IMG/VR virus record: IMGVR_UViG_3300034374_007168
Location: 1 to 47,765 of that record
Source: a virus
Strand: one strand, 5' to 3'
DNA length: 47,765 nt
A program made the position numbers and the translations under genes. This document shows, piece by piece, positions 1 to 47,765 of this stretch. A model generated the notes under the pieces. The model saw nothing but the letters and a program-made list of their open reading frames with translations, was not told where the DNA came from and ran no database searches. The number at the start of each line of letters is the position of its first letter. Positions within the stretch are counted from its first letter, which is position 1.

Positions 1-1
1 T

Positions 2-3000
2 AAAGAATTAGGTGGTAGAATAAAACTTCAAAGAGGTGGCAGACCTACTATGTATGTAGACCCTAATGACCCAGCAGGAATGGAAAGGTATCAAGCTTAT
101 GCAGATAGTTTAGATTTGCATAATAAAAGTCTTATTTATAAAAATGCAGTTATTGATGCTGTTAATAAATCTGGACATTTAAGACATATAAATGTAGAGT
201 ATCCACAATCAAATACAAATAACCCAACATGGGAGTCTTATGAAAATAAAGGAAATAGAGCAACATACCCTTTCTTTAAAAAACCAGCACAAAAAGTAAT
301 TATAAAAAGTACTAAAGAATATGAAAATGCTAAAAAACAAGAACTATTAAAAGAAGCTGGATTATATACAGGTAAAATAGATGGTATATGGGGTCCTAAC
401 TCACAAGCTGCTTGGGAAACTTATCAAAGTTCTACTAATCAAAAACCTACTTCTAGTGATTATGAACCACAACAATTTACTGTTCCAACACCCACAATGA
501 TAGGGACAAAAGATGGAACTAGGTGGTCAGTAATTGAAGATGGTAAAGAAATAATATATACAGATAGAGATTTTTATAATAAATATGGAACAACTCCTGA
601 ATATGCGGTAAAATCAAACTATCTTAAAGGAAAAAATAAAAAAGAAAGGGGTGGTTCTTTAACTACACCTACTAGTGCTTCATTCTTAAACAGAGATAGA
701 ATGAGAAGAGGTGCTGTAGATGAGCCTTCTGTGTTTGAAGATGTTATGGCAGGTTTATATGGTGTAGGTGAAGGTTTATTAGATGCTGCTACAAAGGGAG
801 CTACTGATGAGCTTACAGATATGGGCTTTAAAGCTCTACAAGGAGCAGCAGGAACTACAGGAGAAGCTGCACAACAACAACAAGGTTATGCAGGTGTAGG
901 TAATGCAGTAGGTGCTATAGGTGGTGCAGCTTTAGGTATAGCATCCCCTGAGCAAGCAGTAACTCAATCTGTAAAAGGAGCAGGTAAAGCAGTTTCAGGT
1001 TTCTCAGGAAGCCCTGAAGGAGATGCTGTTGGACAAGCTATACAACAAATTCCAGGATTAATGGGTAATTTTAAAGATATGAAAACATTTATGGCTTCTA
1101 GAGGAGGCAGATTTAGATATCAACAAGGAGGGCAAATGTTAAATCAAAACTTAGGTTTAACAGAAATAGGAGGCCCTTCACATGCAGAAGGTGGTGTTAC
1201 TTTACCTAATAATGGTCAAGGCCCAGATGTAGAAGTAGAAGGTCCTGAAACTATTTACACTCCAGAAAACTATGTAATGTCTGAAAAAATTAAAGCCTCT
1301 AAAACAGCTTTAAGAGAAGCAGGTATTTCTGAAAAGTATGCTGGTAAATCTTATGCAGACATAAGTAAAGCTATTAAAAAACAGGGAGGAGATAAACTTC
1401 GTCCTAATGATAAGCTTACCTTAAATTTCATAGATAGTGAGATGAAGAAGCTTATTAAAGCCCATAATATAGACAGGCAATTAGAAGAGCAAAAGAATGT
1501 TGTAGCAGCTTCACCTGAAGAACAACAAGCTGGATATAATATGTATCCTGATGCTAATAGTATTGCTTTTCCTGGCAGTGGACCTACACAAGTAGTTCCT
1601 ACAAATAATAATGACCCTATAATGGTTACAGGTGCTGATGGTTCTCAACAAATGTTAGTAGACCAGCCTATACAAACACAAGCACCTTTTGTAGAAGAAA
1701 AAATGGCAAGAGGTGGTCAAATGATTAAAAGAGCTGATGGCTCTTATTCTAGAAGAGGCTTATGGGATAACATCAGAGCTAATAGAGGTAGTGGTAAAAA
1801 ACCTACTAAGCAAATGCTTGAGCAAGAACGTAAGATTAAAGCTGCTGAAAAAGCTTATGGTGGTTACTATGCTGAAGGTGGTAGTTTTGATAATCCTGGC
1901 TTTAGAGCTTTGCCTGAATATGTACAGGCAAAAATTAAATCTAATATGGAAGTAGGTGGATATATGGATTATGATGATACTATGGAGTATGGAAAAGGTG
2001 GTTATACTGTTAGAAGGTCTAATGACAGAAAAGGAAAAACTCACGTAGTTACTGGTCCTGATGGAACTAAGAAATACTTTGGTGACCCTAAGCTAGGAGA
2101 AAGAGGTAAATCTAAATATGGTAAGAAAGCTTTCTACGCTAGACATAAAAAGAACTTAGCTAAGAATCCATACTTTAGAGCTTATGCTAGAGCTACTTGG
2201 GAAGATGGTGGTTATATGGATATGGAACCTGCTATGTATAACTATGGTGGCCCTATGATGTATGCTCAAGGTGGTATTCATATAGACCCTTCTAAAAGAG
2301 GTACTTTTAAAGCCCAAGCTTCTAAAATGGGTATGGGTGTACAAGAAGCAGCTAGTACTATTTTAAATGCACCTGAAGGTAAGTACTCCCCAGCTATGAG
2401 AAAAAAAGCTAACTTTGCTAGAAATTTTGCAAAAGAAGATGGAGGTTACTACCAAATGGGAGGAGACATGATGCAACCACAACAAATGCCACAACAAGGT
2501 GGAGGTCAAGAAGAAGCTGCACAGCAGATTATTCAGCAAGTAGCACAAATGCTGCAACAAAATGTAGCACCTGAGCAAGTTGTAGGAAAGTTAATTGAAA
2601 TGGGAGTACCACAACAGCAAGCTGTTCAAATAGTAGAAATGGTAGCCCAACAAATGCAAGGACAACAACAACCTGCTATGCAACAGCAAATGCCTCCACA
2701 AGCTCAACCCCCTGGTATGATGAGATATGGAGGCAGAGTAATTAAACAAATGGGTGATAAGTTGTTTCCTCAGCAAAATCAAGGAAATTTAGTTCCTGAA
2801 AATATGTATTCTACAGAAAAAGTATCAACTCCTGATGACTATGATAGAATATATGATATTGTAGGTAATACTTTAGACCGAGAAACTAGATTAGGTTACT
2901 CTAATTATGGATTTACACAACCTGGAGCCACACAATATGCTAACACTGAAGAAGGTAGAAATCAAGCTATTAATGCTGGTATAAATCAATATTTTAATAA

Positions 3001-4189
3001 ATATGGTCTTTATGAAATGCCTGATTCACAACAAGCTATGGCTTTTGATTTTGCTTTTAATAGTGAAGACCCTAGAGCATCTATGATGGTAGCAGCCGGG
3101 AAGTTAACTCCTGAACAAAAACTTCAAATGTATTCACAAGGGAAATTAGACCCTGCTAAAGTAGACGAAGCTTGGGGAAAATATGGTGCTGATGTTATGG
3201 CAATGGGTGATGCTTTAAATGACCCATTTGCTGCTGAAAAAATTAGAAGTTATAGGAATACAACAGGAGCTAATACTAATTTACCTGAGTGGACTAAGAG
3301 AGTAAATGAAGTTAAAGCTTTTGCTCCCCAGTACTTTAGTAAAAATAGTAATCAATCTAGCTCATTAATGCAGCCTATAAAAATACCTACTTCGCAGCCT
3401 ATAAAAATACCTACTTCTTTAGATTATACTGTTAAAGGCCCTTCTTTAGAAGAATTTAAAGCTCTTTCTTTTGAAAAACCACAAAAACGTAAGCCTACTT
3501 TAAAAGGCCCTAAAGATTATAAATCTCCTATGGATACTTACATTGCTGGTGCAGCAGGTTCTATGGTAGGGCCTCTAAGTAATATAGCTGCTGCTGCTTT
3601 TGCTCCAGACCCTACTTATACTGCTGCTCCTAAACTTCAAAGGTATGATTATACTCCTGTAGCTTTACAACAAGCTGCTGGTAACCAAGCTTTAGCTAAT
3701 ACTAGAGAGGGCTTTAGAAGAGGTGCACCTACACAAGGTTCTTATTTATCTAATATGGCAGTAGCTAGTCCTAGTATGGCTATGAACTTAGGAGAGGCTT
3801 TAGCTAAAACTAGATATGGTATAGATACTAGTAACATTGGCATTGCTAACCAAGAAGCTCAATTAGCTGCTGCACAAGCTGAAAAGAATGCTTTACTTAA
3901 AGACCAATCTATAGCTAACAGATGGCAGCTAGGTATGAAAGGAGCAGAAGGTATAGGTAGTAATGTCCAAGGATTTTCTAAAGACATGGGAGCTAAACGA
4001 ATGCAAGATATGATTGTTAATAGCATGAAAACAGGTGATTTTAGCATAATAGGATATGATGTGGTAAATGGGCAATTAATTCCTAAATTAGCTCCTTCAG
4101 GACTTGCTACTTATGAGAATATTATTGAAACAGATGATGGTAGAAGATATAAGAAAAATCCTGATGGTACTTACACAGAAATAAAATAG
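2..4189 (+). CDS. Large Gly/Gln-rich virion protein with peptidoglycan-binding domain (5' partial)
   Basis: The first ATG is at 50, but the frame is open to the window edge and the upstream codons (KELGGRIKLQRGGRPT) share the RGG style of the rest, so the true start probably lies outside. From that ATG there are 1379 residues. Residues 92-127 match a PG_binding_1 repeat (GLYTGKIDGIWGPNSQAAW). Residues about 340-800 carry many short GGY/GGS/RGG punctuations between small basic blocks, and about 815-915 is a Gln/Met-rich stretch. A globular block near 930-1100 (YDRIYDIVGN to EWTKRVNEVK) vaguely recalls phage muramidases, but I cannot name it. The protein sits 4 nt upstream of the next virion gene. 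A tail or ejected virion protein that contacts the cell wall is inferred from the domain and position; function is otherwise unknown. Confidence 0.8.
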   Translation, partial: KELGGRIKLQRGGRPTMYVDPNDPAGMERYQAYADSLDLHNKSLIYKNAVIDAVNKSGHLRHINVEYPQSNTNNPTWESYENKGNRATYPFFKKPAQKVIIKSTKEYENAKKQELLKEAGLYTGKIDGIWGPNSQAAWETYQSSTNQKPTSSDYEPQQFTVPTPTMIGTKDGTRWSVIEDGKEIIYTDRDFYNKYGTTPEYAVKSNYLKGKNKKERGGSLTTPTSASFLNRDRMRRGAVDEPSVFEDVMAGLYGVGEGLLDAATKGATDELTDMGFKALQGAAGTTGEAAQQQQGYAGVGNAVGAIGGAALGIASPEQAVTQSVKGAGKAVSGFSGSPEGDAVGQAIQQIPGLMGNFKDMKTFMASRGGRFRYQQGGQMLNQNLGLTEIGGPSHAEGGVTLPNNGQGPDVEVEGPETIYTPENYVMSEKIKASKTALREAGISEKYAGKSYADISKAIKKQGGDKLRPNDKLTLNFIDSEMKKLIKAHNIDRQLEEQKNVVAASPEEQQAGYNMYPDANSIAFPGSGPTQVVPTNNNDPIMVTGADGSQQMLVDQPIQTQAPFVEEKMARGGQMIKRADGSYSRRGLWDNIRANRGSGKKPTKQMLEQERKIKAAEKAYGGYYAEGGSFDNPGFRALPEYVQAKIKSNMEVGGYMDYDDTMEYGKGGYTVRRSNDRKGKTHVVTGPDGTKKYFGDPKLGERGKSKYGKKAFYARHKKNLAKNPYFRAYARATWEDGGYMDMEPAMYNYGGPMMYAQGGIHIDPSKRGTFKAQASKMGMGVQEAASTILNAPEGKYSPAMRKKANFARNFAKEDGGYYQMGGDMMQPQQMPQQGGGQEEAAQQIIQQVAQMLQQNVAPEQVVGKLIEMGVPQQQAVQIVEMVAQQMQGQQQPAMQQQMPPQAQPPGMMRYGGRVIKQMGDKLFPQQNQGNLVPENMYSTEKVSTPDDYDRIYDIVGNTLDRETRLGYSNYGFTQPGATQYANTEEGRNQAINAGINQYFNKYGLYEMPDSQQAMAFDFAFNSEDPRASMMVAAGKLTPEQKLQMYSQGKLDPAKVDEAWGKYGADVMAMGDALNDPFAAEKIRSYRNTTGANTNLPEWTKRVNEVKAFAPQYFSKNSNQSSSLMQPIKIPTSQPIKIPTSLDYTVKGPSLEEFKALSFEKPQKRKPTLKGPKDYKSPMDTYIAGAAGSMVGPLSNIAAAAFAPDPTYTAAPKLQRYDYTPVALQQAAGNQALANTREGFRRGAPTQGSYLSNMAVASPSMAMNLGEALAKTRYGIDTSNIGIANQEAQLAAAQAEKNALLKDQSIANRWQLGMKGAEGIGSNVQGFSKDMGAKRMQDMIVNSMKTGDFSIIGYDVVNGQLIPKLAPSGLATYENIIETDDGRRYKKNPDGTYTEIK
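3371..3418 (+). repeat. 24-bp in-frame tandem duplication in the virion protein gene
   Basis: Two adjacent 24-bp copies (3371-3394 and 3395-3418) differ only at the last base (g/t) and encode QPIKIPTS twice. The near identity suggests a recent slippage or duplication event in a linker region. Confidence 0.9.
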
Positions 4190-4193
4190 TAAA

Positions 4194-6767
4194 ATGGCAG
4201 TTAGATTTATACGACCAGTAGATACTCCCTATGAATCTCAATTCATAGATATGCCTTTGGAGTTCATGCAGCAAAACCTGGAAACTAAGCAGAAGGGTTT
4301 AGATACTGCTAGAACTCAATTAGGAACATCAGAGTTTGCTATAGAGGCTGCTCCTTGGCATGAAGAAACAGGTATGGCTCAAGCTTATAGAGATAAGTTT
4401 AGCACTTCTATAGCTAATTTAGAAGAAGAGCTTGAAAAAAATAAAGGCTCTTATGGTAGAGTTACAGGTCAGCTAGGAGCTTTGAATAGAGAATTTATGA
4501 CTGACCCTGAGCTTAATAGGATTAGAAAGCATTATAAATTATATGAAGCTAATGTAGCTCCTTACTTAGGAAAGCCTAACGCAGCATCTCTTTACTTTGC
4601 TGACTTAATGAAGCAAGACCCTGTTACAGGTCAATGGGGATGGAAAGACCCTTCTGAAATTTCTGAAGCAGATATTAAAACTCCTATTGAAGATAAAGTA
4701 GAAGAAACTGTTTCAACCGAATTACTTAGTTACTTAAAACCTTCTATAAAAAAAATCTATGGAGAAGGTAGTTATAGCTACGATGAGAAAGGTAAATTAA
4801 TCTGGTTAACACCTGATGGGAAAAAAATAACTAACTTAAATTTAGATAATACTTTTACTCAAGAAGCAATTGATGAATATACTAATAGAGTACTACAAGG
4901 AGATAAAGACCAGTATCGTTATATAAAAGAATTTTTAGGTTTAAACTCTTTTGAAGATATTAAAAATCTGGTTACAGGTGTAGCATCTAAAGGCTTCTAT
5001 AGAAATGAAGAAGATATTCCTGGAAAAGCTACTAATGTACCTGGAGGTGGAAGTAGAGGTACTGGAAGTGATGAAGATGATAACTACTCTTTAGAGATGG
5101 TAAGTACTGGAGCTTCTACTCAGGATGTTGATATTTCTAAAAACCTTACTGTAGCTCAAGAAATTGAACAAGAGTCTTATTCTAACCTTCTTACTTATGT
5201 ATCCACAGCAGTAGGTAACGCTATGACAAACCCAGAATATGCTCCTTTACTTAGAGAAGCTTTTACAGGAAGTTTTGAAGAAAGAGCTGATGAATTGTTA
5301 ATTAAAAAGTATGAAGAAGTAAAAAATAGTAATCCTGAACTAGCTGCAAGATTACAGCAAGCTTACAATTTACCCGACACTTTTGTAGAAATGATGGCTA
5401 ATCCTTATGACTATTTTAAAGAAGGCGGTAGGTTACAGACCCAATTTGGTTTTAATAGAGATGAAGTAGAATCTCTACAAACTGAAATGCTTCAGACTAT
5501 AGTAGACTTAAAACAAAATCCAAATATAGGAACAGGGGATTTAGATGTTGTAAATAGTATTCTTACAAATTATAGTACCTTTAAGCAAGCTTCAGAAAAA
5601 GCAGAACGGCTTGAAACTATATTTACAGAAGCTGGTAAACAGTCTGGTTTAAGTGATGAAATTATTAAAAAGTCTTTTAGTGGTTTAGAGTTAGTATCTA
5701 AAGAAACTGGTTTTGATAAAAGGTCTCTAATGAATAGAGATTTTGCTACTAGAAACTTACTACATCAGAAATACTCTAACTTACAAGTAGAAAATAGTGA
5801 AGGTTTATCTCAATTAAAAGACTTAGGGATTTTAAAATATGATAGCAAGGAAGGAGCTTGGAGATTTGTAACTGAGCAGTACAATTATACAGGTACTAAT
5901 ACCTTTACCTTAACTAAACCTTTAGCAGATATTGTAGGTTTTACATCTAAATTTACGAAAAATGTAGAAAAACTTCAAAGTGAATCTGAACGTGAGAGGA
6001 TAGGAATTAGAGAAATAAACATTGGTAGCTCTGGTAAAAAAGGAGCTGTAGGTAATTTTTTAAGTAACTTAAAAGAAAAATATAATGACGACCCTAATCT
6101 TTTATTAGTAGACCTGCAAAAGGCTGCTGGTGGAGATGGTAAGGATGAAAGAAACAACTCATTAGAAAAAATATTTGCAGATAGAGGACTTGGAGATAAT
6201 CCAAAAGTAACTGCTGCTTATATAAATGCTAACTCTAGTGGACAAGCTACAAATCTTATTGTTGTAACAGATGAAGATGGTAAGACAGCTACATTTGAAA
6301 CTTTAATAGATACAGAAGCTCCTGCTTTTAGGGAAGTTATTATACAGATGTCTAAAGATAATGATGCCAGAGTAAGAGATGCATCTTATCTATTAAGAAC
6401 AAATCTAATGTTTAATGAAAGTGAATTAGGCACTTTAGATATTGCCTATGATACTATGTTTACATTAGACCCTACAAATACAGAAAGCATTTCTGTTCCT
6501 ATTAGAGATACTAGAGGATATATATACAACTTTACTAGAACTGCACAAGCTACTATTAAAGTTAATGTAACTGCCCCTAATGGTGAAGTAATAGAGGTAA
6601 GTAGTATTAGAAATGCTCAAGGTAAAGTCTTAGACCCAACAAATATTAAAAATGCTGATGATGCTAGAACTTATCTAGGGTATTTAGGAACTTTATTAGC
6701 TGGAGGACAAGGAGGTTCCTCCAGTAGTGTGGGAAAGCAGAGACCTCAGGCAAGAGACAGAAGGTAA
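4194..6767 (+). CDS. Virion protein, 857 aa (0-frame product; probable frameshift donor)
   Basis: It starts 4 nt after the preceding stop (ATG at 4194, MAVRFIRPVDTPYESQF). The N-terminal 25-110 residues are helical and charged and could form a coiled coil (NLETKQKGLDTARTQLG; IANLEEELEKN). The middle is acidic with a Gly/Ser linker near residues 280-300. The C-terminal third looks beta-rich (ATIKVNVTAPNGEVIEVSS). No enzymatic motif is seen. It lies between the peptidoglycan-binding virion protein and the giant RNA-polymerase polypeptide, where crAss-like phages keep tail or ejected cargo proteins, so a structural or cargo role is inferred. The 0-frame ends in a short basic tail (KQRPQARDRR) just after a GGGAAAG slippery heptamer. 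A -1 shift there would replace that tail with an M15 peptidase domain, giving a 968-aa fusion. Confidence 0.85.
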   Translation: MAVRFIRPVDTPYESQFIDMPLEFMQQNLETKQKGLDTARTQLGTSEFAIEAAPWHEETGMAQAYRDKFSTSIANLEEELEKNKGSYGRVTGQLGALNREFMTDPELNRIRKHYKLYEANVAPYLGKPNAASLYFADLMKQDPVTGQWGWKDPSEISEADIKTPIEDKVEETVSTELLSYLKPSIKKIYGEGSYSYDEKGKLIWLTPDGKKITNLNLDNTFTQEAIDEYTNRVLQGDKDQYRYIKEFLGLNSFEDIKNLVTGVASKGFYRNEEDIPGKATNVPGGGSRGTGSDEDDNYSLEMVSTGASTQDVDISKNLTVAQEIEQESYSNLLTYVSTAVGNAMTNPEYAPLLREAFTGSFEERADELLIKKYEEVKNSNPELAARLQQAYNLPDTFVEMMANPYDYFKEGGRLQTQFGFNRDEVESLQTEMLQTIVDLKQNPNIGTGDLDVVNSILTNYSTFKQASEKAERLETIFTEAGKQSGLSDEIIKKSFSGLELVSKETGFDKRSLMNRDFATRNLLHQKYSNLQVENSEGLSQLKDLGILKYDSKEGAWRFVTEQYNYTGTNTFTLTKPLADIVGFTSKFTKNVEKLQSESERERIGIREINIGSSGKKGAVGNFLSNLKEKYNDDPNLLLVDLQKAAGGDGKDERNNSLEKIFADRGLGDNPKVTAAYINANSSGQATNLIVVTDEDGKTATFETLIDTEAPAFREVIIQMSKDNDARVRDASYLLRTNLMFNESELGTLDIAYDTMFTLDPTNTESISVPIRDTRGYIYNFTRTAQATIKVNVTAPNGEVIEVSSIRNAQGKVLDPTNIKNADDARTYLGYLGTLLAGGQGGSSSSVGKQRPQARDRR
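6731..6737 (+). promoter_or_regulatory. Probable programmed -1 ribosomal frameshift site GGGAAAG
   Basis: In the 857-aa frame the bases read GT-G GGA AAG, the canonical X_XXY_YYZ heptamer and the same heptamer used by lambda gpG/gpGT. The -1 frame has a stop at 6725-6727, just upstream of the slip site, and is then open to TGA at 7097-7099. A purine-rich AAGGAGG lies at 6709-6715, 15 nt upstream. Upstream SD-like sequences stimulate some bacterial -1 shifts, though Bacteroidota ribosomes use SD poorly. The heptamer is in the correct phase and within the narrow window where a shift can work. Confidence 0.75.
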
Positions 6768-7099
6768 AATATAAAACTGCTGAAGTACAGCAGTCTATAA
6801 CTGACTATTTAAAGTCACCTACAGAAGAAATACCTTTTGGTATTACTGTTACCAGTGGCTATAGAACTCAAGAAGAGCAAGATGCCTTATATGAAGATGA
6901 TTCATCTTCTGCACCTAAAAATCCTCCTCATGTAGCTGGTAAAGCTATAGATATTAGAGATGATGACGAAGGTTTAAAATTTTGGGACTGGTTATTAACT
7001 CCTGAAGGTAAAGCTTGGAAAGCTAAATATGGTGCTGAAGTCTTATACCATGAAGTAAAAGGTAATGTTCCTCACTATCATGTAGAGTTTAACTATTGA
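6737..7099 (+). CDS. M15-family zinc peptidase domain, read by -1 frameshift from the 857-aa gene
   Basis: This frame holds 120 codons before TGA at 7097 and contains no ATG, GTG or TTG near its start (no ATG at all), so it is easily missed. The product has the M15 (D-Ala-D-Ala carboxypeptidase/VanY/phage endolysin-like) signature: SGYRT at extension residues 40-44, zinc ligands in HVAGKAID (H65, D72) and the terminal HYHVEF (H113, H115). Such enzymes cleave peptidoglycan stem peptides. In the predicted 968-aa fusion the domain is C-terminal (zinc ligands about 913, 920, 961 and 963). A virion-borne wall-cleaving domain made on a minority of copies would suit tail penetration of the peptidoglycan. 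Alternatives are initiation at a non-canonical codon such as ATA, or a sequencing or mutational frameshift. The intact ligands and in-phase slippery site favour frameshifting. Confidence 0.75.
   Translation, partial: AETSGKRQKVKYKTAEVQQSITDYLKSPTEEIPFGITVTSGYRTQEEQDALYEDDSSSAPKNPPHVAGKAIDIRDDDEGLKFWDWLLTPEGKAWKAKYGAEVLYHEVKGNVPHYHVEFNY
6776..6794 (+). other. Stem-loop downstream of the frameshift site
   Basis: A perfect 7-bp inverted repeat, ACTGCTG (6776-6782) and CAGCAGT (6788-6794), with a 5-nt loop. It begins 38 nt after the slippery heptamer, further than the usual 5-9 nt spacing of a stimulatory element, so a role in frameshifting is uncertain. It lies inside the peptidase frame. Confidence 0.5.
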
Positions 7100-7157
7100 T
7101 AGCTAAGTAACATATTTTGTTTAAATTCGTATTCTACTTTTATCTAAGTAATAATAT

Positions 7158-10100
7158 ATGTGGGAATTTAACGAAGCTACTGGCGAATGGGAATACATTG
7201 ATAATCCTAATGCTGGTAATACTAATGATGATGCTTTCTTTAATACTTATGCTCCTAATGTTTCTCCAATGGAGGAACAATTCAAACAATATGAAAGAAT
7301 TAAAGAATTTGAAGAAGCTTACCCTGAACAAGACTTCTTTGAATCTACAGGAGAAGAACCTATATTATCTCCAGCAGACCCTGCTTTTAAACCTAAGAGG
7401 TTAACAGGTGAAGCTGCTGAAAGGTATAGAGAGTATGTAGAAAAAACTGGACAAACTCCATATATAGGTGCAGATATTGAAGACCTGTTTGCAGAAGACC
7501 AATCTGTAGCAGACCAATGGGCTAATGGGAGTATTAAGTTTTTAGGAAAAACAGCAACTAATGTAGCTGGAGGTTTACTTATGATTCCTGGATTAGTCTA
7601 TGGGGCAGCTACAGGAAGTTTTAAGAATGTTTATGATAATGCATTCCAAAGAGCTTTAGATGATGCTAATGCTGCTATGGATGAGTATCTTCCTAACTAT
7701 GTAAGAAAGGAAGTTGAAGATTATAGCCTATTACGAGAAATGTTTACAGCTAACTTTTGGGCTAATGATGTATTATCAGGTATGTCTTTTGTAGCTGGTG
7801 CTGTACTTACAGAAATGCTAACAGCAGGTATGGCTACTCCTGTCGCATTAGGTAGAACCACTAGAGCTTTAAAAGCTTTCACTAAAACTTCTAAGGTAGG
7901 AGATGCTACTAGAAGATTAAACACACTAGGCAACTTAAATACAGCAGACGAGGTATTAGGAGGTTTAAGGAAGATAGGTACTGGTACATTCTATGAAGCT
8001 GGTGTAGAAGCTAGGCACTATGCAGATGAAGCTAGAACTCAATTTATTGAAGACTTTATAAAAGAAAATGGTAGAGAGCCTTCAGAAGTTGAGTTAGCTG
8101 AAGCTATGGATAAAATCTATAATGTAGCTAATGGTGTATTTGCAGCTAACTCAGCTTTAGTTAGTGTAGGTAACATGATTACACTACCTACTACATTTGG
8201 TCCTAAACTTCCAGGAAAAATAGGTAGAGCATTAAAACAAGAAAAAGATAAAGTAGCTAAGGGTTTAACAAAGACAGAAAACCTATCTAACAAACAATTA
8301 GCTAGAGCTTCTAAAAGGACTAACACTCCTATAGAAGAACTTAAGAAACAGGAGTATATTAAAAAATCTGATTATCAAAGCAACTATAGAAAAGCTTTTA
8401 ACAAAGTATATAATGTAGCAGAAAGACCTGTAGCAGAAGGCATCTTTGAAGAAATGGGTCAAGGTACTATCAATGCTACAGCTTTAGACTATGTAGCAGG
8501 ATACTTAGATGTAGAGAACAAACAAGAACAAGTAGATTTAGCAGAATCTTTTGCTAAAGGTCTTGCAGAAACTTATGGTTCTAAAGAAGGTTGGAAAGAA
8601 GGTATTCTTGGTGCTATCATTGGTGGTGCAGGTTTTGTAGGACCTTCTTCTACAGGCAAAGGTTTAGGATGGCAAGGAGGTATTTGGGAATCTCTAGGTA
8701 AAGATAAATTAGACCCTCTTAGAGATGAATATATTTTAGAAGCTGATGCTTCTAATCCTAAAGACAGAATAAAAGCCTTAGTTGAAAAAGTAGCTTCTCA
8801 ACATAAAGCTAATCAAGAATATAGTGAAGCTCTAGAGAGTGGAGATATGTTTAGTGCTAAAAACGCTGAACATGAAGCCTTCTTCTCTGAAGTAGAGTTT
8901 AGAATGAGACTTGGAGATTACCAAGCTGTTGAAACTATGATTGAGGAATATACCTCAGAGCTTAGTGATGAAGATTTTATGAGCATGTTTGGCTATGAAA
9001 ATATGTCAGACGAAGATATTTCTCGTAGAAAAGATGAAGTAAAACAAAGCTTGCTTACAAGAGCAAGGTCTATAAGAAAAAATATAAATAAAGCTAAGAC
9101 AGTAGGTTCTGCTTTTAATGAGGACATTAGAAGAGCTTTAGCCTATAGTATGTCTTCTGTAGACAACTTAGATGAAAGAGAAGCATCTTTAGCTAAGGAA
9201 ATAGCTGAAAACTTAAATATAGACGAAAGAAGTCTAATGGATGCTATGCGTTTTAATAACGCAGTAAAAGGTAGTAAAGGGTGGTTAAATACCTATGAAG
9301 AAGAATTAAATAGCCTTCAAGAAGCTGAAGCTAAACTTACTAAAGAACAACTTAAGAAAAGCCCTAATGAAAAAGCTATAGAAGAAGCTACTGCTAAAGT
9401 AGAAAAACAAAGAGCTAGGGTAGATGTTTTAGTTGAAAGAGAATATGAAGCTAGAAAAGCTAATACTAAAAAAGCAGATATAGAAGCATCTTACTTGGAC
9501 TTTGATGCTTTTAAAGAAGAAGTAGATAATGTAATTAACTTAAAGAAAGAAGTAGAAAAGTATTATTTTGATAATAAATTTGATATAGAGCAAAAATTAA
9601 AAGACTTAGAAAAGCTTGCTGCTAGAAGGCAAATGTTTGTTAATGAAGTTAATAGACTAGCTAGTAAGAAAGGAGCTGAAGCTTTTAATGATAGTATTAA
9701 AGAGCTTTTAGATGAAGCTGCTAAGTTTACAGCTATAGAAGAGCAAGCAGCTTCTGATTTAGGTATGACTACTGCTGGTATTAGCGTAAATCCTATGGTA
9801 GCTCAAGAATATAAACTTAGAAATGTTCAAGAGAAACTATATGATACTATAGGCAAGCGTCTTAACAAAGCTTCTATTAGTGACCCTGATGGTTCTATGA
9901 CTGCTGAAACTCCTACTGAAGAAGAAGAACTACCTGACTTAGGTCAAGAGCAGGAACAAGCAAATCCTGCTGTAGCTGCATGGATTAAAGAGTTTAATGA
10001 AGGCATGCCTCCTAGTTACACTAAAGAAGATACTTTAGATGTAAAAATTGGTAAGACTAAAGCTAAGTTAAAATATGCTAAAGAAAAGTTAGAAGCTTTA

Positions 10101-13100
10101 AAGCGTAGAGCTGGTCTTACTGGTACTGAAAACCAAGCAGCTTTTAATGAGTATTTAGAGTCTGGAAAACTGCAAAAATTTATTGGTGATATAGAAGCTT
10201 TAATTAAAAACTTAGAAAATTCTCCTACTTCTGAAAAAAGTCTTCCTATTCTGTTTACTTCTTCTAGCATATCTGAAGTATTTATATCTGATGATTTTGT
10301 AGATGCTGAAGGTAAAGAAGCTTTAGGAAATATGACTCCTGCTGAAATAGCTAAGTCTATGACTGTAGTTATAGAAGACTATGCAGAAGGTGGTGTGCAA
10401 TTTTCTAGTGATAGAAATCCTGCTATTCAAATTACTAAAGGTGTTACAGGACAGACAGGTAAAGGAGCTTATGTATATGTAACATACAAAGGTAAGAAGG
10501 TAAGGATAGGAGGTTTAGCTGACCCTAACAGGTTTACTATGCCTGATGGTTCAAAGTTCAGTATAGATAATTTTAACCATGTAAAGCTTTTAAATCCTTC
10601 TTTTGTTGCTATAGAGAATGGAAATCTTGTCCTTACTAAGCAAGGAGAAGTATTTACTGAGAACTTCAATGCTATGGTTAGCTTATTTGATAAGTTAACC
10701 AAGGGTGAAGAAATAACTCCAGAGTTCATTAAGAAGACATTCTTTGTAAAATCTAGATTTGGCTATAATAGTTTAAAAGATGAGCTTTTAGAGAACAGAC
10801 CTTCTTTAGAAGAATACTTAGATAATTCTAAGAAAGAAGTAAGTGTAGCCTATTCTTACAAAGAGAAAGGTAAAGAAGTATCTAAATCTGATACTATTGT
10901 AGTTAGTAGAAGAGCAGACCGCTTAGACATATATGTAAAAGAAGGAAACTCTTGGAGATTACTAAATGAAGAAGATAAAGCTTACAGAGCTATACAAACT
11001 TTATATGAAAATAGTATAAAGGCTAATCCTAATTTAGAGGGTGTAAACAGCCAATTTGCTCTTCTATATCCTGGCAGTACTAAAGGTACTGTAGGAATGG
11101 CTTCTTTAGGATTTCCTTCAGTAACAGCTCCTCTAGAAGAAGATGGTGTTCCTGAAATAGTAGATGGTATTTTAAAAGCAGCAGAAGAGCAGGTTACTAA
11201 CAAAAAGTCTAGAAAAGAAGGAGAAGAGATAAAACCTGTTACTGTTAAAGATTCTTCAGGTAATAACTTATTCTTATCTATAAAGACTTCTGCTCAAGAT
11301 AAAGATGGAAATTACATTAAGTCTAATTCTTCAGAAGCAGAGATTTCAGTAGTGTCTTATGAAGATAATGATACTGTTAAAGTACAGTTGCAGCTTTCCT
11401 CTCCTGGAAGTAAGGAAAAAGCTTTTAAAGCTTTTATTAACTTAAAGTTATCTGTAAAGGATGGTAAGCTATATTTCTTTAACGAAGAGATTAAAAGCTT
11501 AAAGACTTTAATTGAAAAGATTAATAGTCAAATAAAATACTACCATGAGCAAAATCCTGAAAACCAAGGAGTACTTGATACTGCTGGTAAGGTTATTAAA
11601 ATAGGTAATATTCTAAAAAAGATTGATGCTGTAAATGATGAAAATACAGCAGAAAACCTTTCTCAAATTAAACTACATTCTGCTCCTGTATTTAAACTTA
11701 CTTTAAATGCTAGAAGCAGAACATATAAGAAAAAAGTAGAGAAAGAAGAATCTGGTCAAGACACTTCTAAGTCTGACAGAGATAAAGCTAAACAAGCATT
11801 TAAAGAGAAAATTAAAGGAATACCTATTGAGCAGCTAAAGGATAAAGCTCAAGTAGATATGCTTCTTCAAGCATTGAAACAGCAACATGGCCTTACAGAT
11901 GAGGATATTGCAGAGCTACGTTCTGCAATTAAAGGTAGGTTATTATTAAGTTCAGGTGAAGCTGTCCCAGGTGGAGAAAAACCAGAATCTACAGCTACAG
12001 ATACTAAAGATGATGTAGAAAAAGCTCAAAGGCAATTAGATAATGTAGAATCTAAATTAAATCCAAATGCTAATCATCCAAAATTTAATGTTGGGCAAAA
12101 ACACGATGTTGGAAATATTTATGATGTAAGAGACTTTAAAGACGAGCGTAAAGATACCACACAAGAGGGAGTTGACGTAATTACAAAAATTCATAAACCA
12201 GCAGAAGTTGACGCAGATGGAAACCTTACTGAAAGAGCTGAAGTAGAAGTTACTTTTTTTGATTCTTATGAACAAGCTGAAGAATTTATAAATGCTCAAT
12301 ATAATAAATACAAGGCTATTGCAGAAGAAAGATTAGCAAAAGCTAATGCAGAACTAGCTCCTTTAGAAAGTACTCCTACTCAACAGAATATTCCTCAAGA
12401 TACTATTGGAAATTTACAAAATCAGATAGATGAAGGATTAGCTTTAGGAACTTTAGTAGAAAATTCTCCTGAGCATATAGAGTTAGAAAGAAGGCTTGCA
12501 GAACTAAAGTCTAAAGATGAAGGAGATGAAGCTCCTTTTAGTATTAGTCAAACAGAAGCTAAAGAAAAGATAGACATTAAAAAGGCTGAACAAACTTTAG
12601 CCAGAATGCTTAACATGAGAACTCCAGAGAATCCTAATGGGATTTTCTCTATGGATGATGTTAGGAACTTACTAAATAATGTAAGAAATAATGGTATTAC
12701 ATGGGGAGCTTTTTATAACAATGTAATTTACCTATCTAAAAAAGCAGGTGTAGGAACTGAGTACCATGAGGCTTTCCATGCAGTATTTAGAACTTTGTTA
12801 AGTCCTACTCAAATAAACAGTTACTATTTTGCAGCTAGAAAAGCCTATGGTAATCCTACATTACAAGACCTAAATGACCTTAGAAACTCTTCTTCGATGT
12901 TTGCTGACCTAACTAGATTAGAGTTAGAGAAACTATGGTTAGAAGAACAAATGGCAGAAGCTTTTAAAAAGTATGCTTTAGAACAAGAGCAGAAGCCTAA
13001 AGGTATTCTAGGAATACTATATCATAAGATTAAGAAGCTATTAGGGTTTGTAAAGTCTAATAAGAATGACTTAGACATTTTATTCCAAGATATTTATTCA

Positions 13101-16100
13101 GGTAAATTTAGAACAGCAAAGCCTTATAACAAGCTCCAAAGTTTTAGGAAACCTGCGTTTGCTTTACTTAAAAGAGAACCTTATTACAATAATCAAACTA
13201 AGTCTCTTGAAAGAGGATTTCTTAATAAAGACCAAAGTGAAAGGATTATAAATACTTTAGCTATCAAAGCTCTACAGCTAAAGTCTGAAAAAGGCTCTTT
13301 GTCTAAAAGAGATATATTAGACCTAATAAGGGATATGTCTAGTAACTACTATTCTGTAGAAAATTTTAGAACTGAGATAGATGCTTTGGTAAAATCTAAT
13401 AAGCCTAAAGCTGTTCAAATTGTAGGTAAGATTCGTAATATTTCTAAGTCTTTAAGTATTCCTGAGAATGAAAAACTTCTCACTGATGAAATAGAAATGA
13501 GGCTTCAAGTATTTGATATTAATACTGTAGAAGAAAATGCTCAGGAAGAAAGCTTTGCTGATGATGCTCCTGAAAGAGCTTTTGATGTAAACATTGCAGA
13601 GGTAGGAGGATTTGTACAACTGTCTAAAGAAATGAGAAAGTTTATAGCTTTCTCTTCTCAAGCTATTGATGAATTTGGTTTTGGAGAATTAGCAGATTTA
13701 TCTAATGATAAATTCCAAATGGCTTCAAACCCTTATACTATCTATACTGCTGTACAAAGAGGTTTGCAAAGTACTCACCCTAAAGATATGCTTTCTAAGC
13801 TTAAAAATTTAGCTAGAACCAATAGTAATGTAGCTGCTTTCTATGACCACCTAACTACAAATATAAACTTACAATTAGAGGACTTAGGCTTTGAGAATTT
13901 TGATTCTAGAGACTCTGAGTTACAAAAAGATATTGAAGTATTACAGCAGTCTGCTTTGTTCTCTACTTTTGCTTCTGCATTTGCTTTGGATAAAGCAGAG
14001 CAGTTAGTAGTCCTTTATGATAAAGCTAAAAAGGACTTTAAAACATTTAAGTCTAACACTAGAGATGTTAATATAACCCAGTTTAATGAATGGGCTAAAG
14101 CTTTCATCAATAGTGGTAGAAATAATATGCAGTATAGAGAAGAGAACTTAGAGCTAATTAAAAACATTAGAAGTGTTTTTACCGACTCTGAAAATATAGA
14201 AAGTGAAGAAAACCTAAGTAATGCTATTCAATCTATTAAAAATGCTTTTAGTGATTTAGGTATAAATCTATCTGAAGGGTATATAAGATTTAGCATCCTA
14301 AGTAATCATGTTAACACTCTTGAGCAGTATATATCTAAACCTGAAACACCTAATGAAAAAGATTTTTATGAAGGTTTACTAGAAGAAGTGTATTTATTTT
14401 CTGATGTAAAGCCTTTAACTAAAGATGATTTAACAGGTTTAAGTTCTTCTATAGCTGCACAAAACAATCCATTTGTAAAGAATCTAAATGAAAGTGATAC
14501 TAAAACAGATAGAGGGGCCATTGGTAGATTGCAGGCTATTGCAGAAAACAATGCTGTATTTGATGAATCTGTAGGTACTACTACTTTCCAAAATGCTAAA
14601 GGTCAGGATATATATTCTTTCATTCAAAAAACATATCTAATATCTGAGACTAAGAAGTGGAACAAAAGAACAGAAACTGCTAAGGAATTACTTAGAGCTA
14701 TTAGAGATAAAGTATCTGATGATGAAGGAGCTTTAATAGCTCAAGAGATGTTTAAGTATGAAGGTACTCCTTATCCTTACTATATAGCTAAGAAGTTTTA
14801 TCAAGCTATTAAACATAACCCATACCTAAATGGTGTAGAGTATCAAGTTAATAGTGATGGTAACACTACTAGCACTTTAATAACAGAAGATAATGAAGCT
14901 TACTCCTTAGCTGTGTTAAAGCAGCTACAGACATTCTTAATGGATGGTCTTAGAACTACTTCATTATCTGAAGTGGAAGTAGATGGAGAAGCTGAATTTG
15001 TAGAAGATACTTACAAAAATAGTGATGCTTCATCCTATGCAGAGCTAGATGGAGGAGGCATAGACTTAGTTAAACTAAGTATGTTTGCTGAAAGTATAGG
15101 CAATAAACTTAGAAAACTATTTAGACTTCCTGGAGCAAGAGGCTTGGCTAAAGATAATAGAGCTAAAGAAAGAACTCTAGCACCTTTTATTACACAAGTA
15201 AACTCTGATAAAAATACTCAAACAGCTACTAATCTTCCTGTACATGAATTTGTTAACAGAGATGGGGAATTAAATACTTTAGGTGTAGAGTTTTTGTTTA
15301 GAGACATACTACAGGAGTATGAGGATTTAGCTAATGTACAGCAAGAGATTAAGTTTATTTTAGAAAATGATGGTGTAGACAATAATGGTAATCCTGTTTT
15401 TGATATTGAAGGTTACCACTACAAACTAAGAGAAGATGGTACTAAAGACTATACAAAAGGTAAAGGCCATGATTTCTTCTTGTATAAAGCTGCACTACAG
15501 AAATATAGTCCTGAACTTTATCAACAGTTATTAGCTGATGCTAGAGAGGGCAAGCCTTTGACTAAAGAAAGGTTAGAACCTTTTATTCAGTCTTATGCTC
15601 AAGACCTTTTTGGTCAATACTTAGAAACACTTGCTTCTCCTGCTAGAAGTCTTATTAGAAAAGAAGAGACTACTAGTGATGAGAAAAAAACTCAAGAAGA
15701 GGAAAAATCTGAAGAAGCTGTTGCTGAAGAAGCAGAAACAGTAACAGTATACAAAAACAAAATGCTGCCTAAATTCTATGAAAAGAATGATGGTACAGTT
15801 AATATAACAAGGCTCAAAGAATACTTCTTTAATGATATGCTAGGCTCAATGGCTTTTGGAAACCTTATACATGGTAACCTAAAGATGAGCTATAAGGATA
15901 TGGTAGACTTTATCAAAAGAATGTCTAAAACAATTGCTGCTGGACCTCCATTAGGTACAGGTACTACTAAAGTAGCTGTAGTTAGGTCTGTAGAAGCTAA
16001 AGATAGATTTGATAAAGATAGTGTTGATGCAGCTAATATAAAAGACCTTGATTCACAAGATACTACAGATGCACAAAACATAGGAACATTAAGTTGGTAC

Positions 16101-19100
16101 AGAAGAAAGTATTTGACTTCACTAGGTAAGAAAACTAAAGCTGTTGATGAAATCTATAACAGATTAGAAAAAGGTTATAAGCTTACTCCTTCAGAGATTA
16201 AAACTCTAAAGGATGCAGGAGCCTTAGTTATGCCTAGAAAAATTGTAGGTACTAACCGTTGGTTCTATGATAAAACTTCTATTGTTACCTTACTAAGAAG
16301 CCAGACTTCTTATGTAGAGACAAAGGAAGATAGAGAGCAGCTAGACTATCTATATGATTTACTTTTTGATGCAAGAAGGGTAAATGATGTAAATAGAATG
16401 CAAGAGTTATATAAGCAAATCCATGCTATTTGGAAACCTATACCTTCTGAGAGATTAAACCATGATACTTTAAATTACTTAGAAAGTACTGGTACAGATA
16501 TTCTAGCTTATGACTCTTCAATGAAAGGAGCTAAGATTAATGTAGGCTCAATCTCTGGTAATAATGAAGTAGGATTTATTGTAGATTCTGAAGGATTTGA
16601 TGTAGACGATGAAGCTTTTAAAGAGCAAGTTAAAACAGATAACCTCAAGTCTAAAATTATAGACCCTATTCAGGCTTTGGCATTATTATTTTCAGAGCAG
16701 AAAAGTACAACTAAAGTATCTGTATTTGGCACAACTACTACTTTAGGTGACTTGCAAGATGCTTTTGAAAACCTTGTATCTCTTAGAACTGAAGAAGGTT
16801 TTAAAGAGATGCAGAAGATTATTTCTTCTAATGATAAGCCTAGGTACACATATCTTCTAAAGCTCTTTAAAGAAAGCTTAATGCAGACAGGTGCAGATTC
16901 CTATTTAATTGAGATGGTATCTGCTATGGAAGGAGCTGAAGATTTACCTAAGTACAACTTAAATATGCCTAGTACCATTGATAAGTTGGAGTCAATGTTC
17001 CTAAGCTTTGTATCTAAAAATGTGCTAAAGAATAAAGCTCCTGGGCATAAGTTTACTCTTAGAACAGACCATGGTACTGGTGTAATGGAGCTAGATGGTA
17101 AAATTATTACTGATAAAGAATTTAGAAGCAATCCTTCTAAGTATGCAGGTAAAGTAACAACTAGAAGATTAGCTTATAGAAAGAAAGATGCTGATGGTAA
17201 ATACTACACAGAAATTAAGATTTCTGCTCAGTTTGCTGAACACTTAAATCTTAAGAAGGGAGATGAACTTCCTCCTGAGATTTTAGAGATGTATGGTGTT
17301 AGAATTCCTACAGATGATAAACACTCAATGGGCTACTTTAAGGTAGTAGATTTCTTACCTATGGAAACAGGTAATGAAATTATTATGCCTTATGAAATTC
17401 TAAAACTCTCTGGTGCTGACTTTGACGTTGATGCAGAGTATGTAAGGGTAGTAGATTACTTTATAGATAGTAATGATAAAATACATTGGTTTGGTCAGTA
17501 CTTAAAAGCTGATAATGTAGAAGAAGCTATTAAGCAAGCTAGAGAAGAATATATAAGAGAGAAATCTCAACTATATGATGTAAAAGAAAATACCAAAGAA
17601 GCACTTCTAAAGAATAAAAAATATCAAGAAGCTTTAGAAGCACTAAATAATTTAAAGTCTGAACTTAATAAACTTAAGCCTAGTGCAGAGGAAGCTAAAC
17701 AACAAATTGCTGAGATTCTATCTAGTATAGATGAAGCTTTTGAAGAAGGTAATATTGAAGATGCTGATGTAACAGAAACAAGTGATGATAACCTAGATAC
17801 TAGTCTTAAAGGTATCAAGGACTTTAGTGAGCTAACAGCTCTAATGCTTGAAGAAAATGTTGCTAGAGGAAATCTTAAGGAAATCCAAAGGGTTTTAAAT
17901 CAGTATAAATCTAAGATACAAAACACTAAAAACTTTATTAGAACTGTAAGAACTGAAGAATCTATTAAGCAATTAGATAAACTAGGTTACTCAGCTTCAG
18001 AAGATGCTTTTAACCAGAGGTTCAGTGAGGTAATCTCTGCTAACAGAAGTAGCTTTGAGAAGGGAAATATCTCAGCTATAAATCCTTTAACTATTACAGA
18101 AATAAATAACCTTCTTGTACCTGTTGCAGGAGCTTTCATTTATAATGATACTAATGAAGATATTTCCAATGAGGTTACTTCTACAGAAGCATTTGATAAA
18201 TTAGAAAAAAGACTTAGAGAAGCTGGAGTTAAAGATAACACAGAAGTTACTGGTATCTATGACCCATTAAACAAAACAAATGCTAGTGTTAATAATGCTA
18301 CAGGTACAAAGAATATTGGACCTGTAGCTGTATTTAACCTCATATTTCAGAGATTAGCTAAAGCTGGAGTTAGCCTAAGTGCTGAATGGATGGAGGCTAA
18401 AGAAGTAGCTGAAACATTTAAAGAGTATGCAAAAGGATTTAAATTATCAAGGAATCAAAAAGATGATTCTATCCTAAATAATGTAGGTATTAGGGTTAAT
18501 AACCTCATAGGACAGAATCTTAATGCCATGACAGATAATGGTAAAGACCCTAAAGCTTCTAAGTTTAACATGGCTTATCAGCTTTTAGGTACTAGCCTTA
18601 CTCAAATGGGATTAGGTAAAGGGTTTAATGAAGTTGTATTATCAGGTATGCAACCTGCTGTTGTACAGCTTGTAAATCTCATTAATGCTGATAGCTCTCC
18701 TATTAAAGAAGGAGAGTACTCACAAGGTTTTTTTAAGTTAGTAGCAAAAACTCTAGGAGAATACCAAGGAAAAGATACTGAAGAAGTAGCATTAACTGAA
18801 GATAACCTTATCCAAGCATTACTATATGCTCAAGACCCCACCTCTTCTACATTAACTGAAGCCCAATATAACTTTATACAAGTTAATGCTTTACAAACCA
18901 TTAAGCTGTTTAAAGAAGTATCAGATTTCTTAAGGAACTTTACAGACATTATAGGATTAGCTAAAGGAGCTAAACCTACATTTTCAGAGAATTATAATGT
19001 TCAAGAGTCTATTAAGAACTTAGGTCTTAGAGTTGTACTACGCAAGGATGGCAACCCTCAAAATCTTAATGACTATTCAATAGAGCATGTAGAAGGCTAT

Positions 19101-22100
19101 GCAGCTAGAGACTATCCACTTGACCTTTTAGACTTAGTTAAGAAGGATAAAATCTTATCTACTAATCTAAAAGCTCAGACTGCTATTATTAACCATGAAT
19201 CTCCTAAGTTCTTCTTACTAGAAGCAAAACCAGCAAAGGATATTGTAGAAGTTTTAAAAACTTCTCTAAGACCTAATACTATGGCTATAGATGATAAAGC
19301 CAAAAAGATTCGTAAATCTTTGCTGTCTTTCCTATCTATGAGGGCTTATAAGCATCAGTATGCTAATAAAGTAAAAGGTTTAAATCTTACTAAGTTATTT
19401 GACCCATCGTATTTACATGAGTTGTATGCAGAGGTATCTGCTTTAGATGAGGTTGGAAGTAATGAGTTTCTTGGAGCATTGCTTCCTGAGGTTATTCCTT
19501 TCAAGAATAAAGCTACTAGATTAGATGGCCACTCTCTGTACAAGATGAGTCTTAATACTAGAACTAAAAATAATTCTGACTATGTACAAAAGCTTATGGA
19601 TTCTTTTAGAGAGCTTTACACTTCTGAAAATCCTAAAGCTAGACTATTTGCAGCTAGAGCTTTCTATTACCTATTAATGAAAGATGGAGGACTATTTAAA
19701 AATGATAGCTTCATAAGACAGATAGCTCCTCATTACTTAACTAATATTTCTAATTCTCTTGATGAAGTACAAGACTTATTTGCAGGGTTATCTAATAAAA
19801 CCTTTGTAAGAGTATTTGGAATATCTAAAGGAGAACTTATCCAAGAATTTGTAGACCTTTATGCTAGATATCAGCCTAATGGCTATGACCTTAGAACTAC
19901 TAGCAGTAAGAATCTCTTTAAAGATTACTCAAAGGATGAAGAGTTTAAAGCTTTTGTAGAAGAGCTTAAACAAGATAAGGAAGCAGGGAATATTACTAAA
20001 GAGCAGCTTATACAAATTATAAAACAAAACTCTCCTGTATTTAAGGATGATAGAAATGGTGTTATTAGATTTGACTTATATGCTGGGGTAGAAGTAAAAC
20101 CTTCTGGAGCTTTTAGTAGCAATGATAAGATGAAGATGGGAATTAACGCTCAAGCAATAAAGGGTACAGGTCTTGTAAGTAAAGGTTCTAATGGTAAATT
20201 AAACTATCCTGCATATTTTAAAATTGTTGAGTTCTCTCCAGAGGGAATACCTACATCAAGAATATATAGACTATATGCTGTACAAAAGCAGAGGTCTAAA
20301 GTAAGTATTAAAGATGGTCTTCCAGAAGCTAGTGATACAGTTACTCTAAATAAGGATGGTAACTTGTTTAATGAAGGTACTGATGTGAATGGAGTAGCTG
20401 CTTATTACAAAGCTGTTAATCCTATACTAACTAAAGAAATATCTCCTTTCTTCTGGACTATAGAGGATATTAATGCAGGAGTAGAGGCTTTAGACTATAT
20501 AAGGGAAGAGAAAGAAGAGCAAACTACTACTACTGCTGAGGAGCAACAAGCTGAAGCTACTACACTTAGTCCAGAGTTACAGAATTTCCTTAACCAACTT
20601 AGTAGTGTGTCTAAAGCTGAAGTTAAGCCTGAGACTAAAGCTACTCCTACTGAAAAAACTCCTGTAGAAAAGAAAGAAGAACCAAGTCCTGAAATAACTA
20701 AAGAGTATTTACTTAAACTATTTGACCAACTTCCTAATTCTGATAATAAAAACTTTATGAAGCCTATGTTTAATAGCTTCCTATCTGATATTAACGAGAA
20801 TAAAGATAAAATTGAAAGTATACTTAAGAATTTAGGAGGCAAAAACCCCTTTCAATCTAAATCCTCAGAAAAACAAACAATAAACAGAGAGCAACTTTCT
20901 TCATTACTAGATAAGCTATCCGCTAAGTTTGGCATAGACTGGGAATTTGACACTTCTATTCCTGGACTAGGACAATTTAAAAATGGTAGAGTTTTAATAA
21001 ACCCTGATAAAGCTAGGCTAGATACTCCTTTCCATGAATTTGCACACCCTTTTGTAGCTATTGTAAAACTTCAAAATCCACTGCTCTATAAAAACTTAAC
21101 AAAACAGGTTAATAATTCTGAGCTAGGTAAAAAGACTTTAGCTAGAGTACAAAAGAATTACCCAGAGTTATCTTATGAAGAACAAGTAGAAGAAGCTATT
21201 GTAGACCTTATAGGCCAATATGCTGCTGATTTAGAAAGTGTTAAACAAGAAAAAGGTTTATGGAATGCTATTAAGACTTTCCTTAGAAAAGTATCTGAGT
21301 ATATTAAATCCTTGTTAGCTGATTCTAAAAAAGCTATTATACCTTCTGAACTAAATCCTGAGACTACATTAGAAGATTTAGCTTCTATGTTAGTAGTAGA
21401 TAATCCTGTTAACCTAGGAAGATTGGCTAATAGGACTTACAGAAGTACACCAAAAGCTAGAGGTACTATCAAACCAGGAGTACAAGAACTATTTGATTCT
21501 AATCCTGAATTAGCTAACCAAGTATATGAAGCTTTAGGGTTTGTTAAAGGTATAAATGAACTAAAAGTTCAAGATTTTAAAACTAAAATTGGAGAAGCTA
21601 CTCAGTTAGAAGAGCAAGTTAATAAACTTAAAAAATATGTTGAACAGTTTAGAACTGCTTATTTTGTAGTAAACATAGATGAAGATATCCAATCTGATAT
21701 ATTCTTTATAAAAGAAGAAGCTGAAGAAGCTTTAAAAGAATATAATAATAGAGGTAATTTAAAATTTGAATTAGAAACTACTGTTGGATTAACAGAAAAA
21801 GAAATTGAAATATATAAAGATGTTATAGACTTTTTAGCAGAAAATCCTGACCAAAATCCTTTAAATGAAGAAGAATATACAGGTGCTAAAAAATTAGAAG
21901 CATATTTAAAGTATAAGCATGAAATTACTTCTAAACAAATTAGAAAGGTATTAATAGGAAATAAGGAAAAAGAAAGATTAACAGATTTTATAACTATAAA
22001 TTTAGAGTTAAGCCAAGCACAGAAAATAGAAGGAGAATCAGGATTACCAAATAATTTAGTTGAGTTAGAGTTATCTAAAATAACCCCACAACAAAAACAA

Positions 22101-22634
22101 CAAGCTCTACAACTATACTCTCAATATTTAGATACTATATTTCCAGATAGTAAAGTAAAAGATATTGTTTATCATGGAACAAATGCAAAATTTGATAAGT
22201 TTGATAAATCTTTCTATCAAAGTGGAGCAGATTATATTTATTTTGGTAAATTAAATACACCTGGTTTTAAAAGTCTTTCAAGAACAATAACTGCAATAAT
22301 TAATTTAAAAAATCCTTCTACTTTTATTGATAATAATATTAATAAAGTAAATAATGATGATGGATTTATAGAAAATTATAGTAAAAATTTTATTCAAAGT
22401 TTATCAGAAGAACAGTTTGAACAAGGAGAATTTTTAAATCAATATGGTGTTGAAAAACCAGAACAAATTCACATATTAGGTTCTCAAAAAGATATAGAAG
22501 GATTTAGAGGGTTTGTAAATAATCAACTGCAAGCTCCTATGGAATCTACAGAAGATAGAGCTACTACTTTATTTAGTACATTTGTAAATGTAAATGATGC
22601 AGATGTATTAGAACTACTTAATAATTGTAACTAA
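7158..22634 (+). CDS. Giant virion RNA polymerase polypeptide with two zincin domains and a C-terminal ADP-ribosyltransferase-like domain (5158 aa)
   Basis: ATG at 7158 follows a 58-nt gap. N-terminal hydrophobic, Gly/Ala-rich segments lie near residues 128-155, 207-230, 328-350 and 484-498. Charged coiled-coil-like sequence covers about 550-920. A first zincin motif HEAFH is at 1870-1874, with a downstream EEQMAE (1929-1934) that could give the third ligand. RNA-polymerase features follow: SMKGAKINVGS at 3121-3131, RIPT at 3382 and GADFDVDAEYV with the DxDxD triad at 3421-3425. This matches the double-psi beta-barrel catalytic loop of YonO/crAss-like virion polymerases, which enter the cell with the DNA and transcribe early genes. 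A second zincin HEFAH is at 4626-4630. The C-terminus carries VYHGT (H5006), Y5026/Y5028 and PEQIHILG (E5102), an ADP-ribosyltransferase-like H-Y-E arrangement. Polymerase identity is strong; membrane insertion, proteolysis and ART activity are inferred. Confidence 0.9.
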   Translation: MWEFNEATGEWEYIDNPNAGNTNDDAFFNTYAPNVSPMEEQFKQYERIKEFEEAYPEQDFFESTGEEPILSPADPAFKPKRLTGEAAERYREYVEKTGQTPYIGADIEDLFAEDQSVADQWANGSIKFLGKTATNVAGGLLMIPGLVYGAATGSFKNVYDNAFQRALDDANAAMDEYLPNYVRKEVEDYSLLREMFTANFWANDVLSGMSFVAGAVLTEMLTAGMATPVALGRTTRALKAFTKTSKVGDATRRLNTLGNLNTADEVLGGLRKIGTGTFYEAGVEARHYADEARTQFIEDFIKENGREPSEVELAEAMDKIYNVANGVFAANSALVSVGNMITLPTTFGPKLPGKIGRALKQEKDKVAKGLTKTENLSNKQLARASKRTNTPIEELKKQEYIKKSDYQSNYRKAFNKVYNVAERPVAEGIFEEMGQGTINATALDYVAGYLDVENKQEQVDLAESFAKGLAETYGSKEGWKEGILGAIIGGAGFVGPSSTGKGLGWQGGIWESLGKDKLDPLRDEYILEADASNPKDRIKALVEKVASQHKANQEYSEALESGDMFSAKNAEHEAFFSEVEFRMRLGDYQAVETMIEEYTSELSDEDFMSMFGYENMSDEDISRRKDEVKQSLLTRARSIRKNINKAKTVGSAFNEDIRRALAYSMSSVDNLDEREASLAKEIAENLNIDERSLMDAMRFNNAVKGSKGWLNTYEEELNSLQEAEAKLTKEQLKKSPNEKAIEEATAKVEKQRARVDVLVEREYEARKANTKKADIEASYLDFDAFKEEVDNVINLKKEVEKYYFDNKFDIEQKLKDLEKLAARRQMFVNEVNRLASKKGAEAFNDSIKELLDEAAKFTAIEEQAASDLGMTTAGISVNPMVAQEYKLRNVQEKLYDTIGKRLNKASISDPDGSMTAETPTEEEELPDLGQEQEQANPAVAAWIKEFNEGMPPSYTKEDTLDVKIGKTKAKLKYAKEKLEALKRRAGLTGTENQAAFNEYLESGKLQKFIGDIEALIKNLENSPTSEKSLPILFTSSSISEVFISDDFVDAEGKEALGNMTPAEIAKSMTVVIEDYAEGGVQFSSDRNPAIQITKGVTGQTGKGAYVYVTYKGKKVRIGGLADPNRFTMPDGSKFSIDNFNHVKLLNPSFVAIENGNLVLTKQGEVFTENFNAMVSLFDKLTKGEEITPEFIKKTFFVKSRFGYNSLKDELLENRPSLEEYLDNSKKEVSVAYSYKEKGKEVSKSDTIVVSRRADRLDIYVKEGNSWRLLNEEDKAYRAIQTLYENSIKANPNLEGVNSQFALLYPGSTKGTVGMASLGFPSVTAPLEEDGVPEIVDGILKAAEEQVTNKKSRKEGEEIKPVTVKDSSGNNLFLSIKTSAQDKDGNYIKSNSSEAEISVVSYEDNDTVKVQLQLSSPGSKEKAFKAFINLKLSVKDGKLYFFNEEIKSLKTLIEKINSQIKYYHEQNPENQGVLDTAGKVIKIGNILKKIDAVNDENTAENLSQIKLHSAPVFKLTLNARSRTYKKKVEKEESGQDTSKSDRDKAKQAFKEKIKGIPIEQLKDKAQVDMLLQALKQQHGLTDEDIAELRSAIKGRLLLSSGEAVPGGEKPESTATDTKDDVEKAQRQLDNVESKLNPNANHPKFNVGQKHDVGNIYDVRDFKDERKDTTQEGVDVITKIHKPAEVDADGNLTERAEVEVTFFDSYEQAEEFINAQYNKYKAIAEERLAKANAELAPLESTPTQQNIPQDTIGNLQNQIDEGLALGTLVENSPEHIELERRLAELKSKDEGDEAPFSISQTEAKEKIDIKKAEQTLARMLNMRTPENPNGIFSMDDVRNLLNNVRNNGITWGAFYNNVIYLSKKAGVGTEYHEAFHAVFRTLLSPTQINSYYFAARKAYGNPTLQDLNDLRNSSSMFADLTRLELEKLWLEEQMAEAFKKYALEQEQKPKGILGILYHKIKKLLGFVKSNKNDLDILFQDIYSGKFRTAKPYNKLQSFRKPAFALLKREPYYNNQTKSLERGFLNKDQSERIINTLAIKALQLKSEKGSLSKRDILDLIRDMSSNYYSVENFRTEIDALVKSNKPKAVQIVGKIRNISKSLSIPENEKLLTDEIEMRLQVFDINTVEENAQEESFADDAPERAFDVNIAEVGGFVQLSKEMRKFIAFSSQAIDEFGFGELADLSNDKFQMASNPYTIYTAVQRGLQSTHPKDMLSKLKNLARTNSNVAAFYDHLTTNINLQLEDLGFENFDSRDSELQKDIEVLQQSALFSTFASAFALDKAEQLVVLYDKAKKDFKTFKSNTRDVNITQFNEWAKAFINSGRNNMQYREENLELIKNIRSVFTDSENIESEENLSNAIQSIKNAFSDLGINLSEGYIRFSILSNHVNTLEQYISKPETPNEKDFYEGLLEEVYLFSDVKPLTKDDLTGLSSSIAAQNNPFVKNLNESDTKTDRGAIGRLQAIAENNAVFDESVGTTTFQNAKGQDIYSFIQKTYLISETKKWNKRTETAKELLRAIRDKVSDDEGALIAQEMFKYEGTPYPYYIAKKFYQAIKHNPYLNGVEYQVNSDGNTTSTLITEDNEAYSLAVLKQLQTFLMDGLRTTSLSEVEVDGEAEFVEDTYKNSDASSYAELDGGGIDLVKLSMFAESIGNKLRKLFRLPGARGLAKDNRAKERTLAPFITQVNSDKNTQTATNLPVHEFVNRDGELNTLGVEFLFRDILQEYEDLANVQQEIKFILENDGVDNNGNPVFDIEGYHYKLREDGTKDYTKGKGHDFFLYKAALQKYSPELYQQLLADAREGKPLTKERLEPFIQSYAQDLFGQYLETLASPARSLIRKEETTSDEKKTQEEEKSEEAVAEEAETVTVYKNKMLPKFYEKNDGTVNITRLKEYFFNDMLGSMAFGNLIHGNLKMSYKDMVDFIKRMSKTIAAGPPLGTGTTKVAVVRSVEAKDRFDKDSVDAANIKDLDSQDTTDAQNIGTLSWYRRKYLTSLGKKTKAVDEIYNRLEKGYKLTPSEIKTLKDAGALVMPRKIVGTNRWFYDKTSIVTLLRSQTSYVETKEDREQLDYLYDLLFDARRVNDVNRMQELYKQIHAIWKPIPSERLNHDTLNYLESTGTDILAYDSSMKGAKINVGSISGNNEVGFIVDSEGFDVDDEAFKEQVKTDNLKSKIIDPIQALALLFSEQKSTTKVSVFGTTTTLGDLQDAFENLVSLRTEEGFKEMQKIISSNDKPRYTYLLKLFKESLMQTGADSYLIEMVSAMEGAEDLPKYNLNMPSTIDKLESMFLSFVSKNVLKNKAPGHKFTLRTDHGTGVMELDGKIITDKEFRSNPSKYAGKVTTRRLAYRKKDADGKYYTEIKISAQFAEHLNLKKGDELPPEILEMYGVRIPTDDKHSMGYFKVVDFLPMETGNEIIMPYEILKLSGADFDVDAEYVRVVDYFIDSNDKIHWFGQYLKADNVEEAIKQAREEYIREKSQLYDVKENTKEALLKNKKYQEALEALNNLKSELNKLKPSAEEAKQQIAEILSSIDEAFEEGNIEDADVTETSDDNLDTSLKGIKDFSELTALMLEENVARGNLKEIQRVLNQYKSKIQNTKNFIRTVRTEESIKQLDKLGYSASEDAFNQRFSEVISANRSSFEKGNISAINPLTITEINNLLVPVAGAFIYNDTNEDISNEVTSTEAFDKLEKRLREAGVKDNTEVTGIYDPLNKTNASVNNATGTKNIGPVAVFNLIFQRLAKAGVSLSAEWMEAKEVAETFKEYAKGFKLSRNQKDDSILNNVGIRVNNLIGQNLNAMTDNGKDPKASKFNMAYQLLGTSLTQMGLGKGFNEVVLSGMQPAVVQLVNLINADSSPIKEGEYSQGFFKLVAKTLGEYQGKDTEEVALTEDNLIQALLYAQDPTSSTLTEAQYNFIQVNALQTIKLFKEVSDFLRNFTDIIGLAKGAKPTFSENYNVQESIKNLGLRVVLRKDGNPQNLNDYSIEHVEGYAARDYPLDLLDLVKKDKILSTNLKAQTAIINHESPKFFLLEAKPAKDIVEVLKTSLRPNTMAIDDKAKKIRKSLLSFLSMRAYKHQYANKVKGLNLTKLFDPSYLHELYAEVSALDEVGSNEFLGALLPEVIPFKNKATRLDGHSLYKMSLNTRTKNNSDYVQKLMDSFRELYTSENPKARLFAARAFYYLLMKDGGLFKNDSFIRQIAPHYLTNISNSLDEVQDLFAGLSNKTFVRVFGISKGELIQEFVDLYARYQPNGYDLRTTSSKNLFKDYSKDEEFKAFVEELKQDKEAGNITKEQLIQIIKQNSPVFKDDRNGVIRFDLYAGVEVKPSGAFSSNDKMKMGINAQAIKGTGLVSKGSNGKLNYPAYFKIVEFSPEGIPTSRIYRLYAVQKQRSKVSIKDGLPEASDTVTLNKDGNLFNEGTDVNGVAAYYKAVNPILTKEISPFFWTIEDINAGVEALDYIREEKEEQTTTTAEEQQAEATTLSPELQNFLNQLSSVSKAEVKPETKATPTEKTPVEKKEEPSPEITKEYLLKLFDQLPNSDNKNFMKPMFNSFLSDINENKDKIESILKNLGGKNPFQSKSSEKQTINREQLSSLLDKLSAKFGIDWEFDTSIPGLGQFKNGRVLINPDKARLDTPFHEFAHPFVAIVKLQNPLLYKNLTKQVNNSELGKKTLARVQKNYPELSYEEQVEEAIVDLIGQYAADLESVKQEKGLWNAIKTFLRKVSEYIKSLLADSKKAIIPSELNPETTLEDLASMLVVDNPVNLGRLANRTYRSTPKARGTIKPGVQELFDSNPELANQVYEALGFVKGINELKVQDFKTKIGEATQLEEQVNKLKKYVEQFRTAYFVVNIDEDIQSDIFFIKEEAEEALKEYNNRGNLKFELETTVGLTEKEIEIYKDVIDFLAENPDQNPLNEEEYTGAKKLEAYLKYKHEITSKQIRKVLIGNKEKERLTDFITINLELSQAQKIEGESGLPNNLVELELSKITPQQKQQALQLYSQYLDTIFPDSKVKDIVYHGTNAKFDKFDKSFYQSGADYIYFGKLNTPGFKSLSRTITAIINLKNPSTFIDNNINKVNNDDGFIENYSKNFIQSLSEEQFEQGEFLNQYGVEKPEQIHILGSQKDIEGFRGFVNNQLQAPMESTEDRATTLFSTFVNVNDADVLELLNNCN

Positions 22635-25600
22635 TGGCATGTCCTAATAAAAACACTCCTGAATGGAGACTACTTGAAGAATCACTAGGAGTATTTTCAG
22701 CTTATAAACTGTTTATAGCTAATGGTTATGAGATACCTAGTTTAGAAGAAATAGAAGGATTTTTAGATAAGGTAAATCCTTTAATTGGTTCAGAATATAA
22801 TCAACTAAGTCCTAGTGACATACAGAATTATCAAAACCAGCTAGAAAACTACGAAAGTAGAACAGGGAATAAACCTCCTAAAAAGATGAAGGAGGTTATA
22901 GAAAGTTTGCTTTTACAACAAACAGAAGTAAGTAGTAAGGATGATGAAACTTATGTACATACTGCTACAGGAACACCTTTAGAAAGAGCTACTACATATC
23001 TAGAAAATTCTGATAAAGAGTTCTATGGTTTTGATGGTGATGAAACTCTGTATGAAGATAATAGACAGTGGGGTAACCAAATAGACTTTATATTAAGTAG
23101 TATAACTCTAGGAAAAAATGAAAGAGATACTTTACAAGATTTAAAGCAATTTGCTATTAGTGAGGGTAATGACCTAATGCTTAGTGATAAAGCTTTTAGT
23201 ACTGCCTATGAAGCACTAAATAACTTTGTAAAGTCTTTTCCTAACTCAGTAGTATTATCTCAGATTAAATTTTTCAATGTAGAAAAAGGAGTAGCAGGTA
23301 CAGCAGATATTGTAGTTGTAGACCCTGATGGTAGTATTCGTATTTTTGATTTAAAGAGTAGTGTTAACCCTACTAACTATGACCCTGATACTAAAAGGTT
23401 TGCTCCTTACAACACAGGAAAATTTGAAAACCAATATGATAGGAGGTTCAAAGGAGGTAAAAAAGCTTCTAGAAAAGATAAACACTCTGGACAGCTATCT
23501 ATTTACAAAGGACTAGCAATGTCTCAAGGTTACAGTTTTAGTGACCAAAATGAATTAGGTATTATACCTATGCATATTACTAGCACTTCAGAAAATACTG
23601 TTACTGAGTTAGCTCCTGAACCTATATTTTATTTAGACGCTTACAGGAAATTTTTAGACGAGTTACATGAAGTAACTGAAGAGGATGTAGACTTTAGCAA
23701 ATTTAAGCAAACAGATAAGCTCCTAGATAAAATTAAACAGGTATTAGAGAACAGGCTTCTACTATTAGAAAGAAATCCTAAAAACAGTAGAGCTGAAAAA
23801 TACATTACTCAACAGCTCAAGGAAAGTATAGAAACTGTAGAAAAGACTAAAGCTATTAGTCAATTTATTGACACTATATATGCCCAGCTTAGAGGCTCTA
23901 AGAATTTCCCTGGAGACTTAAAAATGCTAGAGAAAACTATACGGGATGCTAAAGAAGGTAACAATGCAGACAAAGCTGAAATGATTACTAGGCTTGTTAA
24001 GGCTAAAGAAACAGTAGATATGCTTAAGCCTATTGTAAGCCAGATACAAGCATTCTTAGATATGGAAATAGGAGGTAAAGAAGCTTTAACTCCAGGAACT
24101 CCATTATCTAAAGCCAATAGTATAGTAGCAGCTTTTAGTAGAATTGAAAGTATATATAATGAGGAAATGAATCCTCAAGTAGCTAAACTACTGTCTGAGT
24201 CAATATCTAAGAAAGCTAACATTAAGCACATAGAAGAGATAACATCTTTAAAGAAGAAGTTAGGAAAGCTAGACCCTGATTCTAGAGCATATAAGCTTAC
24301 TAAAAGAAGACTTGAAACTCTAGAAAAAGAAATAGGTGAAGATGGTGTTACATACAATACTATACTAAAAGCATTAGAAGATGGCTCTAATAGAGATGTA
24401 CCTTTCTTAGACTTTTTACTTACTCCAGCTATATCTAGTAGTAATCCTATTGTAGCTTTGTTTGCTAAGACCTTAAAAGCTGCCTATGAAAATGCTAGAC
24501 AGATATCTATAAGAACTGCTCATAAAGCATCTAAAGGATTTAAGAAGTATGCTACTAGTACTTCAGAGAATAGAAATGTACCTTCATCTTTTTATAAGCC
24601 TTTTTACACTAGAACTAAAGTATATGACCATGGGAAGAAAGAGCTTGTAGATAAAATGGCTTTTGTACAAGAAGTAGATATGTCTGCATACAATGAAGCC
24701 TTAAATAATATGTATAAACAGGCTGAATCTATTACTGACCCTACACAGAAGAATGCTTTTATTCAAAGCTGGTACAAAGAAAATACAGAAGCTCTACCTT
24801 ATGAAGATAGAACAGTTACTAATCCTGAAACAGGAGAAGTAGTGGTTATAGAAAAGGGAAGAAAGACTATTATTGAAGAACACAAAAAGCTAGTAGAAGA
24901 TAATGTTATATCTGAAAAGCAATTTGAATTTTGGTTAAAGAATAACCAAGTAGAAATACAAGGTGTTACTTACTATTCAAGAGATTTTTCCAGACCTTCC
25001 AGAGCAAAGTATGCAGACCCTAGGTATAAGCAGATACAGTCTAGTAAGAATAAAAAGGAGTTTTATGACCTTCTAATAGCTACTTACTTTAAGTCTCAGC
25101 AGAGAGTTCCTGATAGAGCTAAAAGAGGGTATATACTTCCTTCTGTAGCTAAATCTGATATAGATAGACTAGTAGAAAACGGAGCTATCAATTATGCTAA
25201 ATATAGCTGGAGAAACCTAGTTAAGTACACAGAAGAAGATGCTTTTATCTATGGAGAAAAAGTAGAAGGACAGAAAGTTATTCCTGTTTTATATACACAA
25301 AACATGCCAGCAGAGGATGTTTCTTTAGACTTACTATCTTCTGTACTTATGTTTGACCAGGCTTCTCTTAAATTTGAAGCAGCCAATGAAAGTGTTGTAG
25401 TAGGTACAGCAGCTTTAGAATCAACTAAACAGAATCCTCCTTTAAAAACAGATGCTTTAGGTAATAGATTTATTAGTGAGGCAGCTAAGAAAGCAGGTAT
25501 CACATCTTGGGATAAGTATGTTAAGAAGCATGGAGGTAATAATATAGCAGCCCTTCTTGAGGTATTTATGGACATGCAAATATATGGTGTACAACAATTA

Positions 25601-26893
25601 GAATCTAAAACTGCAATAGCAGGTAAAGTTGTAGACTTTAATAAACTTGCTGCCAATTTGATGGGTTTTGGTTCTAAAACTCAAATTGGAGGTAACCCTG
25701 TAGGTTCTGCTGCTAACTCCCTACAAGCTAATGCTCAGTTAATGATAGAAGCTGCTTCTGATGAATTTTTTAATCAGAAAGAAGTAGCATGGGCAAAGGT
25801 TTACTATGCTAGAAATATAGGTAACTATGTAAAAGATTTTACTCAACCTACTGCTACTTCTTTCATAGGCCAATTGATTGAGTTATATGACCCTATGCAA
25901 GGAGAATATACAGACAGATATGGTAGAAAAGTTAGTATGTCTGCTATGAAGAAAGCATGGTCTACAGATACATGGTTCTTTTTACAAAATCAAGGGGAGC
26001 ATGCTATTCAAGTGCAAGCTATGTTAGCCATGCTTAAAAGAAATAAAGTAAAGCAGAAAATAGGAGGTATAACTAAAGAAATATCTTTAATAGATGCTTA
26101 TGAATTAGGGCCTGATGGAGCTATAAGATTAAAGGAAGGAGTTTCTCTTGAAGGAACTCCTACAGCTAATGGCTTAGTAGATATGGACATTCAGAACTCT
26201 TTACATGCTATCAATAAAAGGATGCATGGAGTTTACAATAACTTTGATAAAGTTACAGCAGAGAGACATTGGCTGGGAAGACTAGCGTTGATGTACAGGA
26301 AATTTTTTCCATCGGGCATGAAGAAAAGGTTTAAAACCTATGGTTTAGACCAAGAATTAGGAGCACCAACTGAGGGTTACTATAATACATTCTTTAGACT
26401 AGTAACTTCACAGCTTAAAGATACCTTGATACAGTTATCTCCTTTTTCTTCAAGTGAGAACTTAACACCTTTAGAAAGAAGAAATCTTAGTAGGGCAGGA
26501 GCTGAATTAGCTTTCATCAGTGTTACAGGAATTATTAGTATGATTTTAGCAAGACTATCAGATGAAGCTGATGATGAAGATAAAAAACTACTGGCTTATC
26601 CTTTGCTATTCTCTCTTAGGCTGCATCAAGAGTTATTTGGTTTTATTAATCCTATTGCAAACTATAAAACCTTTTCTAATCCTATGGCAGCTCAAACTGT
26701 TATAGAAAAGACTATTAGACTAATAAAACAATTATTTAATCCTTTAGAAACTTACCAAAGAGATACTGGAGTATGGGAGAAAGGAGATTATAAAATAGTA
26801 GCTAAATTTCTAAAACTTTTAGGTTCTGGAAGAATAGAAACTATTATGAGTCCTGATGAATTAATTAAAGTAATGCAAAACCTAAGAATTTAG
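22634..26893 (+). CDS. Large virion/transcription-module protein with PD-(D/E)XK nuclease domain (1419 aa)
   Basis: The start ATG overlaps the preceding TAA by one base (TAATG), so the two giant proteins are translationally coupled. The N-terminus opens with CPNKNTPEWRLL, a short motif I associate with phage giant polymerase-linked proteins. Residues about 190-295 show a RecB/Cas4-like PD-(D/E)XK pattern: GTADIVVVD (D225), IFDLKSS (D239, K241) and SGQLSIYKG (Q287). The remainder is mostly helical, with a hydrophobic segment near 1300-1320 (AELAFISVTGIISMILARL). By position it is part of the ejected transcription complex. The nuclease could process phage or host DNA at entry, or the fold could be non-catalytic. 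The gene ends 9 nt before the convergent terminator. Confidence 0.8.
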   Translation: MACPNKNTPEWRLLEESLGVFSAYKLFIANGYEIPSLEEIEGFLDKVNPLIGSEYNQLSPSDIQNYQNQLENYESRTGNKPPKKMKEVIESLLLQQTEVSSKDDETYVHTATGTPLERATTYLENSDKEFYGFDGDETLYEDNRQWGNQIDFILSSITLGKNERDTLQDLKQFAISEGNDLMLSDKAFSTAYEALNNFVKSFPNSVVLSQIKFFNVEKGVAGTADIVVVDPDGSIRIFDLKSSVNPTNYDPDTKRFAPYNTGKFENQYDRRFKGGKKASRKDKHSGQLSIYKGLAMSQGYSFSDQNELGIIPMHITSTSENTVTELAPEPIFYLDAYRKFLDELHEVTEEDVDFSKFKQTDKLLDKIKQVLENRLLLLERNPKNSRAEKYITQQLKESIETVEKTKAISQFIDTIYAQLRGSKNFPGDLKMLEKTIRDAKEGNNADKAEMITRLVKAKETVDMLKPIVSQIQAFLDMEIGGKEALTPGTPLSKANSIVAAFSRIESIYNEEMNPQVAKLLSESISKKANIKHIEEITSLKKKLGKLDPDSRAYKLTKRRLETLEKEIGEDGVTYNTILKALEDGSNRDVPFLDFLLTPAISSSNPIVALFAKTLKAAYENARQISIRTAHKASKGFKKYATSTSENRNVPSSFYKPFYTRTKVYDHGKKELVDKMAFVQEVDMSAYNEALNNMYKQAESITDPTQKNAFIQSWYKENTEALPYEDRTVTNPETGEVVVIEKGRKTIIEEHKKLVEDNVISEKQFEFWLKNNQVEIQGVTYYSRDFSRPSRAKYADPRYKQIQSSKNKKEFYDLLIATYFKSQQRVPDRAKRGYILPSVAKSDIDRLVENGAINYAKYSWRNLVKYTEEDAFIYGEKVEGQKVIPVLYTQNMPAEDVSLDLLSSVLMFDQASLKFEAANESVVVGTAALESTKQNPPLKTDALGNRFISEAAKKAGITSWDKYVKKHGGNNIAALLEVFMDMQIYGVQQLESKTAIAGKVVDFNKLAANLMGFGSKTQIGGNPVGSAANSLQANAQLMIEAASDEFFNQKEVAWAKVYYARNIGNYVKDFTQPTATSFIGQLIELYDPMQGEYTDRYGRKVSMSAMKKAWSTDTWFFLQNQGEHAIQVQAMLAMLKRNKVKQKIGGITKEISLIDAYELGPDGAIRLKEGVSLEGTPTANGLVDMDIQNSLHAINKRMHGVYNNFDKVTAERHWLGRLALMYRKFFPSGMKKRFKTYGLDQELGAPTEGYYNTFFRLVTSQLKDTLIQLSPFSSSENLTPLERRNLSRAGAELAFISVTGIISMILARLSDEADDEDKKLLAYPLLFSLRLHQELFGFINPIANYKTFSNPMAAQTVIEKTIRLIKQLFNPLETYQRDTGVWEKGDYKIVAKFLKLLGSGRIETIMSPDELIKVMQNLRI

Positions 26894-26902
26894 TAAAAAG
26901 TA

Positions 26903-26934
26903 AAACAGCAGTAGATAAAAACCTACTGCTGTTT
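26903..26934. terminator. Bidirectional terminator between the convergent blocks
   Basis: A perfect 12-bp stem, AAACAGCAGTAG (26903-26914) and CTACTGCTGTTT (26923-26934), with an 8-nt loop. It is followed by TTTATTTA on the + strand and by TTTTACTTTTTA on the - strand. It sits in the 48-nt gap between the ends of the + and - gene blocks, exactly where both operons must stop. Confidence 0.9.
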
Positions 26935-26941
26935 ATTTACC

Positions 26942-27328
26942 TCACCATCTCCGCTTTAACACTTTTAAAGTTTCACAGTACTTCTGTGATTCAGCATAGC
27001 CTACTTCCTCTAAGAAAGCATAGTAGCATCCTGAATCATACTTTTCTTCTTGCCAGCTTTTGTAATAGTAAATACAATCCTGCCAAGTTTCAAACTCTAG
27101 ATAGCCTTGAGGATTTCCTTCTTTAATAGCAGTCTTATGTCTAAAACCAAAGATGTTATTAAACCTAAGACTACAATCTTTACATTTAAGCCACATAGTT
27201 TCAAGCATTGCTTGCCTCATTACTATATCTGGCTTTTTAATTCTTTGTTTGTTAATTTCTGCCCATACAGAATCTATAGTCTGACTATAGATACTTAAAG
27301 GCAGAAGTAATAAAATCAAAGTCTTCAT
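26942..27328 (-). CDS. Secreted glucosaminidase-like endolysin
   Basis: A 128-aa protein with a clear signal peptide (MKTLILLLLPLSIYSQ, residues 1-16). The mature part matches glucosaminidase (FlgJ/Bax-like) enzymes: MRQAMLETMWLKC with probable catalytic E43, then FNNIFGFR and an aromatic segment YLEFETWQDCIYYYKSWQ. These enzymes cut the beta-1,4 glycan chain of peptidoglycan. Secretion by the host Sec system would make it a periplasmic lysis enzyme, complementary to the M15 stem-peptide peptidase in the virion module. It is the last gene of the minus-strand operon, overlapping the previous gene by 4 nt and ending just before the bidirectional terminator. Cysteines (C49, C52 and others) could form disulfides. 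No holin is seen next to it. Confidence 0.75.
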   Translation of the reverse strand: MKTLILLLLPLSIYSQTIDSVWAEINKQRIKKPDIVMRQAMLETMWLKCKDCSLRFNNIFGFRHKTAIKEGNPQGYLEFETWQDCIYYYKSWQEEKYDSGCYYAFLEEVGYAESQKYCETLKVLKRRW

Positions 27329-27705
27329 TCTACAAATTGTTTTAAATTAGGGGGGCTGTAGTTAGGTCCTTTAAGAATCTTACCATCTTGTCTTAACACA
27401 GGCTTACCATCTTCTCCTAGCTTGGACATGTTGCTTTTGTGTATTTCATTAAATACATTTACAATAATGTGCTGCATTCCATGCTTAATAATAGTCCCTA
27501 AGAGTATATAAAGTTTATCTCCTAAAGCATCAGCAATACCCTCTAGGTCTTTATCTAAGGCAGCTAGTAAGTATTCTTTGTTCTCTTCTGCCATTAAGTC
27601 ATACCTTAGTACAGCTTCTTTAGCTGATACAGGAGTTATATCCTTAGCATAAGGCTGGTTAAAAGCCTCATGGAACTCAATAATTTTATGTATAAGATGT
27701 TCCAT
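27325..27705 (-). CDS. MazG/PRA-PH-like nucleotide pyrophosphohydrolase
   Basis: 126 aa, all-alpha. The MAEENKEYLLA segment (E40, E41, E44) and DLEGIADALGD (residues 53-63) form the EExxE...ExxD-like metal-binding pattern of all-alpha NTP pyrophosphatases. The tail EIHKSNMSKL followed by DGKILKGPNYSPPNL is typical of the phosphoribosyl-ATP pyrophosphohydrolase-like branch found in phages. Such enzymes hydrolyse (d)NTPs to monophosphates, cleansing the pool or countering alarmone signalling. It lies directly after uracil-DNA glycosylase, which fits a nucleotide-hygiene role such as removing dUTP, though the substrate cannot be told from sequence. Confidence 0.75.
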   Translation of the reverse strand: MEHLIHKIIEFHEAFNQPYAKDITPVSAKEAVLRYDLMAEENKEYLLAALDKDLEGIADALGDKLYILLGTIIKHGMQHIIVNVFNEIHKSNMSKLGEDGKPVLRQDGKILKGPNYSPPNLKQFVE

Positions 27706-27706
27706 A

Positions 27707-28354
27707 TTACCAATTAATTATGTGTTTAGTTTTTTCAAATTGATTGTTAGTTATCCATGGTCTACTATTTCTAGCTGCATAAGCTGGATGCTCTGCTTCA
27801 TAGATATTTGGTGTAGGGTATATGTATTGCTTAAAACTTTGAGCATCTCTACCCCACAAAAACCATAGTAAATCTGGTTTAACTATAGATAACTGAGTTA
27901 AGAATCCCTTGGTAAAGTCTGACCATACAGTTCTATGACTTCCAGGACTTCTTCTTCTCACTGTTAGGAAACTATTTAACAAAAGCACACCTTGATTAGC
28001 TAAATATTCTAGTGAATAATCAAAATCTAAGCATAGTCCATTATGTATTTCTTTTTCTATAGCTTCTCTAATTTTTACCAAGCTGGGATTTATATAGAGT
28101 TCTGATTTAACTCCAAAAGCCAAGCCTGTAGCACTACCATTATTGTAAGGGTCCATACCTAGTATAACTCCTTTAATATCATTGTATTGACATAATTCAA
28201 AAGCTCTAAATATTTGTTTAGGCTCAGGGTATATTACATACTTTTGATATTCTACACTAATGGTTTTCACAATCTGATTGACACCAGAGGATTCCCATAA
28301 TTTAGGGAACCTCTGATACCAATCACCTAACTGTTCTACAGTTTCTTTTCTCAC
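27707..28354 (-). CDS. ung: Uracil-DNA glycosylase, family 1
   Basis: 215 aa, close to the usual length of family-1 UDG. Motif A reads LGMDPYNNG (D68 is the water-activating Asp; the usual GQDPYH is altered to GMDPYN). LLLNSFLTVRRRSPGSH (residues 124-140) matches the conserved LLLN..LTV...PgSH region, and motif B is EAEHPAYAARN with H189. The enzyme removes uracil from DNA. It is a common component of crAss-like replication blocks. It overlaps the upstream gene by 4 nt and is followed 1 nt later by a nucleotide pyrophosphohydrolase. Q-to-M and H-to-N changes in motif A are unusual but leave the catalytic Asp and His. Confidence 0.92.
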   Translation of the reverse strand: MRKETVEQLGDWYQRFPKLWESSGVNQIVKTISVEYQKYVIYPEPKQIFRAFELCQYNDIKGVILGMDPYNNGSATGLAFGVKSELYINPSLVKIREAIEKEIHNGLCLDFDYSLEYLANQGVLLLNSFLTVRRRSPGSHRTVWSDFTKGFLTQLSIVKPDLLWFLWGRDAQSFKQYIYPTPNIYEAEHPAYAARNSRPWITNNQFEKTKHIINW

Positions 28355-28980
28355 TCTACCTTTGTATTTTTAATAGGTTCAATAGTGGTATAAAGTATTT
28401 CTTCATCTCCAGGAATAGACCATATCTCTGACTTATCAAAGTCAAATATATAGTCTTGAAATTTACTACAAGATAGATAAGTGTTATGTTTACACTTGCA
28501 TACTTCACTCATACAACCTAAGTTCTTATGTAAATTTCTTAGCATTACCTGATTTCTAGAAAGAACTCCTATAATACCTTTTATATTAGAACCATGATGA
28601 AAATCTAGTATCTGCTCTTTAAATTTAGGAGACATTTTAGAGTATTTACCATACCTAAACCAGTCATAGTCACTTTGATACTGCTTAGGTACATCATAAA
28701 TAAACACAGATTTATTTACTGAAGGTTCATACCTATGAACAAGATGTTCATTTATCTCATTAAGATTAGCCTCCTGCTTTACTATATTCTGTATATCCCT
28801 TTCATTAAGTAACTCAGGGTATTCATACATAAGTACAATGTGATTATCAAATTCTGGATAATTTAAGTCTTTAATGTAACAATTTACTAGATTATTAGAC
28901 CAACCAAAGAAATCTTTGTTAAAGCCTAGCATAGGTAGAACAAGAAAAGAAGCTTTATTCTTCTGTTCTTTCTGGCTCAT
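28351..28980 (-). CDS. Conserved-looking phage protein of unknown function, 209 aa
   Basis: I do not recognise this protein. It is soluble, with an aromatic-rich middle (SDYDWFRYGKYSKMSPKF) and a short cysteine/histidine cluster in the C-terminal third (CMSEVCKCKHNTYLSCSKF) that could bind zinc. The reading frame overlaps the upstream nuclease gene by 26 nt and the downstream UDG by 4 nt, so it is co-translated with DNA repair and recombination genes. A role in DNA metabolism is inferred only from this neighbourhood. Confidence 0.7.
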   Translation of the reverse strand: MSQKEQKNKASFLVLPMLGFNKDFFGWSNNLVNCYIKDLNYPEFDNHIVLMYEYPELLNERDIQNIVKQEANLNEINEHLVHRYEPSVNKSVFIYDVPKQYQSDYDWFRYGKYSKMSPKFKEQILDFHHGSNIKGIIGVLSRNQVMLRNLHKNLGCMSEVCKCKHNTYLSCSKFQDYIFDFDKSEIWSIPGDEEILYTTIEPIKNTKVE

Positions 28981-30013
28981 TATGCATTCTAGTTTCTATC
29001 ACACCATTATTCTCATAAATCTCTCTTGAGTAATCCCACAAATCATTTTCTAAATGCCAGTGTAAGTCATTAATAAGCTCCCAAATACCTGCTCTATTGT
29101 AGCCTGCTAGTTTGCCTGCAAAGGCAGCTCTGTTATCATTATAACTAAGCTTCCATATTAGAGGATTTTTTGGATAGTCTACATTTACTACAATATATTT
29201 AAAGTCAAAAACTTTATAGTCTTCTAGACCTTTTCTAGCTTTAAAGACATGATTAATGTAGTGGGAATATAAAGCTCCTTGAATATCATACCTGTAAGAA
29301 TACATAGACTTAGTAAAAGCATAAGGGCTACTGCTTGTAGTCTTAATATCTAACGGCTGAATAATTTTATTATCATGGTCTATGATAACTAAGTCAAGTT
29401 TAACTTTAAAAGTAAGAGGAAATCCGTTGTCTAGTATTTCAAAAGTATCCTCTAGTTGATAGATTTTTTCTTTGTTTCCTACAATGTATTGGCTTAGAAA
29501 GTCTTTAGTAAACTTGTTATTTAAAAGAGCAGTAGAACAAGCACTGGCTTTTAAGAAATCTTCAGTCGTTACAATTATCTTATCTCCAGCAGTTACTATA
29601 TCCATTGCATAATCCTTAGCCTCTTTGTTAAACCTTTCTATAACTTTATCTGAGCTAATTTTAAATGTGCCATGAGTATAAGCACTTTCATGGGCAGCAA
29701 GCTGCTTCTCACTATCACTTAACTCACTATCTGTGTCAGCCATAAGATTTTTATAGTAACTTATAAATAAATCAGTATAATCTTTCATTAGATTTGTAGG
29801 CTCATTATGACTAACTACTTTAAAAATACTGTAAAGATTATCAGGTTCAGTAAGTAAGCAGTCTACTAGAGAACCTAAGTTAACAGCATGTTTATCTGAA
29901 ATAACTTCTTCTTGCTCTATGTATCTTTTATAAAAATCCTTAGGACTTCTATCCAATAAAGCCAGTTTACTAAAGCTTAAATGGGATAATTTATCTGAAA
30001 TAATATTAGTCAT
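28955..30013 (-). CDS. PD-(D/E)XK exonuclease (RecE/YqaJ/Cas4-like)
   Basis: 352 aa. The N-terminal HLSFSKLALLDRSPKDFY resembles RecE/PDDEXK_1-type nucleases in which small residues line the DNA. The catalytic core is KVKLDLVII (D207), then QPLDIKTTSS (D222, K224) and YRYDIQGALYSHYI (Q245), the D...DxK...Q pattern of this superfamily. Such enzymes degrade DNA ends for recombination or genome processing. Together with the nearby RusA-like resolvase, RecA/Sak4-like ATPase and SSB-like protein it could form the phage recombination set. It overlaps the upstream small gene by 8 nt. Confidence 0.85.
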   Translation of the reverse strand: MTNIISDKLSHLSFSKLALLDRSPKDFYKRYIEQEEVISDKHAVNLGSLVDCLLTEPDNLYSIFKVVSHNEPTNLMKDYTDLFISYYKNLMADTDSELSDSEKQLAAHESAYTHGTFKISSDKVIERFNKEAKDYAMDIVTAGDKIIVTTEDFLKASACSTALLNNKFTKDFLSQYIVGNKEKIYQLEDTFEILDNGFPLTFKVKLDLVIIDHDNKIIQPLDIKTTSSSPYAFTKSMYSYRYDIQGALYSHYINHVFKARKGLEDYKVFDFKYIVVNVDYPKNPLIWKLSYNDNRAAFAGKLAGYNRAGIWELINDLHWHLENDLWDYSREIYENNGVIETRMHNEPERTEE

Positions 30014-30194
30014 TTTTATATACTGTTACTGAGTTAGTTACTTTTTCTGCATTCTTTTCATACAGCTTGATTCTTTCTTTTATCTCTTTTAGTGAGAGCT
30101 TTCTACTAAAATAAATGATAGTCTTATCATTTAAAACGTGTTTCACCTTTTTACTAAGGTCAGGGCATGGGGGTATCACTTTATCTTCTGTCAT
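30006..30194 (-). CDS. Small basic protein of unknown function
   Basis: 62 codons from ATG at 30194 (an in-frame TTG lies two codons upstream at 30200). It is lysine-rich and probably helical (LSLKEIKERIKLYEKN). No family recognised. Overlaps with the RusA-like gene (14 nt) and the nuclease gene (8 nt) suggest it is translated as part of the operon. Confidence 0.6.
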   Translation of the reverse strand: MTEDKVIPPCPDLSKKVKHVLNDKTIIYFSRKLSLKEIKERIKLYEKNAEKVTNSVTVYKND

Positions 30195-30618
30195 AATCAA
30201 CTTTTAAAATTACTCCTGGGTTCTTAGGATTTATGGAATAGTACAAACCTTCAATTTGTAGGGGATAAGGGAGTAAAAACCTCATAGAATCATCTTCTAT
30301 ATAGTTGTGTGCTACTAACAAGTCCTGAATTATTTGTGTAGCATTATTGAAGTCAAAATCTCTTTTAGACTTCCTAATAAAATGAAATCCCATGTGTATA
30401 GGATACTCTAATTCAGTAGGGAAAGTAGCTAAGTACTTTTTAAAGAGATTTTCCCTTCTAACATATTCTTCTACTACTTTATCTCTTACTGAGTATCTTT
30501 TGATACCCAGGTCTTTTAAGTAGCTTACAACTGTTTTAGAAGGAAAAATCCCTCTTGAGGTTTTTACCTTAGAATTTTTAAGAGAAGGTACATTACCTGG
30601 TATAAAGAATTTATGCAT
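30181..30618 (-). CDS. rusA: RusA-like Holliday junction resolvase
   Basis: 145 aa, the family's usual size. The N-terminal FIPGNVPSLKNSKV matches the beta-strand plus PxxKN-type start of RusA proteins. The acidic catalytic set is seen as KRDFDFNNATQIIQDLL (D87, D89, D99) and YIEDDSMRFL (D109, D110). RusA dimers resolve four-way junctions and branched replication intermediates. It lies just downstream of the ubiquitin-like cassette and upstream of the PD-(D/E)XK nuclease, overlapping both neighbouring genes. Confidence 0.85.
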   Translation of the reverse strand: MHKFFIPGNVPSLKNSKVKTSRGIFPSKTVVSYLKDLGIKRYSVRDKVVEEYVRRENLFKKYLATFPTELEYPIHMGFHFIRKSKRDFDFNNATQIIQDLLVAHNYIEDDSMRFLLPYPLQIEGLYYSINPKNPGVILKVDYDRR

Positions 30619-31429
30619 TTACTTCCTCCTCTTCTACTTTAGATTTTACATATTCAACAAACTCATCAAATGTAATATCATTTTGTATGGTTGAAACATA
30701 GTCTTCTTTTTTCATATCATCTCTGCCTTTAATTTCTAAACCAATCTTTTGAGCATGTTTTATCATTTTCCATAAGCTTTTTATTAGCTGGCTACTTAAC
30801 AAAAAATCTTCATCTAAAAGAGGAGGGTTAGATACTTCTAATTTAAAAAGACCTGGAATACTTAAAAACTCATCTAGACCTAGACCTAATTCTTGCATTT
30901 TTTCCTCTCCTAATATTTCTCTTACTAAGAAATAAATAAAAGGAAGTTGCATATAAGATTTATCTATAGTAAGAGCAGCTAAAGGAACTGCTAATAATGA
31001 ATCTAAGTAAAGTAAACTCCCATGTACATAACAGATACCATTGTTAACAATATCAAAAGGATTAGCTAAGGTTTCTAACCTAACCTGATGAGTAGAAGTA
31101 TAAGTACGTACTTTACAATTGTTATTAAACTCTAAGTCAGGAGTTAGTAAGACATTTAAGTTTTCTTTAAGAAGAGTTGTAAGGTTCTTCAAGAATGCTA
31201 TTCCTGTATATTGTTCTCCCCCATTAATACTTATACTTATTCCAATTTGATAAAAAGTAGGAGTTATAACTAAAGAAGGCAAACTATTATATTCACTATG
31301 ATTTAGAAATACTCTTCTTTGCAAAAGATTTCTGTCTAGAATTTTTTTACCATAAATAACTTTACTCCTATCAGTATTGATTTTATAAGTAGGAGGATAT
31401 ATATTCCTAGTTTGTACAATGTTAATCAT
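30611..31429 (-). CDS. Unknown protein linked to the ubiquitin-like cassette, 272 aa
   Basis: No family recognised with confidence. Its ATG overlaps the TGA of the E1-like gene (ATGA), so it is translationally coupled to it and is probably a cassette partner. The sequence looks alpha/beta with no cysteine cluster, hence no RING-type E3 signature. Two segments look structured: residues about 45-85 (SLPSLVITPTFYQIGISISI and following) and a hydrophobic GSLLYLDSLLAVPLAAL near 135-155. The C-terminus is charged (EFVEYVKSKVEEEEV). The PRTRC cassettes of other mobile elements also carry extra proteins beside Ub-like, E1 and JAB, and this could be the equivalent of one of them (such as PRTRC protein B), but the match is not evident by eye. 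Confidence 0.65.
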   Translation of the reverse strand: MINIVQTRNIYPPTYKINTDRSKVIYGKKILDRNLLQRRVFLNHSEYNSLPSLVITPTFYQIGISISINGGEQYTGIAFLKNLTTLLKENLNVLLTPDLEFNNNCKVRTYTSTHQVRLETLANPFDIVNNGICYVHGSLLYLDSLLAVPLAALTIDKSYMQLPFIYFLVREILGEEKMQELGLGLDEFLSIPGLFKLEVSNPPLLDEDFLLSSQLIKSLWKMIKHAQKIGLEIKGRDDMKKEDYVSTIQNDITFDEFVEYVKSKVEEEEVNA

Positions 31430-32121
31430 AATGTTACAGTTTCTAGCATGTTAAAGATTTCATTTTCTACACTAAAAGGAACATCCCTAATATGTTCTCC
31501 TACAGCTATATTAAAGCAATGGTTTGTAAACAAAGCTACCATCTTAGAGCCAATCATAAAGCTATTGTGGGTAGTACCTTTAAAACCACAAGGCAAGTTT
31601 GCAGCTTCACTACTAGGAAATAGAGTTTTTTCATAATCCTCTATTCTATTTGGAGTAACTGCATATATGAAAAACTGCTCTGCTGTTAGTCTACCATCTA
31701 TAAATATTGGAGGTGTACCTTCTTCTTGGTGTTTATCACAGTTTTGTTTAAATACTTCAAACATTTGTTCTCTAGCTTCCATATTATCAAAACAACTAAA
31801 CATCACTGGAGTAGAAGGTGTTTGCAAAGTAAATAAGTCTGGAACTGCTTTAATGAAATAACGTGAGTAGTTTTTACATAAGTTCATTACTGCTTCTACT
31901 TTAGACTTATCCATATCCTCTTTGCCAAAAAGCTGATTAGATAAATTATGCCTGTTTACTGTATCGTTGTCATATAAAGTTATAGACCTAGGTCCTATTC
32001 TGGACATAAGAAATGCTACAATGGAACCTATACCCCCAGCCCCTCCGATAGTTACATCAAGGGACTGGGCAGTAGGTAACCATGCAGCATCCTTAAAACG
32101 GGAGTTATAAGAATTTTGCAT
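31426..32121 (-). CDS. E1/ThiF-like adenylating enzyme of a ubiquitin-like system
   Basis: 231 aa, the size of a minimal ThiF/MoeB-type domain. Seen: nucleotide-binding GGAGGIGS (residues 26-33), ITLYDNDTVNRHNLSNQLF (D51, D53, N59; the usual NLnRQ is NLSNQ), K74, the FDNMEAR metal/ATP site (D112) and LPCGFKGTTH with a candidate thioester cysteine C178 before T183/T184. E1-like enzymes adenylate the C-terminus of a beta-grasp modifier and, if a catalytic cysteine is present, form a thioester. It lies 14 nt after the JAMM peptidase gene and overlaps the 272-aa gene. Neighbouring Ub-like and E2-like genes argue for protein conjugation rather than thiamin or molybdopterin synthesis. Confidence 0.88.
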   Translation of the reverse strand: MQNSYNSRFKDAAWLPTAQSLDVTIGGAGGIGSIVAFLMSRIGPRSITLYDNDTVNRHNLSNQLFGKEDMDKSKVEAVMNLCKNYSRYFIKAVPDLFTLQTPSTPVMFSCFDNMEAREQMFEVFKQNCDKHQEEGTPPIFIDGRLTAEQFFIYAVTPNRIEDYEKTLFPSSEAANLPCGFKGTTHNSFMIGSKMVALFTNHCFNIAVGEHIRDVPFSVENEIFNMLETVTL

Positions 32122-32135
32122 ATTTATTTATTTAT

Positions 32136-33335
32136 TTAGTACACATGTGTGAAATCATAGTCATCGTCTAGAATTTCATCATCGTCATAGTAGATGCTGT
32201 TTAAAGCTTCATATAAATCTGACAGCACATCTTCTTTATCTGCTTTTGCTATAGCATCATTTGAACTTACTTCTACTAAAATATCTAAAGCCTGACCTAT
32301 AAAATCAGCTTCTTGAGTTTGAGAAACTGTACTAGGGAAGAATTTTCCTCCATGGTTGCTGGCAATAGAGTTAATAAACCAATCTACCATATCATCTGCT
32401 TTACATAGACCTTTACCTAAAACTTCTTTATAAAACTTATCCAAGGCTACTAAAACACCACTATTAAGGCTGTTAGTATTATTTTCTAAAAGCTTACAAA
32501 TGAAATTAAGTAATTCGTATCTACTGTATTTATATTCAGTGTTAGCAGGTACTTGATTATTGAAGTAGTTATAAGGATTACTATATGATGAACTTTGTGT
32601 AACAGTTTTTGTTTTTCCAAATCCAACAACTTTCTTTTCTTCCTGAGCTTTTTTAATAATGGTATCTACTCTATTATTAAATAGGTTATCTAAGTCAAAG
32701 GAAAAAGTAAGAGGTACTTCTACAATTACACTATTTTCTACCTCATTTTCTTCTTCTTTAGAACTAATCCAATTACCATCTTCATTCATATACTCAGAAA
32801 GATAAGATTTGGTTTTGTTTTTTACCAAATAAGCGACTTTACCTGTAACATCTCCAGCATTATTAACAATGATGGAAATACAGAAATTAGACATAGCAGC
32901 GTACTTATGCAAAGTAGAAGTATCTGTACCACTAAAGAATACATTCATATCTACATGAGAGTGGATAATACCCATTTTACAATCTTCTAATACAGGGTTA
33001 TTATCATAAGCATCAATAATAGATTCATCTACCTCAAACTCTGTATATGAAGGCTCTCCCTTATGCATAGGAAGAATATCTATAGGCTCTAACTTAAAAG
33101 TATCAAGATTTATAGGATGTCCTTCAGTTTTACAAAAGATTATACCTGACCATTCTACGTCATTGATACTTTTACATAAATACCAAATTTTCGCTAATAT
33201 CTCTTGGGAGAGATGTACTTTCAATCCTTTCTCTTTCACCAAGGTCTTGTAAGTACTTTGATAAGTGCTTGAATAAGGTTTCAACGTATTCTCTTGGGGG
33301 TAGGGTTGCTGTTGTATCCAGTAATTTGTTTTCAT
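32136..33335 (-). CDS. JAMM/MPN-family metallopeptidase (deubiquitinase-like)
   Basis: The JAMM zinc site is complete: VEWSG (E61) and GIIHSHVDMNVFFSGTD (H125, H127, S135, D138), the H-x-H-x7-S-x2-D pattern. JAMM enzymes remove or process ubiquitin-like modifiers. A second half (about 200-398) with Ser/Asn-rich linkers and a strongly acidic tail (DDDEILDDDYD) is not recognised. The start is uncertain: TTG at 33341, ATG at 33335 (used here) or GTG at 33239. The MPN fold seems to begin at KGLKVHLSQ, so the GTG would suffice and the preceding Gln/Tyr/Ser-rich codons may just be the alternate frame of the E2-like gene. With the ATG the overlap is 164 nt, with the GTG 68 nt. Confidence 0.87.
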   Translation of the reverse strand: MKTNYWIQQQPYPQENTLKPYSSTYQSTYKTLVKEKGLKVHLSQEILAKIWYLCKSINDVEWSGIIFCKTEGHPINLDTFKLEPIDILPMHKGEPSYTEFEVDESIIDAYDNNPVLEDCKMGIIHSHVDMNVFFSGTDTSTLHKYAAMSNFCISIIVNNAGDVTGKVAYLVKNKTKSYLSEYMNEDGNWISSKEEENEVENSVIVEVPLTFSFDLDNLFNNRVDTIIKKAQEEKKVVGFGKTKTVTQSSSYSNPYNYFNNQVPANTEYKYSRYELLNFICKLLENNTNSLNSGVLVALDKFYKEVLGKGLCKADDMVDWFINSIASNHGGKFFPSTVSQTQEADFIGQALDILVEVSSNDAIAKADKEDVLSDLYEALNSIYYDDDEILDDDYDFTHVY

Positions 33336-34524
33336 AATCAATACCGTAATTTATAGGTTTATTTCTAAAAGTTAAGTAGGGTTTATGTGAACTATCTATG
33401 AGAGCTAAATTTGCAACATTGTCCAGCTCTCTACTTAATAAATACTCATTTTCATATTCATTATAATAGGAGTTAATAACATTGGTAAAAGAAGAAAAGG
33501 ATTCACCTGCATCAACAAGCATACCTACAGAAGGATAGATAAATGCATTAGTTCCTAAATTATAAGGCTCTTCCAGCATATCTATATTTTTGAAAGCCTG
33601 TTGTAAAAAATTAGTCAAGTCATCTTCATCTAAGTAATCATCTGTCGATAAAAATACATACCTTGAAAGATCCTCACCTAAATCTCTTAAATAAATATAA
33701 GGACCTCCATTCTCAGATTCCCAAACTAGAAGTTCATCAACTTGATAGAATAAAGATTCAAATGCTACTGCTTCAACTTCATTTAGGTTACTTGTACTAT
33801 GTAGCTCATCCACTAAGCACTGCAAATCTGTAGCTCCTAGACATAGGTTTCTTTTAGAAAAGAAATTCTCAAGACTTCTAGTAGCAGCATGAGAATGTAT
33901 ATAACCAGCTCCAGCTTGTTCAAAAGTACCATGAGAAGAAAACATCTCTATTTTATTTCTTAATCTTAAAGCCTCATAATTCAAGCTAAAAGGGTAGCAT
34001 ATATAGGAGTCAAAAATAGTTTCTGTATTACCATTTTCATCATCTATATCTATTTGAGGGTAATGTACTATTAGACTAATATTTTCCTCATTATCTAGTT
34101 TTAAATCTACTTTGTCTTCTCCATAAATTTCTTCAGCAGCTCTTACTATCTCTATTAGTCTATTGTAGTCATTTTTAAGAGAAGAACTACTTAAGAGGTC
34201 TTCCTTAAAATTTGTTAGGTCTCTATTAAATCTTAACTCTTTTTCAACTTCAAAAGGTAAAATGTAACAATCAGTTATTGTAAGACTATTAATTGTTAAA
34301 AAACCATTTACAATACGCAAATCATTTCTTTCTTTATTATAGGGGTGTATAGTCCCAGCTTGCCATATAATAAACTCTTCTGCTTCTTTGTTAAAAACTA
34401 AAGGAATAAGCTTTGTAGTTATATCTTCTTGTAATGTTTCTTGTTTGATAGAAAACAAAGAGTGCTCTTCAACAAATTCTCCAATAGGTTTCGGATTTTC
34501 TAAAGCATATTCTAATTCTGTCAT
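33172..34524 (-). CDS. Candidate E2-like conjugating protein of the ubiquitin-like system, 450 aa
   Basis: A central domain (about 125-300) has LIVHYPQIDI (H154), an acidic turn, FDSYICYPF, then GAGYIHSH (H210, H212) and RNLCLGATDL with C228. A histidine pair 16-18 residues before a CL(G) cysteine echoes the HPN...CL arrangement of E2/UBC folds and matches what I recall of phage and PRTRC-like E2 families. The HSH here is not a JAMM site, because no S-x2-D follows at the right spacing. The flanking N- and C-terminal regions are unrecognised. Position supports the call: first gene after the Ub-like gene and its hairpin, then JAMM peptidase and E1. Without the neighbours I would call it unknown; the E2 assignment is inference. 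Confidence 0.65.
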   Translation of the reverse strand: MTELEYALENPKPIGEFVEEHSLFSIKQETLQEDITTKLIPLVFNKEAEEFIIWQAGTIHPYNKERNDLRIVNGFLTINSLTITDCYILPFEVEKELRFNRDLTNFKEDLLSSSSLKNDYNRLIEIVRAAEEIYGEDKVDLKLDNEENISLIVHYPQIDIDDENGNTETIFDSYICYPFSLNYEALRLRNKIEMFSSHGTFEQAGAGYIHSHAATRSLENFFSKRNLCLGATDLQCLVDELHSTSNLNEVEAVAFESLFYQVDELLVWESENGGPYIYLRDLGEDLSRYVFLSTDDYLDEDDLTNFLQQAFKNIDMLEEPYNLGTNAFIYPSVGMLVDAGESFSSFTNVINSYYNEYENEYLLSRELDNVANLALIDSSHKPYLTFRNKPINYGIDYENKLLDTTATLPPREYVETLFKHLSKYLQDLGERERIESTSLPRDISENLVFM

Positions 34525-34547
34525 AGGCTTTTAATATGTAAAATAAA

Positions 34548-34577
34548 AAAGAGGGTAGCCTATTGACTACCCTCTTT
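34548..34577 (-). terminator. Terminator/attenuator hairpin between the Ub-like and E2-like genes
   Basis: A perfect 11-bp stem, AAAGAGGGTAG (34548-34558) and CTACCCTCTTT (34567-34577), with an 8-nt loop. On the - strand it is followed by TTTTTTATTTTAC, an intrinsic terminator. Only 23 nt separate it from the E2-like ATG, too little for a new promoter, so part of the transcription must read through. Confidence 0.85.
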
Positions 34578-34597
34578 AGGTTTAAGAGTACTGAAAA

Positions 34598-34996
34598 TTA
34601 AGCCAAACCTTCAGAACGAAGATTTTCCAAATCTTCTAGCTCTTCTTCAGATAAACTTTCATCTGGAATAGAACCATTAACATCTTCTAGAATATCTTCC
34701 AAAAGATTCATCAACTTAGTACGAATTTCTCTGATTTGAGAATCAGTGTATCTAGTGCGATTACCACTACCAGATTCAATTTTCTTCATGCTAAGAATGA
34801 CAGTAAAATTACCTTCAGGTAAAGAGGCATTATCAGATTCTAGAGTATTTCTAGTCTCTCTAACAATAGCTTTCATATCTGAAATACCTGAATAGGTTCC
34901 AGATAACTCTTCTTTAAGGTCACCCCAGTTAGTAGCTTCAGATTCAAAAGTTCTAGCAGAGGTAGATTGAGGAGAGATTACACGAATATTACGCAT
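34598..34996 (-). CDS. Ubiquitin-like (beta-grasp) modifier protein with C-terminal extension
   Basis: 132 aa. Order of elements fits a beta-grasp: strand MRNIRVIS (1-8), strand ARTFESE (14-20), helix WGDLKEELSG (24-33), strand MKAIVRETRNTL (41-52), then LPEGNFTVILSMKKIESGSG (59-78). The ending KKxxSG after a hydrophobic strand resembles other phage/PRTRC-type Ub-like proteins as I recall them. A helical, acidic extension (79-132) follows and ends SEGLA. Candidate mature C-termini are G76, G78 or G130. The JAMM peptidase encoded nearby could expose one of these, and the E1-like enzyme would then activate it. It follows the primase by 11 nt and is followed by a terminator, implying more transcript than its enzymes. 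Confidence 0.72.
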   Translation of the reverse strand: MRNIRVISPQSTSARTFESEATNWGDLKEELSGTYSGISDMKAIVRETRNTLESDNASLPEGNFTVILSMKKIESGSGNRTRYTDSQIREIRTKLMNLLEDILEDVNGSIPDESLSEEELEDLENLRSEGLA

Positions 34997-35007
34997 AGTT
35001 TTAAAGA

Positions 35008-36024
35008 TTAAGGGTTTAAAAGATTAATGAGAATTTGTTGGGATTTTTGCTTTCCATGATTTTTAACTAAATCAGAAAAGTCTTTAGATTTATATTCATC
35101 AGGTATTTCAATCTGTTTGATTTTAAAAGTAGAAGCTATTTCCTTTCCATATATTCTTCCTCTATTTACTTCTTTGTTAAAATCATTATCATAAAGCAAG
35201 TATATTTTACTAAATCTTTGTTTTAACTGCTTAATGATGTGAGGCTTAGGTTCAGTGGTTTCTGCTTGTAAAGATACAGAATTTATCCCACTTACTTCAG
35301 TAATAGCCATCACATCTTTCAAGGACTTAGTAATTATTAAGACTTCTCCTGTATCAGGCATTTGTCTCCATCCTTGCCATACAGATTTATCCACATTGGA
35401 TATAAATCTTCTTTTCTTTTCAAAAGGTTGATAGATTTTGTAGGTATACTTTTCATCTTTATACTCTAGATAAGCATAAGCAGGACTTTTGCTATTATCT
35501 ACTTTTATTATATAATCATTAATAAATATATGTGAGCAACTGCTTACATTATATTTCTCTAAAGTAGATTTGCTTATACCAAAGCTAGACCAAAACCTTA
35601 AATCTTTAGGTGTAAAGTCCATACTTTTTATTCCTAGATGTACTGTTGAAGAGTATTTTTTGTATTCTTTGTCTTTTGGCAGTTCTTTCTTTACTCTATC
35701 ACCATTAGTTCCTTCTTTTATTAAACCAAAATCAAAAGCTACTTTTTGTAGACTCTGATAGTAGTTTAAGCCAAAAAGCTTAGATACAAAGACAAAACAA
35801 TCACCTTTTTCTTTAGTTGCAAAATCTCTAAACAAAAGCTTGCCCAATCTAGATGCATAAAACACACTAAAAGAAGGAATATCATCATTCCTTAAAGGAC
35901 TATTAAATGATGTATTTAGTTCTAGTCCTTGTATGTAATATGCAAATATTTGATAGTCTGATACTTTTTCTAATATCAGCTCTGAAGATAGTAAGTCGTA
36001 GTCAAGCTTATTAAGATTTATCAT
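35008..36024 (-). CDS. DnaG-type primase
   Basis: 338 aa. The N-terminal FNSPLRNDDIPSFSVFY...LFRDFATKEKGDCFVFVSKL layout is that of the CHC2 primase domain, but only one of the usual zinc ligands remains (C76), so zinc binding seems lost. The TOPRIM domain starts at EVLIITKSLKDVMAI (228-242), where the usual catalytic glutamate is replaced by a TKS sequence, and has the DxD motif in IYLLYDND (D279, D281). It would synthesise RNA primers for the adjacent DnaB-like helicase. It begins 8 nt after the hairpin that follows the SSB-like gene, so its initiation region abuts that structure. The altered TOPRIM first motif is notable, but I recall similar KSLKD forms in phage primases. Confidence 0.82.
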   Translation of the reverse strand: MINLNKLDYDLLSSELILEKVSDYQIFAYYIQGLELNTSFNSPLRNDDIPSFSVFYASRLGKLLFRDFATKEKGDCFVFVSKLFGLNYYQSLQKVAFDFGLIKEGTNGDRVKKELPKDKEYKKYSSTVHLGIKSMDFTPKDLRFWSSFGISKSTLEKYNVSSCSHIFINDYIIKVDNSKSPAYAYLEYKDEKYTYKIYQPFEKKRRFISNVDKSVWQGWRQMPDTGEVLIITKSLKDVMAITEVSGINSVSLQAETTEPKPHIIKQLKQRFSKIYLLYDNDFNKEVNRGRIYGKEIASTFKIKQIEIPDEYKSKDFSDLVKNHGKQKSQQILINLLNP

Positions 36025-36032
36025 AATAAAAA

Positions 36033-36052
36033 AGGGGGCGTTTAAGCCCCCT
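36033..36052 (-). terminator. Terminator/attenuator hairpin after the SSB-like gene
   Basis: A 7-bp GC-rich stem, AGGGGGC (36033-36039) and GCCCCCT (36046-36052), with a 6-nt loop, followed on the - strand by TTTTTATT and then directly by the primase ATG at 36024. The U-tract thus lies within the primase initiation region, leaving no room for a promoter. Confidence 0.85.
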
Positions 36053-36070
36053 AATTTACAAAACCTTTGC

Positions 36071-36637
36071 TTAGATTACATCACTATCTGCTGTGTAAGA
36101 ACCAGCAGAAGGTGCATCTTCTTCAATTCTAGTAAGTTGGTCAATGTTACTAGGCTTTAGTCTAGTTTCTGCTACAGGAACAGATTCAGACTCAATAAAA
36201 GGAACATAACCTCTTACTTGAAGGTACTTCTTAGGATACTGGGTAGTACCATAAGTACAGTACAATCTTACCATCATTGAACCAGCTTTAGATTGGATTA
36301 AGTTTAAGCATCCATCTAACAGCTCTTTAGTACTGTTAAAAGCTGGGATGTTAAAGTTCTCTCCGCAAAAACAATGAACTAAATGCTTAAGAGTTTTACC
36401 TTGCTTTTCAAGGTCTTTAGCAAAGGTATCTTTAGATTGGTCAAGATACCATAAGCCCATGTTCATTTCATTTCCTGCTTCATCTTGGAAGAAAATCTTA
36501 TAATCAGGACCATTACTATTAGCATCAGTTTTAGGTTCAATCTTAGAAAGTTTTACATTTCTAACAAGACCAGCTTCACCGTTGTTAAAGATAGCTACAG
36601 TTTTTGCATCAAAAGATGCATCATTTAAGTTAAACAT
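36071..36637 (-). CDS. Probable single-stranded DNA-binding protein
   Basis: 188 aa. No textbook SSB signature can be pinned down. The beta-rich N-terminal two thirds (AIFNNGEAGLVRNVKLSKIE; KIFFQDEAGNEMNMGLWYL; MMVRLYCTYG) and the flexible acidic C-terminus (EEDAPSAGSYTADSDVI) resemble phage SSB-like proteins. The place between a RecA/Sak4-like ATPase with DnaB helicase and the primase is typical of SSB in crAss-like phages. A strong terminator directly follows, as expected for a protein needed in high amounts. It would coat ssDNA at the fork and recruit partners through its acidic tail. The call is by context and composition. Confidence 0.6.
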   Translation of the reverse strand: MFNLNDASFDAKTVAIFNNGEAGLVRNVKLSKIEPKTDANSNGPDYKIFFQDEAGNEMNMGLWYLDQSKDTFAKDLEKQGKTLKHLVHCFCGENFNIPAFNSTKELLDGCLNLIQSKAGSMMVRLYCTYGTTQYPKKYLQVRGYVPFIESESVPVAETRLKPSNIDQLTRIEEDAPSAGSYTADSDVI

Positions 36638-36666
36638 ATATTAATATAGATTATGAGGTTACTAAA

Positions 36667-36972
36667 TTAGATTGAGTTTTCAGCAGAGTTTACGAAAGAA
36701 GTCTCTTCTACAGCTTGCTCATCACTAGTGTGATTAGCTTCTTCAGCAGCTTGCTCATCAGGATTTACAAAAACAAAAGACTTTTCAGAGCGTCTAATAG
36801 CTCTAGTTTGAACTTTTCTTTCTTTGAGTAGTGCTACTACATCATCTCCAGCACATGCTACTCCATGCTTTTCAGAAATAATTTCTGCAATCTCATCAGC
36901 AGATTTGCCATCAATGGCATACCAGATTTTCAATTCACGGGTAGATACTGGAACTTGTGTTTTGTCAGACAT
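36667..36972 (-). CDS. Small protein with possible helix-turn-helix and acidic repeat tail
   Basis: 101 aa, not recognised. Residues 12-60 (ELKIWYAIDGKSADEIAEII, then a second helix pair to LLKERKV) have the look of a small helical DNA-binding domain. The C-terminal third is acidic and partly repeated (PDEQAAEEANHTS then DEQAVEETS). It lies between the RecA/Sak4-like ATPase and the SSB-like protein, so a replication or recombination accessory role is possible. Confidence 0.6.
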   Translation of the reverse strand: MSDKTQVPVSTRELKIWYAIDGKSADEIAEIISEKHGVACAGDDVVALLKERKVQTRAIRRSEKSFVFVNPDEQAAEEANHTSDEQAVEETSFVNSAENSI

Positions 36973-37004
36973 TTGTTAAATGTTTAAATGTTAATAAAAG
37001 GGGG

Positions 37005-37682
37005 TTATTGGTAATAAGAGTTAATGGATTCTGCTACAACTTTCAAATCATTAGGAATAAGTTTTTCTTCAAACATTCCTTTAGGACTTTTAGCTGTAGA
37101 AGAGCCATCAGTTTGTGTAGAGAAGTAGTAATTAGTATTGTTGTCTTCTCCTGTTACTACTTCTGTAAAAAGAACAATAGTAAATAGACCTTCCAGAGTA
37201 ATCTTATCATCCAAAAGTTTGCCTATTGTCTTGATTTTCCGTCTTTTAGCAAAGTTATCAGATACTTCTTCTTCATGGTAAAGACTAAAAACAATTAAGT
37301 CGTCTCTAAGATTTCTAGCTACATTTAGAACATCAAAAGTATTCTTTGCAATGTTTGTAAATTTATCATAGCCTTTTTCTTTAGCTTTAGCCATAAACTC
37401 AAAAGACATAAGATATTGAGAATCGTCAATCACAATATGCTTAATCTCAGGTCTAGATTTACTAATATATTCTAAAGCAGTAATAATAGTAGCAGCAGAG
37501 TCTGTTACTGCATAATTACCTCCTTCAGATAGCTTCTTAGCTACGTAATTAGATTTCCAACCTCTAAAAGGTAATGGTTTGTTAGAAACATTAATAATTA
37601 CTGTTTCTTTAGGGTTTAGTGTTTCAATAGAAGTAGATTTACCACTTCCACTTTGGCCTACAATGCCTACTAGTGTACTCAT
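37005..37682 (-). CDS. RecA/Sak4-like P-loop ATPase (AAA_24 type)
   Basis: 225 aa. Walker A is GQSGSGKST (residues 9-17) and Walker B KHIVIDDSQYL (D86, D87). The rest fits the small RecA-like phage ATPases (Sak4/AAA_24) that act with SSB in single-strand annealing: a conserved region near LPFRGW (37-42) and HEEEVSDNFAKRRKIKTIGK. It is encoded 6 nt downstream of the DnaB-like helicase and upstream of the SSB-like protein, a recombination and replication context. Exact biochemical role is inferred. Confidence 0.78.
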   Translation of the reverse strand: MSTLVGIVGQSGSGKSTSIETLNPKETVIINVSNKPLPFRGWKSNYVAKKLSEGGNYAVTDSAATIITALEYISKSRPEIKHIVIDDSQYLMSFEFMAKAKEKGYDKFTNIAKNTFDVLNVARNLRDDLIVFSLYHEEEVSDNFAKRRKIKTIGKLLDDKITLEGLFTIVLFTEVVTGEDNNTNYYFSTQTDGSSTAKSPKGMFEEKLIPNDLKVVAESINSYYQ

Positions 37683-37688
37683 AAATTA

Positions 37689-38798
37689 TTATTGATTTTG
37701 TTTATTACTTTTTATGTAGTTGTATATCTCTTGTAGTTCAGGAGTTTTAGGCTTTGGCAACTCATCAAAATAATTAACTGCGCCATTGAAATATAAACCT
37801 ACTACACCATTAGGGGAACCACTACGATATTTTAATACATGCAAAGAACGAAAGTTGTCCTGTAAGAGAGAAATGTTATATCCTCTAAAAGAGTCTAATT
37901 CATACCTAGCTGGACTAAAAACACCTAATGCTATATCACAATCCCTACCTGTTAATTTAGTCTCTCCTAGGCCATATAAACTAGGTATTAGTTTTGATTC
38001 TAAAGTTTGACCCTTATAAGTATCTAGTTCTTCCATAGCAGCAGCTTGCTGTTGTACTAATACAGGAATATATCCAAACATATTTCTAAGCTTAACCATA
38101 TTATTACTGTGTTTTTCTATGGTGAGCTTAGTGCTTAGACCTTTCTCTGGATTTAGTAGTGCTGCGTGGTCTACTATAATAATTACATATTCTTTAGGAT
38201 TAAAAGGCTCATAGTAATCAAAAATCTCTATTTCTTCTTCTTCAATTACGCCAGTAACCTCATTCTTAACTTTTTTAGTGATTTTTTTAGTGTGTATAGT
38301 ACCATGACTTTTTGCATAGTCAACTAACTGTTTAAAAATACCATACGGATTAATTATATCATCATAAATATACACATAATCTTCGAGTTTTTCAAAGTAA
38401 TCTTTAGTTTCAGATATAATTTTAAACTCCTCTTCAGATATTCTGTGTTTATTCATAGATAGTATTTTGTTATGGGGTATAACAAGACCTTTATCCGTAT
38501 AAATCTTTTTAGCAATACCCTGTATAATTTTAGATTCTTTATCTATTTCTAGAGAATAGTAGAAAACTTTTAACTTAATATCTGTTTCAGTATTAAGTAT
38601 AAAGTCTACTGGTCTATACATAAAGTAAGAATCTGTAAACTGAGTTTTGCCTACACCTGAATTTGCAGTTACCAAATAATATTTTTTCTGCATAATACCA
38701 GGTACAACATTCTCAAATCTTTCTAATCCCCAAGGTATACAGTTAATTTCATTATGCATGTTGTCTTTAATCTTGGCTAAAGCTCTATTAAATATCAT
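37689..38798 (-). CDS. DnaB-type replicative helicase
   Basis: 369 aa, a RecA-fold helicase lacking a large N-terminal domain. Walker A is TANSGVGKTQF (44-54), the SLE motif with E84 fits the catalytic glutamate, Walker B is YVIIIVDHAAL (D210), and there is a glutamine-rich motif (VLVQQQAAAMEEL). A C-terminal loop with LHVLKYRSGSPNG probably supplies the arginine finger and sensor. It would unwind the fork 5'-3' as a hexamer with the primase encoded three genes downstream. Its first codons overlap the preceding 150-aa gene by 11 nt; that gene could be a loader. Confidence 0.85.
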   Translation of the reverse strand: MIFNRALAKIKDNMHNEINCIPWGLERFENVVPGIMQKKYYLVTANSGVGKTQFTDSYFMYRPVDFILNTETDIKLKVFYYSLEIDKESKIIQGIAKKIYTDKGLVIPHNKILSMNKHRISEEEFKIISETKDYFEKLEDYVYIYDDIINPYGIFKQLVDYAKSHGTIHTKKITKKVKNEVTGVIEEEEIEIFDYYEPFNPKEYVIIIVDHAALLNPEKGLSTKLTIEKHSNNMVKLRNMFGYIPVLVQQQAAAMEELDTYKGQTLESKLIPSLYGLGETKLTGRDCDIALGVFSPARYELDSFRGYNISLLQDNFRSLHVLKYRSGSPNGVVGLYFNGAVNYFDELPKPKTPELQEIYNYIKSNKQNQ

Positions 38799-39240
38799 GC
38801 ATAAAAGAATTATTGTTAGTATCTAAGGTATCTTCTAAATCATCACAAAAAGCCTCTAATTTGGAAATTTTACCATCTTTAGTGTGACCTTGATTTTTGG
38901 AGATAAAGTAGTCTGCTTGCATCATATATTTCCATCTATTCAAAGACTCAGCATTTATATAATTTTGTGTAGCAGCCATTACTTTTTCTTTAGTTAAGTC
39001 AGGTCTTCTAATAAACAACTCTTCCATCTTCTTAATGCAAGCTTCTTTACTACCCATAGCACCAGGCTTTTTACCTTTAAATAAAGCTCTGTAGTCATCT
39101 ATCCATTCTGCAATAGGATTAGATAGTTTACTAACAAGCTTAGGTAAAAGTATAAGCTCTTTGTTTTGCCAGTTTAGTATTTTAATTAAACTTTGCTGTT
39201 GAAGACTATTTAGTAGTTCTACTACTTCTTTTTCTTCCAT
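38788..39240 (-). CDS. Unknown protein upstream of the helicase (possible helicase-associated factor)
   Basis: 150 aa, mostly helical. Recognisable pieces are a leading helix (EKEVVELLNSLQQQSLIKIL), a basic middle (RALFKGKKPGAMGSKEACIKK) and a C-terminal AESLNRWKYMMQADYFISK followed by an acidic end. No catalytic motif. Overlap with the helicase gene and its small size recall replication-initiation or loader proteins next to phage DnaB helicases, but I cannot assign a family. Confidence 0.65.
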   Translation of the reverse strand: MEEKEVVELLNSLQQQSLIKILNWQNKELILLPKLVSKLSNPIAEWIDDYRALFKGKKPGAMGSKEACIKKMEELFIRRPDLTKEKVMAATQNYINAESLNRWKYMMQADYFISKNQGHTKDGKISKLEAFCDDLEDTLDTNNNSFMHDI

Positions 39241-39416
39241 ATAACTATGCTTTTTATAACTGTATAAGGCTTTAAATCAGAATCTACATACTCCTGTACC
39301 CATACAATTTTTATTTCTTCTCCTGTATCTATAATTTGAACAGAATGTATGGTAAGTATGATATAAATTACCATAATTATCATAACAAAAATTCCAAATC
39401 CAATCGCATCTTTCAT
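39222..39416 (-). CDS. Small single-pass membrane protein
   Basis: 64 aa with one strong transmembrane segment (residues about 5-25, IGFGIFVMIIMVIYIILTIH) and a basic C-terminal tail (VIWKKKK). Family unknown. It overlaps both neighbours (4 nt upstream, 19 nt downstream). It could tether replication to the membrane, act in superinfection control, or be a small holin; nothing in the sequence decides between these. Confidence 0.6.
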   Translation of the reverse strand: MKDAIGFGIFVMIIMVIYIILTIHSVQIIDTGEEIKIVWVQEYVDSDLKPYTVIKSIVIWKKKK

Positions 39417-39667
39417 ATCAATCCTAAATGTTTATAAGTTAAATAGAAGTCTTCTTTTTCAAGCTGGACTATGAACTTAGGTATTACTCCTAAGACTTGG
39501 CTAACACTGGTTGTTTTAGGATGTGCAAGTTTATTTATAACTTCTACATACTTCTCAGGTTTATTTAAGGCTTCTTTGTTAAGCTCAAGCTCGGCTATTT
39601 TATAAAAGAATAAAACTTCTTTGTCAGTTAAAACTTCAGTTTTCTGCTGAAGCTTGGTTATTACCAT
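39413..39667 (-). CDS. Unknown small helical protein
   Basis: 84 aa, charged and helical, no recognised motif. It starts 32 nt before the end of the SF2 helicase gene in another frame and its stop overlaps the next ATG. Part of the replication operon; function unknown. Confidence 0.6.
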   Translation of the reverse strand: MVITKLQQKTEVLTDKEVLFFYKIAELELNKEALNKPEKYVEVINKLAHPKTTSVSQVLGVIPKFIVQLEKEDFYLTYKHLGLI

Positions 39668-40796
39668 AATGTTTTAAATTATTGTAGTGAATATACTGTA
39701 TCTTAGAAGAAGGTACATCTACCAAAGCACTTTTTACCCATTGTTCATCAACAGTATTCATAGCCCTAATAATCCATACTTCTCCTACTTTTCCAGGGTT
39801 ATTATATTCTAATCTAAGAAGTCTGCCTATTCTTTGTTTAGCAGTTTCTGGAGAGCTTTGAAACTGATGAACTACAGCTTTATGCAGAGGTTTAATGTTA
39901 AGACCTACATTAGCCATATTTACTACAGCAAGCTTATCTATTTCTCCTTCAGAAAAACTGTCTAAATAAGATACTTTAGACTTAGAATGATGAGTAAATT
40001 CACATAAGTAATTAGCAGATTCTGTTAGTGTACTAAAGATAAGAATTCTATCATCATTAAACTTCTCAATAACTTCTTTAGCAGCTTTAAGCTTACTCTT
40101 ACAAGAATATATAAGCTTAGACCTTTTAGAAGCTATTTGCATTTTAGCAAGTTTTAATTTTTTAGCTTCTTCACCTACACTATTCCATTCAGCAAATTTG
40201 AGCTTATTAAAAATAGAAGTAAGGTAGTCATACTGCTTTTTCTCTGTAGTTAAAAAGGGCTTTTTCTTAGTACCAGCTTGTATGTATTTCTCAGTATCAT
40301 CTAAGAAAACATCTACTATTTTAATTCTGTAATCTGCAATTACATTATCTCTAATAGCAGCTTCTAGACTATAGTTAAAAATAACTGATAGACCTATAGT
40401 CTCTTTAATAAATTTAGCAGTATCTAAGCTAATAGTACCTGATAACCCTAGTCTTTTACCTTTAGGTATCTTCTCTAATTGATTAAAGGAGAATAAATGA
40501 ATCTCATCTAGTACAACTAAATCAAATTCTAAATCCTTATATTTCTTGAGAGAAGCTGTTGTAGTATAAGTCACATTGCTATCTGAGACTTTCCACTTCT
40601 TAAATTCTTCTTTCCAAGATTCTAGTAAAGCTACATAAGGGGCTACAACTAAAACTTTTTGATACTCTTTAGATATATCAATACCAATTTTAGTTTTACC
40701 TACTCCCATAGCTATATGCAGAATTCCTTCTCCACATTCTTTAAAACCCTGAACTGCTAGTTTTTGTATTTCATCTCTTTTTGCATTAATTTCCAT
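39636..40796 (-). CDS. SF2 (SNF2/DEAD-like) helicase
   Basis: 386 aa. Motif I AMGVGKTK (29-36), motif II VVLDEIHLF with DEIH at 97-100, motif III LGLSGT (116-121) and motif VI AKQRIGRLLRLEY near residue 325. A Walker-type LHIAMGVGKT start and a short C-terminal RecA lobe fit the compact SNF2-like helicases of crAss-like phages, which remodel protein-DNA complexes or unwind branched DNA. It lies 3 nt after the DNA polymerase gene. Confidence 0.87.
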   Translation of the reverse strand: MEINAKRDEIQKLAVQGFKECGEGILHIAMGVGKTKIGIDISKEYQKVLVVAPYVALLESWKEEFKKWKVSDSNVTYTTTASLKKYKDLEFDLVVLDEIHLFSFNQLEKIPKGKRLGLSGTISLDTAKFIKETIGLSVIFNYSLEAAIRDNVIADYRIKIVDVFLDDTEKYIQAGTKKKPFLTTEKKQYDYLTSIFNKLKFAEWNSVGEEAKKLKLAKMQIASKRSKLIYSCKSKLKAAKEVIEKFNDDRILIFSTLTESANYLCEFTHHSKSKVSYLDSFSEGEIDKLAVVNMANVGLNIKPLHKAVVHQFQSSPETAKQRIGRLLRLEYNNPGKVGEVWIIRAMNTVDEQWVKSALVDVPSSKIQYIHYNNLKHYGNNQASAEN

Positions 40797-40799
40797 AAT

Positions 40800-42674
40800 T
40801 TATTTTTTCCAGAATTTTTCTACATAGCCATCTACTCCAATAGGAAATCCTATCACTTCTTCAAAGGCTTCTATCATACATTGTTTTTGAATTTCCAGCC
40901 ATTGTTGTGCTTGCTCATCCTTAACTTCACAGACTACTGCATCATGCAATTGCATAACAAAGTGTACATCTAATCCAAGCTTTTGTCTCATTTCATCCAT
41001 TTTAATCATGGAAAGCTTTGTTATATTAGCTCCTGTACCTTGGATATAAGTGTTTCCACTTTGCCTTTCAATTTTAGCATTAGTTGCAGGGTCATCATAA
41101 GGATTTTCAAAGAACCTTATTCTCCTGTATGGAGGCTTAGTTCTTATCATTAGATTTTCTCTTCCATATACCTTTAACATGTTAAGAAAACCTGTAAGCT
41201 TAGGCAATCCTTTGAAGTAACTAGATATGATACCTTTAGCTTCTGACAGAGGGATGTTAATGGAATCACTAAGCTTTTGGGGACCACCACCATATAATGC
41301 TAAGTAGTTGAGTGTTTTGATTTTAGTCCTCATACCTTTATGACCTTTACATTCACACTTCTGCTTACATTCTTGATATATGCAGCCTTCTTCTGTAGCT
41401 TCTTTCCATTTATCTTTGTAAACAGCTTCTGCTACTACAGAGTGTAAGTCATAGCCATTATTAAAAGCTTCCATCCAAGAATCCTCTTTACTCACATATC
41501 CTGCTATCACTAATTCCATAGCAGAGTAGTCACAGTCTACAAAAGAATATCCTGGCCTAGCTACAAAACAATTTCTAACTTCATTAGAAGCTGGCAATTG
41601 CTGCATATTAGGGGCTTCATCTTTCATACCTGAAGAGACTCTACCAGTAGCTAGTATTTGCCAATAAGAAGTATGTACAGCTCTTGTCTTAGGATTAACC
41701 CATTTTAAGTAATCTTTACCAAACTTGCTAATAGCTGTTTGATTTTCCTTAAAATCAAGGTATAAACCTACTAAAGGTATCTTAGCCTTATACTTTTCTA
41801 TGATTTTTTCATTAACAGAATCAGTTCTAAGACCAGCTTCTTTTAAAATACTTAATACTTGGGCAGAAGAGGACCAGTTTATAGTAGTTTCAAAGTTTTC
41901 ATCAAACAGTTTTAGCTGTTTGTCTATAAACCTATCAAATTTACCATTATTAGACCATTCTTCTTTAACATAATTGTCTAAGACATCTTTATACTTGTAA
42001 GCTTCCTGTTCTCTTCTATTAGCCTGTGTAATCCACTTATTTACATCTAGAAGCATTCCTCTGTATTCCATTTCTGCAAATACCCTAGAACACTTAAATT
42101 CTAGCTCTGCTACAGACATTAAATCTAACTTTTTAAGCTCCTCTATCTGCTTATTCATTACTTCCTCTAGAGCTATAACATCATGTGCAGCATACTGAAT
42201 TACTTCATCTGTTAAGCCAGCCCAGTTAATTTTGCCTCTAATAGATTTGTCTAATGTATATTTATCTCCACAATACTTAGTAACAATATGGTCTAGCCTA
42301 AGCTGTCTATTTTCTAATCCTGTAGTCAATATGCATTCTGCTAAGAAAGTATCATAGATATAGCCTAGTTTAATTCCTTTAGCAAATAAGAACTTATCAT
42401 CGTACTTACCATTTTGTAAGATATTAATAGCTTCAGGGTCCTCTAAAATGTTCTTAATTTGGGAAATATCTACATGTGTAGCATCAATTACAAACTGAGT
42501 ATCTGCATTACCTATTTGAAAAGTATAAATATAACCTTCCCAACAAGTACCTATAGTTTCTGTGTCTATACTTCTAACTTTGTTATGCTTACACCATTCA
42601 ACTAAGGTATCTATTGATGAAGGCGTACAAACACTACTTTCTATTAAAGGAGTAGCTCCTATAAAATATATCAT
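40800..42674 (-). CDS. polA: Family-A DNA polymerase with 3'-5' exonuclease domain
   Basis: 624 aa. Exonuclease motifs: RSIDTETIG (D37, E39), NGKYDDKFLF (about 88-97) and YAAHDVIAL (Y161, D165). Polymerase motif A FVDCDYSAMEL (D380, E387), motif B from R449 through K453 to Y461 (TLNYLALYGGG), motif C MQLHDAVVCEV (H577, D578). The residue after the motif-C Asp is Ala, where most family-A enzymes have Glu. Between motifs A and B is a Cys/His-rich insert (C431, C436, C440, C442, H445) that may bind zinc. It is the replicative polymerase of this phage, next to the SF2 helicase, and overlaps the upstream DnaA-like gene by 4 nt. Confidence 0.93.
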   Translation of the reverse strand: MIYFIGATPLIESSVCTPSSIDTLVEWCKHNKVRSIDTETIGTCWEGYIYTFQIGNADTQFVIDATHVDISQIKNILEDPEAINILQNGKYDDKFLFAKGIKLGYIYDTFLAECILTTGLENRQLRLDHIVTKYCGDKYTLDKSIRGKINWAGLTDEVIQYAAHDVIALEEVMNKQIEELKKLDLMSVAELEFKCSRVFAEMEYRGMLLDVNKWITQANRREQEAYKYKDVLDNYVKEEWSNNGKFDRFIDKQLKLFDENFETTINWSSSAQVLSILKEAGLRTDSVNEKIIEKYKAKIPLVGLYLDFKENQTAISKFGKDYLKWVNPKTRAVHTSYWQILATGRVSSGMKDEAPNMQQLPASNEVRNCFVARPGYSFVDCDYSAMELVIAGYVSKEDSWMEAFNNGYDLHSVVAEAVYKDKWKEATEEGCIYQECKQKCECKGHKGMRTKIKTLNYLALYGGGPQKLSDSINIPLSEAKGIISSYFKGLPKLTGFLNMLKVYGRENLMIRTKPPYRRIRFFENPYDDPATNAKIERQSGNTYIQGTGANITKLSMIKMDEMRQKLGLDVHFVMQLHDAVVCEVKDEQAQQWLEIQKQCMIEAFEEVIGFPIGVDGYVEKFWKK

Positions 42675-43000
42675 AATTCACAAATGTTTTTTATTTTTTC
42701 ATCTAGGTCTTTAGCTTTAAATTGATTTAAATCTAAAACACCTTGATACCTTCTAAAATGATGTAAAACAGTAGTTCTATTTATGTGAAACTTTTTAGCT
42801 AGGCTTCTCTCATGGTACTTTAAATATTTATTTAAGTAGTATAAGATAGCCTGCTTTGCTAAAATTATTTCACTCCTTCTAGAACTACTGTTTACAGCTT
42901 CTATAGATGTTTTGTAGTGATTGCAGATTATCCTAAATAAATAGTCTTCTCTGGTTTCTTCTAATCCTGGAATAATCCATGCGTTCACTATAGGTTTCAC
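42671..43000 (-). CDS. DnaA domain IV-like DNA-binding protein
   Basis: 109 aa from a GTG start whose bases overlap the previous TGA. Residues about 24-90 match the C-terminal helix-turn-helix of DnaA (domain IV, TrpR-like): IICNHYKTSIEAVNSSSRRS, ILAKQAILYYLNKYL, then LAKKFHINRTTVLHHFRRY in place of the DnaA signature GRDHTTVLHA. No ATPase domain is present, so this would be a stand-alone DNA-binding module. It sits directly upstream of the DNA polymerase. It could mark the phage origin or compete with host DnaA; both are inferences. Confidence 0.68.
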   Translation of the reverse strand: MKPIVNAWIIPGLEETREDYLFRIICNHYKTSIEAVNSSSRRSEIILAKQAILYYLNKYLKYHERSLAKKFHINRTTVLHHFRRYQGVLDLNQFKAKDLDEKIKNICEL

Positions 43001-43362
43001 TTCATCTTAAGTTCAAATTTAAATAATCCCCATAAAATAGAAAATGTTCTAACAGAGGATGTATTACTTACCTTTTTATTTTTAGAAGACTGAGGTTTAT
43101 CATAGCTTCTTATAAGCTTTAAATAATAGATTTGAAAAGTTTCTATCATTTTAGCATTAGGTTTTAATTTACTATTCCAAACATAGTGATCACCACGCTT
43201 ATAGATTATTTTATTTTGAGCTAACCACGATACAAACCTGCTATCTATTTTTAGGTTCCTATAAATTTCATCCTGTCTCCTAATTTTATTAGTAGAAAGA
43301 TAGTTATAGATTTTATTAGCTTGTTTAAGCTTTTTCTTTACAGATTTTTGATTTACTTCCAT
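42997..43362 (-). CDS. Unknown basic protein, possible winged-helix
   Basis: 121 aa, strongly basic. Residues 15-75 (IYNYLSTNKIRRQDEIYRNL through FVSWLAQNKIIYKRGDHYVW) have the helix-helix-beta-hairpin pattern of a small winged-helix domain. No family recognised. It sits between the DnaA-like gene and a coiled-coil-like protein, so DNA binding is plausible but unproven. Confidence 0.6.
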   Translation of the reverse strand: MEVNQKSVKKKLKQANKIYNYLSTNKIRRQDEIYRNLKIDSRFVSWLAQNKIIYKRGDHYVWNSKLKPNAKMIETFQIYYLKLIRSYDKPQSSKNKKVSNTSSVRTFSILWGLFKFELKMK

Positions 43363-43364
43363 AA

Positions 43365-43814
43365 TTAATTATCAATTTCATTAATAATTTGAGTGATTAT
43401 ACTGTTTACATCAAACTTACCATTAGTCTCCAGATTAGCTAATACTACTTTATTTTCTATGTCTTTTGACTTTACAAGTACAGATTTTGTATACTGTGGC
43501 CCTTCTGCTTCTGAAGCTGCTTCTAATACTATTTTATCTAAATTTAATGTAGTTGGCATTTTGTAAAAATAGTTATTTGGCATTTTGTAAAAATAGTTAT
43601 TAAGCTGTATAATTTTTTCTATAGCTTCTCTATGACTTAAAGCTAAATTTATATAATCATTGTACATTTGTACTGATTCTTGCAAGTTTGCACATTCTTC
43701 AGATTCTTTATAAATACCAAGATTTTCATCTTGTATTTCACTATTCCTCTTTCTAAGTCTAGTGCAGATTTCTTCTACAATAGCATTAATTTCTGCCTTT
43801 GTTAATTTTGCCAT
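43365..43814 (-). CDS. Unknown helical protein with a duplicated octapeptide
   Basis: 149 aa, mainly helical (TKAEINAIVEEICTRLRKRN at the N-terminus). The middle contains NNYFYKMP twice in tandem, caused by a 24-bp duplication. It lies between the dNMP kinase and the winged-helix-like gene. Function unknown. Confidence 0.65.
   Translation of the reverse strand: MAKLTKAEINAIVEEICTRLRKRNSEIQDENLGIYKESEECANLQESVQMYNDYINLALSHREAIEKIIQLNNYFYKMPNNYFYKMPTTLNLDKIVLEAASEAEGPQYTKSVLVKSKDIENKVVLANLETNGKFDVNSIITQIINEIDN
43553..43600 (-). repeat. Perfect 24-bp in-frame tandem duplication
   Basis: Two identical 24-bp units (43553-43576 and 43577-43600) give the repeated YFYKMPNN-type octapeptide in the 149-aa protein. 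Perfect identity suggests a recent event. Confidence 0.92.
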
Positions 43815-43824
43815 TTTTATGTGT

Positions 43825-44661
43825 TTAAGGGTTTAAAAGATTTAATTTTTCTAGAACACTTTTTACTTCATTTACTAAGTGTTCGATGTCTTTGTTATTG
43901 TCTATAACAAAGTCAAACTCAGCATTATCTAAAGCTGTTTCAGAAGGATGATTGTGTAGTTCTTTGCCTCTTTCAGCATGTTGAAGAGGGCTACTTTTTT
44001 CAGGTAAATCTGATTCATAAGCATACTTAGGTCTATTAACCCTAATAGTAATTCCACCTCTGTTTTTTACAGCTTGAAATTCATTAGGAAATCTCATATC
44101 TGTAATAATCCAGTTGGGAGTATCTGACTCACATAAAGTACTGTCATCTGACTCCCTATAACACATACATTTAGTTCGTGTATGATAAAATTTACAAGAA
44201 CTTGTTGTATCATAATCAGCAAACAAAGCATTAACCCAAATATTAGGATGAATAATGTTTCTACCACATTCAGTACCTAAAAGTTGAAGAAGTTTTCTAG
44301 GAGTAAGTTTAATTAGGTACTTTAAAGGTTCTTCTCCTTTTTTATAACCATTATTTAAATAAGGAATCATAATTCCTCCATCAAAACCGTAATACCACCA
44401 CTCTTCTCCTAATTCTTTATTTTTAAATTCTTCATCTTCAAGTTGTTCTCTAGTACATCCTAAAAGAATACAGACTATATCTTTAAGTTTACCTGCGAAC
44501 TTTTTGATTTGCCAATTAGGATTAACTAAGTGTTGATTAGAATCTAAATGCCTTCTCTTAAATTCTTCAAATGTAGGATTATCTACTGTTGTTAAATACT
44601 GAATTATCTTACCTACAGTGTCTTTTCCACTATTTATGCGTCCTGATATACCCAAAATCAT
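43825..44661 (-). CDS. Deoxynucleoside monophosphate kinase (rebuilt 5' end)
   Basis: 278 aa. The P-loop is GISGRINSGKDT (residues 4-15). TECGRNIIHPNIWVNAL (130-146) and ITDMRFPNEF (186-195) match phage dNMP kinases of the T4 gene-1 type, which phosphorylate dNMPs to feed DNA synthesis. A Cys-rich insert (C156, C165, C167, C177) is present. The ATG overlaps the stop of the homing endonuclease (ATGA). Upstream of that endonuclease lies a 15-codon remnant, MGNNLIAISGKINSG then TGA, that repeats this protein's N-terminus with different codons. The kinase therefore appears to have been cut at its P-loop by the insertion and given a replacement start. Confidence 0.87.
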   Translation of the reverse strand: MILGISGRINSGKDTVGKIIQYLTTVDNPTFEEFKRRHLDSNQHLVNPNWQIKKFAGKLKDIVCILLGCTREQLEDEEFKNKELGEEWWYYGFDGGIMIPYLNNGYKKGEEPLKYLIKLTPRKLLQLLGTECGRNIIHPNIWVNALFADYDTTSSCKFYHTRTKCMCYRESDDSTLCESDTPNWIITDMRFPNEFQAVKNRGGITIRVNRPKYAYESDLPEKSSPLQHAERGKELHNHPSETALDNAEFDFVIDNNKDIEHLVNEVKSVLEKLNLLNP

Positions 44662-45383
44662 AATAATATATTTTTATAACTCCAATAATAACCCCCACAA
44701 GATTTTGAATTACCTCTTGCACACTGCCCTATTCCAGCTATATTTATAGAAAGAGCTTCTCCTGCTTCTTTAGCAGTGTTCCATTTTTTAATCATAATAG
44801 TTTTTTCTTTATTAAATTGATAAACATTTTTATCTGGTTTTAATTTTTTACCTTTTAATCCTTTATTCCAAGGAGTGTGATTTTTACTATATTGTGTATC
44901 ACTCTTTCTGATTGAAGCGGCACATTTATAAGAACAAGATTTTTGATTAGATGTATTACAAACAGGAATAAAAATTTTTTTACACACTATACAATTTCTT
45001 TTTTTAATAATATTTTTATTCCAAGGTTTACTACCTTTTTTAAAACTTGTTTGATTACCAAAAGATAATCCTTCACCTCCTTTGCAATAATTAACTAAAT
45101 TAAATCCCCAAGAAGTAAACTGTTCTATCCAATATTGTTCCCAAAATTTCCATTCATCAATATCTACTTCATCAACAATAAATAATTCTGGCTTTAAATT
45201 TAATTTTCTTAAAAGGTTTATCCAATTAAACTTATAAGTAGGTCTATATCTTGCTGGATTACAATGGTTTTTTAATCGTTGTTTAGGATTATTTGATTTT
45301 CCAATGTATCTAACTTGATTATCCCTTGGATCAACTAAACAGTATATAAATGTACTTTTCATCTTACAAATACAAAAAATAAT
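44626..45383 (-). mobile_element. Homing-endonuclease insertion with replacement kinase 5' end
   Basis: It extends from just after the remnant's stop codon to the end of the recoded ISGRINSG segment of the kinase. Contents: a 21-nt leader, the GIY-YIG endonuclease gene, and a new kinase start in which all eight codons of the conserved ISG(K/R)INSG stretch differ from those of the remnant (12 of 24 bases shared). The flanking 125-aa gene ends 5 nt before the remnant ATG, so the undisturbed order was probably 125-aa gene then kinase. Too little non-coding sequence is present for a group I intron. The exact ends are inferred. Confidence 0.75.
44658..45362 (-). CDS. GIY-YIG homing endonuclease with NUMOD DNA-binding modules
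   Basis: 234 aa. The GIY-YIG nuclease domain spans residues 1-95: IYCLV (6-10), RYIGKS (18-23), R29 and E75 in the WEQYWIEQF segment. Then come NUMOD3-type repeats (KKGSKPWNKN at 109-117; NHTPWNKGLKGKK at 161-173), a Cys cluster between them (C124, C127, C135, C143, C147) that may bind zinc, and a C-terminal NUMOD1-like domain (from NVYQFNKEK to GGYYWSYKN, 179-231). Such enzymes cut a specific site in an element-free genome so repair copies the element across. It lies within the dNMP kinase locus and its TGA overlaps the rebuilt kinase ATG. Confidence 0.92.
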   Translation of the reverse strand: MKSTFIYCLVDPRDNQVRYIGKSNNPKQRLKNHCNPARYRPTYKFNWINLLRKLNLKPELFIVDEVDIDEWKFWEQYWIEQFTSWGFNLVNYCKGGEGLSFGNQTSFKKGSKPWNKNIIKKRNCIVCKKIFIPVCNTSNQKSCSYKCAASIRKSDTQYSKNHTPWNKGLKGKKLKPDKNVYQFNKEKTIMIKKWNTAKEAGEALSINIAGIGQCARGNSKSCGGYYWSYKNILL

Positions 45384-45431
45384 TCAACCTGAGTTGATTT
45401 TCCCAGAAATTGCTATTAAATTATTGCCCAT
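45384..45431 (-). pseudogene. 5' remnant of the original dNMP kinase gene
   Basis: ATG at 45431 opens 15 codons, MGNNLIAISGKINSG, followed by TGA at 45384-45386. Residues 7-15 align with the N-terminus of the functional kinase (LGISGRINSG), and reading breaks exactly where the P-loop Lys should follow. It sits 5 nt after the 125-aa gene, where the undisturbed kinase would start. Nothing suggests that it is functional on its own. Confidence 0.82.
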
Positions 45432-45436
45432 TGTTT

Positions 45437-45814
45437 TTATATTTTAATCAGTTTTAATCCTTCTTGTAATCCTTTTTCTAATGCTTCTTCATATGTTTTT
45501 TCTGAATAACCTGGTTCATAAGGTGCACCTAAAATTGTTTTATATTCTTTGTCTTCAAAAAATTTTCTAACAGTTGGAAAATACTTATTAGAAAATACTG
45601 GAAAAGCTGATACATGAATATTATGTTCTTCTCTCAACCATTTTTGAAGTAATGATTGTGTTGATGCATAAGGAAACATATTATCATCAACATCTATATG
45701 ATTTTGTAACTTTATTACCCCATTAAAATCTGTGTATTGCATCCTACATACTAAAGTAAACCCCTTCTCTTTAGCTAATTTAGCCGTTTCAAATGTTACT
45801 AAAGTATCTTCCAT
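45437..45814 (-). CDS. Conserved hypothetical protein of Bacteroidota phages/mobile elements
   Basis: 125 aa. The N-terminal FETAKLAKEKGF, the central YASTQSLLQKWLREEHNIHV and the C-terminal YEEALEKGLQEGLKLI form a pattern I recall from many small proteins in Bacteroidota phages and integrative elements. Function is unknown. It was probably the direct upstream neighbour of the dNMP kinase before the endonuclease insertion. Confidence 0.7.
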   Translation of the reverse strand: MEDTLVTFETAKLAKEKGFTLVCRMQYTDFNGVIKLQNHIDVDDNMFPYASTQSLLQKWLREEHNIHVSAFPVFSNKYFPTVRKFFEDKEYKTILGAPYEPGYSEKTYEEALEKGLQEGLKLIKI

Positions 45815-45826
45815 AATTTAAAAGTT

Positions 45827-46594
45827 TTATAATGATTGAATAAACTCATGGAGTTCTTTGTTCCACCGTGCATCAGCTATGGCGTTGTGTTCGTTTATTT
45901 GTTTGGGGTAGTTGTCTTTGTTCATAACATAAGACATCCTTGTTTCAAAATCTTCATTGCCATTCATAAACCTATCCTCATATACGCTGACCTTTTCGTC
46001 AAACATCTGCTTTAAATCTCGGCAATACTTCGGAAAACCATTTGGCAAGTTATTCATTTTACCAAATAGCCAACAGAAAGCTACCCAATCATAGTCTGCG
46101 AAGTAAGCGTAGAATTTGGGGTTGCCATGTTTTTGTATTCTAGGAACTTCTAACGTGAACTCTTTAACTTCTTCTGCTATCTGATGATTGGATTTGCCTA
46201 TCATATTTAACATATACCTAAAGTTTTTGTAATTAAACTTATGATATGAATACTTATTCCAATCATTAAATATCGGCTTCAACACATTCTCCCTAATCCA
46301 ATAGTCTTTTTTATATAAAGTATTACTATCTTTTCTGATTAAAGCATCCTCATTATTATCCCATTTTCCTGGACTACATTTTACTTCCTTAATTTGCCAT
46401 CTATTCCAAGCCTCTCTTAAATTAAAGTCTTTGGATATAGCATAATACTCCCTTCCGTCCTCTGAGACAATACCGATTGAAATTAAGTCAATGGTAGGTT
46501 TTTCTTTTGCCTTTGGGCCTAACCAAAAGTTAAACCAAGGCTGTCCGTATTTTTGAGTCCCCTCTAAGAACTCTGTGTCTATGTAGTAGTTCAT
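45827..46594 (-). CDS. DEDDh 3'-5' exonuclease (Rv2179c-like exoribonuclease family)
   Basis: 255 aa. The start MNYYIDTEFLEG gives the first two acidic ligands (D6, E8). TIDLISIGIVSEDGREYYAIS (33-54) is characteristic of the Rv2179c-like family. YFADYDWVAF supplies the next Asp and EHNAIADARWN the final H236-x4-D241 pair of the DEDDh type. A stretch between about 75 and 150 (PGKWDNNEDA, KHGNPKFYAYF) is longer than in minimal members. The enzyme would degrade RNA or ssDNA from the 3' end. The gene has visibly less A+T-biased wording than the core replication genes, hinting at a separate origin. It overlaps the upstream gene by 4 nt. Confidence 0.82.
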   Translation of the reverse strand: MNYYIDTEFLEGTQKYGQPWFNFWLGPKAKEKPTIDLISIGIVSEDGREYYAISKDFNLREAWNRWQIKEVKCSPGKWDNNEDALIRKDSNTLYKKDYWIRENVLKPIFNDWNKYSYHKFNYKNFRYMLNMIGKSNHQIAEEVKEFTLEVPRIQKHGNPKFYAYFADYDWVAFCWLFGKMNNLPNGFPKYCRDLKQMFDEKVSVYEDRFMNGNEDFETRMSYVMNKDNYPKQINEHNAIADARWNKELHEFIQSL

Positions 46595-47187
46595 AAGTAA
46601 TGTCCTTTTAATACTTGTTTGCCTTCGGAGTTTGTTTCGGTTTTTAATTCGTAATAAACTCCATTTTTAACGTCTGTCCTTTTATTCTTATCAGGCTGAA
46701 ACTTCTGCTTTGTTTCAGCGACAAACCATTTAGGTGTTTTAGGTTGTTTGAGAGATTGGATAAAATCATTTATTGTAATATGATTACATACTTCACCTTC
46801 TGTCGCAAAAACATAAAAATCACTTAATAATTTGTGTAAATCTTCATTATAAACTTTAGTTGCTGCTTTGTAACCCCATATTACATCTTCTATTGCTGCT
46901 GCTTTTTCTTTTAAATTAGTATAATGTGGGTAATTATCATCTACATATTTTTTAGCCAACTTCTCAACATCATCTTCAATAGCCATTCTAGGAAGCAAAG
47001 GCAAATCTAATTCAGATGCATCACCTTTTGGCCTGTAGCCTATGATTTTAAATTCATAATTAAGAGGATGTTCTTCTAACTTATAGATAAAACCGCTTGT
47101 CTTATTGAAAACAATATCACCTACATTTCTCTCATTAGAAACAGCCAATATATAATCGGGAGTTTCTACTATTTCAAACTTTTTCAT
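46591..47187 (-). CDS. Hypothetical protein, 198 aa
   Basis: Family not named. The pattern FKIIGYRPKGDASELDLPLLP followed by a helical segment DDVEKLAKKYVDDNYP is one I associate with hypothetical proteins common in Bacteroidota phages, usually in accessory operons. The C-terminal part is basic (TKQKFQPDKNKRTDVKNG). No catalytic motif seen. It overlaps both neighbours by 1-4 nt. Confidence 0.65.
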   Translation of the reverse strand: MKKFEIVETPDYILAVSNERNVGDIVFNKTSGFIYKLEEHPLNYEFKIIGYRPKGDASELDLPLLPRMAIEDDVEKLAKKYVDDNYPHYTNLKEKAAAIEDVIWGYKAATKVYNEDLHKLLSDFYVFATEGEVCNHITINDFIQSLKQPKTPKWFVAETKQKFQPDKNKRTDVKNGVYYELKTETNSEGKQVLKGHYL

Positions 47188-47483
47188 TACTGTTTCTTTT
47201 TAAATTGTTCAAACCATTCTGTAAACTCACTATCTAATACTTGAATGCCTCTATGTAATGGAAAAGCATTTTGATATTGTTTAAATAGCTTTATAACTTC
47301 TTCCTCACTATACATTCTTTCAGCTTGCCATTTAGCACCATCAAGTATACCTGCCTTATAAGCTAATTGTAAATCTTCTGAATGTCCATATAAAAGTTCA
47401 TTGTTCTCATGACTTAAATATAATTTTTCAGCAGCTTCTTCAAGTGTTTCTTTACTCCGTTCTTGTATTTCCTGTTGTGTCAT
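47187..47483 (-). CDS. Hypothetical helical protein, 98 aa
   Basis: Entirely helical and charged: ERSKETLEEAAEKLYLSHEN, AYKAGILDGAKWQAERMYSE, then EEVIKLFKQYQ. The AGILDGAKWQAERMYSEEEV segment is a frequent ending of small Bacteroidota phage proteins of unknown role. Its start abuts the previous gene and it belongs to the same accessory operon. Confidence 0.65.
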   Translation of the reverse strand: MTQQEIQERSKETLEEAAEKLYLSHENNELLYGHSEDLQLAYKAGILDGAKWQAERMYSEEEVIKLFKQYQNAFPLHRGIQVLDSEFTEWFEQFKKKQ

Positions 47484-47486
47484 AAC

Positions 47487-47681
47487 TTAAATATTAGCAT
47501 AAAAAATATCAATTTCATTTTCAGATAAATCTGAAACAGGAAATTGTGTTCCATTTTCATTTTCTACTACAACATCTCCTTGTTCATTAAAGACAAGTTT
47601 TGCCCAATCAAGATTATCAAGTTGTATTTTTTCCGATTCTAAACCTTGTTTCCAAAAATTTACTAGTTCTTGTGATGTCAT
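47487..47681 (-). CDS. Hypothetical small acidic protein, 64 aa
   Basis: Acidic, about 64 residues, with an alternating beta-like middle (WAKLVFNEQGDVVVENENGT). No family recognised. Its ATG overlaps the TGA of the partial gene upstream, so it continues the operon. Confidence 0.6.
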   Translation of the reverse strand: MTSQELVNFWKQGLESEKIQLDNLDWAKLVFNEQGDVVVENENGTQFPVSDLSENEIDIFYANI

Positions 47682-47765
47682 ACTATTTCTTTTAATACTA
47701 ATTCGTATTTCTTGCCCTCTTTAGTTGTTATAATACAAGGATTGTTTTCACTAGATTCTATTTTA
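47678..47765 (-). CDS. 3' end of a further minus-strand gene (partial)
   Basis: The last 28 codons of a gene entering from beyond the window: reads KIESSENNPCIITTKEGKKY then ELVLKEIV and stops at TGA (47678-47680), sharing 4 nt with the next ATG. Too short to identify. Confidence 0.6.
   Translation of the reverse strand, partial: KIESSENNPCIITTKEGKKYELVLKEIV

Follow-up and report, generated by a model that had tools for sequence, protein, structure and literature searches.

We identified a real and conserved phage cassette for ubiquitin-like conjugation in the viral record IMGVR_UViG_3300034374_007168. The mechanism that we propose for it is likely, and its targets remain open. The window analyzed is the whole 47,765-nucleotide stretch of this record, and the cassette consists of five consecutive minus-strand genes (30611–34996) with a primase on one side and RusA on the other. 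We consider it highly probable that these genes encode a self-contained system that conjugates and deconjugates a ubiquitin-like protein (Ubl); no biochemical step has been shown. The bacterial ubiquitin-like conjugation systems tested so far are mostly anti-phage, whereas here the phages themselves own such machinery. Many phages of a group that ranks among the most abundant viruses of the human gut carry the cassette, the cultured crAss001 and DAC15 among them.

Gene content and conservation of the cassette

All features described below lie on the minus strand. Starting from the primase, the genes encode a Ubl precursor (132 aa; 34598–34996), an E2-like protein (450 aa; 33172–34524), a JAMM/JAB metalloprotease (401 aa from a TTG start; 32136–33341), an E1/ThiF-like adenylating enzyme (231 aa; 31426–32121), and a hypervariable protein, X (272 aa; 30611–31429). 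An alternative ATG start for the JAMM gene is located at 33335. The E2 and JAMM genes overlap by approximately 165 nt, as they do in most relatives, and the E1 and X reading frames are coupled through a shared four-nucleotide ATGA overlap. An earlier note on this DNA had placed five minus-strand ORFs here and had listed H-x-H-x7-S-x2-D in the JAMM (HSH-x7-S-x2-D in full), C178 in the E1, and HSH...CLG in the E2; the coordinates and strand are all correct, and each motif is present in the sequence. Its proposal that the genes belong to the replication operon of a crAss-like phage is supported by the PHROG matches of the upstream primase (35008–36024; PHROG 12622, E = 1.4e-61) and the downstream RusA-like resolvase (30181–30618; PHROG 1682, E = 7.5e-9), and by the PolA and virion RNA polymerase subunit of the window, which both find their best matches in crAss-like phages.

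PHROG contains families related to four of the five cassette proteins (PHROG 15560 for the Ubl and PHROG 15310 for the E2-like protein), every one of 'unknown function'. A Pfam search recovered no family for the Ubl, E2-like or X proteins, and sequence searches of Pfam, NCBIfam, PADLOC and the PDB with these three returned nothing meaningful. X has no Pfam or PDB match and belongs to no family.

The order Ubl-E2-JAMM-E1 is kept in all 85 of the non-redundant complete loci, a count that leaves out truncated and redundant loci. Family HMMs account for 84 of them, and the divergent Ubl of the remaining one (L073; 5972–6217, ending ...TKAGN) was read by eye. X is the ORF after E1 in 97 loci, counted before redundancy removal. 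Absence of the genes as a unit from related phages had been set as a test of the cassette, and a strict unit was found instead. Given this ordered unit and the near-invariant catalytic residues described below, the cassette is not a chance arrangement. Among cultured phages, the order is intact in crAss001 (gp79, gp78, gp77 and gp76, with gp75 as X), DAC15 (gp91–gp87), and FpV4. Searching with E1 by tblastn identified 78 phage records, comprising Steigviridae crAss-like phages, Flavobacterium phages (Fipvunavirus) and distant jumbo phages. At least 202 relatives occur in IMG/VR, 80 of which were kept for analysis, and GTDB contigs contain five E1 relatives; no close E1 was found in the plasmids searched. 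Four loci are interrupted, and Rfam identifies a group I intron in only one of these (L085).

In crAss001 and DAC15 the cassette genes bear the annotations 'thiamine biosynthesis' or 'metalloprotease' or are listed as hypothetical, and in one GenBank record the E1 is already called 'E1 enzyme family protein'. Neither the 2018 paper on crAss001 nor the 2021 survey of crAss-like phages mentions ThiF or ubiquitin. We found no function or description of a phage conjugation cassette in the open-access literature, consistent with the earlier note, which was aware of no described function in this phage group. Subscription papers and preprints were outside the scope of this search, and prior notice is possible.

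The Ubl precursor and the proposed conjugation enzymes

The AF2 model of the Ubl precursor has a beta-grasp topology with a pLDDT of about 91 across residues 1–70. Foldseek matches the model to ubiquitin, UBX, SUMO, FAT10, ISG15 and BfUbb, with a probability of 1.00 to ubiquitin, SUMO and UBX, which bears out the fold suggested for the 132-aa protein. Beyond residue 70 the model continues as a low-confidence linker that contains the SG site, followed by helices at residues 85–107 and 117–128. We divide the precursor into a Ubl domain ending in ...KKIESG (residues 1–76; 34769–34996) and a C-terminal helical tail that is predicted to be released (residues 77–132; 34598–34768). The codons for Ser75-Gly76 (34769–34774) mark the predicted point of both JAMM cleavage and conjugation.

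All 83 HMM-detected phage Ubls end the domain with K-x-x-[SA]-G or a close variant, and in all 83 the glycine is followed by at least one residue. Gly76 is invariant yet never C-terminal in the phage relatives, and conjugation would need cleavage. The tail is diverse in length, consisting of a single residue in L013, L074, L078, L084, L097, L064 and L093, a few residues in L011, L012, L019 and L087, and 54–217 residues in the remaining relatives. Six contigs (L011, L013, L074, L078, L084 and L097) carry a separate tail ORF of 44–131 codons that begins on the stop codon of the Ubl (TAATG). The chance of so long an ORF starting near the Ubl stop is 0.04 to <0.001 per contig, and the six are not fully independent because L074 and L078 are alike. 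The crAss-like cr106_1 (L087) is the seventh contig in which the tail is a separate gene at the glycine boundary; an HNH-type ORF (homing endonuclease) directly follows its SG codons.

The jumbo phages PhiXhv-12 of Xanthomonas and Ep032 of Erwinia also carry adjacent genes for a Ubl, an E2-like protein (HPH...CLG) and an E1 of the same subfamily. Unlike those of the crAss-like phages, their Ubl ends in a native ...SGG, and their E2 has 893 aa with a Cys-rich C-terminus. Two profiles identified no JAMM anywhere in either genome; the Pfam profile does detect the JAMM of crAss001 and DAC15. This JAMM-less case represents one lineage, and IMG/VR yielded no other cassette of the PhiXhv type. Taken together, the [SA]G boundary, the fission of the tail and the GG end of the JAMM-less Ubl imply that the functional Ubl ends at the glycine and that a tailed Ubl requires the JAMM. 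The comparison points to maturation of the precursor by the JAMM at the glycine, without any cleavage data. A Ubl fused to a tail recalls the ubiquitin-ribosomal protein fusions. The [SA]G-plus-tail boundary, the tail fission in seven contigs and the GG end in a JAMM-less relative are new.

The JAMM and E1 assignments made from the sequence hold. The JAMM matches Pfam Prok-JAB only weakly, below the cut-off (0.002). Its catalytic residues (E63, H127, H129, S137 and D140, numbered from the TTG start) constitute the set E...HxH-x7-S-x2-D, which is complete in at least 82 of 83 relatives. The E1 matches Pfam ThiF (E = 9.6e-15), and the GxGGxG, DxD, K and D residues of its adenylation domain are present and invariant. 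Among PDB profiles, the best match is to UBA5 (4e-13), followed by ThiF, with weaker matches to Cap2 (1.4e-5) and BubCD (5e-4). The candidate catalytic residue C178 (31588–31590) lies inside the adenylation domain, and the Cys is kept in 89 of 90 relatives. The usual Arg of the E1 N-x-x-R-Q motif is absent, and N, G, A, P or T takes its place in this E1 subfamily and its relatives. This Arg is typical of the E1/ThiF superfamily; whether it is essential is in doubt, and perhaps it is not. Its absence is a caveat for the proposed adenylation step.

The near-invariant residues of the E2-like protein are Y208, H210, S211, H212, C228, G230, E269, S270, G273 and P275. The candidate catalytic C228 (33841–33843), G230 and the S211-H212 pair are each found in 84 of the 84 aligned relatives. 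Residues 112–280 (33685–34191) are modeled by AF2 as a UBC-like core with a pLDDT mostly of 90–98, and the flanks are of low confidence for the most part. The core consists of a helix (114–134), four strands within 139–196, the Cys loop, and two helices (233–243 and 252–267), which is the UBC order. However, Foldseek returned no PDB match to the model at E<=0.001. The first three ranks are UBC enzymes with E of 0.34–0.69, and the significant matches among viral models are only to uncharacterised viral proteins, some of them crAss-like. The topology and the invariant Cys favor the UBC fold that had been expected for this protein, while support from known structures is not significant; with a PDB match of E 0.34 or worse, we regard the fold as likely and not proven. 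X, with its NNGICYVHG sequence, was also considered as the E2 and was dropped as its Cys is not conserved. No E3-like domain was recognised in the phage cassette.

Proposed mechanism and targets

We propose that cleavage of the precursor by the JAMM, directly after Ser-Gly, separates the Ubl from its helical tail, an inference with strong comparative support. The E1 would then adenylate the exposed Gly and load the Ubl onto C178, as inferred from homology and invariance. A similar Cys inside the adenylation domain is found in UBA5 (PMC11354881), MoeB and ThiF. Subsequently the Ubl would move to C228 of the UBC-like E2, a step that is inferred along with the thioester transfer itself, and the target protein may be selected by X and the fast-evolving E2 flanks, as suggested by the contrast in dN/dS given below. 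Removal of the tag would also fall to the JAMM. Given its position in the replication module, the cassette is presumably expressed during DNA replication. The likeliest targets would be host proteins, either defence factors or factors that the replicating phage must redirect.

X and parts of the E2 evolve far faster than the rest of the cassette. Among close pairs of relatives, dN/dS is 0.59–1.91 for X and 0.61–1.02 for the whole E2, the latter divided between an N-terminal part (1.26–1.72) and the UBC core (0.30–0.52). The pooled primase, Ubl, JAMM, E1 and RusA genes give only 0.19–0.24, and the contrast with these conserved genes has a Fisher p of 8e-5 to 5e-7. Strong relaxation cannot be excluded, because the pairs share sequences and the confidence intervals for X in the closest pairs include 1. 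The data lean toward the pattern expected from a changing target or an arms race, with fast X and E2 flanks beside invariant active sites, although this is a reading of sequence divergence. It is possible that X is a substrate adaptor, but this is an inference only. The same juxtaposition leads us to favor host or competitor proteins as targets over the slowly evolving replication proteins of the phage. We give host or competitor targets roughly even odds, and no target has been shown.

The same chemistry could instead modify the proteins that the phage uses for its own replication or recombination, with the system timing replication rather than countering the host. SUMO and ubiquitin act on PCNA, and the position of the cassette between primase and RusA/exonuclease in the window would suit such a role, as would the replication-type neighborhoods in FpV4, Steigviridae and jumbo phages, where DNA ligase and topoisomerase genes are nearby. 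However, the putative substrates change slowly. The window and its relative L003 share 93% identity in the primase and 97% in RusA, compared with 43% in the E2 and about 40% in X, which co-evolution with the phage's own substrates would not predict, and we consider own-protein targets unlikely.

Varying targets, and with them the fast evolution of E2 and X, would also fit a superinfection weapon that tags the proteins of competing phages. Phage tails are a reported target of bacterial Bil. Where the nearest bacterial conjugation systems have a known role, it is directed against phages, as exemplified by Cap2 of CBASS (PMC10097602). Yet the phages with the cassette are apparently lytic and carry it within their replication module, not in an accessory island, and its location is nearly constant across distant clades, which makes such a weapon distinctly improbable. 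A sulfur-carrier pathway, in which a thiocarboxylate on the Ubl would serve to modify tRNA, nucleotides or DNA, has in its favor the resemblance of the E1 to ThiF/MoeB and the precedent of bacterial sulfur-metabolism operons that unite Ubl, JAMM and E1 (Iyer 2006, PMC1779556), but is scarcely credible given an E2-like protein that is always present and has an invariant Cys, the invariant Cys of the E1, the fast-evolving X and E2 flanks, and the lack of any recognised rhodanese or sulfurtransferase gene near the cassette.

Conjugation to host proteins leads to a broader hypothesis that may equally well prove right or wrong: that this is the first complete pathway in bacterial viruses for attaching and removing a Ubl, borne by the phages as an effector that covalently tags host proteins. 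On this hypothesis, X and the hypervariable E2 flanks would serve as interchangeable modules for target recognition, the JAMM would cut a Ubl-tail precursor, and the pathway would be widespread among crAss-like phages from the human gut as well as from other environments. The cassette offers a tractable viral ubiquitin-like pathway in laboratory hosts, and the question of its targets is directly testable.

Comparison with known ubiquitin-like systems

The Bil (BilABCD) antiphage operon also has separate Ubl, E2, JAMM and E1 genes; its BilA carries a pair of Ubl domains and its BilD forms an IAD/AAD pseudodimer (PMC11354881). The phage cassette has a single Ubl domain and a single-domain 231-aa E1, and so does not have the tandem-Ubl BilA and pseudodimeric BilD that define Bil. 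In CBASS the E2 and E1 are fused and the substrate is cGAS-like, and type II is defined by this Cap2 fusion next to a CD-NTase. The phage E2 and E1 are separate genes and lack the fusion, and the five proteins match the PADLOC E1-E2 models only via the E1 ATP site. For both CBASS (Cap2/Cap3) and Bub (Citrobacter BubCD), the E1 matches are far weaker than those to UBA5 and ThiF. The UFM1 system includes UBA5, the best PDB sequence match of the phage E1, with a Cys within the adenylation domain. UFM1 has a single C-terminal Gly and a short tail. However, the UFM1 system uses the UFSP cysteine protease and has a different E2 motif, while the phage has a JAMM instead.

The PRTRC cassette/group 6d of Iyer 2006 is a five-gene set of Ubl, JAMM, E1, E2 and a fast-diverging protein (PMC1779556), and the phage cassette shares this composition, including the fast-diverging protein. 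However, the group 6d E2 lacks a His before the Cys, and this His is near-invariant in the phage E2. Against the PRTRC_ThiF model, with its cut-off of 144.75 bits, the phage E1 reaches 28.6 bits, and the other PRTRC models do not match. A link to PRTRC via pMOL30 and plasmid ThiF matches was also pursued and led nowhere. PRTRC, Bil, CBASS and group 6d each fail at least one defining feature in the phage cassette.

Cellular cassettes of Ubl, E2-RING, JAMM and E1 occur in Planctomycetota (L111, L118, L120, L122 and L124–L143) and on a contig assigned to Thermoplasmata (L109), an assignment that may be a binning error of the MAG. The phage E1 profile retrieved L109 and L111 (2e-24 and 1e-15), and both encode a Ubl (...KVQGA and ...KIEGAR), an E2 with HPH...C.G and Cys-rich RING-like repeats, a JAMM, and an E1 in the phage order. 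Matches to the L109 E2 are found in 14 of 392 Planctomycetota genomes searched, in up to five copies. These cassettes resemble those of the phages in the order Ubl-E2-JAMM-E1 where the contig shows it, in the GR[LM]...C motif of the E1, and in a Ubl with K-[IV]-x-G and at least one further residue. The HPH...C.G of their E2 is comparable with HSH...C.G of the phage. They differ in the RING-like repeats of the E2 (L111/L120), which the crAss-like E2 of the window lacks, in Ubls ending with EG or QG rather than SG, and in that no hypervariable X was seen. Alignment of phage and cellular proteins by hhalign brings their functional motifs into register, although it is weak on its own (E of 0.18 for the Ubl and 0.043 for the E2). 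The phage cassettes are linked to RING-fused systems of Planctomycetota, which bears on the spread of ubiquitin signalling.

Gene overlap and a giant ORF in the window

The genes for the E2-like protein and the JAMM protease overlap out of phase by approximately 165 nt (window 33172-33341), and similar overlaps of the two genes are found in most relatives. Elsewhere in the window, a single 5158-aa ORF (7158-22634) adjoins the gene for a virion RNA polymerase subunit.

Interrupted cassette genes

The JAMM gene of a related locus, L085, is interrupted, with a group I intron (RF00028, 69.8 bits) identified at the interruption (7142-7354 of that locus). In L098 (6594-7604) and L011 (5980-7082) the gene is split between the HxH and S-x2-D motifs by inserts of approximately 1.1–1.2 kb, and the L098 insert contains a 336-aa LAGLIDADG-like ORF. 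Both inserts are probably introns with homing endonucleases.

In the crAss-like phage cr106_1 (L087), an HNH-type homing endonuclease ORF (5005-5520) is inserted immediately 3' of the Ubl Ser-Gly codons, the predicted JAMM cleavage point. Because of this insertion, the Ubl tail is encoded by a gene of its own (5536-5928).

E2-like proteins with RING-like regions in jumbo phages and Planctomycetota

The jumbo-phage E2-like protein (L114, 4280-6958; L117, 4247-6925) is approximately 893 aa with a long, cysteine-rich, RING-like C-terminus, and may be an E2-E3 fusion. The proteins encoded at this locus in these two records, Xanthomonas PhiXhv-12 and Erwinia Ep032 (the latter flagged UNVERIFIED), are near-identical although the named hosts differ. 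Among the cellular relatives (L124-L143), the E2-RING gene occurs in up to five copies per Planctomycetota genome, in many cases with Ubl genes directly upstream.
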